The notes beneath the pieces are model-generated. The model did no database searches. It was not told where the DNA came from and saw only the letters and a program-made list of their open reading frames with translations. 64,000 bases of DNA, from assembly GCA_937928575.1 (NCBI GenBank), contig CALFWW010000028.1, positions 1 to 64,000 of the forward strand, read 5' to 3'. The position numbers were made by a program, and so were the translations under genes. This document shows, in pieces, positions 1 to 64,000 of this stretch (positions are counted from its first letter, which is position 1; each line of letters begins with the position of its first letter). Source of the DNA: an uncultured Saprospiraceae bacterium. Its GTDB lineage: Bacteria > Bacteroidota > Bacteroidia > Chitinophagales > Saprospiraceae.

Positions 1-3000
1 ATTAGTTGGGTATGCAACCAGATACCTTCATCATCAATTCCATTTTCAGGATCGTACTGACAGTCATCGATTACTTTCCATGTTCTTAAGATCTTGTAAC
101 ATGCTGTTGGATCATTGAATAAAAACTCATCGTGATATCCAATATGTAAGCTGGCACAATCATCTTCCTCTCCTATCAATTCTGGCTCACCAGTATTCGC
201 TGGATCTGTAATTGTATTGTCAGATTGGAAATTCTCACATGTTAAATCTACATCAGCTGGCCAGTCGATATCATCATCATCGCCTACTATTTCATCTCCT
301 GTAAACGTCGCAATCGCTGTCTTGTAAACATTAATCAATTGGGTACAGCTTGTTGAACTTCCTCCATTCGTATCATGTGCTGTCCAAGTTCTTACAATCG
401 TTCCTTCGCCACACAAGTCTAAATCCCCTTCATCAACTATCGTAATTTCTATGTTACCACAATTATCTGTTGCTGGATAAAAACCAATCATGTCGCCATT
501 GTAGAAAGTTGGGTAACCATCTTCTTCATTTGGACTTACCTCATTTGGATACGTATTGGCGTTACAATTCAAGTCTTTGTTTGGTGGACAGGTGATGTGT
601 GGTCCGATCTTATCTTGTACCTCTACATTCACCATGCATTCGCCAAATCCACTTCCATCAAACACTCTGAATCTAACCATCAAATCAGGATTGCCGACAT
701 CTGCACAATCGAAGATTACACAATCTGTAAATGGCATGTTATCATCCATACGCTTGATTAAAATAATCAAATCATCTGCACAGTTGTCGTAACTGCCATC
801 ATCAATGGTTGCTGCACATAACTGACCCAGACCATCTGTTCCAACTGATACTACGGTGTTTTGATCACAAACTGCGACTGGCGCTGTATCGTCTGCTACA
901 AAAATAGTTGTTGTACATTCATCCGATCCGTTTCCACATTCATCTACTGCTATGTAAGTAATGGTGGTCGATCCTACGACGTGTATAACATCACCTGCAC
1001 TTGCCACACTTCCATCTTCCAAAAATACCGTATAGGTTGGATTATCGGAACAGGCATCGGTTACCGTTGGTGCTGGTATGGTGAAATCTGCTTCACAACT
1101 AAATCCATTGCTGGATAAAGTAATTGTTTCTTCACATGTTACTACCGGTGCTGCATTGTCCGTGATCGTGATGAACTGATCTACGACATCATGTATCTCT
1201 CCGCTACACCAATCAAATACCGTCCAGGTTCTGATGATTTTCTTGGAACCATCACATAAACCATTGCCTTGAATTTCAAGATCAGTGTAAGAAGAAATAT
1301 ACTTACATACTTTTCCGATTATAAAGGTATTTTCTCCATCTATTTCGATGCTTGGATAACCCGTATCTCCTGGATCTGTAGATGGGTTGTTGTCATTATC
1401 GCATTGTAGTTCCATATCTACCGGGAAGTTGACCACTCCTGGTCTGATTCTGGCTACGACTTGAGTACAAGCCTCACTTTCATTTCCACAACAATCTACT
1501 ACCGTCCAGGTTCTTAACAACATCCCTCCGCATTCATCAGCAGGATCACTTTCTATATCTGCTCCTGATGTAAAGGCAAAGTTCGTAACGGTTAAAGTTC
1601 CGCCTGTCTGACCTACTACAGATATCGCTGTAAATGACAGGATTGTTCCGGCTTCTACCTCCAATTCTGTAATAGAACCACTCTGTGCATTTAAAATTCC
1701 TCCCGTTTGGGCAGTGACGACTCCTGATAATTCCGTTAAAACTTGGCCAGCTTCTGTACCCGCTGCTGCTGTTGAAGCAAATTCATAATCAAACGAAACG
1801 GTTCCTCCTACTTCAAAAGTAATGGAGGAGGAAGTTACAGTTTGTGTATTTCCTGACGTTATATCTTCAATCGCATCTCCAATCACTGACATACTTTCTC
1901 CATCCGCACTGAAATTGACCGTTCCTGCTCCGCCTCCTAAATTTCCAGTACTCCAATTGGCTGAACCAAACATGCCTCTGAATCCGACCATCTGTGTTCC
2001 TTCCAGTATAACATTTGTATCCGTATAGGTAAAACTTTCTTCTGGGAAATCAGCACAACAATTATCCATTGGTATTGGATAATCATCTGGCCATACTGGC
2101 TTCAAATCTCCACCACAGAACACTTCTTTGGTTGGAGGACATACAAGTATTGGTTTTAAATTATCTTCTGCTATTAAAGTTCCCCAACAACGATTACCCG
2201 AACATAAGTGTTCTACGGAAACCGTGTAAGATCCTTTTTCTGTTACGGTTATTGTACCATCCAGATTTGGCATAATTTCTAATCCCGTACTATCATTTAC
2301 AATTGAAACAACTGCATAGCTACTCAAATCGTATGCTGCTGATTTTACAAACACACCAACCGGAATTGTAGATGAACAATTCTCATCTAGTGAAACTACG
2401 GTTGTGGTTTTACAAGCAAGTGTTTGATCCACTTCCACTAATACTGCTGTGCTACTTGTTTGTTCACATCCATTTGCATCTACTTGTAATACGGTGATCA
2501 TTCCATTTTCTTCTCCTGCATCCCAAGTAATCGTTGCTTGTGCACCGGTTGAAGCAACTAATGTTCCACCAACGACTGTCCAGGTATAAGTACTTGCTGC
2601 ATCAACTGGCTCTAAGGTGTAGTCCGCTGTTTCATCCGGACAGACACTTAAGTCACCGAGTATGGTTACAGGTGCTGGGGTCGGATTCAAGACTAACATT
2701 ACGGGTGTTCTTTCAGAAGTTCCGCAATCATCGCATTCGCAATCAACCCAGTACGTATACGTTCCTGTATTGTTAGCATTTACTAATCCATCTACAATCG
2801 GATCGTATTCAGTTCCTATAAATAATTCTGTACCTCCAAATTGTTCTGCATACCATACTGGATCACAACCTGGTTCGCACGTTGCACTCATGACCGTACT
2901 GGAACTACCAATACCTGCACATGCACTTCCTGCTACCACTGGATCTGCCATCAAGACTTCTGCACCTGCTCCAATAACAAAAGTTTCTACAAAAGTACAC

Positions 3001-6000
3001 TCGGCCATATCCGCATAACGAATCGTCACACTATGAGAACCTGCACACAATCCTGTAAATGTATTGTTTGTAGTATATGGACCACCATATAAACTGTATT
3101 CTAATGTTTCTGCTGAAGTTGCATTGATGGTTACTGTTCCATCGCAATCGTCTAGGCAAATCTCATTGGTTGTAATGACTTCGTCTACGGTAAGTGGGTT
3201 GGCCATTAGTACTTCGATTCCTTCTAAAATTGCTGAACATGAAATTCCATTTACCGATGTAGAAATTACTTCTACACTATAAGTTCCTACTGCGAGGCCA
3301 GTAAATATATTCGGGTTCGTATCTGTTGTTGAATCTAATATTGTTCCTGATGCTGTTGATCCTTCATATAAATTAATGACATAAGGAGAGATCGCACTAA
3401 ATGCTCCAACTGATATCATACCATCCATTGCTCCAGGGCAAGTTTCATTGGTTACACCATCATAGTCAATACTTGGAACAGGTACATTTGTTATAACTCC
3501 AAAACAAGTTGAAGTACATCCAAGTGCATCTGTAACTGTAATGTTATAAACACCTTTTGCTAAACCTTCTACTGTTGAAGTGGTTGCTCCAGTATCCCAA
3601 GCAAAAGTATAGCCTCCATTTCCTCCCACTGCTGAGACTGATGCAACACCATCTGATTCTCCTGCACATGTTGGCATAATTTCAACGACCTCACAAATCA
3701 AAGGATCTGGTTCTGTAATAATTACTTCACAAGTTGTCACACAACCTAATACGTCTGTAACGGTGACTCTATGTGTGCCTCCTGTTAGAGAAGTTGCTGT
3801 TTCAGTCATTTCACCATTATCCCAAACATAAGCATACCCCCCATTTCCTCCTATGGCAGTTACGGTTGCAACTCCATTGGCATCACCATTACATACTGCA
3901 GGAGCATCTTCTACTGCACTACATGTTAAAGGATCTGGCTCTGTAATGGTTACATCACAAACTACCGTACAACCCAATGCATCTGTAATCGTTACGGTAT
4001 GTAATCCTGCTGTTAGGTTAGTAGCTGTAGCTCCTGATTCTGTATTATCCCATAAGTAGAAATATCCACCATTACCACCTTCAGCAGTAACCGTTGCTAT
4101 CCCGTTGGCCTGACCATTACAAACAGCTGGAGCATCTTCAACTGCATTACAAGTCAATACCTCTGGTTCTGTTATGGTTACTTCACAGCTTGTGTTACAA
4201 CCGTCTGAATCTGTAACCGTTACCGTATGTAAACCAGCTGTTAGCATTGTAGCTATTGATGTAGTTTCTCCATTATCCCAAAGATACATATATGGTGCTG
4301 TCCCCATTACTCCAGATGCTGTAGCTGAACCATTCATTTCACCAAAACAAACAACTGGGCTGGTCGCCATTGCAGTACAACTTAGATTACCAGGCTGGGA
4401 AATAGTGACCATACACATTGTGGTACAATTATTTGCATCTGTTACTGTTGCCGTGTGGGCACCAGCACTGAGCATTGTCGCAGACATGGTCGTTTCTCCA
4501 TTATCCCATAAATACATATATGGACCAACTCCTCCGGCAGCAGAAGCTGTTGCTCCTCCATTTGCACTTCCACAAACAGCAGGATTGTCTTCTATTGTGC
4601 TACATGTTAATGCAGTTGGTTCTGTTATCATTACACTGCAACTTGTTGTACAGCCATTTGCGTCTGTAACCGTTGCTGTTTGCATTCCTGCTGGTAGCAT
4701 GATTGCTGTTGCAGTGGTTTCTCCACTTCCCCATGCAAATGTATATGGACCCGTTCCTTCCGTTGGAGTAACAGTCGCTGAACCATTGGATTCTCCATTA
4801 CATAACACTGCACTTACTAATACTGCAGTACATGTTAATGCTGTTGGTTCTGTTATCATTATGCTACAATTAGTTGTACAGTCATTTGCGTCTGTAACTG
4901 TAACTGTTTGCATTCCTGCGGATAACATGGTTGCTGTTGCGGTTGTCTCCCCATTACCCCAAGCATAGGTAAATGGCCCTGTTCCTCCGGCTGGAGTCAC
5001 GGTCGCTGAACCATTGGACTCTCCATTACATTGTACTTGTGAATTTACCATAATGGAGCACGTTAATTCTAAAGGGACTGTGATCACAACCTCATCTGTA
5101 CAACACGATCCTTCACCACATTCTGTTATTGCATAATAAGTAGTTGTTGCACTTGGTGTTACATTCAGTGGGTTTGTAGTTGACACGGTTGTGCCTTCAA
5201 TATCATTTAAATCAGTGACCCAAGCTACAAAAGTACAAGTGCCAGGTTCTGAATAATTTGGCGTATATGTTACGCAATTTGAAGTTGTAGCTGCAGCTGG
5301 AACTACTCCATTTGGAAATGCAGGATCAAAATAAGCTACTGTTCCATCTTCATTTTCTATTCCTTGACCAGCAGTATCCGTACCACCATCTGATTGGCAA
5401 TCAATACAGTTTATAGTAACACTTCCATCAGGACAAATAATAATTTGACCAGTGACAGTTTCTCCTCCTCCAAAATGAGCGATCCCTTGATAATCTGCAA
5501 CAAAACAAGTTTGTGTTCCAATTGTTGCAGGGTAACTACAGATTGTCCCGCTAGTGGCATCGGTTGGATTTAAATCATCCCAAAATAAAGCGATGATCGC
5601 GTTGGGATCCGTTGCAGAAGGAAATACATCTTCACTGAAATCAGTCTCATCAACACACGTGAACGTTACATAACCATTAGAACCTATACAAACATCGGTG
5701 TATTGGACACCAAAAAATTCAAAATTAAAACCTAAAGGTATTGGACCTGAGCCAGCATCATCCCCTAAACCTAAGTCTGCACAATCTGCAAGGTTGTCTG
5801 GTGCAACTGTGCAAGAACCAGCTGCAGAAGTTGTCACTGTATAATTTACAAATTCCGGTGGTGTAACATTACCCAAAGTAGCAGTTAAGGTTACCATGTC
5901 TCCTGGGCAAATAGTTTGATCTGCACCTGCATTGACCGCTCCTTCTGGACAAACACAATCTAGCGTAGAAGGATCTGCATCTATTGTAAAAATACAAGTA

Positions 6001-7646
6001 ACATCATCAATACTAGTCAATGTAGTTGTTACAATACCACCAGCAACTGGGAATGGTCCATAAGTGTAGGTACCATTTGCAGTAATATCAGCTTGTGCAG
6101 TACCATCAATATCCACCGTAAATCCTGATGGATTGGTACATCCAATATCTGTAACTATAAGATCAAAGAAAAACATTGTTTCATCACCTTTGGCACAAGT
6201 CAAGTCTGTTATTGCAACAGGAGCTGCACAAACAGCAACTTCCTCTAAACAAAATCCTACATCCGCAGCTGATCCATCAAAATCATAAACCTGAATTAAC
6301 AACTGATCTCCAGGACACCAACCAGTCAACGTTCCGTTGAAAAATGTACCAGGAGAATTATCTAATGTCACAAGTGCCCCACAAGCCGAAGTACCATCAT
6401 AAACACATATCCCAGGACCACCTGCACCATCATCAAATTGAATTGCATTCATTGTTGCTGTGAGAGTATACCAAGCATCAATTCCGGCGCTTGCATTACA
6501 ACCTTCACCACTATCTGTATAGTTTCCATTGACCCAACTGACTGCATCACTATTACCTCCATCAATACAACCTTCTAACATTGCAACTGGAAGCGGTGTT
6601 GCTTCTGCGCAATTGTCACCAGGTAATGGCAAGATACAAGAGCCATCGTCGATTGATGCACAAGGATTAAAATTTGTAGCGGTCGGATCATTACAACCTA
6701 TGATACCTGTCGCACCATTTGCTTGATCTCCGATTGCGACAGAAGCCATATTGTTTCCATCATCACAATCAATTGTTTCTAAATCACCAGTAACATCTGC
6801 TACGACACATCCATCTTGAGGACCATCAACTATCGTCACCTCAAGGATATGTCCATTCCACGTATCTCCGAAAGTATCGCAACCAGTAAAGTCAATAGTT
6901 GTCCCATTGTCAACACATCCAGTCCAGCTATCTGTAGGACCAAGTGGTGCGGGAATACCCAGTAAGTCGGAAACTAAGGTAGGTACACCTCCGATTACTA
7001 AGGTCGCATCCCATTGCACCTCATTTGAAAAGCTGCCAATCGTCGTAAATTCAATTGTTACTTTTGTTTGATTAGCCGCGCAGGTTACCACGATACAAGT
7101 ACCATCATCTAAAGAAGCACATGGATCAAAGTTTTCTGCAGCAGCATCTGTACAACCCATGATTGGCATGACACAATCAAATACAGGTAAGTTTACGATA
7201 AATTCTTCATTAGAAGTTTCACAAGAAGTTGTGACAGAAACATCCGGTTCTACATCTACATTCTGACCTCCAAATTCAAGAACGGTACAACCATCTTGAG
7301 TTCCGCAACCATTTACGGAACCATCCTCAGAAATGATAACATTGAAAAATCCACCATTCCAGTCATCTCCGAAACTATCGTAACCAGTGAATACTAATGT
7401 GTTCCCATTCGTTACACAATAAGGACCTTCCATTGTTGGAGTAGGACTCGTAGCATAAGTACCAGCTGGTTTACAATCAATCACCGCTCCAGTCGTTTGG
7501 TCGACTAATTCCCATCCAACTTCATTTCCAAAGGAGGTATGAAAAATTTCAAGTGATATTTCTGTTTGACCAGTAGGACATTGGGCAAAAGCACTATTGC
7601 AAGCAAATGCTAACAACACTACTACAAATGTAATGTATCTTTTCAT
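1..7646 (-). CDS. Giant secreted SprB-repeat/HYR-type adhesin-like protein, 3' end beyond window
   Basis: The reading frame is open from an ATG at 7646 to the left edge, about 2548 codons, so the C-terminus is unseen. A signal peptide (MKRYITFVVVLLAFACNSAFA) precedes Cys-rich modules. Two copies of the Bacteroidota motif GC-D-A-NF-P-ASxDDGxC lie near residues 165 and 320. Seven SprB-type repeats of about 76 residues (core CNGxxxGxAxV, then PYxYxWxxGETT, then AGxxTVTVTDxxGC) span about residues 858-1389, and two diverged units follow. A HYR-like module (APVVTC to ADDTAPVAVC) lies near residues 2150-2280. SprB is the T9SS-exported mobile surface adhesin of gliding flavobacteria, so a surface adhesin role is a family-based inference. 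A gliding-type or type A C-terminal sorting domain would be expected to the left but cannot be checked. It is a single gene with about 0.9 kb of non-coding DNA upstream. Confidence 0.88.
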   Translation of the reverse strand, partial: MKRYITFVVVLLAFACNSAFAQCPTGQTEISLEIFHTSFGNEVGWELVDQTTGAVIDCKPAGTYATSPTPTMEGPYCVTNGNTLVFTGYDSFGDDWNGGFFNVIISEDGSVNGCGTQDGCTVLEFGGQNVDVEPDVSVTTSCETSNEEFIVNLPVFDCVMPIMGCTDAAAENFDPCASLDDGTCIVVTCAANQTKVTIEFTTIGSFSNEVQWDATLVIGGVPTLVSDLLGIPAPLGPTDSWTGCVDNGTTIDFTGCDTFGDTWNGHILEVTIVDGPQDGCVVADVTGDLETIDCDDGNNMASVAIGDQANGATGIIGCNDPTATNFNPCASIDDGSCILPLPGDNCAEATPLPVAMLEGCIDGGNSDAVSWVNGNYTDSGEGCNASAGIDAWYTLTATMNAIQFDDGAGGPGICVYDGTSACGALVTLDNSPGTFFNGTLTGWCPGDQLLIQVYDFDGSAADVGFCLEEVAVCAAPVAITDLTCAKGDETMFFFDLIVTDIGCTNPSGFTVDIDGTAQADITANGTYTYGPFPVAGGIVTTTLTSIDDVTCIFTIDADPSTLDCVCPEGAVNAGADQTICPGDMVTLTATLGNVTPPEFVNYTVTTSAAGSCTVAPDNLADCADLGLGDDAGSGPIPLGFNFEFFGVQYTDVCIGSNGYVTFTCVDETDFSEDVFPSATDPNAIIALFWDDLNPTDATSGTICSYPATIGTQTCFVADYQGIAHFGGGETVTGQIIICPDGSVTINCIDCQSDGGTDTAGQGIENEDGTVAYFDPAFPNGVVPAAATTSNCVTYTPNYSEPGTCTFVAWVTDLNDIEGTTVSTTNPLNVTPSATTTYYAITECGEGSCCTDEVVITVPLELTCSIMVNSQVQCNGESNGSATVTPAGGTGPFTYAWGNGETTATATMLSAGMQTVTVTDANDCTTNCSIMITEPTALTCTAVLVSAVLCNGESNGSATVTPTEGTGPYTFAWGSGETTATAIMLPAGMQTATVTDANGCTTSCSVMITEPTALTCSTIEDNPAVCGSANGGATASAAGGVGPYMYLWDNGETTMSATMLSAGAHTATVTDANNCTTMCMVTISQPGNLSCTAMATSPVVCFGEMNGSATASGVMGTAPYMYLWDNGETTSIATMLTAGLHTVTVTDSDGCNTSCEVTITEPEVLTCNAVEDAPAVCNGQANGIATVTAEGGNGGYFYLWDNTESGATATNLTAGLHTVTITDALGCTVVCDVTITEPDPLTCSAVEDAPAVCNGDANGVATVTAIGGNGGYAYVWDNGEMTETATSLTGGTHRVTVTDVLGCVTTCEVIITEPDPLICEVVEIMPTCAGESDGVASVSAVGGNGGYTFAWDTGATTSTVEGLAKGVYNITVTDALGCTSTCFGVITNVPVPSIDYDGVTNETCPGAMDGMISVGAFSAISPYVINLYEGSTASGTILDSTTDTNPNIFTGLAVGTYSVEVISTSVNGISCSAILEGIEVLMANPLTVDEVITTNEICLDDCDGTVTINATSAETLEYSLYGGPYTTNNTFTGLCAGSHSVTIRYADMAECTFVETFVIGAGAEVLMADPVVAGSACAGIGSSSTVMSATCEPGCDPVWYAEQFGGTELFIGTEYDPIVDGLVNANNTGTYTYWVDCECDDCGTSERTPVMLVLNPTPAPVTILGDLSVCPDETADYTLEPVDAASTYTWTVVGGTLVASTGAQATITWDAGEENGMITVLQVDANGCEQTSSTAVLVEVDQTLACKTTTVVSLDENCSSTIPVGVFVKSAAYDLSSYAVVSIVNDSTGLEIMPNLDGTITVTEKGSYTVSVEHLCSGNRCWGTLIAEDNLKPILVCPPTKEVFCGGDLKPVWPDDYPIPMDNCCADFPEESFTYTDTNVILEGTQMVGFRGMFGSANWSTGNLGGGAGTVNFSADGESMSVIGDAIEDITSGNTQTVTSSSITFEVGGTVSFDYEFASTAAAGTEAGQVLTELSGVVTAQTGGILNAQSGSITELEVEAGTILSFTAISVVGQTGGTLTVTNFAFTSGADIESDPADECGGMLLRTWTVVDCCGNESEACTQVVARIRPGVVNFPVDMELQCDNDNNPSTDPGDTGYPSIEIDGENTFIIGKVCKYISSYTDLEIQGNGLCDGSKKIIRTWTVFDWCSGEIHDVVDQFITITDNAAPVVTCEETITLSSNGFSCEADFTIPAPTVTDACSDNPTYTVFLEDGSVASAGDVIHVVGSTTITYIAVDECGNGSDECTTTIFVADDTAPVAVCDQNTVVSVGTDGLGQLCAATIDDGSYDNCADDLIILIKRMDDNMPFTDCVIFDCADVGNPDLMVRFRVFDGSGFGECMVNVEVQDKIGPHITCPPNKDLNCNANTYPNEVSPNEEDGYPTFYNGDMIGFYPATDNCGNIEITIVDEGDLDLCGEGTIVRTWTAHDTNGGSSTSCTQLINVYKTAIATFTGDEIVGDDDDIDWPADVDLTCENFQSDNTITDPANTGEPELIGEEDDCASLHIGYHDEFLFNDPTACYKILRTWKVIDDCQYDPENGIDDEGIWLHTQL
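3470..5074 (-). repeat. Seven tandem SprB-type coding repeats (~228 bp each)
   Basis: On the minus strand, successive units start with LTC or LSC and end with a phrase like ITEPxA. Units begin near 5074, 4846, 4612, 4390 and so on down to about 3500. Conserved cores are CNGESNGSATV, GETTATATML and TVTVTDANGC. Units 1-2 and units 5-6 are the most alike, which suggests recent local duplication. Because the repeats lack stops on the opposite strand too, long antisense open frames appear here. These are mirror images, not genes. Confidence 0.85.
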
Positions 7647-8573
7647 GAGTTAATTTTTTAAGAACTTAGTAACAGATATGTATTCGAACAAATTTTACAT
7701 TCTTATTTGCATCCACACAAATAGTAATAACGAAGCAAAAGAATCGCTTCGTTTTATTTGCAAAGACTTACAAAGGGTGATAAAGAAAGTGTGATTAGCT
7801 TTTTAATCTCGTCTCTTTTAAATCAAATAATGAGATGTGAAAGGAATGATCACGATGCTTAATTAATTTCTAATTAGCAGAATGAATCGTTCCTTTTTGA
7901 TAAATCGGGATGCGGGTTAAATCGAGGATTGGGTGGGTGTAATAAAAAGCAGGTGAACTACTTAAATACATATTAAAGATAACACTAATTTATTTTTTAA
8001 AAAACAATATTGTTTGCTTACCAAAACGTCGGGACAAATGTAGCAATAATAAATACTATTATATTTTTATTAAATCTATAATAGATTGATTATGAAGTAT
8101 TTATATAATTATATTGAAAAACATGAAAATAGGTATGCTAAAATATAATTTTTAAAATACCATAAAAAAGGTATGCTAAAAAAGATTTAATTGATCGATA
8201 ATATGCCTTTTTGTACTCTTATTTCTTACCAAAAAAGAATGAAATTCGCGTACAAGTTTGTAGGTCGATAATAAAAATCAAGATAAAGGGTGTGAAGCAT
8301 ACTTTTTGGCGTTTCTCATGTAGTATAATTTTAAAATATGCGTAATCTTTTATTGAATTTGTTGGTTAAATTATGCAGGATTTTTATGGATTCCTTTTTC
8401 TTAGAAAACAATATCCCAATTTATCAACAAAATAATGCTAGATAAATTATATTCGTAAAGTAATATTGAAACTTCGCTACCATTACACCTTATTATATGT
8501 AAAACGAATTAGCTTTATTATTTTGTTTTCTTTTAGTAAAATTTCCGTTACCCACAAACCTTTAAGTTAGCCC
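7647..8573. other. Intergenic region between divergent genes, no gene seen
   Basis: These 927 bases are very AT-rich with no convincing ORF. They must hold the promoters of the adhesin-like gene (minus) and the LON-domain gene (plus). Two direct copies of GGTATGCTAAAA lie at 8132-8143 and 8170-8181. The second is flanked by ATACC/GGTAT, which can pair. A partial inverted copy (AGCATACTTTTT) lies near 8297. No strong Bacteroidota -7 box (TAnnTTTG) was found. Confidence 0.6.
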
Positions 8574-9209
8574 ATGCCAGATTTTTTACCATTATTTCCT
8601 TTGAAAATTGTTGTTTTTCCAAATGAAAAATTGAATCTCCATATTTTCGAACCACGTTACAAGCAATTGATTCGAGAATGCGAAAACAATAATATCACTT
8701 TTGGTATTCCAGCTTTTATTGATAACAAGATTATGGATTTTGGAACTGAGATAGAATTGCTGAGTGTTGAAAAAAAATATGAAAGTGGCGAAATGGATGT
8801 AAAGACAAGAGGTTTAGGAATCTTCAAAATTCATGAATTTTATTCTGTTGCTCCAAATAAATTATACTCAGGTGCCGATATTCAAAGAATTGAAGACAAC
8901 TCGCTTGGTATACCTGAAAAAGCGGAAAAATTGCTTGAATTTCTTAAAGAGCTTTTCCGTATTCTAAATATTGATAAATCACTTCCACAAAGTTCGGAGT
9001 CCTTTAGGACATATGCGATCGCTCATCATGTTGGCTTCTCGGTTGAACAAGAATATGAATTTTTAAAAATTCCGGAAGAGTCTACAAGACAAGATTTCAT
9101 GTTTGATCATTTACAAAAAATGATTCCAGTTGTTAAGGAAATGGAACGCCTACGTCAACGCGTACAGATGAATGGTCATTACAAAAATGTCATCCCACCA
9201 GAAATTTAG
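8574..9209 (+). CDS. Stand-alone LON substrate-binding-domain protein
   Basis: The 211-residue protein matches the LON N-terminal (PUA-like) domain along its length. It starts PLFPLKIVVFPNEKLNLHIFE, has the RYKQLIRE helix, then FGIPAF and a C-terminal helical part. The ATPase and protease domains of Lon are absent, and the length is typical of the short Bacteroidota members. It is cytoplasmic, with no signal peptide. The family's biochemical role is not established; a peptide- or protein-binding role is inferred from the domain in Lon. The ATG at 8574 fits the start of the domain. The next gene begins just after or overlapping its stop, so the two are probably co-transcribed. Confidence 0.88.
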   Translation: MPDFLPLFPLKIVVFPNEKLNLHIFEPRYKQLIRECENNNITFGIPAFIDNKIMDFGTEIELLSVEKKYESGEMDVKTRGLGIFKIHEFYSVAPNKLYSGADIQRIEDNSLGIPEKAEKLLEFLKELFRILNIDKSLPQSSESFRTYAIAHHVGFSVEQEYEFLKIPEESTRQDFMFDHLQKMIPVVKEMERLRQRVQMNGHYKNVIPPEI

Positions 9210-9225
9210 TTTTCAAAACACATCC

Positions 9226-11115
9226 ATGAATAGCATAAGTGATCGAAATGAATTTTCGTACTTTTTCCTCTTACTCAAAAGGTTAGGATTTGTTTTATTT
9301 TTATTCACGCTGACAAGGTTGGCTTTTTACTTTTTCAATCAGCATTTATTGAATGTCCAGTCTTTCACTGAATTACTTTCTTATTTATTTTTTGGCTGGC
9401 GATTCGATATTGCTGCGCTCACTTACATCAATCTACTTTTTATTTTGATGAGTTTAATTCCATTTTCGTTTAGAGATAATAAATGGTATAAGAAAATTCA
9501 ACATCTTGTTTACGTAATTATTAATGGACTGGCATTTGCGTTGGAATTTGGAGACATTGGCTACTTTCAATTTGCATTTAGGAGAGTCAATCGGAGTGAT
9601 TTTGAAATGTTGGGGACCGTTCAAAATACGACTGGAAATATTATTTTTGATTTTTGGTATTTATTAGCGTTCGCGATTTTGTTTGCGTTTTTGCTGTTCT
9701 TATTCGTTTGGAAGTCTGAAGTTTATGAAAATCGAATAACGACTCCATTTATCCAAGCACTTATATTTTTAGGAAGTATTTTTTTGTGTGTTGCAAGTGC
9801 CAGAGGAGGTATACAAAATCGTCCAGTGATGCCGCTTACTGCCGCAAAATATGCAAAAGATATGGCCAATATGCCGTTGGTAACGAATGCAAGTTTGGGA
9901 CTTCTTTTTTCAGTTCAACAAAGATACTTGGATGCCAAAAATTATTTTCCACAATCGAAAGTCGATCAACTATTTCCTATTGTTCAACAATTTCAGCCTA
10001 GCGAACCATTTAAAAATGAGAATGTAGTTGTTATCATTCTGGAAAGTTTTGGGAAAGAATATATTGGTCATTTCAATGAGTATGAAGGTAACACTCCATT
10101 TTTAGATTCATTAATAAAACAAGGTACTTACATTAAACAAACTTACTCCAACGGATCCCGATCTACAGAAGGGATGGTTGCCATTTCTGCCGGCATTCCC
10201 TCATTGATGGAAGACCCATTAATGTTTTCGGCTTATCAAGGAAATCGGGTGGATGGTACTGCGGCTTTGTTGAAGAAAAAAGGTTATCATACTTCGTTTT
10301 ATCATGGTGCAAATGAGGGTTCGATGGAGTTTGAAAGATTTTCTTTATTGAATGGTTTTGACAAATATATTGATCGGAATGACTATCCAATAACCACCGA
10401 TTATGATGGCTCATGGGGGATATGGGATGTTCCCTTTTTTCAATATTTCGCTAATGAATTGGATGAAACCCCTGCTCCATTTTATGCTGTTTTTTTTTCT
10501 ATGACTTCTCATCATCCTTTCAAAACGGAAGATTGGTTTGAAGAAAATTATCCAGACATGGAGCCTCTATACAGGAGTGTACGATATGCTGATTTTGCGC
10601 TTCAACAATTTTTTGAAACAGCCCGTCAAATGGATTGGTATGACAACACACTTTTCATTATTACGGCTGATCATATCGGTGAATCCAGACAAAAAAAGTA
10701 TAAAAACACCATCGGCAAATATCAAGTACCCATTTTGTTTTACAAACCCCTTTCAACCATTCAACAACCAACAGCAAAGTTAATGCAACATATTGATATA
10801 CAGCCTTCTATATTGGATTATTTGAATTATGATTTGCCTTTTTCTACATTTGGAAATAGTGTTTTTTCAGGTGAAAATAATCGCTACATGTACGCGTTTT
10901 CAAGTGGCGTGTATAAGTTGTTGGATGGACAATATTTGTTGCTGCATGATGGGGAGGAGACGATTGGATTTTATGATTATTTAGGGGATCCGATGTTGGG
11001 AAATAACTTGTTAGGGAATAAGAGCGAAGCACAGGAGGAAATGGAGTTGCAATTGAAATTGGTGGTGCAGCAGTATCGGGTTTGTTTGAGGGAGAATTTG
11101 TTTGTGCGGCATTGA
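9226..11115 (+). CDS. Membrane-anchored LTA synthase/sulfatase-fold phosphotransferase
   Basis: The N-terminal third has about five membrane helices (for example residues around FVLFLFTLTRLAFYFF and AFAILFAFLLFLFVW). An extracytoplasmic sulfatase-fold domain follows. It has VVVIILESFG at the metal-binding start, the NGSRSTEGM loop with the probable catalytic Thr, SMTSHHPF, and the metal-binding ADHIGE motif. This is the arrangement of the lipoteichoic-acid-synthase/phosphoglycerol-transferase family. In Gram-negative bacteria such enzymes transfer phosphoglycerol or phosphoethanolamine to envelope glycans. The substrate here is unknown. In-frame starts also exist at 9172 and 9187, inside the LON gene. 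9226 is preferred because it follows the LON stop at 9209 and gives a short N-terminus before the first helix. A second, divergent copy lies at 55000-56826. Confidence 0.85.
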   Translation: MNSISDRNEFSYFFLLLKRLGFVLFLFTLTRLAFYFFNQHLLNVQSFTELLSYLFFGWRFDIAALTYINLLFILMSLIPFSFRDNKWYKKIQHLVYVIINGLAFALEFGDIGYFQFAFRRVNRSDFEMLGTVQNTTGNIIFDFWYLLAFAILFAFLLFLFVWKSEVYENRITTPFIQALIFLGSIFLCVASARGGIQNRPVMPLTAAKYAKDMANMPLVTNASLGLLFSVQQRYLDAKNYFPQSKVDQLFPIVQQFQPSEPFKNENVVVIILESFGKEYIGHFNEYEGNTPFLDSLIKQGTYIKQTYSNGSRSTEGMVAISAGIPSLMEDPLMFSAYQGNRVDGTAALLKKKGYHTSFYHGANEGSMEFERFSLLNGFDKYIDRNDYPITTDYDGSWGIWDVPFFQYFANELDETPAPFYAVFFSMTSHHPFKTEDWFEENYPDMEPLYRSVRYADFALQQFFETARQMDWYDNTLFIITADHIGESRQKKYKNTIGKYQVPILFYKPLSTIQQPTAKLMQHIDIQPSILDYLNYDLPFSTFGNSVFSGENNRYMYAFSSGVYKLLDGQYLLLHDGEETIGFYDYLGDPMLGNNLLGNKSEAQEEMELQLKLVVQQYRVCLRENLFVRH

Positions 11116-11140
11116 TATGGGGGGAAGTTGTGATGCAGAC

Positions 11141-11217
11141 GCTAGTGCGCAAACGGATGCTCCGTTTGCTAGCAGTATATCGTCCCTTTGGGACTTGGAG
11201 GGATTGAGGACGTAGGG
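11141..11217. repeat. Palindromic intergenic element between convergent genes
   Basis: A strong hairpin has arms GCAAACGGA (11149-11157) and TCCGTTTGC (11161-11169), extended by GCTAG at the outside. It is followed by the palindrome GTCCCTTTGGGAC inside 11176-11200. That 25-base block recurs in inverted orientation, with one difference, at about 48022-48046. AGGACGTAGGG (11207-11217) recurs at 17106-17116. The element lies between the stops of two convergent genes and may end transcription from both sides. It looks like a dispersed repeat rather than a simple terminator, since no T-run follows. Confidence 0.65.
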
Positions 11218-11224
11218 TTTTCTT

Positions 11225-12349
11225 CTACTCATAGTATCTTGGGCTGCGATTTCCTTTATTTAGGTTGACGGTTAATGAGAAGACGTGAGAATATAACACT
11301 TGTGACACGTTTCCGATATTGGTCAAAGCATAATCGATTCTGAATTTTGCAATTTGGAGTCCGATACCCATGTTGGGTTGAAGGGTGAATACTTCTTTTT
11401 GCTCATTTAGATCATCCAATGCTTTTTGGATATTATTGATACCACCTCTCAAGTAAACGAATTGTTTGAAATCTGCTTCAAAACCAAAATGAGGATCAAT
11501 ACTAACCGGGTCAGAACTTATTAGTGTGTTTCTTTTACCATCAAAAGTGAAGTCAACATCGAGTTCTACCAATATTCCCAGTTTATTGTTATTAGATCTG
11601 GTTGTCCATGCGCCTCCTAGTATCAATCGAGGTGTCACCAATTCAACAGAGCTAACTGGAATCGCATTACCTGTTGTCTCCAAAATCACTTTTTCATCAA
11701 AAGTATAATTGAAAGACCACGCATTAAAAGTCGTGGTGAGATCTCTGGCCATGATTCCTGCTCTGAAGTTTCCTGACTTATATTGAGCGCCCACATCTAA
11801 TCCAAACCCCCATGCTTTTCCGAATCGTCCAACGACTCTTCTTATTATTTTAGGACCACCACCGATAGACCATTTATCATTCAATTGTCTGGCATACGAA
11901 AATAAAAAGGCATAATCTGCTGCAGAAAATTCTGATACTTTATCATAATTGATGGTTCCATCTGGTGATACTAAAAAGAAAGTATATGGAATTTGATCGA
12001 TGCCCAGTCGTATTATGGATAAGCCAATTGTTGCTTTCTTTTCGCGATTACCCAAAGTTTTGGCCATTGATAAAAAGTCGTACTTCGCAATTCCAGCAAA
12101 CCATTCTGCATGCATAATGCTTGCTTGAAATGGACCTTCCACGTTTGTCAGACCAGCAGGATTCCAATAGCCAGCTGTGGCATCGGCTACATTGGCTACT
12201 TGCGCGTTGGACATCCCGTGTGCACGTGCACTGACACCAATCGACATAAACTCATTACTGAATGTACTGACTTGTGCTTCTACAAAAGATGAATTGCAAA
12301 AACAGAGAATGAAAAATAGGAAAGGAAGTTTGTAAACTGTTGAGTTCAT
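11225..12349 (-). CDS. PorV/PorQ-family outer-membrane protein (second of tandem pair)
   Basis: This is a signal-peptide-bearing protein of about 374 residues predicted to form an outer-membrane beta-barrel. It carries the family's N-terminal signature NEFMSIGVSARAHGMSNAQVANV, followed by DATAGYWNPAGL, and ends in a beta-strand-rich barrel. PorV is the outer-membrane shuttle that hands T9SS cargo to the attachment complex, and PorQ is a related T9SS protein. Which of these, if either, this one equals cannot be told from sequence alone. The ATG at 12349 (MNSTVYKLPFLFF) gives a cleaner signal peptide than the upstream ATG at 12370. It lies 28 bp behind a clear paralogue, presumably in one operon. 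Confidence 0.82.
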   Translation of the reverse strand: MNSTVYKLPFLFFILCFCNSSFVEAQVSTFSNEFMSIGVSARAHGMSNAQVANVADATAGYWNPAGLTNVEGPFQASIMHAEWFAGIAKYDFLSMAKTLGNREKKATIGLSIIRLGIDQIPYTFFLVSPDGTINYDKVSEFSAADYAFLFSYARQLNDKWSIGGGPKIIRRVVGRFGKAWGFGLDVGAQYKSGNFRAGIMARDLTTTFNAWSFNYTFDEKVILETTGNAIPVSSVELVTPRLILGGAWTTRSNNNKLGILVELDVDFTFDGKRNTLISSDPVSIDPHFGFEADFKQFVYLRGGINNIQKALDDLNEQKEVFTLQPNMGIGLQIAKFRIDYALTNIGNVSQVLYSHVFSLTVNLNKGNRSPRYYE

Positions 12350-12377
12350 GGGAATTAATTTACGGAACAATTCTTTT

Positions 12378-13496
12378 CTAATACCGAGTTTTGAAAACTT
12401 CTTTAAAGTAATTAGAATTCAAATCTAAAATTACGGAGAAAACATGAGAAAATGTTTTATTTTCTGTATCTCCTACATCAGTAAATGCATAATCTAGTTT
12501 CAGATTTTTGAAAAGTACCAAACCAATTCCCATACTTGGTTGAGCCGTCCATGTAGTGGAATTATCAAAGTCTATAAATTCTTGCAATTGGTTCACACCA
12601 GCTCTAAGGAAAACAAATTTTCTATAATTAAATTCTGCTCCAAGCGACGGATCTAAACTAAATGGATTACCACTTAAGATTGTATTTCTTTTTCCATCAA
12701 AAGACAACGTCATATCAGTCTCAATTAGGAAACCCGTTTTAGTCCAATTTTTTTGATACGCAAAACCCAAGATAATTTGTGGTCTTGTCACCTCCAAAGA
12801 GCTCACCGGAATTGAATTGTTAGTAGCTTGTAGTGCTTGTTTTTCTTCTTCTGTAAAATCGAAACTCCAAGCATTAAAGGTATTGGAGATGTCTCTTCCC
12901 ATCAATCCAATGATCCAATTGTTACGTTGAAATTGAGCGCCTAAATCCAATCCAAAACCCCAAGATTTTGCAAAAGGTCCTAATTTTCGATTGACAATTT
13001 TCAAATTTCCACCAACACGAAGTTCACCAGCATGTAAGAAAATAGTTTGTGCATAACTTCCCAGAAATCCATAATCAACTGATGAAAAGGTAGAGATGTT
13101 GTCATAATTAATTGTACCATCTGCTTCATATAGTTGTAGTGTGTTTGGAATATCATCAATACCTTGACGAATGATAGTCAAACCAACCGTTCTTCCTTTT
13201 TCTTGAAGTGGAATTGCGACCCCAAAATAATCATGCTTACCGACTCCCGCGAATCGTTCTGAATGCATAAATCCAACTTGTATTCCTTTTTCGGCACCTT
13301 CTTTCCAAGCCAAACCAGCAGGATTCCAAAAACTGGCCATCACATCATTGACATTGGCCACTGAAGAATTACCCATTGCTTGATACCGTGCTCCAATTCC
13401 AATAGAAAGGAATTCGTTACTATACTTTTGGGCGAATGTTGAGGTGGTAAAAAATCCTAATAGAAGGACGGTCAAAACGAGATATTTAACCTGCAT
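12378..13496 (-). CDS. PorV/PorQ-family outer-membrane protein (first of tandem pair)
   Basis: The 372-residue protein has a signal peptide (MQVKYLVLTVLLLGFFTTSTFAQ). It is followed by the same layout as its downstream neighbour: NEFLSIGIGARYQAMGNSSV, ASFWNPAGLAW, FAGVGKHDYFG, SWGFGLDLGAQF, NTFNAWSFDF and FDGKRNTI. The conserved blocks stay in register with the 11225-12349 protein, so the pair arose by tandem duplication. The expected location is the outer membrane, as a barrel protein of the PorV/PorQ group. A T9SS-related role fits the large secreted adhesin and the T9SS cargo in the window, but is inference. It is transcribed first in the two-gene unit. Confidence 0.82.
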   Translation of the reverse strand: MQVKYLVLTVLLLGFFTTSTFAQKYSNEFLSIGIGARYQAMGNSSVANVNDVMASFWNPAGLAWKEGAEKGIQVGFMHSERFAGVGKHDYFGVAIPLQEKGRTVGLTIIRQGIDDIPNTLQLYEADGTINYDNISTFSSVDYGFLGSYAQTIFLHAGELRVGGNLKIVNRKLGPFAKSWGFGLDLGAQFQRNNWIIGLMGRDISNTFNAWSFDFTEEEKQALQATNNSIPVSSLEVTRPQIILGFAYQKNWTKTGFLIETDMTLSFDGKRNTILSGNPFSLDPSLGAEFNYRKFVFLRAGVNQLQEFIDFDNSTTWTAQPSMGIGLVLFKNLKLDYAFTDVGDTENKTFSHVFSVILDLNSNYFKEVFKTRY

Positions 13497-13680
13497 ACAT
13501 TGGTGGTTTTTACGAAATCAAGTGTATAATGGAATTAATACGAACTGAATTCTAAAATTGTGGATATCAATATAATCTCTGAAAGTTTAGAATACAATTT
13601 GTAAAACGGTTCCATTTCGGCAAAAGTATAATTTTCTGTGGCTTTAATTGTACATGGTAGCGACAATTCTCTTTTAAAGT

Positions 13681-13780
13681 GATGAGTGAAAGAGAGATGA
13701 GTGATGAGTGGCTTCTCCTTCTGTTTAATGATAAGGGAAGCCACTCATAACCCCAAACTCATCACTCTTTGCACTCATTA
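13681..13780. repeat. Long imperfect inverted repeat in divergent intergenic region
   Basis: The core arms GAGTGGCTTC (13706-13715) and GAAGCCACTC (13737-13746) are perfect. Outer arms built on GATGAGTG/AAAGAG extend the pairing to about 13681 and 13780 with an 8-base insertion. The rest of the 383-base gap (13497-13879) holds no gene. A 69-codon minus frame across it looks like chance. The element sits upstream of both flanking genes and resembles the palindromes at 45321-45416 and 58412-58497. Confidence 0.65.
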
Positions 13781-13879
13781 CTAACTAAGTAGAACAATCT
13801 AAGGGATATTGCAAATGAATCTTTACCTTTAAACCTTTATACATGGGTTACTGTTACCTCTAAGTGAAAACTGATTTAA

Positions 13880-15670
13880 GTGAAAGATTTAGCCTTCCTA
13901 AATAAATATTTCTATCGTTACCGCTGGCGTCTACTGTTGGGCATTGTGTTCGTGATTTGTTCCAATTACTTCCGTATTCTTCAACCGAGGGTGATACGAC
14001 AAGCTCTAGATATGGTGGTTGAAAATGTGAGTGTGTTTAAGTTGTTTGAAAATTTCGACAACAAAGCAGTATTCTTTAGCATGTTGGGAAAAAACTTGCT
14101 CTTTTTTGGAGGACTTGTTTTACTCTTCGCCATTTTAATGGGAATTTTCATGTACTTCATGAGACAGACCATTGTGGTAATGTCGAGATTAATTGAGTAC
14201 GATATGCGGAAAGAGATTTTCGGTCATTATGAAAAACTCAGTTTGTCATTTTATAAAATGAATAATACCGGTGACTTGATGTCTAGAATCACTGAGGATG
14301 TCTCCAAAGTCAGAATGTATTTAGGTCCTGGTGTATTGTATGCTATTAATTTGGTTTCTCTTTTTGTAATGGTTATTTATTCGATGTTGAGTGTTAATGT
14401 GGAATTAACTTTATATTGTCTCGCACCGCTTCCCATTCTCTCCATTTCCATTTATTATGTCAGTAATTTGATCAATAAAAAGAGTACGATCATACAAGAG
14501 CAATTGGCCAAATTGAATAGTATTTCGCAAGAAGTTTATTCAGGAATTCGAGTAATTAAATCTTATGTTCAGGAGACACCGATGGGTAATTTTTTCAACA
14601 AAGAAAGTGACGTCTTTAAGGATAAATCAATGGAATTGGTCAAAGTGAATGCATTTTTCTTCCCTTTGATGCTGTTATTAATAGGTACTAGCACTATCAT
14701 TACGGTCTATTTGGGTGGTCGAAAGGTCGTTACAGGTGAAATTACGCCTGGAACTATCGCTGAATTCGTCATTTACATCAATATGTTGACATGGCCCGTT
14801 ACGGCGATTGGGTGGATTGCTTCCATTGTACAGCAAGCAGCGGCCTCTCAGCGCCGTATTAATGAGTTTTTACAAACAGCGCCTGAAATAACTAATGAAA
14901 TTCGATCCAAAACGCCACTGAATGGAGATATCGAATTTAGGGAGGTATCTTTTGTTTATCCAGATTCTGGAACGAAGGCGATTCAGCAAATGAGTTTTTC
15001 ATTGAAAGCCGGCGAGAAAATGGCGATCATCGGAAAGACTGGTTCTGGAAAATCGACCCTCGCAGATTTGTTGGTAAGAATGTACAATATCAATGATGGA
15101 GAAATTTTGATTGATGGTAAAAATATTCTCCAACATGATCTGCACAATTTGAGAAAACGAATCGGATATGTCCCACAAGATGTGTTTTTATTTTCCGACA
15201 CTGTTTCTGATAACATTGCTTTTGGAAAATCAAATGCGACTCAAAGTGAAGTTGAGCAATTTACAAAATACGCATCTGTATATGATGACATCATGGGACT
15301 TCCTGATCAATTTGACACGATGGTTGGTGAGCGTGGAGTCACTTTATCAGGAGGACAAAAACAACGCATCTCCATTGCAAGAGCGTTGTTGAAAGAGCCG
15401 GATATTTTAATCTTAGATGATTGTCTTTCTGCAGTGGATGCCAACACCGAACAACAAATACTGAGTTATCTAAATACCCAGTTGGAGAACAAGACTGCAA
15501 TCATTATTACGCACCGTATATATGCGATGCTAAACTTTGACAAAATCATTGTTTTAGAGGACGGAAAGATCATTGAAGAAGGCACACATCATAACTTATT
15601 GAGCAAGAAAGGGTTCTATTACAAATTATATCAACAACAAAGTGTCGAAAATCAAGAAATAAACTCCTAG
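13880..15670 (+). CDS. ABC exporter half-transporter (MdlB/YheI-like), fused membrane and ATPase domains
   Basis: The 596-residue protein starts at GTG 13880. The first about 310 residues form a six-helix type I exporter membrane domain. The nucleotide-binding domain has Walker A GKTGSGKST near residue 385, the Q-loop in YVPQDVFLF, signature LSGGQKQR near 489, Walker B ILILDDCLSAVD near 510 and the H-loop ITHR. The residue after the Walker B Asp is Asp, not the usual catalytic Glu. This is seen in one partner of heterodimeric exporters such as the YheI/BmrC group. It probably exports a lipid or drug-like substrate across the inner membrane. No partner half-transporter is visible in this window. 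The next gene is 80 bp downstream. Confidence 0.9.
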   Translation: MKDLAFLNKYFYRYRWRLLLGIVFVICSNYFRILQPRVIRQALDMVVENVSVFKLFENFDNKAVFFSMLGKNLLFFGGLVLLFAILMGIFMYFMRQTIVVMSRLIEYDMRKEIFGHYEKLSLSFYKMNNTGDLMSRITEDVSKVRMYLGPGVLYAINLVSLFVMVIYSMLSVNVELTLYCLAPLPILSISIYYVSNLINKKSTIIQEQLAKLNSISQEVYSGIRVIKSYVQETPMGNFFNKESDVFKDKSMELVKVNAFFFPLMLLLIGTSTIITVYLGGRKVVTGEITPGTIAEFVIYINMLTWPVTAIGWIASIVQQAAASQRRINEFLQTAPEITNEIRSKTPLNGDIEFREVSFVYPDSGTKAIQQMSFSLKAGEKMAIIGKTGSGKSTLADLLVRMYNINDGEILIDGKNILQHDLHNLRKRIGYVPQDVFLFSDTVSDNIAFGKSNATQSEVEQFTKYASVYDDIMGLPDQFDTMVGERGVTLSGGQKQRISIARALLKEPDILILDDCLSAVDANTEQQILSYLNTQLENKTAIIITHRIYAMLNFDKIIVLEDGKIIEEGTHHNLLSKKGFYYKLYQQQSVENQEINS

Positions 15671-15750
15671 TATATTTTTTAATTTGTTAAGGTTTAATTA
15701 CATTTGTTTAGAGCACATAAGTAATTTTTGTTCACCAAAATCAAAAAAAC

Positions 15751-16230
15751 GTGGATTACGAGAACAACCCAAAAAAATTTGAAAGTGTTTATTCTCAAAA
15801 GGTGCGTGCAGGAAAACGTAGAACCTACTTCTTTGATGTTAGAAAAACCAAAGGCGATGACTACTACTTGACATTGACCGAGAGTACTAAAAAAATTCCG
15901 GGTGATGGTTACGAGCGGCACAAAATCTTCTTATACAAAGAAGATTTCAATCGCTTTTTAGCTGCATTAACTGACGCAGTTGATCATGTAAAAACAGAAC
16001 TTTTACCAGACTACGATTACGACGAGTACACTCGTCGTCAAGAAGAATGGGAAGCAAAAAGAGCTGCAATGATTGCCTCAGGCGAAATGACTCCGGATGG
16101 TAGATATACCGACAAAGCACCGGATCATTTAAAAAACAACACTTCAAGTTCTTCATCTTCTTCCGAAACTGTTAAACAACCTGATGCTGATGCAGCAGAC
16201 ACAAAGTCTGATGACGACATGAGTTGGTAA
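15751..16230 (+). CDS. DUF3276 / PUR-alpha-like nucleic-acid-binding protein
   Basis: This 159-residue protein starts at GTG 15751. Residues about 10-85 match the Bacteroidota DUF3276 family, with the conserved VRAGKRRTYFFDVR, DDYYLTLTES, KIFLYKEDF and a helix near residue 70. The fold is related to the PUR single-strand DNA/RNA-binding repeat, so a nucleic-acid-binding role is inferred. The C-terminal about 45 residues are low complexity, with a Ser run and many Asp, and probably disordered. It is cytoplasmic. A clear intrinsic terminator follows at 16275. Confidence 0.87.
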   Translation: MDYENNPKKFESVYSQKVRAGKRRTYFFDVRKTKGDDYYLTLTESTKKIPGDGYERHKIFLYKEDFNRFLAALTDAVDHVKTELLPDYDYDEYTRRQEEWEAKRAAMIASGEMTPDGRYTDKAPDHLKNNTSSSSSSSETVKQPDADAADTKSDDDMSW

Positions 16231-16274
16231 TGCAACAATCCGAAGAAAAAGGAAAGACTCTAAAAAATATTACT

Positions 16275-16308
16275 AGGCTAATCCAATTTATTGGTTTAGC
16301 CTTTTTTT
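16275..16308 (+). terminator. Rho-independent terminator
   Basis: The stem pairs AGGCTAATCCAAT with ATTGGTTTAGCCT, with one mismatch, and is followed by a run of seven T. It lies 45 bases after the DUF3276 stop. Confidence 0.88.
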
Positions 16309-16368
16309 GTCTTTTTTCTAATTTTACTTAGACTAACTTAAGTTATTCGAGAGAGGTTTTTTGTGTAA

Positions 16369-16392
16369 GTTTGAGGCTGAATGGCCTCGAAC
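16369..16392. other. Small hairpin of unknown role
   Basis: GTTTGAGGC (16369-16377) pairs with GCCTCGAAC (16384-16392) with one G-T pair. A run of T starts some 12 bases later. It is not next to a stop codon, so it may be a second terminator or part of an intergenic repeat. Confidence 0.4.
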
Positions 16393-16472
16393 TTCACAGG
16401 CTTTTTTACATTGAAAATTTAAGTGGTTTACCCTAAAAAGAGTTGATCGACAATACTCATTTGAACTAAAAG

Positions 16473-16506
16473 TTTTGAAGAGCCCCTTTGTTAAGGCTTT
16501 TCAAAA
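16473..16506 (-). terminator. Probable terminator of the unknown gene at 16514-17068
   Basis: TTTTGAAGAGCC pairs with GGCTTTTCAAAA, 11 of 12 positions. The hairpin begins 8 bases after the stop of the minus-strand gene. The T-run beyond it is weak (CTTTTAG). Confidence 0.5.
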
Positions 16507-16513
16507 AATATCT

Positions 16514-17068
16514 TTAAGCAAGTTCTTCTGAGAGGATTTCTATTTCAACTCCATTCCTATTATATGCCGTGATTTGCATACCATCGAATCCATTCCTTTT
16601 CAGTGTTTCAAAATCTATCCATTCTCCATTGATGAGTTCGATTTGGTCTTCGTCGTTGAGGTATTCTTTAAATTCATCTTCATAATCGATTTGGTAATAG
16701 ACCGAAATTTTTATTTCAAAAACATTATTGCCATGCCTATCTTGATATTCGGAATCAGTAGATCTGGATTCAATTTGTTCTTTGGTATAGACATCGCACA
16801 ACATGGCGTTGTAACCCATGCTGCAACCATCGAAAAGTAAAATTTCTTCATTCGTTTCTGTATCAATGGCTACTATTTTTTGAGGTGCAAATTCAGTTGA
16901 TACAATTAGCGAATTATAGTTATTGTGGAGGTCGCCGAAGTACATGATTTTGAATTTTGTGTTTCCAGATTTGGAACACAACCACCGACACCATTCGTAC
17001 TTTTTTTGAGAAGCTTGATTGGTTGTTGTTGTTTTTATATAATTTTCTAAATGGGTTGGACCTAACAT
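16514..17068 (-). CDS. Uncharacterised acidic cytoplasmic protein
   Basis: The 184-codon frame has no family I recognise. It has no signal peptide or membrane helix. It is acidic in its C-terminal half (DYEDEFKEYLNDEDQIELINGEW), with alternating charged and hydrophobic residues typical of a small folded domain. Three Cys lie in the first 40 residues (WCRWLCSKSG). A second in-frame ATG at residue 42 (MYFGDLHNNYNSL, position 16945) could be the true start. It stands alone between convergent and co-directional neighbours, 55 bp after the GH1 stop, and has its own hairpin downstream. Codon use looks like that of its neighbours. Confidence 0.6.
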   Translation of the reverse strand: MLGPTHLENYIKTTTTNQASQKKYEWCRWLCSKSGNTKFKIMYFGDLHNNYNSLIVSTEFAPQKIVAIDTETNEEILLFDGCSMGYNAMLCDVYTKEQIESRSTDSEYQDRHGNNVFEIKISVYYQIDYEDEFKEYLNDEDQIELINGEWIDFETLKRNGFDGMQITAYNRNGVEIEILSEELA

Positions 17069-17123
17069 TGTGTTTGAAAATTAGAAATTAGACAAAAGAC
17101 GTTTAAGGACGTAGGGATTATTT

Positions 17124-18509
17124 TTAAGTAACCTCATTTTTGATAAACTTCCCGTACCACTTAGCTGAAGCTTTTGGGGTCCTTTCCAATGTTTCGAAAT
17201 CGACAAAATGAATTCCAAAACGTTTTTCATAACCAGATGCCCATTCAAAATTATCCATCAAAGACCAGATAAAATAACCTTTTAAATTCACTCCTTGATC
17301 AATTGCTTCTTTACAAGCTGCTAAATAAGTTTGAATAAAATCAACTCTGTTGTTGTCTTCACACGCTCCATCAACTAATTGGTCATTATAGCTACAGCCA
17401 TTTTCGGTGATGTAGATATCCGGATTGTCGTATCGATCCGCTATCCACAACAATAAATTTTTACAACCCCATGGGACGACTGCCCAATTCATACTAGTGC
17501 GTTTCCAATTTTTATCAACCGATAAATTGACATTTTGATCTTCGGAAATTCCACCATTACCATAAATAGGGCCATCCTGAGTGATTCCCGAAGCATCCGA
17601 TGCATACATGGTGGTATAATGATTGAGTCCGATAAAATCAGAAGATCCTTTTAATAATGCCTTTTCTTCAGCTGAAAATTGAGGTAACTTCTCACCCAAT
17701 CGATCTTTCATGACTTTGGGGTAATCTCCCTTAAAAACTGGATCGGTAAACCAGGCAAAGAAAAACTCCAAAGCGCGTTGAGCGGCATCTTTATCCGCCT
17801 GTTTATCCATAAGTGGTTCTCTCCAATCGCAATTGTTGGTGATGCCAATTTTGCCACCGTGAATTGGAAAATACTTTTTTCGAAAAATATTCACCGCTTT
17901 TGCATGTGCTAATAACACATGATGCCCAGCTTTGTATGGAGCAGTGTTAGAAATTTTACCGGGGGCAAATACCCCTTGCCCGTATCCCAAAATGGCCACG
18001 ACCCATGCTTCATTAATGGTGATCCAATTTTTGACACGATCTCCAAAATGCTTAAAACATATATCCGCATAGTCTGCAAATAAATCAGAAATATTTTCTC
18101 CCAACCAACCATTCTCTTCCATCTGTAAAGCCAAAGGTAAATCCCAATGATACAAGGTAACCCATGGTTGAATGTCTGCTGCGATTAATGCATCAATCAG
18201 TTTATTATAAAAATCAATTCCTTTATGATTGATCTTTTTGACCCGACCGTTTGGAAGTATTCTTGACCAGGCGATTGAAAAACGATACGCTTTAACCCCT
18301 AAATTTTTTAGCAAAGCAACATCCTCTTCGATCCGATGATAATGATCACATGCGATATTCCCATGCTCATTTTTTGCGACTTTACCTGGAATTTGACAAA
18401 AAGCATCCCATATAGAAGGTCCTTTACCATCTTCAGCTGCCGCACCTTCAATTTGATAAGCAGAGGTTGCTGCTCCCCAAATGAAATTTTTTGGAAATGT
18501 ATTTTTCAT
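17124..18509 (-). CDS. GH1 beta-glucosidase
   Basis: The 461-residue protein is a full-length glycoside hydrolase family 1 enzyme. It has the N-terminal signature FPKNFIWGAATSAYQIEG, the His-containing TLYHWDLP, acid/base Glu near residue 167 in TINEAW, and the nucleophile Glu near 369 in YITENG. A C-terminal SLMDNFEWASGYEKRFG forms part of the sugar pocket. The usual NEP of the acid/base motif is NEA here. No signal peptide is seen, so it acts in the cytoplasm on imported beta-glucosides such as cellobiose or laminari-oligosaccharides. Exact linkage preference cannot be read. It lies beside, and divergent from, the first SusC/SusD locus, and fits as the final step of beta-glucan breakdown. 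Confidence 0.92.
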   Translation of the reverse strand: MKNTFPKNFIWGAATSAYQIEGAAAEDGKGPSIWDAFCQIPGKVAKNEHGNIACDHYHRIEEDVALLKNLGVKAYRFSIAWSRILPNGRVKKINHKGIDFYNKLIDALIAADIQPWVTLYHWDLPLALQMEENGWLGENISDLFADYADICFKHFGDRVKNWITINEAWVVAILGYGQGVFAPGKISNTAPYKAGHHVLLAHAKAVNIFRKKYFPIHGGKIGITNNCDWREPLMDKQADKDAAQRALEFFFAWFTDPVFKGDYPKVMKDRLGEKLPQFSAEEKALLKGSSDFIGLNHYTTMYASDASGITQDGPIYGNGGISEDQNVNLSVDKNWKRTSMNWAVVPWGCKNLLLWIADRYDNPDIYITENGCSYNDQLVDGACEDNNRVDFIQTYLAACKEAIDQGVNLKGYFIWSLMDNFEWASGYEKRFGIHFVDFETLERTPKASAKWYGKFIKNEVT

Positions 18510-18539
18510 ACTTAGTAAATTCTAGCGCATTTCAATTTT

Positions 18540-18547
18540 CAAAAATA
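18540..18547 (-). promoter_or_regulatory. Possible -7 promoter box for the GH1 gene
   Basis: On the minus strand this reads TATTTTTG, matching the Bacteroidota TAnnTTTG box, 31 bases before the GH1 start. No convincing -33 TTG is present at the usual spacing, so a chance match is possible. Confidence 0.35.
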
Positions 18548-18558
18548 TTGAAGATATA

Positions 18559-18582
18559 AAAAAAGCACGTAACAATTTTTTG
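18559..18582. repeat. Half of a terminator duplicated from the GH16 operon end
   Basis: These 24 bases (a run of A, then GCACGTAACAA, then T6 and G) are identical to 32139-32162. There they form the left arm and loop of a perfect hairpin. Here the right arm TACGTGC is missing, so the hairpin cannot form. It looks like a rearrangement scar at the edge of the decayed patch. Confidence 0.7.
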
Positions 18583-18670
18583 ATTAAACAGAAGCGAACG
18601 TATTTGGGTTCGCGCAGAGGTCGCTGATTTCGCAGATGAGCTTGTTAAGCTTGGACCTTATTTTAAAACT

Positions 18671-18880
18671 TTGTTTTTTACAAACCTACAAGAATATAGT
18701 ATAGTACTTAATGATTTTTCACCTAATGGTGATGAGAAAAATATTGTTTTTCAAGCCAAAGGACTAACCGATGAGATGCTGAAATTTGAATTAAGTATCC
18801 TTGATCTATGGGGTGAAGTTTTGTTTACAACAATGAATGCTTTTTTAAGTGAGATGGCACAATTCAAAAAAATGAAATAA
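18671..18880 (+). pseudogene. Remnant of a gliding-motility/T9SS-type C-terminal domain
   Basis: The 69-codon frame contains LNDFSPNGDEKNIVFQAKG, then FELSILDLWGEVLFTT. This matches the core of the CHU_C / gliding-motility-associated C-terminal domain (consensus FSPNGDGxND-F, then IFNRWGxxVFxT). Such domains sit at the ends of very large secreted proteins. Here no body of a protein is attached. The NGDG Gly is Glu, and the tail after the domain is unrelated sequence. I read it as a leftover of a deleted large gene, not a working small gene. The surrounding 18510-18994 holds nothing else recognisable beyond the half terminator. Confidence 0.6.
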
Positions 18881-18994
18881 TGGTAAAGTCAGGAGCATGT
18901 GTTTAATGGCTTATTCAACTAGACGTGGTAAACAAATTCAACAAAAAGGCTTTTTAAGCTTAATCAGATAAATTCCTTTAACTTAAAAAAAATT

Positions 18995-19534
18995 ATGTTT
19001 GATAAATTAAAATTACATACAATTATTATTGCAATTCTATTATTACAGTTAGGGTGCCATAATAATGATGTCAGCAAAAATCCGCTGTTATCGAATAACA
19101 ATGATTCTACAAATTTATACAAAAAGGAATATATTTTTAACTATGTTATAAACAACCAACCACGAGAACTGGTGATGGATCCAAAATGGTTCTATACGAT
19201 TGGTATTGGTACAGATTCGACCTTTGGCATAATATATAAACCAATTGATGTTGACGACATTTTAAAAGTTCCGTTAAGTGATCGCTCTTCAGATAAATGG
19301 TTAGATGTCAAAAAGAATTTGCTTGCTGAGATTAAGTCCTTAGATCCTAACTTTGAAGACTTAACCAGAGATGATAGACCTTTCCCTGCTTTGATTATTA
19401 AAACACACTCTTTTTCTGTTATAGATAAGCTTTGCCAAATGAGAACTGTTCAAGAGATTTCTGTTTCTGAAGGCTTGTATTTCCAAAAATATGGACTTTC
19501 AAAGTATATAGAAGATGTCAATCTTGATAAGTAA
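18995..19534 (+). CDS. Uncharacterised lipoprotein
   Basis: The 179-residue protein has a lipoprotein signal peptide (LHTIIIAILLLQLGC, Cys at about residue 21), so it should be attached to a membrane facing the periplasm or surface. The mature part (EYIFNYVINNQPRELVMDPKWF and on) has mixed alpha/beta character and no motif I recognise. It sits in a patch of gene remnants between the GH1 gene and the first susC. It may be a survivor of that decay, and whether it is expressed is uncertain. The frame is intact and has a normal start and stop. Confidence 0.6.
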   Translation: MFDKLKLHTIIIAILLLQLGCHNNDVSKNPLLSNNNDSTNLYKKEYIFNYVINNQPRELVMDPKWFYTIGIGTDSTFGIIYKPIDVDDILKVPLSDRSSDKWLDVKKNLLAEIKSLDPNFEDLTRDDRPFPALIIKTHSFSVIDKLCQMRTVQEISVSEGLYFQKYGLSKYIEDVNLDK

Positions 19535-19569
19535 TTTTCCATCTGAAAGATACTTGCAAGCTTGCAAGA

Positions 19570-19750
19570 TACCAATGCAACTCCAAATGGAAGTGCTGTC
19601 CAGAGAATCCATAGTCTAAACTTGCCCCATCTTGTTGCAGTTCGATCCGCAACCATTCTCATTAATACGTCCGTAATTCCATCACCAAGTCGAATCACAA
19701 AAAGCAATGTCGCAACCGCAGCAGTCCTAGTCAAAAACATCGGTGTATAA
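19570..19750 (-). pseudogene. Internal fragment of a GPH (MelB-type) sugar:cation symporter
   Basis: On the minus strand the sequence reads FYTPMFLTRTAAVATLLFVIR, then LGDGITDVLMRMVADRTATRW, then GKFRLWILWTALPFGVALV. This is the helix 1-2 region of the glycoside-pentoside-hexuronide symporter family, with its diagnostic RxWDGINDPxxGxxADRTxTRWGKFRPW pattern. A stop codon lies just upstream of FYT, and homology ends abruptly at about 19570. Only about 60 of some 450 residues remain, and conserved positions (the Trp of RLWD, the Pro of NDP, the Pro of FRPW) are changed. It was probably the inner-membrane importer of this glycan locus. Confidence 0.75.
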
Positions 19751-19920
19751 AATCACTCAAATTGAAAAATCAACCCACCAATCAAATATTGCAGTTTTAA
19801 AATATTTAGTAATGCAAAACAGGAATATCAGTATATTATTCTGATTTTTTTGAAATAAAAGGCGTATTGCGACGATTACCATGGTATTTCGGTCCATTTC
19901 CCATCCTTCAAAATTAACCG

Positions 19921-19950
19921 CTCTCTTTAATTTTGAGAGAGACAAATTTT
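19921..19950 (+). promoter_or_regulatory. Hairpin in the leader of the first susC
   Basis: CTCTCT (19921-19926) pairs with AGAGAG (19936-19941) and is followed by ACAAATTTTT. It lies about 40 bases before the susC start. It could be an attenuator or a chance hairpin. Confidence 0.3.
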
Positions 19951-19979
19951 TATTTACAAATCATTAAAACGAACCAATT

Positions 19980-22900
19980 ATGAAAAAACTATTAGCGTTC
20001 ATTGGAAATCGAATGCTTTTATTGTTTGGTCTAATGTTTCTGACTAGCTTATGCTTTAGTCAACAAGTAGTTTCAGGAACGATAACAGATTCAAATGGAG
20101 AACCCGTCATCGGTGCTACAGTTGTAGGTCAGGGAACTTCGACAGGAACAATTACTGATCTTGATGGCTCATTCGAAATTACGGTTCCTGAGTCTGTAGA
20201 GGTGCTTGAGGTATCTTATACAGGTTACAAAACCCAAACACTTCCGATTGCCGGAACCAATTTTTCAAGTATCCAACTTCAAACAGATACGGAAATTTTA
20301 GATGAAGTAGTCGTAGTGGGATACGGTCGACAAAAGAAAAGCGTTGTAACCGGTGCAGTCTCGAGTGTTGATCTTGATCAGATTGCGACACGTTCTGCAG
20401 GTACATTAGAATCTGCAATGCAAGGTCAAGCGGCTGGTATCACCATCACACCAAATTCAGGTGCACCAGATGCAGGCTTCAAAGTAAAGATTAGAGGTAC
20501 CGGTTCCAATGGTCCATCTGATCCATTATATATTGTAGACGGAATGAGAACAAGAGATATTAGTTTTTTGGAATCATCTGCAATTGCAAGTCTTGAAGTT
20601 TTAAAGGATGCAGCTTCTGCGGCAATCTACGGAGCAGAAGGTGCCAACGGTGTAGTTTTGATCACAACAAAAAACGGAACAAAGAACACAGGGATTAGTT
20701 ATAATGTTCAATATGGATCTCAATCATATCGAGGAAATATGGAATTGATGGATGGACCTGCATATCTTAGTTTTTTGAATGAGGCCAACCCAACTGGAAA
20801 TTTTGAAGGTCAAGGCTCGAATACCGACTGGCTGGATGAAATTTTTGAAACCGCACCTTTGAGTAGACACAATTTGTCCTTTTCAGGTGGTGATGAAAAA
20901 TTATCTTATCACGTTGGTGGTACCTACTTCAATCAGGCGGGTATCCTTGGTGGTAAAGACAAATCCAAGTTTCAAAGAATTTCTGGAAATTTAGGTGTTG
21001 CTTCAAAAATCAATGACAAATTAAAAGTTGGCGTAAACTTAACCTATGCAAACAAACAAACTACAGGTTCTGGTATCTTTGGAGACCAGCGAGTAGGTGG
21101 AATTATTTCCTCAGCAATCTTGATGGACCCAACTACTCCAGTAGTCTACGATCAAGCAGCAGGTGAAATTGCTATTCAAAATAATGCAGACAATGGTGTA
21201 TTAACTACCGATGAAGATGGAAATGTTTACGGCATTTCTAATATTGTAGGAGGTGAAATCATCAATCCTTTTGTTTATCTCGATCAAATTAATGGGGATG
21301 GAAGAAATGAAAACACGTTGTTTGCAAGTGCTTATGGTACCTATAGCATTTTAGACAATTTAGAATTTACAAGTAGAGTTGGGCTTGAAACAACCAATGG
21401 AACTTTCCATAATTGGTCACGAGCGTATTATTATTCTCCTGAAAGATTTGCGGATGCCCCTTCGTCGGTATTCAACAAATTTGATGGACAAAGTGTTCAG
21501 TGGGAAAATTTCATTTCTTATGATGTACCACTTGGTAGCGATATGGAATTGACACTTTTAGCCGGACAATCTATTTACCAAAACAATTCAAGTTTCTTAA
21601 ATGCTTTTGCTGGTGGATTGGCATTTCCTGCTAATGAAGTTAGTTATGTCGGTGGTTCTGAAGCAGACAATGATGTCGTAGGAGGTAATTTAGATCAAAG
21701 ACTTTTATCCTACTTTGGTAGAGCGAATTTCCAATATGCAGATAAGTACTTATTAAGTGCTTCTTTACGTAGAGACGGAACTTCATTGTTTGCAGATGGA
21801 AATAGATTTAAAACTTATCCTGGTGTTTCAGTAGGTTGGGTAATATCTCGCGAAGACTTTTTTGGCGACAGTGGACCTATAAATTTCCTAAAACTTAGAG
21901 GAAGCTGGGGGCAAGTAGGATCCCTTTCCGGAGTAATGCCAGGTGCTGGTCAACCTAATGTTGGATTCTTATATAGATATAGTGATGCAGCAGGTGGATT
22001 TATCACAATTGGTGAAACCACTGAATTGGCCAATCCTGATTTGACTTGGGAAACGGGTGAGCAAACCAATATCGGATTGGATTTCGGTTTCTTCGAAGAC
22101 CGTTTTACATTATCTGTAGACTGGTTTAATAAATTAACAAGGGACTTAATCGCTCAATCATCTGCTCCGGTATTTATCGGAAACAGTGCACCTTTAGTAA
22201 ATGCTGGTACGATGTCAAATAGAGGATTAGAATTTGAAGCAGCTTATAAAAACAGAGACAATGCGTTGAAGTATCAAGTTGCTGTAAATGTTACTACCCT
22301 TAAAAATGAAGTTACAGAAATCAATGGTGGATTGGGAGCAATTCCTGGAAGTTTTGAGGCGCAAGTTGGTACTTCCTGGACTCCTACTGTTTTCGAACAA
22401 GGTCAGCCAGCTTGGTATTTTAGAGGATATAAAACAGAGGGTATTGACGAAAATGGAGAAATTATTTTCGCCAATGTTGATGGAGATGAGATGGGTATCA
22501 TCAATGAAGAAGATCAAACTTATATCGGTGATCCACATCCAAATTTACTTTATGGAGGAGCTCTAAACTTAGAGTATGGAAATTTCGATTTCACTTTATT
22601 TGTACAAGGTCAGGCTGGAAACGATATTCTGGTTGGATACTTAAGAGAAGATAGAGGAACTCAAAACAGACCTACTTTCTTTAATGATTCTGATTTTCCT
22701 AATCCTTCAACTTCTGCTGGAAACTTATTGCGAAGTGATAAAATGATTTTCGATGGTAGCTATACCCGAATTAAGCAAATTCAAGTTGGATACAACTTTG
22801 GAAGTTTATTGAAAGGGACACGTGGGCTTCGTATTTATGGTTCATTGGAAGATTATTTTACTTTCACCAAGTATCCTGGTTTAGATCCTGAAATTGGAAG

Positions 22901-22985
22901 TTCTTTCAATGATGCTGGTGGTATTGATAGAGGAGTTTATCCGATTCCAGGAAGAATTTTAATCGGAGCATCTCTTAATTTTTAG
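19980..22985 (+). CDS. SusC/RagA-family TonB-dependent glycan importer (locus 1)
   Basis: The 1001-residue protein has a signal peptide to about residue 28. A carboxypeptidase-regulatory-like domain follows at residues 30-110 (VSGTITDSNGEPVIGATVVG), then a TonB-box-like DEVVVVGYG near 106. The plug has SDPLYIVDGM and LKDAASAAIYGAEGANGVVLITTK. The rest is a 22-strand outer-membrane barrel ending in a terminal Phe. It imports oligosaccharides across the outer membrane using TonB energy, with the SusD lipoprotein as lid. The cognate SusD starts 21 bp downstream. The substrate is not readable from sequence. The nearby GH1 enzyme suggests beta-glucans or related glycosides. Confidence 0.93.
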   Translation: MKKLLAFIGNRMLLLFGLMFLTSLCFSQQVVSGTITDSNGEPVIGATVVGQGTSTGTITDLDGSFEITVPESVEVLEVSYTGYKTQTLPIAGTNFSSIQLQTDTEILDEVVVVGYGRQKKSVVTGAVSSVDLDQIATRSAGTLESAMQGQAAGITITPNSGAPDAGFKVKIRGTGSNGPSDPLYIVDGMRTRDISFLESSAIASLEVLKDAASAAIYGAEGANGVVLITTKNGTKNTGISYNVQYGSQSYRGNMELMDGPAYLSFLNEANPTGNFEGQGSNTDWLDEIFETAPLSRHNLSFSGGDEKLSYHVGGTYFNQAGILGGKDKSKFQRISGNLGVASKINDKLKVGVNLTYANKQTTGSGIFGDQRVGGIISSAILMDPTTPVVYDQAAGEIAIQNNADNGVLTTDEDGNVYGISNIVGGEIINPFVYLDQINGDGRNENTLFASAYGTYSILDNLEFTSRVGLETTNGTFHNWSRAYYYSPERFADAPSSVFNKFDGQSVQWENFISYDVPLGSDMELTLLAGQSIYQNNSSFLNAFAGGLAFPANEVSYVGGSEADNDVVGGNLDQRLLSYFGRANFQYADKYLLSASLRRDGTSLFADGNRFKTYPGVSVGWVISREDFFGDSGPINFLKLRGSWGQVGSLSGVMPGAGQPNVGFLYRYSDAAGGFITIGETTELANPDLTWETGEQTNIGLDFGFFEDRFTLSVDWFNKLTRDLIAQSSAPVFIGNSAPLVNAGTMSNRGLEFEAAYKNRDNALKYQVAVNVTTLKNEVTEINGGLGAIPGSFEAQVGTSWTPTVFEQGQPAWYFRGYKTEGIDENGEIIFANVDGDEMGIINEEDQTYIGDPHPNLLYGGALNLEYGNFDFTLFVQGQAGNDILVGYLREDRGTQNRPTFFNDSDFPNPSTSAGNLLRSDKMIFDGSYTRIKQIQVGYNFGSLLKGTRGLRIYGSLEDYFTFTKYPGLDPEIGSSFNDAGGIDRGVYPIPGRILIGASLNF

Positions 22986-23006
22986 AACAATAAATTTTAA
23001 ATAATT

Positions 23007-24530
23007 ATGAAAATATATATTAAAACAATAATCGCTGGATTGTGTTTGGCTATTCTATACACTGGTTGTAGCGATTATCTTGATGTTCCTATAAATGGAG
23101 CAATCACGCAAGGAGAATTTTATAAAACAGATGAGGATGCCAACTCTGCAATTGCGGCAGCATATGATATGCTTGCTTTCGATTTGTGGAACAACTCGTG
23201 GGCTTCTCCAGTTGTGATGAAATCTATCATTTCAGATTGTGCACTGGCAGGTGGTCCAAATGAGGATGATCAGCCTGGTTATCAGGAAATGGATAACATG
23301 ACACACACACCTAGCAATGATAAAATTGCAGCTTTATGGGGCTTGAATTTTTTCGGGATCCATAGATGTAATATTGTGTTGGATAATGTTGCAAATGATA
23401 CTCCATTCAAAGGACAGGTATTGGCAGAAGCGAAAGCACTACGAGCTTATTTCTACCTTGATCTTGTTACTCATTTTGGAGCAGTGCCTTTAATTACAAC
23501 CACCCAAATTGGTCCTAATCCTGAAGAATTTGATATTGCCAATGCTCCTATTGGTGATATCTATGCTCAAATTGAGGCAGATTTGAGTGATGCGATACCA
23601 AGTTTACCCAACAAGAGTGAACAAAGTAATGCTGATAAATTTAGAATTTCGAAGGGCACTGCGCAAGCATTGTTAGGTAAAGCTAGATTATTTCAAGGCA
23701 ACTATTCAGGTGCGCTTTCTTCATTGGAAGATGTCATCAACAGTGGAGAATATTCTTTAGCTTCAGATTATAGTCAAATATTTTCAAATGCAGGAGAATT
23801 TGGAGAAGGTTCACTCTTAGAAGGTGTTTATGCGGATAACGTTGGTCTGGTAGGTGGTACAGCTCCATGGGGAGATCAACGTTTATTTGACACCAATATG
23901 CACGTTCAATTAACTGGTCCAAGAGGTGGAGATTTCTTTACCGATCCGATGGATATTGACTTCGTTACTGGATGGGGATTTAACTACCCTACTCAAAAAT
24001 TAGCCGATACCTATGATGCTGCTGGTGATACTTTTAGGAAGAATGCGACAATCTTAACTGAAGCAGATTTTACGGCTGCTGGTGGAACTATAATTGGTGA
24101 TCCTTACGATTATGAAGGACATTTCAGATTGAAATATGGCACCCGTCCATCAGAACAAGGAGATGGGGATGGTTTTTTAAATTATGGCACAAATTGGAGA
24201 TTACTTAGATATGCAGATGTATTGTTATGTGCTGCTGAAGCGGCTGCATTTGCTGGAGATGAAGGAAAAGCAAGAGACTATTTGAATATGGTAAGACAAC
24301 GTGCACAGATTGCGGATTCTAATGCCGCGGGTACTGCATTGGTTACTGATATTCAAAACGAGCGTTTTATGGAATTAGCTTTTGAAGGATTTAGATTTCA
24401 TGACTTAGTTCGTTGGGGAATTGCTGCTGATAATATTACTGATTTTGAGTCACCAAAACATGAATTACTTCCAATTCCTGCTGGAGAATTAGCAAGAACT
24501 TCGAATTTAATTCAAAATACTGGTTGGTAA
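23007..24530 (+). CDS. SusD/RagB-family glycan-binding lipoprotein (locus 1)
   Basis: The 507-residue lipoprotein has the lipobox Cys near residue 21 (LAILYTGCSDYLDV) and the SusD N-terminal signature EFYKTDEDANSAIAAAYDML. TPR-like helices follow (AEAKALRAYFYLDLV, GTAQALLGKARLF). The C-terminal RagB part has NYGTNWRLLRYADVLLCAAEA, QNERFMELAFEGFRFHDLVRW and LLPIPAGEL. It sits on the cell surface as the lid of the SusC transporter encoded just upstream. No signature residues define the glycan. A terminator follows at 24557, which separates the pair from the next gene. Confidence 0.93.
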   Translation: MKIYIKTIIAGLCLAILYTGCSDYLDVPINGAITQGEFYKTDEDANSAIAAAYDMLAFDLWNNSWASPVVMKSIISDCALAGGPNEDDQPGYQEMDNMTHTPSNDKIAALWGLNFFGIHRCNIVLDNVANDTPFKGQVLAEAKALRAYFYLDLVTHFGAVPLITTTQIGPNPEEFDIANAPIGDIYAQIEADLSDAIPSLPNKSEQSNADKFRISKGTAQALLGKARLFQGNYSGALSSLEDVINSGEYSLASDYSQIFSNAGEFGEGSLLEGVYADNVGLVGGTAPWGDQRLFDTNMHVQLTGPRGGDFFTDPMDIDFVTGWGFNYPTQKLADTYDAAGDTFRKNATILTEADFTAAGGTIIGDPYDYEGHFRLKYGTRPSEQGDGDGFLNYGTNWRLLRYADVLLCAAEAAAFAGDEGKARDYLNMVRQRAQIADSNAAGTALVTDIQNERFMELAFEGFRFHDLVRWGIAADNITDFESPKHELLPIPAGELARTSNLIQNTGW

Positions 24531-24556
24531 ATAGTTTTTTTTTAGTTTAACACTAA

Positions 24557-24588
24557 GGGGAGGCTGTTGGTAAGTCTCCCCATTTTTT
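24557..24588 (+). terminator. Rho-independent terminator after susC/susD
   Basis: GGGGAG pairs with CTCCCC across a loop of about 13 bases, then A and T6. It lies 26 bases after the susD stop. It would stop or reduce transcription into the FG-GAP lipoprotein gene. Confidence 0.8.
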
Positions 24589-24640
24589 ATTTTTACAGTA
24601 ATCTAAGACATACTATTGTTTAAGTACAAAATTGGTAACA

Positions 24641-27600
24641 ATGCAAAATTTCGGTTTACCACTTTTTTGGGTAGGAATTTTTTTATCTATTTTATGTTGG
24701 TCTTGTCAGCATGACTCTCCAGACGCTGCTCCTTCTTCAAAGTCTTCCAAGGAAATTTTTGAATCCATTTCTCCTGATGATTCTGGTATTCATTTTGAAA
24801 ATTCCTTGACGATTAATGATTCCATGAATTATTTTTCCTACGGTTATTTTTATATGGGAGGAGGTGTGGCAGTTGGTGATTTAAATGGAGATACATTACC
24901 AGATCTATTTTTCACTTCCAATATGAATTCGAATCAACTTTACTTGAATAAAGGAAATTTAAAATTCGAAGATATATCTAAAAATGCTGGATTGAACGAT
25001 TCTCAAAAATGGCATACTGGCTGTTCATTTGGAGACCTCAATAATGATGGACGACTTGATATTTTAATTGCTGTTGGTGGAAAATGGAAAGATCGTAAAA
25101 ACCTCGTTTATTTGAACAAAGGAAATGATCAAAATGGTAATCCTATTTTTGAAGAAGCAGCAGAAAAAATGGGAATTGCCGACAAAGGAAACACGATACA
25201 AACCACACTTTTCGATTATGACAAAGATGGAGATCTCGATCTATATGTCTTGAATTACCCAATCACGAAATTAGATATCAAAACACCTCAATATATAAAC
25301 CTTGTTGAAAATCCGAAATGGGAAACCTCTGATCATCTTTACAGAAACAATGGCAACAATACATTTACAGACGTAACAGCTGAAGCAGGGTTGATTGCTT
25401 TCGGACTCGGGATTGGTGTCATCACGAGCGACCTTAATCAAGATGGTTGGCCAGACATTTATGTTTCTAATGATTTTCAGACACCGGATTTTTATTACGC
25501 AAATAATGGAGATGGAACCTTTACAGAATCTCTGAATGAAAGTTTTCAACACACCTCTTTCTTCGGAATGGGAGTTGATGTTGGGGATGTCAATAATGAT
25601 GCATTACCCGATTTATTTCAGGTTGATATGACCACAAATGACAATTATAGATCTAAAGCAAATATGGCTAGCATGGATATACCTGGGTTTCAAATGATGG
25701 TGAATTCTGACTTGGGATATCAATACATGTACAATAGCCTGCAAATCAACAATGGACTCAACAAACAAGGTGTACCCTATTTTAGCAATACAGCAATGAG
25801 TAATGATTTAGCGAGTACAGAATGGAGTTGGGCCTGTTTATTCGCGGACTTCGATCTTGATGGTTTATCAGACTTATTTATTTCAAATGGGACAAGAAAA
25901 GACATCAACAATAAAGATTATTTTAAATGGCTTAAGCAAACAGATACCAGACTTAAAATTAAATACAAAGAACTTTCTGTCATTGATTTGGTCAATAAAA
26001 TGCCTGAAAAAAAAGCAGAAAACTACTTATTCAAGAATAATGGAGATCAATTTGAAAAAGCAAATGACAACTGGAATATCAATCATTCTGGTTTTTCAAA
26101 TGGAGCAGTTTATGCAGATCTTGATAATGATGGAGACTTAGAAATCATTATTAACAACATTGATTCTACAGCAGCCGTTTTTAATAACTTATCTTCCAAT
26201 TATAACCATCATTTCCTAAAAGTAACTTTAAAAGGAAGTGATCAAAATCGATATGGAATTGGCGCCAAAATTTATATCTATTGTCCTGATTTTAATTTAT
26301 ATAAAGAACAAATTTTAGTTAGAGGTTATCAATCCTCTATCGATCCTGTTCTGCATTTTGGATTGAAAAATATTACAAAAATAGATAGCATCAAAGTCGT
26401 TTGGCCAGATGATAAAGTCTCATTACTTCAAGACATTCCTACCGATCAAACTATTTCGATAGATTATTCAAAAGCAACTACTGTTCCCCATTCTGCAATC
26501 GCTAATAACACCATTTTTTCACTTCAGGAAAAAGATTTTCTGAACTTTAGTCATCAAGAAAATCAGTTCAATGATTATGATCGCGAAATTTTAATTCCTC
26601 ACAAAATGTCATCATTTGGACCTGCATTGGCGGTTGGGGATATTGATAAAAATGGCTTTGAAGATATATTCCTAGGAGGAGCTAAAGGACAATCAAGTCA
26701 ATTATTTTTAAACCAAAACGAAAAGGGTTTTACCAAAATCAATTTAAGTCATCCTGAACAAGAAGACAATCAAGCCTTATTTTTTGATATCAATTCAGAT
26801 GGACATTTAGATTTATTAATCGGATCTGGCGGAAATGAAAAAGATAATTTAAGTGATAATTACTACAAACAACGTTATTACTTAAACACCGGTAGAGGCA
26901 ATTTTGAAACTGCGCAATTTATTGAGTCTCCCCTTTATTTAAGTACCAGTATTGTCGTTCCAATTAAAAATAAAAACAATTCAATTACACAATTCTTTTA
27001 TGGTGGTCGCCAAGTACCAGGCAAATATCCGCTTCCTGCAGATAGCTATATAGTTAATATAGAAAATGGGAAACTAGTTTCAGTCAATTCTAGTTCTTTC
27101 AAAAAAATAGGAATGGTGACGGACGCAGTTGCATTTGATAAAGATGGAGATGGAGATCAGGATCTCCTCGTTGTAGGTGAATGGATGGGTATTCATTTAT
27201 TCGAAAATAAGGATGGAGTTTTTGAAAATGCAACAGATGATTCCTTGATCCAACAAATTGGGTGGTGGCAATCGATTGAGTCGGGTGATTTTGATACAGA
27301 CGGAGATATTGATTTTGTTATTTCCAATATTGGGGAAAATTACAAGCATAGTGCTTCCGAGGAAAATACATTTGATATTTATGCCAATGACTTTGATGAC
27401 GATAAAGACTTAGATATTGTATTGAGTTATTATCAGGAAGAAGTTCAATTTCCCGCAAGAGGAAAACAATGCTCTTCCGAACAAATGCCCACCTTGAATG
27501 TTAAGTACCCCAATTATCATTCTTTTGCTTCCTCCAATTTGAAGCAAGTATATGGTGAAGAAAAATTAAATGAAAGCCTGCATTATAAAGCCAATATTTT

Positions 27601-27982
27601 TCAACATGTCTTTTTAGAAAATCAAAATGGAAATTTGAAGATGAAACCGCTTCCTAAAATTTTTCAACATTACAGTATTAATTGTATGAAATCGAAAGAC
27701 CTTAATGGAGATGGATTCTTGGATATGATAATGGCCGGAAATATTTTCGACACTGAAGCAGAAACACCTCGATTGGACAATTGTTATGGTATAGTTGCAC
27801 TAAATGATGGAAAAGGAAATTTCAACTTTGTGCCCAATCACCAGTCCGGTCTTTATATTCCTTATGAAACCAGGCAACTTGAAATTTTCAAGCAGCGAGG
27901 AAAAGAATACTTGATCGTTGGTAACAATGATGCTCCCACTCAAGTTTATTTATTGAATGAAATTTCCTCCAACTTTGATTAA
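24641..27982 (+). CDS. Large FG-GAP/VCBS and UnbV (ASPIC) repeat lipoprotein, CRTAC1-like
   Basis: The protein of about 1113 residues has a lipoprotein signal (LFWVGIFLSILCWSCQHD). Many calcium-binding FG-GAP/VCBS blades follow, each with a D-x-N/D-x-D-G-x-x-D motif (GDLNGDTLPDLFF, GDLNNDGRLDILI, DYDKDGDLDLYV, DLNQDGWPDIYV). An UnbV/ASPIC domain lies near residues 520-615 (GIGAKIYIY, ILVRGYQSS, IDSIKVVWPD). Further blades follow. The ATG at 24641 is preferred over a TTG at 24632. Proteins like this often follow susC/susD in marine Bacteroidota; a surface-binding role is inferred, and their exact role is unproven. Its stop overlaps that of the convergent regulator gene in a shared TTAA. Confidence 0.88.
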   Translation: MQNFGLPLFWVGIFLSILCWSCQHDSPDAAPSSKSSKEIFESISPDDSGIHFENSLTINDSMNYFSYGYFYMGGGVAVGDLNGDTLPDLFFTSNMNSNQLYLNKGNLKFEDISKNAGLNDSQKWHTGCSFGDLNNDGRLDILIAVGGKWKDRKNLVYLNKGNDQNGNPIFEEAAEKMGIADKGNTIQTTLFDYDKDGDLDLYVLNYPITKLDIKTPQYINLVENPKWETSDHLYRNNGNNTFTDVTAEAGLIAFGLGIGVITSDLNQDGWPDIYVSNDFQTPDFYYANNGDGTFTESLNESFQHTSFFGMGVDVGDVNNDALPDLFQVDMTTNDNYRSKANMASMDIPGFQMMVNSDLGYQYMYNSLQINNGLNKQGVPYFSNTAMSNDLASTEWSWACLFADFDLDGLSDLFISNGTRKDINNKDYFKWLKQTDTRLKIKYKELSVIDLVNKMPEKKAENYLFKNNGDQFEKANDNWNINHSGFSNGAVYADLDNDGDLEIIINNIDSTAAVFNNLSSNYNHHFLKVTLKGSDQNRYGIGAKIYIYCPDFNLYKEQILVRGYQSSIDPVLHFGLKNITKIDSIKVVWPDDKVSLLQDIPTDQTISIDYSKATTVPHSAIANNTIFSLQEKDFLNFSHQENQFNDYDREILIPHKMSSFGPALAVGDIDKNGFEDIFLGGAKGQSSQLFLNQNEKGFTKINLSHPEQEDNQALFFDINSDGHLDLLIGSGGNEKDNLSDNYYKQRYYLNTGRGNFETAQFIESPLYLSTSIVVPIKNKNNSITQFFYGGRQVPGKYPLPADSYIVNIENGKLVSVNSSSFKKIGMVTDAVAFDKDGDGDQDLLVVGEWMGIHLFENKDGVFENATDDSLIQQIGWWQSIESGDFDTDGDIDFVISNIGENYKHSASEENTFDIYANDFDDDKDLDIVLSYYQEEVQFPARGKQCSSEQMPTLNVKYPNYHSFASSNLKQVYGEEKLNESLHYKANIFQHVFLENQNGNLKMKPLPKIFQHYSINCMKSKDLNGDGFLDMIMAGNIFDTEAETPRLDNCYGIVALNDGKGNFNFVPNHQSGLYIPYETRQLEIFKQRGKEYLIVGNNDAPTQVYLLNEISSNFD

Positions 27983-30900
27983 GATTTTTTTAAAACTTGT
28001 GATGGTGTGATTCCAAATTCACTCTTAAAACACTTTCGAAAATACTGAAGGTCATTAAATCCTACTTTGTAAGTGATCTCAGAGACGTTTAACGTTCCCT
28101 CTTCTAACAATGATTTTGCTTTTTCCAATTTAATTTTTCGAATCGTTTCGTTTAAAGTGAGATTCGTAATTGCCTTTAATTTTCGATACAATTGACTTTT
28201 AGAAAAACCTAATTCTCCACAAAGGTCTTTAACAGAAAAATTATTGTCACTAATATTTGATAATACAATTCGCTTGATGTCATTCATCAGTCCAGTATCA
28301 AGTTCGGATAGTTTTGGTTCTGAGACCGATTTATTTTCATCTTGAGATACTTTAAGATTTACTTCTCGATAAGAAAGAATATTTCTAATTCGGTGTTCTA
28401 ACAATTCAGGATGAAACGGTTTTGAGATATAATGATCCACTCCATGTTCAAACCCTTTTAGCTGACTTTGTTCTGAAGATTTAACTGTTAACATTATAAT
28501 TCCGATATGATTAGTGAGGGTTTCTTCTTTAAGAGACTTTACCAATTCAAACCCATTTTTCTTTGGCATCATCAAATCTGTAATGATAATATCTGGAATT
28601 ATTACTTTAGCTTTTTCAAACGCTTCTAACCCGTCTTTTGCTAGGACCATATGATAAGTGTTAGACAGAAAACCGTTGATAAAATATCGGATATCAGGAT
28701 TATCATCAGCCAATAAAACGATAGGTTTTTCTGAAATATTTTTCATTTCGCTGTCATCTAACTCATTGGAATTTTCAATTTCGTCCTTTCCTACCCCTAG
28801 CACTAAATTGATATCTTGATTCGAATTTATCAGGTCATTTTTAAAATGTTCAGCCCCTTTTTTAAAGGTGACAAAAAATTCAGTTCCAGCACCTTCTTCG
28901 CTTTCGACCCGAATTTGACCATGATGCAATTGTGTTAATTCTTGAGTAACATACAAACCAATACCGGTGCCTCTGATTTTATTTTCATCTCGTTCTCTGT
29001 AAAATCGATCAAAAATAAATCCAATATGTTCTTTGGCGATTCCGATACCTGTATCTTTTACACTTAGAATTACGGATTCTTCATGTTCTTGCAAATTTAT
29101 TGTTATAACACCATTATCTTTTGTGTATTTGATCGCATTAGAAATCAGGTTATTTAAAATTTGTTCCATTTTATTTTCATCGAAATACAAATAAACAGCT
29201 GACTCGGGAATATTTTTCTTCAGTTTTAAATGGCGCTCCTCCAGAATGGGAACGAAATTATCACATACATTAGCAATAAAATTACCAAAATCAGCTTCTT
29301 TGACTGAAATCGAAATGCTACCCGATTCTAATTTTGCCAAATTCATAATTTGATCAATATACTTTTTCAATCGTTCAGCATTTTTCAGTGCCATGCCCGC
29401 TGTTTCGCGATTAAAGGAAGTTGAAGAATTGGATAAAAATCCTTTTAGAGGAGAGATAATTAAAGTTAGCGGTGTAATAAATTCATGAGATATATTGGCA
29501 AAAAACTTGGACTTGATTGCATCAATTTCTTTCATATTTTCTACCACTTTTTGTTCGTAAAGAATTCCGGATTTAAGTTTTTCACGATATAGCATTCCTC
29601 TAATAAAAAAGTATAATACACCAAAAAGAATTCCTATATAACAACACCATGCGAGTATGGTATCGTACCAAGGTTTATGAATTTTAAACTTAAAAGATGC
29701 AGGTTTTTCATTCCAAACCATAACATTGTTTGCACCAGATACTTCAAATTCGTAATTCCCAGGTCTAAGGTTTCGATATTCCACTTTTCGCTGGTGATTA
29801 ATCTCCTGCCAATCTTTGTCCAACCCTTTCAATTTTATCTTGAAATTATTTTGTTTGGCTTGTGTGAAATTTAAAGTTGTGAATTCAAAAGAAACATCAT
29901 TTTTGTCATAATCTAATTCAATGGTTTGTCCATTATGGTGATGCGATTGATGATCTGGATAGATAACTCCCAATTCCTTTTGTCCAATTTTTACTCGGGT
30001 TATAAATGTTTTCGGAAATTTTTTGTTCTGCTTTAACTGGTTAACATTAAAATAATTGACTCCTTCACTTCCTCCAAAATATATTTCTCCTGAATCTGAG
30101 CAAAAAATAGCTCCTCTCATAAACTCATCAGAAGTCAGTCCATCTGCTTTATTAAAAGTAGTTGCCGTTTTTGTTTTTGGATTCCAACAAAATACTCCCT
30201 TATTGGTTGCTCCCCAAATTTTCCCTTTTTCATCTTCATCAATTGATACCACCAAATTACTTGGCAGTCCTTTTTGTAAATCAATTTGTTCAGTTATTTT
30301 AGAGCCTGCTTTCAGCATGTACAATCCATTATTGGTAGCAAACCAACGATTACACTGACTATCCAGTAAGATATCGTACAATAAATGATTGTCTCTTTCC
30401 TCTTTACTTCCACCCAAAATAATATTGCTCGATTCTAATTTCAAATCTGAGTCAAATTGGAGTTGATGAATACCACTATTTTCAGTTCCAAAAAACAAAT
30501 TACCTGAACAATCGGACTGTATCACGGTAACTTTATTGCTTATCAAAAAGTCATCTTCAAATGATTTAATTTTCTCGGTCCCTTTAAAAATACTAACACC
30601 TCTTCCATACTCTGAAACATAAATGAATCCCTTTTTGTCTTGATGGATGGAATGAATAAAATTAGTAGACAACTTGTTTTTTGCTCCAATTCTTTCTTTT
30701 ACAACATCATTCAATGGATCGTATATAATGAGTCCGTCATTCCAGGTTCCTATCCAAAGTTCGTTGGGATTGACCGGAAGAATATTTGTAACTACCTTGT
30801 TACTTTTGTTAGGCCAAATATCGCATTCAATGTATTTCTTTTTTTTCTTATCGTACGCAAACAATCCATCTCCGTCAGTCCCAATCCACAACTTATCATT

Positions 30901-32049
30901 ATGTTCAACGATCGCACTTGTTAAATTGAGCTCAACTTTTCTTTCATCAACTTCAAATTTTCTAATCTTCACAAATTGAGATTCCAATTCATCAATTTTA
31001 TTGAGGCCATTAAAATAATATCCCAACCAAATTATATTATCTACATCTATAAAAATAGACCAAATAGAATTTCCCGACATTTGGTTTTCTCCATAGCCTG
31101 ATTGATATTGCTTTATTTTTTGATCGCTATCCAACACTAAAAGCCCGTCATTTTCAGTTCCGATAAAAAGTTCTGATTTAATTTGATCATAAGCCATTGA
31201 CATGATTACAAATTCATCTGATACGCTTTCAACTTTATCGATCTTTAATTGCTCTTCAACTATTCGACCTTTCAATAAACCATTATTAGTTCCCAGATAT
31301 ATTTTATCCAACCCGACAGTTTCAATACTACGCATAGGCACTGAATCCAATTCAACTCTTTCAACAACACCCGTTTTCAAATTGATAAATTGTAGTCCAA
31401 AATTTGAAGTACCTAAGAAAAGAAAATGATCGATTCCAGCAATTCTATTGATAAATTTTTGCTTTATTTGACTCAGATTAAAAGCTCCTACTTCTTGTAG
31501 TGATTTTTTTGACTTAGTGTTTATAACATTTAAACCACCTTTTTCAGTAGCAATCCACAGTAAGCCAGATGCATCCAAATAAAGATCCATCACCAAATCA
31601 CTTGACAAATGTTTTGTTCCGACATTATATTGTTCGAAAGAATTATCATCTAAATTCAATCTGCTTATTCCACTACCGTAGGTTCCAATCCAGAGTGCAT
31701 TTTCTTCCTTATCATAAGCTAAAGAAGTGACACTATTGCTAGAAACGGAATTATTACTCTCGGAATCTCTGAGATAAGTTTTGTAATCAACTCCATCAAA
31801 TCGATTCAACCCATATTGAGTACCTATCCATAAAAATCCGTTTTGATCCTGCGTTATTGCAGTAATGGTATGTTGAGACAATCCAGGTGAGACGTCATAA
31901 AAACTATAACTTTGTTGTCCTAAAACAGGCGAATTCCCCACTACTAAGACCAATAGCACAAAAGCAGCTATATTTAGGTTGAACGTGCCGATTCTTAAGA
32001 GAATTTTACTGAATATTATTTGCAAGGACATATCTTCAAATATATTCAA
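27979..32049 (-). CDS. Hybrid two-component regulator (propeller sensor, kinase, receiver, AraC output)
   Basis: The 1356-residue protein contains a whole signalling path. It has a signal peptide, then two-component-regulator propeller blades (GFLWIGTQYGLNRFDG and similar, residues about 50-690). A Y_Y_Y beta-sandwich (about 700-795) and a membrane helix near 800-825 follow. The kinase has the H-box ISHEFITPL near 850, N-box NLISNAIKYT and G-box DTGIGIAKEHIG. A receiver domain has the phospho-acceptor Asp in IIITDLMMP near 1155, and an AraC-type DNA-binding domain lies at about 1255-1356. Such HTCS proteins sense glycan fragments in the periplasm and switch on glycan loci. It lies between the two SusC/SusD loci, downstream of the GH16 operon but separated by a terminator. 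Confidence 0.94.
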   Translation of the reverse strand: MNIFEDMSLQIIFSKILLRIGTFNLNIAAFVLLVLVVGNSPVLGQQSYSFYDVSPGLSQHTITAITQDQNGFLWIGTQYGLNRFDGVDYKTYLRDSESNNSVSSNSVTSLAYDKEENALWIGTYGSGISRLNLDDNSFEQYNVGTKHLSSDLVMDLYLDASGLLWIATEKGGLNVINTKSKKSLQEVGAFNLSQIKQKFINRIAGIDHFLFLGTSNFGLQFINLKTGVVERVELDSVPMRSIETVGLDKIYLGTNNGLLKGRIVEEQLKIDKVESVSDEFVIMSMAYDQIKSELFIGTENDGLLVLDSDQKIKQYQSGYGENQMSGNSIWSIFIDVDNIIWLGYYFNGLNKIDELESQFVKIRKFEVDERKVELNLTSAIVEHNDKLWIGTDGDGLFAYDKKKKKYIECDIWPNKSNKVVTNILPVNPNELWIGTWNDGLIIYDPLNDVVKERIGAKNKLSTNFIHSIHQDKKGFIYVSEYGRGVSIFKGTEKIKSFEDDFLISNKVTVIQSDCSGNLFFGTENSGIHQLQFDSDLKLESSNIILGGSKEERDNHLLYDILLDSQCNRWFATNNGLYMLKAGSKITEQIDLQKGLPSNLVVSIDEDEKGKIWGATNKGVFCWNPKTKTATTFNKADGLTSDEFMRGAIFCSDSGEIYFGGSEGVNYFNVNQLKQNKKFPKTFITRVKIGQKELGVIYPDHQSHHHNGQTIELDYDKNDVSFEFTTLNFTQAKQNNFKIKLKGLDKDWQEINHQRKVEYRNLRPGNYEFEVSGANNVMVWNEKPASFKFKIHKPWYDTILAWCCYIGILFGVLYFFIRGMLYREKLKSGILYEQKVVENMKEIDAIKSKFFANISHEFITPLTLIISPLKGFLSNSSTSFNRETAGMALKNAERLKKYIDQIMNLAKLESGSISISVKEADFGNFIANVCDNFVPILEERHLKLKKNIPESAVYLYFDENKMEQILNNLISNAIKYTKDNGVITINLQEHEESVILSVKDTGIGIAKEHIGFIFDRFYRERDENKIRGTGIGLYVTQELTQLHHGQIRVESEEGAGTEFFVTFKKGAEHFKNDLINSNQDINLVLGVGKDEIENSNELDDSEMKNISEKPIVLLADDNPDIRYFINGFLSNTYHMVLAKDGLEAFEKAKVIIPDIIITDLMMPKKNGFELVKSLKEETLTNHIGIIMLTVKSSEQSQLKGFEHGVDHYISKPFHPELLEHRIRNILSYREVNLKVSQDENKSVSEPKLSELDTGLMNDIKRIVLSNISDNNFSVKDLCGELGFSKSQLYRKLKAITNLTLNETIRKIKLEKAKSLLEEGTLNVSEITYKVGFNDLQYFRKCFKSEFGITPSQVLKKS

Positions 32050-32111
32050 TAAGGGACTAAAATGAAAGTTTCATCAACCGATAAAAAATAAAGATTGAGG
32101 TAGCGTTTCAT

Positions 32112-32119
32112 CAAATCTA
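32112..32119 (-). promoter_or_regulatory. Possible -7 promoter box for the hybrid regulator
   Basis: The minus strand reads TAGATTTG, an exact TAnnTTTG match, about 62 bases before the start codon and after the upstream terminator. The -33 element is not clear. Confidence 0.4.
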
Positions 32120-32139
32120 TTTAAAATGATCTTAAATTA

Positions 32140-32175
32140 AAAAAGCACGTAACAATTTTTTGCTACGTGCTTTTT
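32140..32175. terminator. Symmetric terminator at the end of the GH16 operon
   Basis: AAAAAGCACGTA (32140-32151) pairs perfectly with TACGTGCTTTTT (32164-32175). A- and T-runs on both sides make it active in either direction. It begins 18 bases after the stop of the last GH16 gene on the minus strand. Confidence 0.9.
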
Positions 32176-32193
32176 CAAATATCGAATTAATTA

Positions 32194-33423
32194 TTATTGA
32201 AAGACCCGGATATAATCCACAATCATTCTCTGAGGGAAAGTCGTTGTTTCATCTGGACTACCAGGCCAAATACCTCCAACAGCAACATTGAAAATGAAGA
32301 AGGAAGGTGAATTAAATGGCCATTCATAAGGCGTAATATCTGCAGGTGTCAATTGATGATATTGCACACCATCTCTTAACCATTTGATGGAATTTTCTGC
32401 CCAAATAATGGAGTAGACATGGAATTGATCTGCATAAGTTGCACCTGATAGGAAACTATTGGATCCTTTGGAGTCGCGATCTGAAGGAGAATTACCATAG
32501 TGTGCAGTTCCATAAATTAATGATGGTTGATGTCCGACCAACTCCATAATATCGATTTCACCACAAATAGGCCAACCCACTTCTTGGAAATCGGCACCCA
32601 ACATCCAAAGTGCTGGCCAAATACCACGTCCTAAAGGCATTTTCGCTCTGATATCTACGCGACCATATTGGAATTCTTGTTTGTCCATCGTAATCATCCT
32701 GGCAGACGTGTATTGGTTGCTACTAATTTGCTCTTCTCTTGCCTCAATAATCAAATAACTGTTGCTATCTGTAGCGGCTTGAAAACTATTTGCTGGATTA
32801 TTGGTGTAATATTGAAGCTCTTGATTTCCCCAACCTGATCCACCGATTTCATGTGTCCAATTGTCTCCATTAATTTCTTCTGAGTCAAATTCATCTGACC
32901 AAACTAAAGACAAACCTGGATATTCCGTAGGAGAATCTGGCCCTGAGTTGTCTACAAAAAATCCTTCATCATCATTGAGAATCGTAATGATTCCAGTAGA
33001 GCTGATAATTTCTCCAAGTATTGCATTAGAGATAACAATACGTAGTTGTTCGTCAGGCTCTGCAACAGAATCATCCACGACAGCTACTTCAATTTCTTTT
33101 TGGGTTTCACCTGGTGCAAATACAAGATTACCGCTTAGCGGCGTAAAATCTTCGTCTGAGACAGCGGATGCCGTTTCATCTAATTCTGCAATAAAGTAAT
33201 CAACTGAAACTGGTTGTGTATATGCCCAACTTAATTTCACAATGGCTTTTGCTACTCCATCTTGTTCAGATGAAGAAGAATTAACTGCACTGATTCTAGG
33301 AAATTGTACGATATCCGCATTGGTTCCATCGTCATCATCTGCACACCCACAACATAATACTAACGCACAAATGGTTAGCATCCAATAATTTCTGAATTTA
33401 GTGTTATTGATAAACTCTAACAT
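32194..33423 (-). CDS. GH16 endo-beta-glucanase lipoprotein with Calx-beta-like domain
   Basis: The 409-residue protein has a lipoprotein signal (LTICALVLCCGCADDDDG). A Calx-beta-like beta-sandwich lies at about residues 45-155 (DFTPLSGNLVFAPGETQKEI). A GH16 catalytic domain starts at about 170 with LVWSDEFD and has GNQELQYYTNN, GRGIWPALWMLG, the catalytic GEIDIMELVG (E-x-D-x-x-E) near 287, and the ending MIVDYIRVFQ. The pattern is that of bacterial laminarinases, which cut beta-1,3- or mixed-linkage glucans. The lipid anchor places it on the membrane, probably the cell surface. Its start overlaps the end of the upstream GH16 gene by 20 bp, so translation is probably coupled. It is the last gene of the operon. 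Confidence 0.93.
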   Translation of the reverse strand: MLEFINNTKFRNYWMLTICALVLCCGCADDDDGTNADIVQFPRISAVNSSSSEQDGVAKAIVKLSWAYTQPVSVDYFIAELDETASAVSDEDFTPLSGNLVFAPGETQKEIEVAVVDDSVAEPDEQLRIVISNAILGEIISSTGIITILNDDEGFFVDNSGPDSPTEYPGLSLVWSDEFDSEEINGDNWTHEIGGSGWGNQELQYYTNNPANSFQAATDSNSYLIIEAREEQISSNQYTSARMITMDKQEFQYGRVDIRAKMPLGRGIWPALWMLGADFQEVGWPICGEIDIMELVGHQPSLIYGTAHYGNSPSDRDSKGSNSFLSGATYADQFHVYSIIWAENSIKWLRDGVQYHQLTPADITPYEWPFNSPSFFIFNVAVGGIWPGSPDETTTFPQRMIVDYIRVFQ

Positions 33424-34252
33424 AATCTATTGTCATTTTAGCAGGGAGGAGTTCAGGAGAAATTCCTTGCTCACCACCCCAATCGCCACCATAGGCGATA
33501 TTTAAAAGTAAATGAAATTCCTGATCAAAAGGCCAGGATTTATAATCAGTTCGTTCGTTTTCGAAAGTAAAGTAAATTTGTCCATCTACGGAAACTGTGT
33601 ATTGATCTTCGTTCCAATCTAATGTATAAACATGAAAATCATGATCTGGTTTAGGAATATTGATTTTTCCATTTTTGTGGGTTCCAATTAGGTGGTAATA
33701 ATTCAATGTATGAGCAGAGCCTACAATGGTATCTTGATCGAAACCTACATTTTCCATGATGTCAATTTCACCACTACTTGGCCAACCACCATATTTATTT
33801 TCAGTAGGTAGCATCCAAATCGCGGACCATACACCTTTTCCTGATGCTACTTTTGCTTTGATATCTATCTTTCCGTATTTCCAATCTCCTTTGTTTTTTG
33901 AAACCAAGCGAGCGGAAGTATAATCTCTATCTTCATATTTCTCGTTGTGCACTTCAATAATCAGATGTCCATCTTCGACACGCGCATTTTCCTTTCTTTT
34001 TTCGGTGTAATATTGTAACTCATGATTTCCCCATCCGCATCCACACGGTTTGTCGCAAGCGGTACCAACATCATAACTCCATTTGGTTTCATCAGGCAAA
34101 CCATCAACATCGAACTCATCAGACCAAACCAATTTTCTGGAATCTGTATTAACATCTGCTTTCACTTCCTTTATGTTTCCAACAACACGATTGCAAGGTG
34201 AAGCGAAAGTCATAAAAAGCGAAATCAAAGAAAATAAAAATATCCCTTTCAT
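33404..34252 (-). CDS. GH16 endo-beta-glucanase, single-domain
   Basis: The 282-residue protein is almost only a GH16 domain after a signal peptide. It starts with RKLVWSDEFDVDGLPD, has GNHELQYYTE, GKGVWSAIWMLPTENK, catalytic GEIDIMENVG near residue 160, and ends MTIDYVRVYQ. A Cys follows the hydrophobic signal (MTFASPC), but the lipobox is not standard, so it may be secreted or lipidated. A Cys cluster (CDKPCGCGWGN) near residue 68 beside the active cleft is unusual. It probably cuts beta-1,3-glucan with its partner downstream. It starts 3 bases after the PKD lipoprotein stop and overlaps the next GH16 gene. Confidence 0.92.
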   Translation of the reverse strand: MKGIFLFSLISLFMTFASPCNRVVGNIKEVKADVNTDSRKLVWSDEFDVDGLPDETKWSYDVGTACDKPCGCGWGNHELQYYTEKRKENARVEDGHLIIEVHNEKYEDRDYTSARLVSKNKGDWKYGKIDIKAKVASGKGVWSAIWMLPTENKYGGWPSSGEIDIMENVGFDQDTIVGSAHTLNYYHLIGTHKNGKINIPKPDHDFHVYTLDWNEDQYTVSVDGQIYFTFENERTDYKSWPFDQEFHLLLNIAYGGDWGGEQGISPELLPAKMTIDYVRVYQ

Positions 34253-34255
34253 CTT

Positions 34256-35089
34256 TTATTCAGCTAAAAATGTGAGTGTAAAAAATCCTGTTGATGGACT
34301 ACCGTCGCACGGTTTTAGAGGAGTCAGTACGACCATTTTGGTTTCAGACATTTCGACAATATCATAATAAGGTCCTGAATCTTCGATTGCTAAAAACATC
34401 TCTGGTTGGTCCAATTCAATTCGATCGGTGCCTTCCCACCCCCCTCCTACAATGTAGGTCCAGGATAAAGCGGCAGGTACTTGATAATTTGGATCATCTA
34501 TAAATCCTTGACAAGCAGAAAAGGTTCCTCCACCGTTATTGTAATCCAGAATAAAAGTTTCTGCATCAAAACACCATCGATCGTCCAATTGGGTCGGCTC
34601 TAATCCTGTTGAAGTAAACCATTCTCCTGATAGAGGAATTGGTCCAACTTTGACAGAACCATCTTCCTCAGACAATTTCCAGCACTTTGTGGTACAGTCT
34701 TGCGTGAATAATGAGAAATTCCCTTCGCATCCTAACACTGCATCTTCAGCTACGTTAACAGATTGTTGACTTGAAGCAGTTCCACTACCATCTGCAGCTG
34801 ACACATGTAGCTTGATCGTATAATCTCCTTTTTTGTTGAAGCCAACCGAATCTCGTTTTAAAGTACTGGTTTTCGGCATTGCATCATCTCCAAAATCCCA
34901 TACTCTTGTAAAATTTCCTTCTGACAAATCTTCTACCCAAAATTTATTCGGGTTGTCTGCAAAAGGTTCGACAGAAAAAGGAGGATCATCTGGCAAATTG
35001 CCTGGGAGCGAAAAGTCTTCTTGTTCTTCGCATTGCGTAAATAGCAACAGACACAACGAAGCAAATAATATTAATTTTAAATTTTTCAT
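34256..35089 (-). CDS. PKD-domain lipoprotein, probable surface glycan-binding protein
   Basis: The 277-residue protein has a lipoprotein signal (LFASLCLLLFTQCEEQ). A PKD-like domain lies at about residues 40-115 (FTRVWDFGDDAMPKTST, then KKGDYTIKLHVSAADG). A C-terminal beta-rich domain (TTKCWKLSEEDGSVKVGP, then YDIVEMSETKMVVLTP) resembles the lipocalin-like or SusF-like binding modules in this position of other loci. It occupies the slot after susD where SusE/SusF-type surface glycan-binding proteins are found. Binding of the polymer that the two GH16 enzymes cut is inferred from that position. No catalytic motif is seen. Confidence 0.82.
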   Translation of the reverse strand: MKNLKLILFASLCLLLFTQCEEQEDFSLPGNLPDDPPFSVEPFADNPNKFWVEDLSEGNFTRVWDFGDDAMPKTSTLKRDSVGFNKKGDYTIKLHVSAADGSGTASSQQSVNVAEDAVLGCEGNFSLFTQDCTTKCWKLSEEDGSVKVGPIPLSGEWFTSTGLEPTQLDDRWCFDAETFILDYNNGGGTFSACQGFIDDPNYQVPAALSWTYIVGGGWEGTDRIELDQPEMFLAIEDSGPYYDIVEMSETKMVVLTPLKPCDGSPSTGFFTLTFLAE

Positions 35090-35118
35090 AATTTCTTTTT
35101 TTAAATACGCGCTTCAAT

Positions 35119-36642
35119 TTAATATCCAGGGTTTTGGAAATAAACTCCATTTGACAAAGTAATTTCAAATTGAGGAATTGGAAATAAATTGTGCACTCCT
35201 TCTTGATAACCTAATGGCCCTAAAACAGCGGCTGCTCTACCTGATCTAACCAGGTCGAAAAAACGATGTCCTTCCATTGCAAGTTCAACTCTACGTTCGT
35301 GATAGATCGCATCCAACAATTGACTTCCGGTAGCGGTCACTTCATCCAATCCGACTCTAGCTCTTACTTCATTTAAAGAAGTTCGGGCTGCTCCATCATT
35401 TCCATTATTAGCAGCAGCTTCTGCATGTAATAACAATACATCTGCATAACGAATCACCCTGTCATTGGTACCACCGTTAGGATTTGGATCACCAAAAGGA
35501 GCTTCCTCTGATAAACTATTGAATATTTTTTTCTGATAATACTGATGTGGGAATCCACCAGTTGCATCAAGTGTAAAAGTTCCTCTATCACCCATTTCAT
35601 CCCCTAGTCTGAACACGGTGTGTTCCAAACGGGGATCTTCAAAACCTTCTGCAAAAAATTCATCTACCAGGTCTTGGGTTGGTATATTAAAACCAAATCC
35701 ACCAAACTGACCTCTTGCTCTCATGAATACATTTGAGAAAGTTCCTTCGTTGGCATTATTTCTACCCCAATTTCCACCTGAAGCATTCATGTATTGAATC
35801 TCAAAAATAGACTCTTCATTATTTTCGCCAGCCTCCGTAAATATCGTACTATAATCTTCCACCAATTGATATTCTCCTGATCCTACCACTTCTTCAAGGA
35901 CAGCTTGTGCTTCTGCATATTTTCCTTGATACATATACGCTTTACCTAAAAGACTTTGCGCCATACCTTTAGTAATACGACCCAAATCTGTCATCGGATA
36001 TTCAGAACGCAAAGGCAAATCCTGAGCAGCAGTTTTCAAGTCAGACTCTATTAATGCCCATGCTTCAGACGGAGGAGATTGGGCAATATTAAATTCACTC
36101 GGTTGCAGTACATGATCAACGACTGGAATGTTTCCAAAAATCGTTACCAAATTATAATGAAAGTATGCTCTAAGCGCCAACGCCTCTCCAACAACAGCCG
36201 CACGCTTGTTTGCATCCATATCTATGCCTGGCACATTTTCGATTACTTTATTGGCGCGAAAAATTCCTTCGTAATTAGCCACCCATTCTGACTGTAGAAA
36301 ATCTGTATTAGTAGCTCCTTGAAACTCTTCTAATTTTTTCAATTCAAAAGCATCGCCATCACCGTCTCCTCCTTTTACACTATCATCCGACATAATGTCT
36401 CCCCAGAACCATCGGAAATGCCCAGCAGGTGTCAACTCAAACTGCAATGCAGCATAAGCCGCATTGACTGCGAAAACAGCATCTTCTGCAGTTTGGTAAA
36501 AATCTGATTCATTATCACCAATAATTTGCTCGCGATTTAGGAAGTCGTCGCCACAAGACGTAATGAAAAACATCACTGCAAAAGCAGTAAGTACTCCGCT
36601 TAATCTTGATTTATTTAGTATCGTTGAATTATTATTTTTCAT
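35119..36642 (-). CDS. SusD/RagB-family glycan-binding lipoprotein (locus 2)
   Basis: This is a 507-residue lipoprotein with its Cys near residue 30 (FAVMFFITSCGDDFLNRE). SusD hallmarks are DFYQTAEDAVFAVNAAYAAL, GEALALRAYFHYNLVTIFG, GMAQSLLGKAYMYQGKYAEA and the C-terminal DRVIRYADVLLLHAEAA and HERRVELAMEGHRFFDLVR. It binds oligosaccharides at the surface and covers the SusC channel encoded 32 bp upstream. The GH16 genes of the same operon point to beta-1,3-glucan-type substrates. That assignment is by context only. Confidence 0.93.
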   Translation of the reverse strand: MKNNNSTILNKSRLSGVLTAFAVMFFITSCGDDFLNREQIIGDNESDFYQTAEDAVFAVNAAYAALQFELTPAGHFRWFWGDIMSDDSVKGGDGDGDAFELKKLEEFQGATNTDFLQSEWVANYEGIFRANKVIENVPGIDMDANKRAAVVGEALALRAYFHYNLVTIFGNIPVVDHVLQPSEFNIAQSPPSEAWALIESDLKTAAQDLPLRSEYPMTDLGRITKGMAQSLLGKAYMYQGKYAEAQAVLEEVVGSGEYQLVEDYSTIFTEAGENNEESIFEIQYMNASGGNWGRNNANEGTFSNVFMRARGQFGGFGFNIPTQDLVDEFFAEGFEDPRLEHTVFRLGDEMGDRGTFTLDATGGFPHQYYQKKIFNSLSEEAPFGDPNPNGGTNDRVIRYADVLLLHAEAAANNGNDGAARTSLNEVRARVGLDEVTATGSQLLDAIYHERRVELAMEGHRFFDLVRSGRAAAVLGPLGYQEGVHNLFPIPQFEITLSNGVYFQNPGY

Positions 36643-36674
36643 GCTATTTTACTTTTTAAAAATTAAATAGTGAT

Positions 36675-39600
36675 TTAGAAGGTAACTTGAATTCCACCTA
36701 AGATGGTTCTTGACTGCGGGAAAAATCCACGATCAATTCCAATATCCAAAGGTGCAAATTGAACATCTTGTGTACGACCAATTTCTGGATCGTAACCAGA
36801 GTAATTTGTAAAAGTCCACAAATTTTGGACAGAACCGTAAATTCTGAATTTCGAAAATTTCATTCTATCTAACAATGCATTTGGAAGGTTGTAACCTATT
36901 TGAACATTTTTGATACGAAGATAAGATCCATCTTCTATGAAATAATCTGAAACTCGGTAATTATTATTAGGATTTGCTCGACTCAATCTTGGTTCAAAAT
37001 CGGAAGTTCCTTCACCGGTCCATCTATCCAAAACTCTAGCTGGTTTATTTCCTTCTAATTTATCAAATCTTGTGGATGCATTATACACTTCATTTCCTGA
37101 AACTCCTTGAACGAAAAAGCTAAGATCGAAGCTCTTAAACTCCGCACTTCCTGTGATACCAAAAGTGAAATCTGGTGTTGGATTTCCAAGATAAGTTTTG
37201 TCGTTGTTATCAATAATACCATCTCCATTAAAATCTACATAACGGAAATCTCCAGGTGCGGTTTCATCACTTTGAAAAAAGATATCTTCTAAATCATCTG
37301 CAGTTAGACTAGGATCATTAGCTAAGGCAGTAGTTCGAGCATCTGCATTGGCTGCAGCAATTTCTTCCTCATTTTGAAAAAGGCCATCCGTATGCCAGCC
37401 AAAGAAAGAAGCAATTGGTTGGCCTACATCTGTTTTGGCTACGACATCCCCGAAGATAGCACCAGAAAAAATAGGGGCATCTCCACCTAAAAATGTAACC
37501 TCATTTTTGATGATCGAAACATTTCCACCTAATTCATATTTGAAGGCTCTATCTCTGTTTCTATAATTTAATGCCAACTCAACACCTCGGTTATCAACGG
37601 TACCAATATTTCTGGTCGGAGCAAATGCACCAACGACTCCAGGTATTGGAGGATTGTGAAGCATGTCTACCGTTTCTTTGATAAAGTAATCTCCAATGAA
37701 ATTTATTTTACCATCAAACAATTCCAAGTCAACACCAAAGTTGGTTTGAATAGAAGTTTCCCAACGCAATTCCGAGTTCGCAATTTGAAGAGCCACTACC
37801 CCATTGGTAATTGTTTCGTCTGGACCAAAAGTATAATTCTGTCCTCCATTTACATTTGTGGACCATTGATAATCTCCGATTCTATCATTTCCATTTTGCC
37901 CCCAACTAGCACGGAATTTCAACAAACTAATTGCATTTACATCAAAGAAGTCTTCTCTGGAAACTACCCAAGCTAAAGAAGCAGCCGGGAAATATCCAAA
38001 ACGATTGCTTGGTCCAAATCGAGAAGAACCGTCTGCACGAAAAGAAACCATCGCTACATATTTGTTTTTGTATTCATAGTCAATTCTACCAAAAGCAGAG
38101 AATAAAACATTTTCAACTGCCCATTGAGAAGCGCCTCTCGTACCACTATCAATGGTATTGTTGATGTAAGCATCTTCTGGATCATTGGACGGTAGACCAG
38201 TGTTAGAACTGCCATTAAATTCAATTCCCCCATCGATATAAGAGATACCACCCAATGCAGTAAAACTGTGATTTTCACCTATATTATCCGTGTAAGTCAA
38301 TACATTTTCCAATTGTGATGACCTAAAAATCCAGTCGTTGATTCCAACTGAATTTGTCAAATTGACCTCAGGTGTAGGTGGTGTATCTGTACTATCTACT
38401 GCCAAATTCCAAGTAGGACGGAATCCTCTTTCTTGTGCAAAATTCACATCTAAACTATAAGTAGATTTTAGTTTCAATTTTGGAGTAAAATCGATGGTTC
38501 CATAAACGGCACCGACCAATCGATTGGTTGTCCAACCTCCATGTGTATTTGCAATGTTATTGACAGGATTTCTAATATCCGTATCAATAAAATCTGAGTA
38601 AGCATAGGTTCCATCCGGCTTCAATACAGGCGTCAAAGGGTCCATGTTTAAAGCTTGAATAATAGGAGAATCAAACTGATTGTTTTCAACAAGTGCAGAT
38701 CTTGTTAGATTTGTAAAACCTAAGTTAGTTCCAACATTCAACCAATCTTTTACTTGATATCCTGCAACTGCTCTTACGGTCTTTCTTTCAAAAGATGATT
38801 TCGGTCCACCAACAATTCCTTCTTGTTTGAAGTAGTTGCCAGAAAGACCAATATTGAAACCTTCAGCACCTCCATTCATGCTTATTTGATGACTCTGAAT
38901 TGGAGCGCTCTCAAAAATAGCTTCTTGCCAATCCGTTCCTTCGTTGAAAATAGAGGGATCTTCCAAATTAATACGTGGTGCAACTCCTGCGTTGATATCC
39001 TGTTCGTTTTGAATAACAGCGTATTCACGAGCATTTAATAAATCTATTTTTTTGGAAGCCTTTTGTATCCCATAATAGCTTTCATAGGATATTTTTGCTT
39101 CTTGATTGGCTCCAGCACCGGATTTGGTTTTCACTAAGACCACACCGTTTGCAGCTCTTGAACCATAAATCGCAGCAGAAGCAGCATCTTTTAAAACGGA
39201 AATGCTCTCTACATCATTTGGATTTAAGAATTCCAGATCCGCAACCGCAATTCCATCAACAATATATAATGGATCACTATTATTGACGGTACCAAGTCCA
39301 CGTACTCTCACTGTTAGTGCAGCACCTGGTGAACCAGAATTTTGAGTAATTTGTATACCTGCCGATCTTCCTTGCAATGCTTGCTCGACTCTAAGAACTG
39401 GTGTTTCGGAAATTTCATCGGAACTCAACGTAGCAACAGATCCACTGATGGAGCTTCTTTTTTTGTTACCATATCCAACGACTACGACTTCATCAAAGTA
39501 TTGTGCAGCCGTACCCATTTCGATATTTATAGATGCTCTTGTGTCGATAGGTACGTTTTGGGTTTCCATACCGACATAAGAAAAAATAAGGGTTGAAGTG

Positions 39601-39806
39601 GGTGAACTAACATTGATTTCATAAGTTCCATCAAAATCGGTTATGGTACCATTTGTCTCGTTGCCTTGCTCGACTACTGTGACACCGATGAGTTCTTCAT
39701 CTCCTTCCATCACCTTTCCGGTAACAGTATGTTGAGCAGAAAGTGAAATGATCATCATTGCAAAGACACAGGTGAGAAATGTCTTGAACATATACTTGTT
39801 TTTCAT
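36675..39806 (-). CDS. SusC/RagA-family TonB-dependent glycan importer (locus 2)
   Basis: The 1043-residue protein starts with a signal peptide (MFKTFLTCVFAMMIISLSAQ). A regulatory-like beta-sandwich follows (HTVTGKVMEGDEELIGVTVV), then the TonB-box-like FDEVVVVGYG near residue 110. The plug has NSDPLYIVDGIAVADLEFL and LKDAASAAIYGSRAANGVVLVKTK. The long barrel ends in VTF. It brings glucan oligosaccharides across the outer membrane with the SusD partner. An ATG three codons upstream of MFKTF is used (39806). A hairpin lies between it and the upstream T9SS-exported protein gene, which may lower or tune read-through. Confidence 0.93.
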   Translation of the reverse strand: MKNKYMFKTFLTCVFAMMIISLSAQHTVTGKVMEGDEELIGVTVVEQGNETNGTITDFDGTYEINVSSPTSTLIFSYVGMETQNVPIDTRASINIEMGTAAQYFDEVVVVGYGNKKRSSISGSVATLSSDEISETPVLRVEQALQGRSAGIQITQNSGSPGAALTVRVRGLGTVNNSDPLYIVDGIAVADLEFLNPNDVESISVLKDAASAAIYGSRAANGVVLVKTKSGAGANQEAKISYESYYGIQKASKKIDLLNAREYAVIQNEQDINAGVAPRINLEDPSIFNEGTDWQEAIFESAPIQSHQISMNGGAEGFNIGLSGNYFKQEGIVGGPKSSFERKTVRAVAGYQVKDWLNVGTNLGFTNLTRSALVENNQFDSPIIQALNMDPLTPVLKPDGTYAYSDFIDTDIRNPVNNIANTHGGWTTNRLVGAVYGTIDFTPKLKLKSTYSLDVNFAQERGFRPTWNLAVDSTDTPPTPEVNLTNSVGINDWIFRSSQLENVLTYTDNIGENHSFTALGGISYIDGGIEFNGSSNTGLPSNDPEDAYINNTIDSGTRGASQWAVENVLFSAFGRIDYEYKNKYVAMVSFRADGSSRFGPSNRFGYFPAASLAWVVSREDFFDVNAISLLKFRASWGQNGNDRIGDYQWSTNVNGGQNYTFGPDETITNGVVALQIANSELRWETSIQTNFGVDLELFDGKINFIGDYFIKETVDMLHNPPIPGVVGAFAPTRNIGTVDNRGVELALNYRNRDRAFKYELGGNVSIIKNEVTFLGGDAPIFSGAIFGDVVAKTDVGQPIASFFGWHTDGLFQNEEEIAAANADARTTALANDPSLTADDLEDIFFQSDETAPGDFRYVDFNGDGIIDNNDKTYLGNPTPDFTFGITGSAEFKSFDLSFFVQGVSGNEVYNASTRFDKLEGNKPARVLDRWTGEGTSDFEPRLSRANPNNNYRVSDYFIEDGSYLRIKNVQIGYNLPNALLDRMKFSKFRIYGSVQNLWTFTNYSGYDPEIGRTQDVQFAPLDIGIDRGFFPQSRTILGGIQVTF

Positions 39807-39821
39807 AAAATTTTAATTGAG

Positions 39822-39863
39822 AAAAAGGATAAAAGAGTTGCTGAAATCGCCACTCCTTTATCC
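39822..39863 (-). terminator. Hairpin with T-run between first operon gene and susC
   Basis: GGATAAAAGAGT (39827-39838) pairs with ACTCCTTTATCC (39852-39863), 11 of 12. On the minus strand the stem is followed by TTTTT. It lies 25 bases after the stop of the binding-protein gene. It could fully end that transcript or act as a partial terminator that sets its dose relative to susC. Confidence 0.7.
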
Positions 39864-39888
39864 TTTGTAAAACTGATAAATTAAGTTC

Positions 39889-42285
39889 TTACTGAACTAA
39901 TAATTTCTTGGTAGTTGTTTTTTGTCCAACTTTTACCTTCACAAAATGAAGTCCACTTGGGAAATCGGTTACTTCAATTTGCTTTGTAGCTACATTGTTA
40001 AATTCAGATTGGAAAATAACTTTTCCAGCGATATCAACAATTGAAATTTCCTGATTAGGCGTTACTTCATTGAATTCAATTGTAAATGCTTGGTTGGTGA
40101 TTGTTGGGAAAATACGAACCAAATCATTGTCTACAATTATATTTTCGGTATTTACCATTAGGTCACATGATCCGAATGACACCAAGTTGATGGTCGTATC
40201 TGCTGGAGCTAACAATAACAATCTGTTTGTAAATTGACCAGAAGGATCTGTAATCGTACAAGGCTCCTGTGAGTCAATAATTTCTGCGTCATTTCCATTT
40301 AAGAATTTATACTCATGTGCCCCTTCAGGTAATTGTACCGTTACCGTATAAGTGTCGTCACCTTCAGGATCTAACATTTCTGTTGTCATCGCTTGCCAGT
40401 TATTGATAGAGTTTCCAAAAATCCAAACACCATCTGTTACTGTTTCCATTGACATATCAACATTGAAAGTCACATTGTATAATTCAACTTGTCCGCATGA
40501 GAAATCCGTTGTACACTCTCCATAGCAAGTATTGATAACTACATCATCTGTCAAAGCAGGTAGGTTTCTATCATTAAAAGGCTCCACTGCGCAAGATTGA
40601 CCAGCTATGTTTTCTTTACAGCTCCAATCAGGTAAACAAGTCCCGTTGATAAATGTATAGTCAGAAGTAAATCCTACACCTCTCTCGATTGTCAAAGACC
40701 AAACACCATCTCCATCATCATCTTTTAGTGGGAAATCACCGTGTCCAAATGCGACACCACCAGCAACAAACAATCCTTCTGGGCTTACTACATCAATCAA
40801 TGCATCACTCACATTCCAAGTAATTGTCAATGCTTCTCCGCAAGCGTAGCAACTATTCCAACAATAAGTACCCTCTGTAACATCCGACAACACAGTCATC
40901 GATCTATTGGTGAAAATATTTCCATTACCATCATCTGTTGAAACGGTACATTCATCTGTTCCATTAAATTCTTCCTGAACCGCCCAATCATCTAAAGTGA
41001 ATTTATATTCGTATGCACCTTGTTGCATTGTCACGGTACCTTCCCAAATATTATCTCCATCTGTATCATCAAGTGGGTTTGCAACGCCATTCCAACCGTT
41101 GAAACTTCCGCTTACGTATACTTGTGTGTAGGTTCCTGTGTATTCATTCATATCTACGCTAAAAGTTACGTCGTAATCATTGACTACATTGCTGGTTTTT
41201 ACAACAAAATCATCCAGATAAAAATTAATGTCAGTCCCATCACCGGCAACACCGAAGTCAGGGAAAATTACTAGGTTTGGATAGATAAAGCCAGCAGTCG
41301 TACCCATATTCCCTTCAAAAGAAGGAACTGTTAAATCAAAACACACTTCTTCCCATTGGTTATTTCCAACGACGGTTTGCGTATTTATCCAGTTATCAGG
41401 ATCTGTGTTATCTGCCAATTCTAATTTCAGTGTCATATTTCCAGGGTGATCTGAGTGCACTTTCATACAAATTTCAGAAGTCAATGTCCCATCAATAGGG
41501 TTTGCTAGTCCACCCACCAAAAAAGATCCTGCCCAAGTTTGAGCGTCTCCGCCTTTTATATATTGCATCACGTTTGCACTGGTATTCACACCTGTCGGAT
41601 TTGGATTAGGAATAACGGTAGTAAGTGTACCGTCAAGAGAAGAACCAAAATATTGGAAATCGCCAGAAAGTGACTCCCAATCTAAAAAAGTAGTGCAGGT
41701 AACATCACCACCTCCGCCGCCACTAGGAATCGTAAAGTTGTCAAAATAAGCATCTACCTGTGTTCCTGTCCCCATCACACCAAAATCAACGAACATGACA
41801 ATATTGTTATACATATTCCCTGTACCAGGAGCCATGTTTCCATCCAAAGAATTCAAGCTTAAATCAAAACAGATATTTTCCCAAGCATTGGTAACCGTGT
41901 TTACTACTTCTTGTCTGTAGTTGATTGGATCATTTGGGTCAGCTGTCTCTAATTTCAAACTCACATTTCCGATGTGATCCATCCAAACATCCATACAAAC
42001 TTGGCCACCATTCGTTGCATCAATACCTCCTGCTGGCGGCATTGTACTGAAAGCGCCTCCCCAAGTAGGTGCATCATCTGCTTTGGAAATTTGGATGACC
42101 ATAGCGGATGTATTCGCACCAGATGGATCTGGGTTTGCAATAGCTGATGTGACGACTCCTTCAAGTGAACCTCCAAAATGTTGGAATGAAGTTGCGGATC
42201 CTGGGTTTTCAAAATCCCAGATATTTGTTTGGGCAGAAGCAAAGGCAATTGCAAAACAAAATAGAATAGTAAAGTATTTTTTCAT
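39889..42285 (-). CDS. T9SS-exported multi-module carbohydrate-binding protein
   Basis: The 798-residue protein has a signal peptide (to about 19). Two homologous beta-sandwich modules follow at about 20-190 and 198-370 (each with FQHFGGSLEG or FQYFGSSLDG, NPxPxGxNTSxxV and TWxGxF). A GGGGG linker separates them. Three E-set modules like glycogen/starch-binding domains lie at about 372-480, 485-595 and 600-700 (VYVSGSFNGWN, then EYKFT). A type A T9SS sorting domain (about 725-798) has VRIFPTITNQAFTIEF and ends KKLLVQ. No catalytic motif is seen, so it probably captures polysaccharide at the surface or in the medium. It is the first gene of the GH16/SusCD locus. The Pro-Asn-Pro of the usual sorting motif is altered to FPT. 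Confidence 0.85.
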   Translation of the reverse strand: MKKYFTILFCFAIAFASAQTNIWDFENPGSATSFQHFGGSLEGVVTSAIANPDPSGANTSAMVIQISKADDAPTWGGAFSTMPPAGGIDATNGGQVCMDVWMDHIGNVSLKLETADPNDPINYRQEVVNTVTNAWENICFDLSLNSLDGNMAPGTGNMYNNIVMFVDFGVMGTGTQVDAYFDNFTIPSGGGGGDVTCTTFLDWESLSGDFQYFGSSLDGTLTTVIPNPNPTGVNTSANVMQYIKGGDAQTWAGSFLVGGLANPIDGTLTSEICMKVHSDHPGNMTLKLELADNTDPDNWINTQTVVGNNQWEEVCFDLTVPSFEGNMGTTAGFIYPNLVIFPDFGVAGDGTDINFYLDDFVVKTSNVVNDYDVTFSVDMNEYTGTYTQVYVSGSFNGWNGVANPLDDTDGDNIWEGTVTMQQGAYEYKFTLDDWAVQEEFNGTDECTVSTDDGNGNIFTNRSMTVLSDVTEGTYCWNSCYACGEALTITWNVSDALIDVVSPEGLFVAGGVAFGHGDFPLKDDDGDGVWSLTIERGVGFTSDYTFINGTCLPDWSCKENIAGQSCAVEPFNDRNLPALTDDVVINTCYGECTTDFSCGQVELYNVTFNVDMSMETVTDGVWIFGNSINNWQAMTTEMLDPEGDDTYTVTVQLPEGAHEYKFLNGNDAEIIDSQEPCTITDPSGQFTNRLLLLAPADTTINLVSFGSCDLMVNTENIIVDNDLVRIFPTITNQAFTIEFNEVTPNQEISIVDIAGKVIFQSEFNNVATKQIEVTDFPSGLHFVKVKVGQKTTTKKLLVQ

Positions 42286-42360
42286 AATTAGGTTTTATAA
42301 GAAAAGAATAATATTTCGTCAAGTGAATTTTAAAAGAATAAAATTACTTTCTCGATTACG

Positions 42361-42368
42361 CAAAATTA
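42361..42368 (-). promoter_or_regulatory. Possible -7 promoter box for the T9SS-exported binding protein
   Basis: The minus strand reads TAATTTTG, matching TAnnTTTG, about 76 bases before the start codon. No clear -33 element was seen. Confidence 0.4.
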
Positions 42369-42401
42369 GTTTAATTTAAAGGTGAATTTGGCATTATGTA
42401 C

Positions 42402-42441
42402 TACATCATGGTTACAACACCCTATTTAATAGAGTACATCA
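42402..42441. promoter_or_regulatory. Possible operator: two TACATCA half-sites 33 bp apart
   Basis: TACATCA occurs at 42402-42408 and 42435-42441, the same face of the helix three turns apart. Both are preceded by GTAC or GAG. They lie between the divergent operon and the LuxR-type regulator gene, where binding could control both. Chance cannot be excluded. Confidence 0.3.
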
Positions 42442-42480
42442 CACGTCATTTTAACAAAAATTGAATCGAATTAGATTTCC

Positions 42481-45315
42481 ATGAAATTAAAAAGAGGAAA
42501 CAGAATATTATTTTTTTTGTTCATAAGTTGGAGTGTTTTATTGAATGCTCAAAATTTTAATTTGGGAAGTCCTATTATTTCCAATTTTTCGAAACAGACC
42601 TATCAAGGTGCCACGCAATCATGGGATGCAATTTACGGACTCAATGATCACATCTTTTTTGCTAATAACGATGGATTACTAAGTTATGATGGCAATACTT
42701 GGGAAAAGTTTGCATTACCCAATAAAACGATCACTCGGTCGCTAGCTATCCATCAAAACAAAATATATGTGGGTGGTCAAGATGAAATTGGATTTTTTCA
42801 GGCTGTAAAAAGTGGGCATTTGATTTATCAATCGATTATGGAACAGATTCCTAGTGCTCACAAAAATTTATCAGATATATGGGATATCGAATTTCAAGAT
42901 ACTACTTTATTTTTCCGGACCTCTGATAAAATTTTTCATCAACATCAAGATTCATTTATTGTTTATCAAACTGGAAATCCGATAACAGCGCTTGGCAAAT
43001 TCAATGACCAAATTATTTTTGCTGAGCGACAACAAGGACTTTTTAAAATTGAAGGTAACACGTATTCTTTTGTGGAAGGTACTGAGATCCTAAAAGATAA
43101 GGACATCTCAAAGATGCTTACTCTGACAGAAGATTTTTTTCTTATCTGTACCGAGAGAAATGGGGTGTATGTATTTGATGGGGCGAATTGCACAGAATGG
43201 TCTGCAACCAATACTGCTTTTTTTAAGAAGAATCGAATCTTAAGTGCTTGTAAAATAAATAACAATCAATTGGCGATCGGAACTTTACTAAATGGTGTAG
43301 TTATTCTGAATATCGACGGTGAGGCCATTTATCATATTCAAAAAGAAAAAGGATTGCAAAATAACAGTATATCTACAATGTGTACGGACAACTCTGGCAA
43401 TCTCTGGCTGGGAACTTACAACGGAATAGATCAGATAAAAATGGGTGTTTCTATTTCTAAAATTATACCCGATGGAAATTTGGAAGGTGCTGTTTATGAT
43501 GTTGCTATTTGGAATGACCATATTTATTTTGGGACTATAAACGGACTTTATTATTTGCCCTGGAAAGATTATTACAATCCATTTCAAAAGGAAGAGTTTA
43601 AGTTAATACCGAATACTGCCGGACAAGTTTGGGGACTGGATGTGATAGATGATCAATTATTTCTAGGTCACAATGATGGTGCTTTTCAAATTACTACTGA
43701 ACAGGAAGCCATAAAAATGGGCACTCCTCCAGGTGCTTGGAAATTTATCAAGCTAGATGACCAACATTTAATTTCAGGAAATTATGAAGGGTTGAATTTA
43801 TACAAAAAAATAAATGGTCAATGGGTTCATGAAAAAAAGTACCAAGGCTTTAATGAATCTTCGAGAATTTTAACGTTGGATAAATTTCAAAACTTATGGG
43901 TCGCGCATCCTTATCGTGGAATTTTCAAAATAAAATTCGCCTCCGATTTTCGATCAATTGATGTTGAAAAAATCGAATCTGATAAAATCGGTCAACCATT
44001 AGCTAGTTATGTATTCGATATCAATAACGAAACCTATGTCACGAATGAAGAAAATATTTTAGTATTTGATTACCAAAAAAATGCTTTTAAAAATAACAAC
44101 AAATTTTCTGAAATTCTTGAAAACAATGCCGACGTAAAAAGATTGTTTGAAGATGAAGAAAACCATATTTGGTACATCACTCCTACCCAAACAGGTGAAG
44201 TGGTTTTAGATGAAAACAATGACTTTACTCACGTGATTTATCCTGAAATAAGTGATGTTTTTGTTGGTGGATTTGAAAATTTAATCCTTTATTCTGATCA
44301 GCATATATTTGCTTGTACCGAAAAAGGAGTGTTGCATTTCAATAAATTAAAATCTAGACAAGCACATCAATTGAAAGCCAATATCAGTTCTATGTACTCA
44401 TTAAAACCTGTAAATGAATTGTTGCACAGTGGGTACAGAAACACACAGTACATCCCTGATTTAGAAGCGGATCAAAATGAAGTTCGATTTACTTTTTCTA
44501 CGGATAATTTTGTAGATCCTAGTAATATATCGTACTCATTTAAACTGGACGGTCTGGATAAAGAATGGAGTCAGTGGAGTGACATCAACACCAAGGAATA
44601 CACGAATTTAAATAACGGTGATTATTCCTTTTTATTGAAAGCCAAAGATCAATTTGGAATTGAAAGTGAGGTGACCCATTTTGATTTTCATATTCAAGCG
44701 CCTTGGTATAAAAGCTTAATCGCTTATCTCATCTATACCCTTCTTGCTATTGGATTTTTATTGGCAATGGTAATGATTCCAAGAATTCGACATCTAGAAG
44801 AAACTGCACAACTATTAGAGGATAAAAAGGAAAAAGAAGCAGAAGTGGAAAAGCTCAAACTTGAAAAATTGCAATCAGAAATCGATTTCAAAAATAAAGA
44901 ATTGGCCTCCTCAACAATGCATTTACTTCAGAAAAATAGTACGCTCAACAAGGTACGTGAAGACATTGAGAAAATTCAAAAACGACTGGAAAGTGATGAG
45001 GCCAAAAAAGAAGTTCGAAAGGTATTAAGTGTCTTAAAAGATGATGAACGACTTGAAGAAGATTGGGAAAATTTTTCTTACCATTTTGATCAAGTTCATA
45101 GTAATTTTATCAAGCGACTAAAACAAAATTATCCAAATCTTACACCAAAAGATCAGAAGCTCTGCGCTTATCTTCGCATGAATTTGAGCACCAAAGAAAT
45201 AGCACCTTTATTGAATATTTCTGTGAGAGGGGTTGAAATTAGTCGCTATCGATTGCGGAAGAAATTGCAGTTGGCTAAAGAGGAAAATTTGTCTGCTTTT
45301 ATGATTGAGTTTTAG
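42481..45315 (+). CDS. Membrane-spanning propeller sensor with LuxR-type DNA-binding output
   Basis: The 944-residue protein has a signal peptide and a periplasmic beta-propeller made of two-component-regulator-like blades (DGLLSYDGNTWEKF, NSGNLWLGTYNGIDQI). A Y_Y_Y domain (YSFKLDGLDKEWSQWSDINT) comes next, with one membrane helix near residues 745-765. A charged coiled coil lies at about 770-850, and a LuxR-type helix-turn-helix at about 880-944 (LTPKDQKLCAYLRMNLSTKE, then ISVRGVEISRYRLRKKL). There is no kinase or receiver, so the signal must pass through the membrane helix directly to the DNA-binding part. Such proteins regulate neighbouring glycan loci in Bacteroidota. It is divergent from the GH16/SusCD operon and so is the first candidate regulator of it. 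Confidence 0.9.
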   Translation: MKLKRGNRILFFLFISWSVLLNAQNFNLGSPIISNFSKQTYQGATQSWDAIYGLNDHIFFANNDGLLSYDGNTWEKFALPNKTITRSLAIHQNKIYVGGQDEIGFFQAVKSGHLIYQSIMEQIPSAHKNLSDIWDIEFQDTTLFFRTSDKIFHQHQDSFIVYQTGNPITALGKFNDQIIFAERQQGLFKIEGNTYSFVEGTEILKDKDISKMLTLTEDFFLICTERNGVYVFDGANCTEWSATNTAFFKKNRILSACKINNNQLAIGTLLNGVVILNIDGEAIYHIQKEKGLQNNSISTMCTDNSGNLWLGTYNGIDQIKMGVSISKIIPDGNLEGAVYDVAIWNDHIYFGTINGLYYLPWKDYYNPFQKEEFKLIPNTAGQVWGLDVIDDQLFLGHNDGAFQITTEQEAIKMGTPPGAWKFIKLDDQHLISGNYEGLNLYKKINGQWVHEKKYQGFNESSRILTLDKFQNLWVAHPYRGIFKIKFASDFRSIDVEKIESDKIGQPLASYVFDINNETYVTNEENILVFDYQKNAFKNNNKFSEILENNADVKRLFEDEENHIWYITPTQTGEVVLDENNDFTHVIYPEISDVFVGGFENLILYSDQHIFACTEKGVLHFNKLKSRQAHQLKANISSMYSLKPVNELLHSGYRNTQYIPDLEADQNEVRFTFSTDNFVDPSNISYSFKLDGLDKEWSQWSDINTKEYTNLNNGDYSFLLKAKDQFGIESEVTHFDFHIQAPWYKSLIAYLIYTLLAIGFLLAMVMIPRIRHLEETAQLLEDKKEKEAEVEKLKLEKLQSEIDFKNKELASSTMHLLQKNSTLNKVREDIEKIQKRLESDEAKKEVRKVLSVLKDDERLEEDWENFSYHFDQVHSNFIKRLKQNYPNLTPKDQKLCAYLRMNLSTKEIAPLLNISVRGVEISRYRLRKKLQLAKEENLSAFMIEF

Positions 45316-45320
45316 AGGGA

Positions 45321-45416
45321 TAGTGATTGGTGATTAGTATTGAACGGTAGGATTGAATACGTTTTCTAGATGAGGTGTATTCAATCCTGCCTTTCAAAAC
45401 TAATAACTAGTCACTA
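45321..45416. repeat. 40-bp-arm imperfect inverted repeat between convergent genes
   Basis: Arms 45321-45360 and 45377-45416 match at 34 of 40 positions around a 16-base loop. The inner 12 bases (AGGATTGAATAC / GTATTCAATCCT) are perfect. It follows the regulator stop by six bases. It could serve as a terminator for both genes, but its length and style suggest a mobile or dispersed palindrome. Confidence 0.75.
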
Positions 45417-45440
45417 AAAAATTTGCTTCACAATTTTTTT

Positions 45441-46445
45441 TCACCACTCCAACACTATTTTCCCAAAATGTTTCCCACTTTCCTGATATTTAAAAGCATC
45501 CACTAACTGATCAAAGGCAAAACTTTTGTCCAAAACAGGTTGCAATTGATTAATATTGATTGCATTCACCATTGCTTCTTGCATTTCTCGACTACCGACT
45601 GCAATTCCGGTCATGGTTAAGTGTTTGAAAAATAATTTTGGAAACGTAATTTCTCCTTTTCTTCCATCTCCTAAAATTCCGATTGAGATGATATGTCCAC
45701 CGATGGCTGCTGCTTCTATCGACTGTTTCATCGTACTCCCACCGCCCACATCTATAACATGATTTACCCCACCATCTGTCATTTTGAAAATTGTTTTTCC
45801 CCACCTTTCATCTTCTCGATAATTAACGACTGCCGTTGCACCCATCGCTTTCAATCGTTCTGCTTTTTGATTGGATGAAGTGGTTGCAAAAACTTCAGCT
45901 CCAATAGCTTTTGCCATTTGTAATGCAACAATAGACACTCCACCTGTTCCTTCTATCAAAATCTTCTGTCCTGCCTGCAAATTCCCTTCAAACATTAAAG
46001 CTCTCCATGCGGTCAGCCCTGCTGTCGGTAAAGTTGCTGCAGCCGCGTAGGACATCCCTTCAGGCATTGCTGTAAGTGCACTTGCAGCAACACAAGATTG
46101 TTCTGCCATAAAACCATCCATAGACTCACCAGAAATACCGATTGTTTTTTGCATCGTAGGTTTCCCTTCAATCCAATTTGGGAAAAACATCGACATCACT
46201 TTATCTCCAACATTCCATTTACGGACATCTGATCCAGCTGCTACGACTTCACCAGCACCATCAGACATGGGTACTCTTCCATCCATCACTTTTATTAATC
46301 CTCGTGCCACTAAGTAATCGTGGAAATTTAAAGAGGTAGCATGCCATCTGACAACAACTTCATCTGCTTTAGGAGTTGGAGCTGGTTGTTCTACGATGTT
46401 GCAATTTTCAAATCCTCCCGGTTCGTTTATTATTAATTTTTTCAT
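45441..46445 (-). CDS. Zinc-independent MDR-family quinone oxidoreductase-like dehydrogenase
   Basis: The 334-residue protein is a medium-chain dehydrogenase/reductase. It has an N-terminal GroES-like domain (ATSLNFHDYLVARGL, VPMSDGAGEVVAAGSDV) and a Rossmann domain with the NAD(P) motif GTGGVSIVALQMAKAIGAEV near residue 165. The zinc-ligand Cys/His set of true alcohol dehydrogenases is absent; the second position is NFHDY as in quinone-reductase-like members. It likely reduces an alkenal or quinone with NADPH in the cytoplasm. The exact substrate is not readable. It is a single gene, separated by 357 bp from the divergent acyl-CoA dehydrogenase. Confidence 0.87.
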   Translation of the reverse strand: MKKLIINEPGGFENCNIVEQPAPTPKADEVVVRWHATSLNFHDYLVARGLIKVMDGRVPMSDGAGEVVAAGSDVRKWNVGDKVMSMFFPNWIEGKPTMQKTIGISGESMDGFMAEQSCVAASALTAMPEGMSYAAAATLPTAGLTAWRALMFEGNLQAGQKILIEGTGGVSIVALQMAKAIGAEVFATTSSNQKAERLKAMGATAVVNYREDERWGKTIFKMTDGGVNHVIDVGGGSTMKQSIEAAAIGGHIISIGILGDGRKGEITFPKLFFKHLTMTGIAVGSREMQEAMVNAININQLQPVLDKSFAFDQLVDAFKYQESGKHFGKIVLEW

Positions 46446-46802
46446 TCGTTTTTATTTTTTTAACATGGTTTGTCTATTACCCCTCCATCAATCTAAGTAA
46501 TTTCAAAAATATATTCTACCAATCTTGCAGAAGTAGCTTCAAATTAATTTACAGTTTTCCCAGAACCAGAAAATTCTTATAAAAGACTAATCAACTTCAA
46601 AATGATTCTGATTTTCGAAAATTGGGGACTGATTATCAATTGGATATATGCTCAATTAACAAAACAATTTTAAATAAATTTACGTAGATTATATTACATC
46701 TGATACGTATTCGTAAATTTGTGAATATTAATCGATGATGGAACAATTCCATGTTGAGATTTTCTATTGATTCAAAAATAAAAAAAACAAAAATAGACCG
46801 TC
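46446..46802. other. Divergent intergenic region with promoter-like boxes
   Basis: No gene is seen in these 357 bases. A minus-strand TATTTTTG box (46504-46511) could serve the oxidoreductase gene. A plus-strand TAAATTTG box (46714-46721) could serve the acyl-CoA dehydrogenase. The second box lies inside an imperfect 16-base palindrome, TTCGTAAATTTGTGAA (46710-46725), that could be a repressor site. Confidence 0.5.
46714..46721 (+). promoter_or_regulatory. Possible -7 box and overlapping palindromic operator for acyl-CoA dehydrogenase
   Basis: TAAATTTG matches TAnnTTTG 82 bases before the start. It is centred in the palindrome TTCGTAAATTTGTGAA (12 of 16 symmetric), a size typical of TetR/FadR-type operators. 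The regulator is unknown. Confidence 0.35.
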
Positions 46803-47945
46803 ATGCAAGAGCATTTATTAGAAGAAGAACATATCATGTTTCGCGACGCTGTTCGTGAATTTTGCAAAAAAGAAATTGAACCAAATTATGAGCGTTGGGA
46901 AAAAGCAGGTCAGGTAGACCGTGAATTGTGGACCAAAGCTGCAGAATTAGGAATGACCAGTATTTTTATTCCTGAAGAATATGGCGGTATGGGCTTAAAT
47001 GACTATCGATATAATGCAATTATTTCTGAGGAAATGGCAAGAGTAAATGGAACAGGTCCTGGTATCGCCATTCAAAATGATATTGTAACACCATACTTAC
47101 TGACTTATTTAAATGACAAGCAAAAGAAAAGAGTGTTGCCGAAAGTAGCATCCGGAGAATGGATCGGTGCTTTGGCAATGACCGAACCTGTTGCAGGATC
47201 AGACCTTCAGAGTATGCGTACCACTTGCATCAAAAAAGGAGATCATTATATTATGAATGGCTCCAAGACTTTCATCTCTAATGGTATCATGTGCGACTTT
47301 GCAGTGACTGCTGTGAAGACTGATCCTGAATTAGGGCACAAAGGAATGTCGATGGTTTTGGCAGAAAGAAGTTTTGAAGGTTTCTCTAGTGGAAAAAATC
47401 TGGATAAAATTGGGATGAAAGGTCAAGATACTGCCGAGTTGTTTTTTGATAACATGAAATTGCCGGCTGATAATATTCTTGGCGAAGAAGGAAAAGGATT
47501 TTATTACTTAATGAATAATTTACCGCAAGAAAGAATGTCAATCGCCATCACTGGTTGCGCCAATGCAGAAGCAGTGTTAGAATGGACGATTCAATATTGT
47601 AGAGATAGAAAAGCATTCGGAAAAGAAATCGGACAATTCCAAAACTCTCGTTTCAAATTGGCTGAAATGAAAACGGAGTTGACAATTGCGCGCACCTTTG
47701 TCGATGCTTGTATCTTGGAATTAAATGCACACACCCTTACTCCTGAAAAAGCGGCAATGGCTAAATATTGGGTCTCTGATTTGCAATGTAAAGTTTGTGA
47801 TGAATGTCTGCAACTACATGGCGGATATGGATATATGAATGAGTATCCGGTCGCTCGTGCCTATCGTGATGCGCGTGTGCAACGAATCTATGGTGGGACG
47901 AATGAGATCATGAAGGAAATTATTGGTCGTGCGATGGGATTTTAG
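46803..47945 (+). CDS. Acyl-CoA dehydrogenase
   Basis: This 380-residue FAD enzyme is full length for the family. It has the N-terminal helical domain (FRDAVREFCKKEIEP), the middle beta domain with AMTEPVAGSDLQSMRT and GSKTFISNG, and the C-terminal helical domain with RKAFGKEIGQFQN, LQLHGGYGYMNEYPVARAYRDARV, and YGGTNEIMKEIIGRAM. The Glu of GGTNEI near residue 368 is the catalytic base. It oxidises an acyl-CoA to the trans-2-enoyl-CoA in fatty-acid or branched-chain amino-acid breakdown. Chain length is not readable. It is cytoplasmic. An ATG 11 codons later (MFRDAV) would be too short at the N-terminus. Confidence 0.93.
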   Translation: MQEHLLEEEHIMFRDAVREFCKKEIEPNYERWEKAGQVDRELWTKAAELGMTSIFIPEEYGGMGLNDYRYNAIISEEMARVNGTGPGIAIQNDIVTPYLLTYLNDKQKKRVLPKVASGEWIGALAMTEPVAGSDLQSMRTTCIKKGDHYIMNGSKTFISNGIMCDFAVTAVKTDPELGHKGMSMVLAERSFEGFSSGKNLDKIGMKGQDTAELFFDNMKLPADNILGEEGKGFYYLMNNLPQERMSIAITGCANAEAVLEWTIQYCRDRKAFGKEIGQFQNSRFKLAEMKTELTIARTFVDACILELNAHTLTPEKAAMAKYWVSDLQCKVCDECLQLHGGYGYMNEYPVARAYRDARVQRIYGGTNEIMKEIIGRAMGF

Positions 47946-47992
47946 GATTGAAAACGGATAAATTGGAAACGGTTAGCACCATTTCCTTAAAA

Positions 47993-48048
47993 ATTATATC
48001 ATCCCTTTGGGATTCGTCGAACTCCAAGTCCCAGAGGGACGATATAAT
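47993..48048. repeat. Palindromic element related to that at 11176-11200
   Basis: ATTATATCATCCCTTTGGGA (from 47993) pairs with TCCCAGAGGGACGATATAAT (to 48048), with few mismatches. The right part repeats the 11176-11200 block in inverted orientation with one difference. It lies between convergent genes, 48 bases after the acyl-CoA dehydrogenase stop. Confidence 0.7.
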
Positions 48049-48069
48049 TCTCAACAATGGGAGTATCCC

Positions 48070-48132
48070 ATTGTCTTTGGGTCTACGATTGTCTTTAGAA
48101 ATCTCCTATTGTCTTTAGGTCTACCATTGTCT
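48070..48132. repeat. Four short direct repeats starting ATTGTCT
   Basis: ATTGTCT starts at 48070, 48088, 48108 and 48126, a spacing of 18-20 bases. The unit is close to ATTGTCTTTRGGTCTACC. It ends just before the stop of the aldo/keto reductase gene. There are no protein products. Confidence 0.65.
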
Positions 48133-48143
48133 ACACATCCCAT

Positions 48144-49199
48144 CTAAGCATACGGAATAGGATACGCCCGCAACACTGCATCTACGTCCTCCAAAAAAGC
48201 CTTACTCACTCGCTTATCAAAAGCATCAATATTTTCTTTCAATTGCTTCATCGTCGTAGCACCAATAATCGTAGAGCTCACCCAAGGAAACTGATCTACC
48301 CACATCAATGCTAATTGACTTGGGGTAACTTTATGTTTCTTGGCGACTGCCACATATTTTTTCACCGCATCATGAACCATTTTTTGATCTCTGAAAATTC
48401 CATGACGACCTGCAAATGACCAACGCGAACCTTTTGGTCTTTTCCCATTGGCGTATTTGCCCGACAAAACACCACTTCCTAATGGCGACCACGGCAAATA
48501 TCCTATATCATTGATTTCGCATGATTCGATTACATATGGCCAATCTTTGGTTTGTACCAAACTGAATTCATTTTGCAATGACACCATTTTGGGAAGATCG
48601 TGTTCTCTTGCCAATTGGATATATTTTTGGATGCCCCAAGGAGATTCATTGGACAATCCGCAGTATCGAATTTTACCTGCTTTGACACATTTTTGTAAAG
48701 CTTGCAAAACACCCAACATATTTTTATCTTCTTTCTTTTCCTTTATTGTTGAAAAATCTGCTTTTCCAAACCAATGTTTATTAAAATGCGGGTATTCTCT
48801 GTTAGGCCAATGGAGCTGATACAAGTCAATATAGTCCGTATTCAATCTTTTCAGGGAACCTTCAACTGCTTTAATGACCGCCTTTCCAGTAATATGTCTA
48901 CCTTTTCGAATCCAATCCACATCTCGGCCGCATATCTTGGAAAAAATGATCATCTTCTTTCTTTTAGAAGGATTATTTTTCACCCAATTACCGATAATTT
49001 TTTCGGTGTTTCCATATCGATCTGGTGCGGGAGGTACCGAATAAATCTCGGCGGTATCCATACAATTGATGCCTCTATCGATTGCATACGCTATTTGTTC
49101 GTCTGCATCCTTTTGGTCGTTTTGTTTTCCCCAAGTCATTGTCCCAAGGCAAACCCTGGACACTTTCAACTTACTACTTCCTAGTTTTCCGTATTTCAT
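48144..49199 (-). CDS. Aldo/keto reductase (Tas-like)
   Basis: The 351-residue protein has the aldo/keto reductase layout. It starts MKYGKLGSSKLKVSRVCLGTMTWG, has the catalytic-Asp/Tyr region GINCMDTAEIYSVPP, the Lys and His positions (IIFSKICG, DLYQLHWPNR), GLSNESPWGIQKY, and the cofactor-binding end SSTIIGATTMKQLKENI. The closest described type by pattern is the Tas/YajO group that uses NADPH. It reduces aldehydes or ketones in the cytoplasm, but the natural substrate is unknown. It is a single gene, divergent from the TesB gene. Confidence 0.9.
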   Translation of the reverse strand: MKYGKLGSSKLKVSRVCLGTMTWGKQNDQKDADEQIAYAIDRGINCMDTAEIYSVPPAPDRYGNTEKIIGNWVKNNPSKRKKMIIFSKICGRDVDWIRKGRHITGKAVIKAVEGSLKRLNTDYIDLYQLHWPNREYPHFNKHWFGKADFSTIKEKKEDKNMLGVLQALQKCVKAGKIRYCGLSNESPWGIQKYIQLAREHDLPKMVSLQNEFSLVQTKDWPYVIESCEINDIGYLPWSPLGSGVLSGKYANGKRPKGSRWSFAGRHGIFRDQKMVHDAVKKYVAVAKKHKVTPSQLALMWVDQFPWVSSTIIGATTMKQLKENIDAFDKRVSKAFLEDVDAVLRAYPIPYA

Positions 49200-49284
49200 A
49201 GTTTCTACTCTTTTATGTTGAAAATCAGCTAGTTAGAAATAAATAATCTCTTAAATGATTTTCTTTAAAGTTATAATTCTTGAT

Positions 49285-49292
49285 TAAGTTTG
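49285..49292 (+). promoter_or_regulatory. Possible -7 promoter box for the thioesterase operon
   Basis: TAAGTTTG matches TAnnTTTG, 83 bases before the tesB start. No clear -33 element was found. Confidence 0.35.
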
Positions 49293-49375
49293 AGCAAATT
49301 TAAGTATTATTTTAACCTTACCTAAAATTAAACGTTACAGTACAAGTAGCATAAATAAAATTGAACAATTAACGA

Positions 49376-50233
49376 ATGTCAAAGAATATAAAAGAGCTTA
49401 TCAATTTATTGACCCTTGAAAAAATAGGGGAAGGAAAATATCAAGGTACCAATTATAAAACACCTTGGAAAAGAGTCTTTGGTGGACAGGTTTTGGGACA
49501 AGCATTGCACGCTGCTTATCAGACGGTACCGGAAGATCGGTTGGCGCATTCGATGCATGCTTATTTTATTTTGGCAGGTGATATTGAGACACCGATTACT
49601 TACATTGTGGATACTATCAGAGATGGTGGCAGTTTTACGACTCGACGGGTGAGAGCCATGCAAAAAGATCGACCGATTTTTATTTTGGCGGTTTCTTTTC
49701 AATTGCAACAAGATGGGTTTGATCATCAAATATCCATGCCGAATGTTTTACCACCTGATGCTTTACTTCCGGATTACAAACAAATTGAGCCGCTTCAAAA
49801 AACGCATCCAGCATTGTACAAAAGGCTAACTGTGATACATCCCAATGCGATTGAATTTCGACCAGTTGAGAACACGTATAAAGATGCCAAACCAAGTAGA
49901 CCCTATAGACATGTATGGTTTAAATCCGTTGAGAAATGCGATGTGAGCCTTCCAATGCAACATCAATTTCTGGCTTATGCCTCCGACTACAACTTGTTAG
50001 GAACGGCCGTTTTACCGCACAAAGACAAGATGATTAATTCCAATGTATTTTTTGCGAGCCTAGATCATGCGATTTACTTTCATCGACCATTTGTAATGGA
50101 TGAGTGGTTATTGTATGCAATGGATAGTCCGAGTGCTTCTGGTTCTCGTGGATTTTCTAGAGGTAGTATTTTTAATGAACAAGGCGTTTTAATTGCATCC
50201 GTTATACAAGAAGGATTGATTCGACAAAAATAA
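49376..50233 (+). CDS. tesB: Acyl-CoA thioesterase II
   Basis: The 285-residue protein is a double-hotdog thioesterase. The first domain has FGGQVLGQALHAAYQTVP, LAHSMHAYFILAGD and GGSFTTRRVRAMQ. The second has FFASLDHAIYFHRPF with the catalytic Asp near residue 233, SASGSRGFSRG with the Ser/Thr position, and SVIQEGLIR with the catalytic Gln near 279, as in E. coli TesB. It hydrolyses medium- to long-chain acyl-CoA to free acid and CoA in the cytoplasm. The AsmA-like gene starts 14 bp downstream, so the two are probably co-transcribed. Confidence 0.93.
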   Translation: MSKNIKELINLLTLEKIGEGKYQGTNYKTPWKRVFGGQVLGQALHAAYQTVPEDRLAHSMHAYFILAGDIETPITYIVDTIRDGGSFTTRRVRAMQKDRPIFILAVSFQLQQDGFDHQISMPNVLPPDALLPDYKQIEPLQKTHPALYKRLTVIHPNAIEFRPVENTYKDAKPSRPYRHVWFKSVEKCDVSLPMQHQFLAYASDYNLLGTAVLPHKDKMINSNVFFASLDHAIYFHRPFVMDEWLLYAMDSPSASGSRGFSRGSIFNEQGVLIASVIQEGLIRQK

Positions 50234-50247
50234 CATCATTACATTTA

Positions 50248-53200
50248 ATGTCAGAAATTCAAAAATCAAATCATGCGAGATCTTCCTTTCTAAGGAAAGG
50301 CCTAAAAGTATTGATGTGGTTTTTGCTTGTCGTAATTGTTTTGTTGGTAATATTTTACATTTCACTAAACGCTTATTTAAATTCTAGTGAAAAGAAGGTA
50401 CTAGATAATTTGGGTTTTCTGAAAGGTGCTCAATTGAGTTTTGAGAAAGTAGAATGGAGTGTGTTTAAAAATTTCCCGGATGCTACCCTATCATTAAAAA
50501 ATATTGAACTAACCGAACCTGCTGATAGCTCAAAAATAATGCTAACAGGAGAAGAATTGGATCTTGGTTTATCAATTGGAGAAATTCTAAAAAAACAAAT
50601 CGTCGTCAACTCCATTGACCTACAAAGCGGAAATATCGACTTGACCATTGACAAAAATGGAACATCAAATTTTCTTGATTTAATTAATTCGAAAGCAAAA
50701 AATACAACACACAATTCACGTAATTGGAAAGTTTCGATGAATGATTTGAAAATTGGATTAAACAACTCAATCATTTACCTTAATGATCAATCTCGAGGTT
50801 TCACCATTAAATCGGAAACTGGCAATCTAGTTGCTCAATTAAAAAAATCTAACAACCAAAAACAAACGGAATTAACATCCGATTACTTAGGCATTGAATT
50901 GATGAGAGAAAATGGAGCAACACTAAAAACAAAAATAGAATCGTTTCAGTCCACCATTACCTCAGATGACATCTATCCTGCACTGACATTTACTGGTAAA
51001 GTTCCTCAATTTGTTTACAAAAATCAGAAAGGACTTTTGGTTGATTGCAATATGGAGCAATTGAATAGCCATCTTCAGTTTACAGACAATCAATGGATAC
51101 TTGACACGGATATGGTGACCAATATGAATGATCTGATTTTTAGTAAAAATAAAGACTCCTTCGTTCCCAACACCACACTCACCGGTAATTTTCAAACCCA
51201 ATTTGAGGAGGGTAAAATTTCTATTCGCCCTTTCGAACTGACTATTGATGAAGAACTATTTTTGTTTGAAGCTAATTTTCATCCTGGACATTACAACAAA
51301 ATAACACTTGAAAATAACCAAACGAATTTTACAAAAACAATTGCATTTCTACCTACTGATCTACAAAAAGATATCCGTCCATACCAAGTCAAAAAACCAT
51401 TTTATTCAAAAACGAAAATTGAAGGTCCGTTCAAAAAAGGGATAAAACCCATTGTTACGGTTGATATCAAATTATCTAATAATGAGGTTGAGGTTTTAGG
51501 AGAGGCATTTCAAAATGTAAAATTAGAAGGTCAATTTACCAACCAAATTCAACAAGAAAATGGGAAATGGCTAAAGTCCAAAAACGATTTTCAATTTAAA
51601 TTTAACAAGGTATTTGCAAACTATCAATCTTTTGATCTATCGACACCTGAAGTTGTACTAACCAATCATACCAATAATGGACTGGCAATAAAAACAAATG
51701 CAAAATTCAAAGGAAAAGCGAGCTATATCAGTGATTGGTATAAAAATGATCAATTCTTTTTCGAAAAAGGAATTTTCGATTTAGGTGTTCAAATTAATGC
51801 TCCTTTTAAATCTTTCAACGACATCTTAATAGCAAGTAATGCAACATTAAATTTACAAGACTTTGCTGTTTGGTATGAACCTGCTAATGTTTCATTTCCG
51901 TTTGAAAAATTAGATGTAGCAAAAAAATCTGGAGATGCCAATTTTAATATTGTCAACAATTCATTTGTAAAAGGACATGATGTTATTGCGAACGGAATCC
52001 TTCAAAATATAAATGCATTACTTTTCAACAACGCTGATTTACCGACCAAAAGCGACATGCACATTATTTCCAAAAAACTAACTTGGGTCGATTTCATCAA
52101 TCTGTTTAGTCAGAATGGGTACACAAAAAACGAGAAGCAAAAGTCCGAACGAGAGAAAAAATCATCCATGAAAGAAACGATTCGAGGGATGTATTATAAC
52201 TTTCAACCGCATATTTCAATAGAAGTGGACACTTTAGCTTATTATGATATTTTGCAAATGGAACAATTCAAAACAGGAGTTCATTTTCAAGATCCAAACA
52301 CATTAATATTAGAAAAAACGTCTTTCAACTATGATCGAGGAACCATCGATTTTTCTGGCAAATTAGATATCAGTGATCCCGACAAAACACCATTTGAATT
52401 TGAATTGCATACTAAGAATTTAAATTTAAACAAATTGTTGCCGTCATTTGATTATTTTAATATCAAGTTACTAGAAGACATCGATACGCATCCTGACGAC
52501 GTGCGCATTACCATAAAACATAGCGGAATTATTGACGATGATTCAGGAGTCATAGCACACACTTCTACTGGTGAAATTCAGATCGAAAGTCAGGCACATA
52601 ATGGAACGTACGCGACGATCAGCTATCAACCAAATGAAGATCAATCGAAACTTGAAACCAAAATCAATATTGAAGGAGACCCATCTTTATTCAATGAATT
52701 CTTCAAAACAGAGCAGTTCTTTTTCTTAGAAGGTCGATTCAATGTAACACTCGAATTTTTGGGCGACTTAAAATCGAAAGAACAATTGATGACTGAAACT
52801 GTTGCCATTTTTGCAATGCACGACGCATATGTATATTATAAGCCGGTTGATGTCAATTTCCCGTTAAAACAAGTGGATCTAAATTTAAAACAAGATAAAG
52901 CCGACTTTAGTTTTTTCGTACGTTCCGACTCAATGAACCGACAAATACTGTTTAATGGAGAAGTAGAAAATTTAAGTGAAATCATCATCGGAAATACGGG
53001 AAAAGCCATCAAGATGAATGTCAATATCAACTCTCCAATATTGGAATGGGGAACCTTAGTTGATATTTTCATCCCAGAAAATAATGCTGTGGAAAAAAAG
53101 GTAGATGAAGCTGCAATCAATGAAATGAGTCCAAGTAACATCAAAGCTTCTGTAAGCGGATTGATGCGTACTTTTAATCCGACCATTCGTTTAAATCTTA

Positions 53201-54021
53201 GCGAATTTATCTATTCTGATGACTTAGTATTTAATGATTTACATGCTCGCTTATCTTTACAAGATTCCGCAAATTTGGTGTTAGACAATACTTCATTTGA
53301 TTGTTTTGATGGTCATATGGAGATGAATGGAACTGTAAATTTAGACCAGAAAAATAAGACATCGTTTCAAACTCACTTTATTTCGGAGAAAGTCGATATC
53401 AACAAGTTGATAAAAGGATTGGACTATTTAAAGTTACCTTCTCTCCGTAGTATTGAATCGCTGACTGGAGACATGGATATGAATTTCAAATTTGAAGGAA
53501 CGATTGCGAAAGGCGGAAAAGGCTTGATTGACGAAGATACCAGAGGATTTTTGGATTTCAAATTACGCGATGTTGGTATTACCGGATTTCCCTATTTAGA
53601 TACCATCGCTACCAAGATGCGCATGAAAAGACGATTCGATGATATACAATTTGCAACTCTTTCAAATAAACTGACTATTCAAGGCAATGAGATTGATATT
53701 CCGTTGATGGAAGTTCAATCCAATGCATTGAGTTTATTCATTGAAGGAAAATTGAGTTATGGCGACAATACCAACATATGGCTTTCTTTTCCAACAAGTA
53801 ATTTACGATTGAGAGATTATAACACTATCCCCGATACAACTGGATATGCTGTTGCTGGTCGGAAGTTGTTTGTTGAAATCACTTCAGATGATGATGGGGC
53901 CAATCATTATCGCTTTCGATTGCGGAAAAAACGATTTTATAAGACTCGTGGAATGCCTCAGCAGTTTCGGAAAGATCGGAAGCGGTGGCGGAAGGAACGG
54001 CGAATGGAGAAAAAGAAATAA
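50248..54021 (+). CDS. AsmA-family envelope protein
   Basis: The 1257-residue protein has one N-terminal membrane helix (residues about 20-45) and a long periplasmic part of repeated beta-strand units. The AsmA start FKNFPDATLSLKNIELTEP and LSIGEILKKQIVVNSIDLQS is followed by GNIDLTIDKNGTSNFLDLI. Late repeats such as SGLMRTFNPTIRLNLSEFIY and a final LSYGDNTNIWLSFPTSNLRLRDY resemble the AsmA C-terminal region. The family, with YhdP and TamB, is thought to form grooves that carry phospholipids to the outer membrane. The last about 36 residues are extremely rich in Arg and Lys (RDKRWRKERR-like), unlike typical members. It lies directly downstream of tesB. Confidence 0.88.
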   Translation: MSEIQKSNHARSSFLRKGLKVLMWFLLVVIVLLVIFYISLNAYLNSSEKKVLDNLGFLKGAQLSFEKVEWSVFKNFPDATLSLKNIELTEPADSSKIMLTGEELDLGLSIGEILKKQIVVNSIDLQSGNIDLTIDKNGTSNFLDLINSKAKNTTHNSRNWKVSMNDLKIGLNNSIIYLNDQSRGFTIKSETGNLVAQLKKSNNQKQTELTSDYLGIELMRENGATLKTKIESFQSTITSDDIYPALTFTGKVPQFVYKNQKGLLVDCNMEQLNSHLQFTDNQWILDTDMVTNMNDLIFSKNKDSFVPNTTLTGNFQTQFEEGKISIRPFELTIDEELFLFEANFHPGHYNKITLENNQTNFTKTIAFLPTDLQKDIRPYQVKKPFYSKTKIEGPFKKGIKPIVTVDIKLSNNEVEVLGEAFQNVKLEGQFTNQIQQENGKWLKSKNDFQFKFNKVFANYQSFDLSTPEVVLTNHTNNGLAIKTNAKFKGKASYISDWYKNDQFFFEKGIFDLGVQINAPFKSFNDILIASNATLNLQDFAVWYEPANVSFPFEKLDVAKKSGDANFNIVNNSFVKGHDVIANGILQNINALLFNNADLPTKSDMHIISKKLTWVDFINLFSQNGYTKNEKQKSEREKKSSMKETIRGMYYNFQPHISIEVDTLAYYDILQMEQFKTGVHFQDPNTLILEKTSFNYDRGTIDFSGKLDISDPDKTPFEFELHTKNLNLNKLLPSFDYFNIKLLEDIDTHPDDVRITIKHSGIIDDDSGVIAHTSTGEIQIESQAHNGTYATISYQPNEDQSKLETKINIEGDPSLFNEFFKTEQFFFLEGRFNVTLEFLGDLKSKEQLMTETVAIFAMHDAYVYYKPVDVNFPLKQVDLNLKQDKADFSFFVRSDSMNRQILFNGEVENLSEIIIGNTGKAIKMNVNINSPILEWGTLVDIFIPENNAVEKKVDEAAINEMSPSNIKASVSGLMRTFNPTIRLNLSEFIYSDDLVFNDLHARLSLQDSANLVLDNTSFDCFDGHMEMNGTVNLDQKNKTSFQTHFISEKVDINKLIKGLDYLKLPSLRSIESLTGDMDMNFKFEGTIAKGGKGLIDEDTRGFLDFKLRDVGITGFPYLDTIATKMRMKRRFDDIQFATLSNKLTIQGNEIDIPLMEVQSNALSLFIEGKLSYGDNTNIWLSFPTSNLRLRDYNTIPDTTGYAVAGRKLFVEITSDDDGANHYRFRLRKKRFYKTRGMPQQFRKDRKRWRKERRMEKKK

Positions 54022-54048
54022 CAATTACGAATAGACAAGAATATTTTT

Positions 54049-54912
54049 TCAACGCTGATGACTCGCATTCCAACTCTCCACCATCACCGTCAGTAGAATC
54101 AAACTTCCACCAATCAGACTCCGCCAACTTGGCAATTCATTCAAAAAAATAACGGCTAATAAAATACCAAATATCGGCTGCATACTACTCATAATACTTG
54201 CGGTGCTGATTGAAAAATGTTTAAAGCTATTCAAAAACAAGGTGTGACCGATGGCAGTAGTGACCAATCCTAAGAAGACAATATAAGGTATATTGGGTGT
54301 AACATTTTCATTTGGATAAATAAGCAAGACCGGTAACAAAACCAGTATCATCACCGCCACTTGATAAAACATCAATATCGAACCATTAAAGCTTTCAACC
54401 TTCGATTTTAAAATTAAATTACGAATTGAATAACTCAAAGCCGACACTAACCCCATCATCAATCCCTGAACCATACCGCTTTCTATATCAAATGTTGGCA
54501 ACAAAAAGAAAACGCCTATAAGTATCACTCCAGTCAATATTAGATGCATCGGTTGCAATTTAGTTTTGAAAAAAAAGGGCTCCATCAGCGTAGTCATGAT
54601 GGGATAAGTGAATAAGGACAACATCCCCACCGCAACGTTGGACCATTGCAAGGCATAAAAATAAGTCACCCAATGCGTCGTCATCAAAATCCCAGTCAGC
54701 AATAAGGTTGGTCCTTCCTTTTTTAAGTTGAATTTAAACTGGTATTTCTTAAAATAACAAAATGCACCCAAAAACAGTAAAGCAAATACTGCTCGATACC
54801 AAATAGTCAAAGGAGGAGGCAAAGTGATATATCGCCCCAAAGCACCAGAAGTACTGATACAAAACATTCCCAAATTCAGGAGTAAGATATTTTGAAGATG
54901 TTGACTTTTCAT
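54049..54912 (-). CDS. EamA/DMT-family membrane transporter
   Basis: The 287-residue protein has about ten membrane helices in two EamA repeats. Helices include LTIWYRAVFALLFLGAFCYF, ILMTTHWVTYFYALQWSNV and PNIPYIVFLGLVTTAIGHTLF, and the second repeat ends SIMSSMQPIFGILLAVIFLNE. This is the drug/metabolite transporter fold in the inner membrane, usually exporting small metabolites or amino acids. The substrate cannot be predicted. It is a single gene, convergent with the AsmA-like gene. Confidence 0.9.
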   Translation of the reverse strand: MKSQHLQNILLLNLGMFCISTSGALGRYITLPPPLTIWYRAVFALLFLGAFCYFKKYQFKFNLKKEGPTLLLTGILMTTHWVTYFYALQWSNVAVGMLSLFTYPIMTTLMEPFFFKTKLQPMHLILTGVILIGVFFLLPTFDIESGMVQGLMMGLVSALSYSIRNLILKSKVESFNGSILMFYQVAVMILVLLPVLLIYPNENVTPNIPYIVFLGLVTTAIGHTLFLNSFKHFSISTASIMSSMQPIFGILLAVIFLNELPSWRSLIGGSLILLTVMVESWNASHQR

Positions 54913-54999
54913 GTACCCTGCAATTTAATCATTCGAGCATCAATATTTTATAAATTTTCAAATTGAATAATTGTTGTAATTTGCTGAAAAATCAAAGGG

Positions 55000-56826
55000 T
55001 TGCTTTCAAAACTAAAGTACTATTTCTTTTCTTGGATCTTTTGGCTAAGTTACTTTGCAGTGGCAAGGGCTCTTTTCTTAGGTTTAAATTGGAACAAAAC
55101 AAATGGAGAGGCTACATTTTTTGAATGCATTCAATCCTTTCTTTATGGTGCAAAATTGGATGCTTCCGTAACGGGCTATTTGATATTTTTTCCAACCTTG
55201 ATCCTGATTGCAGATTCGATTTTCAAGCACAGTTGGTTTTTAAAAACAGTAAATATCTACACCAACATTTTGATATTGATCATTTCCATTTTAGTGATGA
55301 TTGATAGCGGTGTCTATCCACATTGGGGAAACAAATTGGATGTGTACGGCGCATTTTATCTAAACAACATTGGTGAAGTCATGAATTTTGTTTCTTTTAA
55401 AACGGTCATTCTTTCTATACTGTTGTTTCTTATTCTGGGGTTGCCATTTTACTTCATTTACAAAAAGGGAGTTCATCCTATTTTATATCAGCATAAGAGC
55501 AAATGGACCAGTGCATTCGTATTTTTATTGTTGGGCATAATGAGTATTCTCCCCATCAGAGGTGGCCTGAGTATCAATCCAATTAATTTGAGCACCGTTT
55601 ATTTTTCCAACAAAACTTTTTTTAATCATAGTGCGATCAATGTCGCTTGGAATATCATCTACACTTATAGTGAGAAGGATAAACTGTATCAGTCTTTTGA
55701 ATATTTTGATACCAACAAAGTACAGTCATATGTAAAACAACTTTACCCACTTAATCTTCATTCGCCAAAATTACTAACTGCCAAGAGACCCAATATTGTT
55801 TTCGTGATTTTAGAGAGTTTTACATCAAAACTGATTTTTCAAAAATGGGATAACATTACCATTACTCCCAATCTAAATGACTTAGCAAAAGAAGGATTTT
55901 ACTTTTCAAATTTCTATTCAAGTGGTGACCGAACTGATGAAGGGTTGGTGAGTATCCTCAGTGGGTATCCTGCACAACCGATTAGCTACATCATCAATTA
56001 TCAAAGTAAAACCGCAAAGTTACCATCAATCGTTCGTGACTTAAAAAAGGTTGGCTATCATACTTCTTTTTATTATGGTGGTGATATCAACTTCGCCAAT
56101 ATGAAATCCTTTTTGCTCCAATCAGGAATGGAAGAAATCATAGAGAAAAATGATTTTACACAAAACAAAGCGACTGCAAAATGGGGACTACATGATGAAG
56201 TTGTTTTTGAGAAAGTATTGGATGATATTAAAAAATCCGAAACTCCATTCTTCAAAACGATATTAACACTCACTAGTCATCCTCCTTTTGAAACACCCGT
56301 TCCTGTTGTCATTAATGGGCCAGATGTCAACACATTGTTTGCAAACTCAGCCAACTATACGGATCGGGCTTTGGGAAACTTTATTAATGAACTAAAACAA
56401 GATCCCGTTTGGAAAAATACTTTGGTCGTTTTGGTAGCGGATCACGGTGTTCCTTATCTGGATAATTGTAGTGTTTCTGATCCGAAAAAATTCAAGATTC
56501 CAATGATTTGGCTAGGTGGCGCGCTGGGCGAACAATTGACCCTAATAGATAAATATGCATCCCAAACTGATATTGCAAACACCTTGTTGTCACAATTAGA
56601 CATGCCAGCAGAAAATTATCCTTACAGCAAGAATATTTTTTCACCCGCTTCGAAATCATTTAGTTTTTATACCTGGAATCATGGGTTTGGTTTTTTAGGG
56701 GATAGTACTACCCATATTTACAACCATACCAGCCGTCGTTTTAAGATTAAAGAAGGAAAAGAATTCCCAGATTCTATTGGAAATGCTTACTTACAAATGG
56801 TGTCTGATGATTATTTAAAGAAGTAA
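55000..56826 (+). CDS. Second membrane-anchored LTA synthase/sulfatase-fold enzyme
   Basis: The 608-residue protein starts at TTG 55000. An in-frame stop at 54985 and no nearby ATG leave this as the only usual start. About five membrane helices are followed by a sulfatase-fold domain from about residue 260. It has NIVFVILESFTSKL, the probable catalytic Thr in GDRTDEGLVSILSG, TLTSHPPFE and metal-binding VADHGVPYL. The order equals that of the 9226-11115 enzyme, but similarity is limited to the motifs. It likely modifies an envelope glycan or lipid with a phosphate-linked group. The role is inferred from the family. A symmetric terminator follows. Confidence 0.87.
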   Translation: MLSKLKYYFFSWIFWLSYFAVARALFLGLNWNKTNGEATFFECIQSFLYGAKLDASVTGYLIFFPTLILIADSIFKHSWFLKTVNIYTNILILIISILVMIDSGVYPHWGNKLDVYGAFYLNNIGEVMNFVSFKTVILSILLFLILGLPFYFIYKKGVHPILYQHKSKWTSAFVFLLLGIMSILPIRGGLSINPINLSTVYFSNKTFFNHSAINVAWNIIYTYSEKDKLYQSFEYFDTNKVQSYVKQLYPLNLHSPKLLTAKRPNIVFVILESFTSKLIFQKWDNITITPNLNDLAKEGFYFSNFYSSGDRTDEGLVSILSGYPAQPISYIINYQSKTAKLPSIVRDLKKVGYHTSFYYGGDINFANMKSFLLQSGMEEIIEKNDFTQNKATAKWGLHDEVVFEKVLDDIKKSETPFFKTILTLTSHPPFETPVPVVINGPDVNTLFANSANYTDRALGNFINELKQDPVWKNTLVVLVADHGVPYLDNCSVSDPKKFKIPMIWLGGALGEQLTLIDKYASQTDIANTLLSQLDMPAENYPYSKNIFSPASKSFSFYTWNHGFGFLGDSTTHIYNHTSRRFKIKEGKEFPDSIGNAYLQMVSDDYLKK

Positions 56827-56852
56827 AAAATATTGACTACCCCAACCTAAAG

Positions 56853-56885
56853 AGAGCCGATAAACTATCTTAGCTTATCGGCTCT
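56853..56885. terminator. Bidirectional terminator between convergent genes
   Basis: AGAGCCGATAA (56853-56863) pairs perfectly with TTATCGGCTCT (56875-56885), flanked by AA-rich and TTTC ends. It serves the sulfatase-fold gene and the secreted esterase gene. Confidence 0.87.
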
Positions 56886-56904
56886 TTCTTGTTAGAAATA
56901 TTAT

Positions 56905-58350
56905 TTATTGTCCACCACATCCATCTATAAAAGCATGAAAAGAAGTACCTAATGTAACTTCAAAATCAGGTTTTAGATCAATGTAAGTTCCAGAATCATA
57001 ATCTACATGTATGGGGCCATTCACCAACTGATTAGATTCAATCGGTCCTTGCACCTCATAATCGAAAGGCGCCGTTTGGACGCCCGTCAACATATTTCCA
57101 TTGGCCATCGTGTACATGGAAGTACCATCAATTGTGATCGTTTGAGTCGTTCCTTCGATATCTATACAAGTCGTTTCTGTCAAAGAAAGACTACCCATCC
57201 CTTGGTTCCACTGAACCGTAACTTGATTGTTATTTTGAGAAAGAATCGTTCCGTTCGTCGCAGACCAACAATAAATCGAACCTATGGTCATCGGTACGGT
57301 ATATGTTTCTGTCAAACCCGGACAAATGACCTGATTACCCATTGGCACAGGAGAATCAAACGCCATGGTTTTATCATATAAAAAATTGACACCCTGATTA
57401 TAGATAGGTTCCCAATTATTATTAGGGAAAGAGATAATTGTAGACGTTGTTCCATAAATCGTATGCCCTTCTCCGGGATATGGAAAAAATTGATGACAAG
57501 TCCCATTCGCTGTCAACTGCGCATCCATCGGAACGGCTCCATACATGGTAGGAAAAAGTGGAACATTAAATGGTGGTCCAGAATCATAGGGCACCACGTT
57601 GTCTGCATCACCGTGGATCAGTACCATCGGGATATCATCATATGCGTCGATGTGACTCGGATCCAAAACTGCTCCCCACAAATCAATAATTCCTGCCACT
57701 TCAAAGGGTTGTACATAATTATTTCCAGAACAATCCAAGCATCCTAAATCAGGATTGAAAATATTATAATTGGTCGTCGCAACTGGTCTTTCCGCTTCTT
57801 CCAAATGGGCAACATTGATCGCAGTAATAGCACCTGCACTTTGTCCACCAATATAAATGTGATCAGGATCAATATTAAATCCCAAATTATCCGGATCTTC
57901 TAAAAGATAACGAATCGCAGCTCGACCGTCTTGAATCGCACGATAAGCTGCACGCACTCCTTGATTGAATAATGCAAAATTGGCCGCATTGTCCAATCGG
58001 TATTCAATGGAAGCACATACGTATCCTCGATGGGATAAACTATCACACCAAGCCACCATATCAGGATCTGTTTTACTTCCCAAAATGTAAGCACCACCAA
58101 ATATCATAACAACAAGCGGACGTTTTTGGAGATATTCTTCAGCAGGTGCTGGTTCGTAAAAATCCAGTTCAAGGCTTTGATTCCAAAACACTACATTTTG
58201 GGCATTCCCATAAGTGAGATCACTCGTCACTTGAATGTTATTGAAAACTCGTTCTTGATATCTGTCGGAAGTACAGTCGGTAGGTTGAGCTTGTATTTGT
58301 CCACAAAGTAGCGCTAGACAAAAGATAAATAGTGAGGTTACTCGTGTCAT
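56905..58350 (-). CDS. Secreted alpha/beta-hydrolase esterase with C-terminal surface domain
   Basis: The 481-residue protein has a signal peptide (LFIFCLALLCGQIQA). An alpha/beta hydrolase domain has the oxyanion-type VVMIFGGAYILGSK, the nucleophile elbow GGQSAGAI near residue 170, the Asp region LIHGDADNVVPY and the His in PGEGHTIYG, all of carboxylesterase type. After residue about 350 come a short PKD-like segment and a C-terminal domain (VDYDSGTYIDLKPDFEVTLG, ending HAFIDGCGGQ). That ending resembles the Bacteroidota '3-coathanger stack' domain with a Gly-Cys tail, thought to be a sorting or surface-anchoring end. It may cleave acyl esters on polysaccharides. The substrate is unknown. 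Confidence 0.82.
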   Translation of the reverse strand: MTRVTSLFIFCLALLCGQIQAQPTDCTSDRYQERVFNNIQVTSDLTYGNAQNVVFWNQSLELDFYEPAPAEEYLQKRPLVVMIFGGAYILGSKTDPDMVAWCDSLSHRGYVCASIEYRLDNAANFALFNQGVRAAYRAIQDGRAAIRYLLEDPDNLGFNIDPDHIYIGGQSAGAITAINVAHLEEAERPVATTNYNIFNPDLGCLDCSGNNYVQPFEVAGIIDLWGAVLDPSHIDAYDDIPMVLIHGDADNVVPYDSGPPFNVPLFPTMYGAVPMDAQLTANGTCHQFFPYPGEGHTIYGTTSTIISFPNNNWEPIYNQGVNFLYDKTMAFDSPVPMGNQVICPGLTETYTVPMTIGSIYCWSATNGTILSQNNNQVTVQWNQGMGSLSLTETTCIDIEGTTQTITIDGTSMYTMANGNMLTGVQTAPFDYEVQGPIESNQLVNGPIHVDYDSGTYIDLKPDFEVTLGTSFHAFIDGCGGQ

Positions 58351-58411
58351 TTTGTTTTTAAAAGTCTGGTTTGGAAAAACAAAATAAGGAAAATATTGGA
58401 GACTACGAGAG

Positions 58412-58497
58412 AATTTAGAGTTTGAGCGAGGAGGACGTAAGTGTGTGAGTGCACATGCTCATGTCTTCCTCTCTCAAATTCTCTCAAACTCTAAAAT
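58412..58497. repeat. Imperfect inverted repeat just after the tmRNA 3' end
   Basis: TTTAGAGTTTGAG (58414-58426) pairs perfectly with CTCAAACTCTAAA (58483-58495). Inner arms (GAGGAGGAC / GTCTTCCTC) continue the pairing with an insertion. It starts four bases beyond the tmRNA end, so it could end tmRNA transcription or guide its trimming. Confidence 0.7.
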
Positions 58498-58500
58498 TTG

Positions 58501-58877
58501 TGGAGCTGCAGGGAGTCGAACCCTGGTCCAGACAAAGTACTTAAAAACTTTCTACATGTTTAGTTTACAATTAAATTTTCGAGTCGAAGGGAGGCTTGTA
58601 AACATACCAATCTCCAACCGTATCCTTTAAAGTTTTCGACGCAAGGTCAAGGCGGTCCTATTGCTTATCCTGAGGGTTTTATTATGTGCGCGATGATGTG
58701 TATCAGAAATCAACCAAAGGGCACAAAGGTTGCTAATTCCTAGAATTAGGCAGCCAAGGCGAAGTTAGACTTGCCGTTTAAATAGTTGTTTGGTTGCTAT
58801 TTTTTAACGAGGTAAACAATCATGCCTCGACATGCTTATCAGTAAATGATCTTTCCTGTCAATTCCAGGTCAGCCCC
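58501..58877 (-). ncRNA. ssrA: tmRNA
   Basis: The minus-strand transcript begins GGGGCTGACCTGGAATTGAC (58877) and ends in a tRNA-like half. That half has T-stem/loop CAGGG-TTCGACT-CCCTG and acceptor CAGCTCC plus A at 58501. The 5' GGGGCTG pairs with CAGCTCC over seven base pairs with one G-U. The CCA is not encoded (CAA follows), so it must be added. The tag reading frame runs from a resume codon GGC at 58775-58773 through GKSNFALAA to a TAA at 58748-58746. The ALAA end is the standard degradation signal read by ClpXP. The molecule rescues stalled ribosomes with SmpB. Length is 377 nt. Confidence 0.96.
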
Positions 58878-59063
58878 ATTTTTCAACTATTTGCTATTCC
58901 TTTGAATAGACGCACAAAGGTATAACTATAATTGTATATAAAAAGTTTCTTTTGCGGTTAATATTTGATTTGATGGAAGGGAGGAAACACTACCTTAAGC
59001 GGAGACTAGTTGCTTCAACAAAAATGAAGAAAAAATAAGCGGAGAAAAAAGCGATACTTGATT

Positions 59064-59864
59064 TTAAAAAACAAATCTTCGCAGTGGAGCTTGTGCTTTT
59101 TCTTCTAGCATTTTCGCTTTTTTGAGGTAATATTTACTTGGAGATGTCTTGATAAATTCCTCAACATATGCTTCCTGATATCCAAAACATTGAATTTTGG
59201 TGTTCAATGCCAGCCAGCCAAATTTATCTTTATTTTCACACTGCTCTTTTTGAGATTGACCCAATGCCCTCAAGGTATGCTGACAATTGCCCTCTTGATA
59301 ATAAATAAAAGCATTTGCATACTGTGCATCACAATAAGCACCCGAGGAAGGTTCAATTTTATTGAAGTGGGTTAAGCTGTTCGTCTTGTCGCCATCTTTA
59401 TATAATTTAAGGGCTTGTTGATAGATGACTTTATCTGAGTTTTGAGTGGTGTTATCACTACGGGTCGTATAGTTAACCATCCGCTCATCTGCCATTGCGG
59501 CAGCAGCGATTGCAGCATCTGAATATTTTAAATTAATGAATAGCAAACTTCCCAGAAGCAACAATAACAACAATCCAATTACATATTTAAGTTTAAATGT
59601 TTTTTTAGGTGAAGCGGCAGCAGCTTTTTTATCAATAAGGAAAAAACCATCTTCTTTCAGCTTCTCTTTCTCTCCTAAAACCACTTTCTCAAACTTAGCT
59701 TCTGCTTCCAATTGAGTAGCAGTTGAGACGTTTTTTAAAAACTCATATCGATCAGCAAGATGACGATTCGTTTCTATTTCCTTTTCAAAAGAAATACGAT
59801 CGCTCTTGGACAAAGTCTTATTGATATATCCAATGATTATTTCATCGTTTATATCTTGATTCAA
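59064..59864 (-). CDS. Membrane protein with anti-sigma-like N-terminus and TPR-like C-terminus
   Basis: The 266-residue protein starts with a short cytoplasmic helical part (DEIIIGYINKTLSKSDRISF, residues 5-60) that resembles the anti-sigma region of Bacteroidota ECF partners. The zinc-finger Cys/His set is absent. One membrane helix follows at about residues 93-112 (YVIGLLLLLLLGSLLFI). A periplasmic helical part has TPR-like repeats (IYQQALKLYKDGDKTNSLTH, YANAFIYYQEGNCQHTLRA). It starts 12 bases after an ECF sigma-factor gene and so probably holds that factor at the membrane. The trigger is unknown. It lacks a known protease-cleavage motif. Confidence 0.72.
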   Translation of the reverse strand: MNQDINDEIIIGYINKTLSKSDRISFEKEIETNRHLADRYEFLKNVSTATQLEAEAKFEKVVLGEKEKLKEDGFFLIDKKAAAASPKKTFKLKYVIGLLLLLLLGSLLFINLKYSDAAIAAAAMADERMVNYTTRSDNTTQNSDKVIYQQALKLYKDGDKTNSLTHFNKIEPSSGAYCDAQYANAFIYYQEGNCQHTLRALGQSQKEQCENKDKFGWLALNTKIQCFGYQEAYVEEFIKTSPSKYYLKKAKMLEEKAQAPLRRFVF

Positions 59865-59876
59865 GCTTTTAAAATT

Positions 59877-60440
59877 TTAAAGTTCATTTGTAATTTTTTT
59901 CAATTTATTGAGACATCTTTTTCTTTTTTGTCTGACAAATTCCAATGCATAATCCATCAAAACTGCTATTTCTTTATCTTTCTTTTTTTCAAAAAAAGTA
60001 TAGCTCAAAAGTTGTCTGCAATTATCACCAATTTCATTCAATGCGATTGACAATTTATCATAGTTTTCATCTAATTTTATTTTTTCCAATAAAATCTGAT
60101 CAAAATCTTCTGTTTCCTGTAAGTTATTACGTTGTAAATCTGGTGAGGTTAGGATTTTCTTCGATTTCTTTCTTCTTTCTAATTCTTTTAACCAAATATT
60201 TTTAACAACACCGGCTAGAAAATATTTTACATCGGTTTTGAGTACAAACTCCTCTTTACACGCGCCTCTAAATAAAACAATGAGTGCTTCCTGGAAACAT
60301 TCCATCGCATCATCGAGTGTGCCATTATTCGTTTGGACAAATTTCGTAGTATATTGAAAACAGTCTGTGTATAACTGTCGAATCACTAAATTGTCTCCAT
60401 CCCTAATTGCTTTTAGCAGTCTTTTGTTTTGTAAATTCAA
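59877..60440 (-). CDS. ECF-type RNA polymerase sigma factor
   Basis: The 187-residue protein has the two ECF domains. Region 2 includes DDAMECFQEALIVLFRGA at about residues 42-60 with the core-binding helix. Region 4 is at about 130-185, with IGDNCRQLLSYTFFEKKKDK, then EIAVLMDYALEFVRQKRKRCLNKLKK as the helix-turn-helix. It directs RNA polymerase to a special promoter set, here probably envelope or stress genes. It sits first in a two-gene unit with a membrane partner, as is usual for a sigma/anti-sigma pair. The 806 bases upstream hold no gene but a palindromic element. Confidence 0.88.
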   Translation of the reverse strand: MNLQNKRLLKAIRDGDNLVIRQLYTDCFQYTTKFVQTNNGTLDDAMECFQEALIVLFRGACKEEFVLKTDVKYFLAGVVKNIWLKELERRKKSKKILTSPDLQRNNLQETEDFDQILLEKIKLDENYDKLSIALNEIGDNCRQLLSYTFFEKKKDKEIAVLMDYALEFVRQKRKRCLNKLKKITNEL

Positions 60441-60725
60441 AGGTTTTCAAATAGTTTGCATTAAATTGGGGACGCTAATTTAACAATTTGAAAACGGGGA
60501 CTACAATATATAAGTTCCAAAATCTACAAAATGTGACCACTTACACATAATCACCTGACTATCAGTGTATTAAAAATGAAAATATATTGTTTTTAAGTTA
60601 ATATAACAATGCAATATTTATTATCTATCTTAACCTGATTAGTAAAAATTCTCAAATACGATGCAATATAAATAAGTCTAACATTCTGTATCCAAACCGA
60701 GTGTAGGATTAAGAAGCGGGTGGCG

Positions 60726-60760
60726 GATTCTATATGTTTGACGGAGGAGTTTATAGAATC
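60726..60760. other. Hairpin in the large intergenic region
   Basis: GATTCTATA (60726-60734) pairs with TATAGAATC (60752-60760). It lies inside a weak 76-codon minus frame that I do not accept as a gene. The role is unknown. Confidence 0.4.
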
Positions 60761-60902
60761 TAGACTTTTTGTTTCTTTTTTGTCAAATGAAAAAAGAAAA
60801 TAACCAGACTCCTCAAAAATCAAAATTGAAATAGCATGAAATTGATGATTATTTTACTTAACTAAAATCGAATTTCAAGCATTCAAAAATTAAAAATTCG
60901 TT

Positions 60903-61212
60903 CCCCCTAAGGGCAGGGTTGTTAAGTTCTAAAAGCTCCAACGGAGCAAAAGCACGAAAAATGGGCACCGCCCGTTTATTAAACACGTCCTGTAGTTTAG
61001 CGCCAAAGGTGCGTAATCATTTGAAAATTCGAAATGGAAGCTGTTTCTTATCTATTCAATTTGTATAATATCAGATTTAACTTTGCTTGCGCTCCGTTGG
61101 AGCTTCTACTTCATCATTACATTAATATGGGCGTTGCCGGCGTTGCCCATATTTTATTGTTTACGCTCCTTCGGAGCTCGACAGAACTTAACAGCCCTGC
61201 CCTAAGGGCTTA
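60903..61212. repeat. Composite palindromic element with 26-bp terminal inverted repeats
   Basis: The ends (60905-60930 and 61184-61209) are inverted repeats matching at 24 of 26 positions, built on CCCTAAGGGCAGGG and TTAAGTTCT. Inside lie several small hairpins: GCTCCAACGGAGC (60935-60947), GGGCACCGCCC (60963-60973), GCTCCGTTGGAGC (61091-61103), ATATGGGC/GCCCATAT (61125-61153), and CTCCTTCGGAG (about 61166-61176). No ORF or transposase is present. It resembles a non-autonomous element or a mobile RNA-like repeat of Bacteroidota. The rest of 60441-61246 holds nothing recognisable. Confidence 0.8.
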
Positions 61213-61246
61213 AAACAAATAAATTACAACTCACAACGCTCTCACC

Positions 61247-62737
61247 TTATTCCAACTGATAAATCTCCATTTTATCCAACTGAATTTGTCCGGTCGTTCC
61301 CCACAATTTCATTTGGTTGAAAGGGACCGTTGGAAAAATTAGTTCTGAAAAAACAGTCAGTCCATCATCTGCAAAAATTTCAATTGAATGTTTATCTATC
61401 AAAATTCTGACATTAATTTTAGGTAAGGTTGAAAATTTGGGTGCATAATGTTCTTTTTGTTTGGTCAATTGAGGAAATAAATTTTGTCCCGCATTTGTTC
61501 TATTCAACAAGTACATTTTACGAATTCCATTGTAACTAAAATCAATCGATTCTCCTTTGGTATTTGACAACTCGATCGTATATCCTTCGTTTGATTTTTG
61601 CGAAAATTCTAAAACAAATTCTGAAGGGGAAGTAAATGAAGTCGCTACCGCATTTTCTTTATCAGATAATTTCATGGCACGCTGACTGATTTTGGAGCCT
61701 CTTTTTTGGTCAAAAGTATTGACTGGATTGGCAAATAATTTGATCCCATAATACGTGTCTTTCAATTCCAATTTCCTTGGTACGGTCAGGTAAGCTTTTT
61801 GTTTGGTCAAATTGTTGGTCTCAGCATATTTATTTGCATTCATCCTTCCAATAAAAATACGCTCATTGGTATCCGTATTTAAAGTAGTTTGGCCACCAGT
61901 ATTGTCCGCTCCCCAATCCAACCACAATACTTTTGAAAACGGATTGTTATTGACAAATAGTTTTCCATCAAAATCACCAACAAAATATTGCGTTCCTCCT
62001 AATTTAGAAGGATGACCATCATCCATACTGACCATTAATACCCATTTTTTCCGATGATCATTTCCATCTACTTTCAATTGAAATAAATCAGGTGATCTCC
62101 AGGGTGCTTTCCCATGAAACCCCATTTTTTGTCCAAAATTACCGACATGCTTCCAATTTTTGAAATCAGTAGAATTGTAGAATAAAATTTGATCTGATAA
62201 TGAAAGAAGTAAAATCCATTTTTTAAAATTGGGTTCATAAAATAGTTTTGTTCCCGTCACAAGTTTCAAAAATTCATCTTCCAAAATGGGTGCATCACTC
62301 AAAGTAGTGAATGCCTTCCCGTCAGCAGTCGTATACACATACTCGATCGTAGCCGAACCATCACCTGCATTTACAAATGAAGAACGATTGGCAGGAAGCG
62401 ATTTTTTAGTTTCACTTTTTTCCCACAAAATTTGGTCTTTTGAACTTATCGAGACATTTTCTTCACCCAAACTGTAATCTAAAAAGTAAGTTCCACTCAA
62501 ATAAACATACCCTTTTGGATCACTCATAAAACCATCGATATCAGTATAATTTAAACTAGAAGCCCTAGCATTTGAGTTGAGCAAATTTGTAGGAATGGAA
62601 CCAGACGTGCTAGTAGCGTCCTGACACCCATAAAGTGAAATCAAAATAATGAATGAAAAGATAGTCCAAGCAATCCACTGACTAGGTGCCGATGTTATTT
62701 TCTGCGAACTCTTCTTGAAATTTAAAAATAAAAGCAT
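61247..62737 (-). CDS. GH32-like lipoprotein with degenerate catalytic site
   Basis: The 496-residue protein has a lipoprotein signal (FSFIILISLYGCQDA). It then has the five-bladed GH32 propeller and a C-terminal beta-sandwich (FSQKSNEGYTIELSNTKGES, IDKHSIEIFADDG). GH32 enzymes use WMNDPNG (nucleophile Asp), FRDP and EC(P) (acid/base Glu). Here the first motif reads FMSDPKG with the Asp kept near residue 71. The RDP motif is not recognisable, and the third reads WRSPDLF with Arg-Ser in place of Glu-Cys. The frame is intact, so I read it as a non-catalytic, sugar-binding descendant of levanase-type enzymes. It faces the periplasm or surface and is divergent from a GH13 amylase. Confidence 0.82.
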   Translation of the reverse strand: MLLFLNFKKSSQKITSAPSQWIAWTIFSFIILISLYGCQDATSTSGSIPTNLLNSNARASSLNYTDIDGFMSDPKGYVYLSGTYFLDYSLGEENVSISSKDQILWEKSETKKSLPANRSSFVNAGDGSATIEYVYTTADGKAFTTLSDAPILEDEFLKLVTGTKLFYEPNFKKWILLLSLSDQILFYNSTDFKNWKHVGNFGQKMGFHGKAPWRSPDLFQLKVDGNDHRKKWVLMVSMDDGHPSKLGGTQYFVGDFDGKLFVNNNPFSKVLWLDWGADNTGGQTTLNTDTNERIFIGRMNANKYAETNNLTKQKAYLTVPRKLELKDTYYGIKLFANPVNTFDQKRGSKISQRAMKLSDKENAVATSFTSPSEFVLEFSQKSNEGYTIELSNTKGESIDFSYNGIRKMYLLNRTNAGQNLFPQLTKQKEHYAPKFSTLPKINVRILIDKHSIEIFADDGLTVFSELIFPTVPFNQMKLWGTTGQIQLDKMEIYQLE

Positions 62738-62865
62738 GCGGTTTAAAGTTTGTTTGAAGCAACGAAATTAAGTAATTTGTATGAGTATATCTATTCCACG
62801 ATTTTTACTAAGATCATACAAAATAACTGAACAGATTTCAAGCAACTTCAACGCTGAACTTACGT

Positions 62866-64000
62866 ATGAAATACCTACTCCATTTCATTTTCATTCTAAC
62901 TACATTCAACTTGTCATCACAAAATTTTTCCATCCAAAAAATCGAACCGCCATTCTGGTGGACGGGTATGAAATGGAATGAAGTTCAGTTAATGGTTTAT
63001 GGCAAGAATTTGCAAGGCATCTCTGTCTCCTGCAATTCAAAAAATATAAAAATTGTAAAAGTACATGAATTAGAAAATACGGATTATACATTCGTCGACA
63101 TCGCCATTACACCCGGCACAATTGCAAAGTCTCATACATTATTTTTTGAAAAAGAGGGGCGACAAACCCCTATTCAATTTGTGATAAAGCAACGAGCCGA
63201 TAACGAAAGTTGTCATCAAGGTTTTGATCAAGAAGATGTGGTATATCTTGTTACACCAGACCGATTTGCACAAGGGGGAACGATTGTAGATGATTTAGGA
63301 ACAGGATGGGAAAAAATCGATCGAACCAATCCAGAAATGCGACATGGTGGCAATCTAAAAGGGATTGAAAATCGATTGGATTATTTGGTTGAATTGGGAA
63401 TCACCACAATTTGGCTAAATCCTGTCTTGGAAAATAAAATGGATCGTGGAAGTTATCATGGATATGCTGCTACAGATATGTATAATGTCGACCCTCGTTT
63501 TGGCACCAACAAAGATTACCAACAGCTTGTTAGAAAATCGCATGAAAAAGGAATTAAAGTAATTTATGATCATGTTGCCAATCACGTTGGTATCAATCAT
63601 CCTTGGATCGACAATCCACCAACAGAAGACTGGATTCATGGAACTCGTGCTCACCACGTGAAAGACAAACACTACATGGCGTCGATTGTTGACCCACATG
63701 CAGATCCAAAAACATCAGAATTATTGGACCATTTTTGGTTTGTAGATGTCATGCCGGATATGAATCAGCAAAATCTATTTCTGAAAAAATATTTGATTCA
63801 AAACATGATTTGGTGGATTGAATATACCGGTTTGGATGGGATTCGGGAAGATACGTATCCTTATGCCAATCAGGAATTTTTGAAAGAATGGAATGCTACT
63901 ATTTTGGACGAATATCCGAATCTAAACATTGTCGGAGAAGTTTGGAATCACTCGCCTGCTATCATTGCTCAATTTCAAAAAGGCGTACGGGATAACAATC
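62866..64000 (+). CDS. SusA-like GH13 alpha-amylase/neopullulanase, 3' end beyond window
   Basis: The frame is open from an ATG at 62866 to the right edge, 378 codons. It has a signal peptide (MKYLLHFIFILTTFNLSSQ). An N-terminal cyclomaltodextrinase-type beta domain has IEPPFWWTGMKWNEVQLMVYG. The GH13 barrel starts at VVYLVTPDRFAQGG near residue 125. Seen motifs are VIYDHVANHVG, the nucleophile-bearing GLDGIREDTYPY near 328 and the Glu of NIVGEVW near 358. The region with the last conserved His-Asp lies beyond the edge. The GIREDTYPY form is that of SusA-type periplasmic neopullulanases, which cut maltodextrins. It probably opens an alpha-glucan locus to the right. Confidence 0.9.
   Translation, partial: MKYLLHFIFILTTFNLSSQNFSIQKIEPPFWWTGMKWNEVQLMVYGKNLQGISVSCNSKNIKIVKVHELENTDYTFVDIAITPGTIAKSHTLFFEKEGRQTPIQFVIKQRADNESCHQGFDQEDVVYLVTPDRFAQGGTIVDDLGTGWEKIDRTNPEMRHGGNLKGIENRLDYLVELGITTIWLNPVLENKMDRGSYHGYAATDMYNVDPRFGTNKDYQQLVRKSHEKGIKVIYDHVANHVGINHPWIDNPPTEDWIHGTRAHHVKDKHYMASIVDPHADPKTSELLDHFWFVDVMPDMNQQNLFLKKYLIQNMIWWIEYTGLDGIREDTYPYANQEFLKEWNATILDEYPNLNIVGEVWNHSPAIIAQFQKGVRDNN

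Follow-up and report, generated by a model that had tools for sequence, protein, structure and literature searches.

A multi-module protein with T9SS export signals at the head of a putative beta-1,3-glucan locus in Saprospiraceae

In the Sus paradigm, glycans are captured by outer-membrane lipoproteins. One described binding protein, a cellulose-binding outer-membrane protein needed for polysaccharide use, is non-catalytic and has tandem CBM-like sandwiches. In beta(1,3)-glucan loci of Bacteroides, SGBP-B is a lipoprotein encoded by the gene after susD (PMC7157763), and the fungal cell wall locus of Chitinophaga pinensis includes PUL enzymes with T9SS tails and CBMs, beta-1,3-glucan binders among them (PMC10449523).

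A 64,000-nt stretch of DNA from an uncultured Saprospiraceae bacterium (GenBank assembly GCA_937928575.1; contig CALFWW010000028.1; coordinates 1 to 64,000), here called the window, was found to carry a gene, the head gene, in front of a susC/susD pair. Like SGBP-B, the predicted product is a non-catalytic, multi-module binding protein encoded together with SusC and SusD. However, SGBP-B has a lipobox and its gene follows susD, whereas the head protein has no lipobox, its gene precedes susC and it ends in a T9SS tail. The SGBP-B slot is filled here by a separate PKD lipoprotein with a lipobox cysteine, and the head protein is an extra component. The tandem sandwiches and the lack of catalysis are shared with the cellulose-binding protein, which differs in having two CBM-like domains only and, as far as the available part of its description goes, no mention of a T9SS tail. 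The combination of a T9SS tail with CBMs is shared with the C. pinensis cargo, but that cargo consists of enzymes whereas the head protein includes none.

The module types and the kind of locus are known, and it is the arrangement that is new; there is no new system. Saprospiraceae, which are abundant in wastewater plants, encode an additional, enzyme-free putative capture protein with T9SS export signals, the modules of which are swapped between species. A sequence-only reading of the window had described the head protein as an exported, non-catalytic capture protein feeding polymer to the SusCD pair, and the finding is real and the core of that interpretation sound. The head protein probably leaves the cell by the T9SS and serves a beta-1,3-glucan (laminarin-type) locus as an auxiliary binding protein; its sandwiches would bind the glucan and its E-sets would add surfaces.

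The head gene, its export signals and its operon

The minus-strand reading of coordinates 39889 to 42285 is a single frame of 798 aa, and the plus-strand reading, which contains 33 stops, was ruled out. The product begins with a Sec-type signal (MKKYFTILFCFAIAFASA; coordinates 42232 to 42285, minus strand as for all parts of this gene) that was read by eye, contains no lipobox cysteine and forms a helix at residues 2–16 in the model. Module borders were set by profile HMM, which placed sandwich 1 at residues 20–186 (coordinates 41728 to 42228) and sandwich 2, 47% identical to it, at residues 198–363 (41197 to 41694). These are followed by E-set 1 (residues 371–480; 40846 to 41175) and E-set 3 (residues 603–707; 40165 to 40479), both of CBM48/AMPK type and also found by Pfam, with E-set 2 (residues 487–597; 40495 to 40827), of a divergent, cysteine-rich type recognised by profile HMM, between them. 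A T9SS type A C-terminal sorting domain (residues 718–798; 39892 to 40134) completes the protein. The two homologous sandwiches, three E-sets and T9SS tail that the sequence-only reading had placed in one gene were thus all recovered (profile HMM, Pfam, NCBIfam), and neither Pfam nor NCBIfam found a catalytic family in the head protein, in agreement with its remark that a catalytic motif was lacking. A Foldseek search with the model of the entire 798-aa protein returned chiefly extended alignments of low TM to proteins of several domains, the informative rows being the single-domain ones only, such as 8qx6 and 8glk, and no module had a protease or an adhesin as its best match.

The export signals proposed for this non-catalytic protein also held. 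The tail was identified as Por_Secre_tail by Pfam (residues 725–797) and as the TIGR04183 T9SS type A tail by NCBIfam (39.8 bits against a cut-off of 23), and its fold matches the NucA sorting domain 8glk (TMt 0.88). As the source genome encodes both PorU, the T9SS sortase (1309 bits), and SprA (2180 bits), each over its cut-off, the tail can be used. By its sequence, therefore, the head protein has the features of T9SS type A cargo, namely a sorting domain and a predicted Sec signal. These signals would place it outside the cell, with passage through Sec followed by T9SS export, and it may sit at the cell surface or in the matrix around the cell, further out than SusD and the PKD/SGBP-B lipoprotein.

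The gene order claimed earlier, with the head gene in front of susC, susD, PKD, GH16 and GH16, was confirmed by Pfam and sequence reading, and all of these genes lie on the minus strand, followed by a hybrid two-component regulator (HTCS; Pfam; 27979 to 32049). The conserved downstream neighbour of the head gene encodes a SusC-like TonB-dependent transporter, assigned by sequence reading (36675 to 39806), and is followed by the gene for a SusD-like lipoprotein (PF07980; 35119 to 36642). The PKD lipoprotein (Pfam; 34256 to 35089) is of SGBP-B type; it gave a full-length profile match to PDB 7kv5, 7kv6 and 7kv7 (E 4e-35), and Cys 20 is invariant in its family. We take 7kv5 to be the SGBP-B of a beta(1,3)-glucan locus in Bacteroides. 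The next two genes, assigned by sequence reading and Pfam, encode a GH16 enzyme with the motif GEIDIMENVG (33404 to 34252) and a Calx-beta plus GH16 enzyme with the motif GEIDIMELVG (32194 to 33423), so that the EIDIME motif is intact in both. A divergent regulator of Reg_prop/Y_Y_Y/LuxR type (Pfam; 42481 to 45315, plus strand) lies on the other side of the head gene. GH3 is absent from the window's own operon, and SusC/SusD, an SGBP-B homologue, GH16 and GH3 are all present in loci L050 and L171; the loci of relatives add GH3 and GH5-CBM6. Judged from their sequences, the remaining operon genes support beta-1,3-glucan as the probable substrate. Coordinates 19980 to 27982 hold a further susC/susD pair and, after it, a long FG-GAP/ASPIC-like gene, whose end and that of the convergent HTCS gene overlap.

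A terminator-like hairpin followed by a T-run (39824 to 39866, minus strand) was found in the 82-nt gap between the head gene and susC, for which the MFE is -21.8 kcal/mol, and a similar structure occurs in the same place in 8 relatives. Under one fixed definition, a hairpin with a T-run was present in 9 of 27 head–susC gaps of at least 40 nt, where about 0.1 would be expected from shuffled sequences; the same definition gave 0 of 15 susC–susD gaps, 0 of 18 susD–PKD gaps and 2 of 12 PKD–GH16 gaps. Since twenty more head–susC gaps are too short for such a hairpin, and the 48-nt gap of the sister genome L046 contains none, the structure is recurrent and not universal. Its presence suggests that transcription of the head gene can stop there, which may, for example, provide more head protein than SusC. 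Because it stands between the two genes here and in several relatives, strict co-transcription of the head gene and susC is not certain.

Sandwich modules and their relationship to a laminarin-binding CBM

A profile built from 44 sandwiches had a single sequence match in the PDB, entry 8qx6 (E 1e-13; positions 22–163 of 165), which carries the description 'Novel laminarin-binding CBM X584' and which we take to be CBM102 of a Christiangramia forsetii SGBP, presumably that of Zuehlke et al. 2024. The same entry ranked first in Foldseek for the sandwich model (pLDDT 96), and VIA-align gave a Z of 16.7 over 151 residues at 2.7 A, with CBM11 in the next row at Z 12.1. An SGBP of the same type also matched 8qx6 as a single sequence (E 2.6e-8). 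The sandwiches are homologous to a laminarin-binding CBM, with the same fold and detectable sequence homology. As this kinship is distant, with only 21–22% identity, the claim extends to homology and a likely beta-glucan ligand, with no assigned sub-family. The specificity of the sandwiches could have drifted, given this level of identity and given that the invariant Trp of their WAG/WGG motif has no conserved counterpart in the alignment with 8qx6. By homology to 8qx6, the ligand would be beta-1,3-glucan, and much of the answer to the ligand question left by the sequence-only reading comes from this relationship. Its proposal of a capture protein fits the sandwiches, as relatives of a solved laminarin-binding CBM.

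The sandwich module was present in 53 of 296 sampled Bacteroidota genomes. In several neighbourhoods fetched from other Bacteroidota families, two or three sandwiches were found in a PKD-type binding protein whose gene directly follows that of SusD and precedes GH16, in PULs with GH16 and often also GH3 and GH5; the X584 type of module is thus shared with PKD-type binding proteins of beta-glucan PULs. The X584 CBM belongs to a lipoprotein SGBP, whereas here a tandem pair of the module is combined with E-sets and a T9SS tail. In four Saprospiraceae loci (L056, L057, L058 and L062), a lipoprotein of 526–530 aa with two sandwiches (L056 coordinates 10270 to 11850) occupies the PKD lipoprotein slot of the operon, and the module occurs in both the head and the SGBP.

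The head slot in related loci

Forty Saprospiraceae loci around the best homologues were picked by similarity to the head protein alone, and the relatives in named records were from Saprospiraceae or unplaced Bacteroidota. The next gene was susC in 39 of the 40 loci, the exception (L055) being at a contig end; in L084, a mechanical ORF list includes a 98-aa opposite-strand ORF between the head gene and susC. GH16 was visible in 35 loci, and the remaining five stretches end before it. A Y_Y_Y-type or HTCS-like regulator was found just upstream of the head gene in 33 loci, as a divergent Y_Y_Y-type gene in 30, a Y_Y_Y-type gene in the same direction in L048 and L064, and an HTCS-like gene in the same direction in L047. 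As full-length homologues in the same order are present in dozens of Saprospiraceae genomes, the module layout and gene order are not due to chance. The head gene is accordingly found in related GH16/SusCD loci but is not universal among them: the related PULs L176, L177 and L178 have no head gene, indicating that it is not essential.

This strict linkage of the head to susC and a PUL regulator makes it improbable that the protein is primarily an adhesin or matrix protein, attaching cells to algal walls, fungal walls or a biofilm matrix through the glucan in them, with nutrition as a secondary role. T9SS is known to export adhesins, and that reading would also accommodate two orphan T9SS paralogues encoded outside PULs in the source genome, one with three E-sets and a T9SS tail (L042, contig C33; coordinates 17713 to 19332) and one with two sandwiches and a T9SS tail (L043, contig C202; coordinates 6228 to 7514).

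The architecture found in the window was shared by 20 of the 40 heads, while a single sandwich is present in nine, two E-sets in seven and four E-sets in two; the other two are a rearranged module string (L076) and an incomplete head (L067). The slot is therefore usually filled by one or two sandwiches with two to four E-sets. The L067 head (coordinates 758 to 2806) ends within E-set 3 and has no sorting tail, unlike its close sisters L069 to L071, suggesting a frameshift or an assembly error. Some beta-glucanase loci have, in this slot or the one next to it, a head consisting of E-sets only (L144, L169, L170 and L182, with those in L169 and L170 divergent from susC); the L144 head has five modules of E-set 2 type and the L169 head five of E-set 1/3 type. 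Proteins with E-set 2 as their only binding module belong to a second type of PUL, in which the enzymes are GH5-CBM6 (L147 to L154). In L147 to L153, this second type comprises SusC, SusD (about 590 aa), a PKD-like protein, a T9SS protein with two or three copies of E-set 2, and GH5-CBM6.

From genome to genome the modules differ in number and type, in the manner of beads on a string, as would befit an avidity device rather than an enzyme. With the sandwiches bound to beta-1,3-glucan, the E-sets may offer additional surfaces, most likely to bind that polymer too, and the modules together would give avidity for long or particulate glucan. Polymer caught in this way would stay close to the proteins that would cut and import it, the GH16 enzymes at the surface and the SGBP-B/SusCD complex.

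E-set modules and their possible ligand

Pfam identified AMPK1_CBM/CBM48/CBM20 in E-sets 1 and 3 (AMPK1_CBM 57 bits, cut-off 26.8; CBM_48 36.2 bits, cut-off 22.4), with E-set 2 below detection, and PDB entries for AMPK beta and for alpha-glucan enzymes matched the E-set 1 profile. In the alignment, E-set 1 keeps W, K, W and N at the equivalents of AMPK W100, K126, W133 and N150, which we take to be the AMPK glucan-contact residues; the fourth is read from the alignment as the Asn of a conserved Asn-Arg pair. E-set 3 has lost the second W of these contacts. E-set 2, though missed by Pfam, is homologous to the other E-sets by profile (hhalign 98.8%) and has conserved cysteines in a sequence from which the Trp/Lys pattern of the glucan site has been lost; its profile found nothing in the PDB below E 0.4. 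It was detected in 98 of 298 Saprospiraceae genomes and in only 3 of 296 sampled Bacteroidota genomes, two of these being Saprospiraceae. E-sets 1 and 3 therefore resemble CBM48/AMPK1_CBM in their matches above the cut-off and, for E-set 1, in the four contact residues, but differ in belonging to a non-catalytic protein of a beta-glucanase locus, with E-set 2 as a cysteine-rich branch without the contact residues.

Three GH13 amylase genes (L198 at 7693, L199 at 4134 and L200 at 7215) carry one or two N-terminal modules related to E-sets 1 and 3. With these fusions and the retained E-set 1 contacts, an alpha-glucan ancestry of the E-sets is plausible on sequence grounds, and part of the head protein may bind alpha-glucan. 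It is nevertheless unlikely that the protein is a bispecific bridge, with sandwiches on beta-1,3-glucan and E-sets on alpha-1,4-glucan (glycogen or starch), linking two storage glucans or anchoring to an alpha-glucan-containing matrix. The profile matches of E-set 1 to AMPK beta and alpha-glucan enzymes are in line with such a bridge, but the amylase-fused E-sets form a clade separate from those of the PULs (support 0.993), and E-set-only heads are found in beta-glucanase PULs. In addition, CBM48-type modules on Bacteroidota CE1 esterases showed no starch binding (PMC8040265), so the CBM48 scaffold is not diagnostic of alpha-glucan. The statement in the sequence-only reading that such E-sets are usually linked to alpha-glucan is thus half right: the contact residues kept in E-set 1 agree with it, whereas the CE1 modules and the E-set-only heads do not.

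Genomic context also speaks against the bridge, as no GH13 (PF00128) lies within 20 kb of a head gene among the matches listed for 39 genomes, and the nearest one here, about 21 kb away, lies outside this operon. GH13 as a member of the head operon was considered and not found. Conversely, no non-catalytic E-set repeat protein was encoded in 20 fetched GH13 loci, a control that is weak for starch PULs because SusC/SusD pairs were nearby in just 2 of the 20 (L184 and L193). In the window, a GH32-like sucrose/fructan hydrolase gene, recognised by eye (61247 to 62737; ~20 kb from the head gene), is followed by the GH13 gene (PF00128; 62866 to 63999; ~20–21 kb from the head gene), which is outside the head operon.

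A role for the E-sets as spacers, merely extending the sandwiches as a binding head from the surface, is slightly more doubtful still. The varying repeat number and the lost Trp/Lys pattern of E-set 2 would suit spacers, but the conserved contact residues of E-set 1 would not, and the E-set-only heads, including those of the GH5-type loci, are unexplained by spacers alone.

The reading of the E-sets as extra binding surfaces, most likely for beta-glucan, can tentatively be taken further, with somewhat less than even confidence: the E-sets, above all the cysteine-rich E-set 2, may represent a new CBM family, built on the CBM48/AMPK scaffold, with a ligand changed from alpha- to beta-glucan, and the T9SS head may at the same time serve Saprospiraceae PULs generally as a third, exchangeable component for glycan binding. 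If the E-sets do bind beta-glucan, the common annotation of AMPK1_CBM/CBM48 as starch or glycogen binding misleads for Saprospiraceae, and E-set 2, a module type without a Pfam model, would gain a ligand. The occurrence of E-set-only and mixed heads at the same operon position makes the E-set ligand question directly testable.

Strings of E-set 2 modules were also found after FG-GAP regions in T9SS-tailed proteins with no adjoining SusCD (L156, L157, L158 and L159), and ASPIC/UnbV domains are present as well in those of L156 and L159, the two that were checked.
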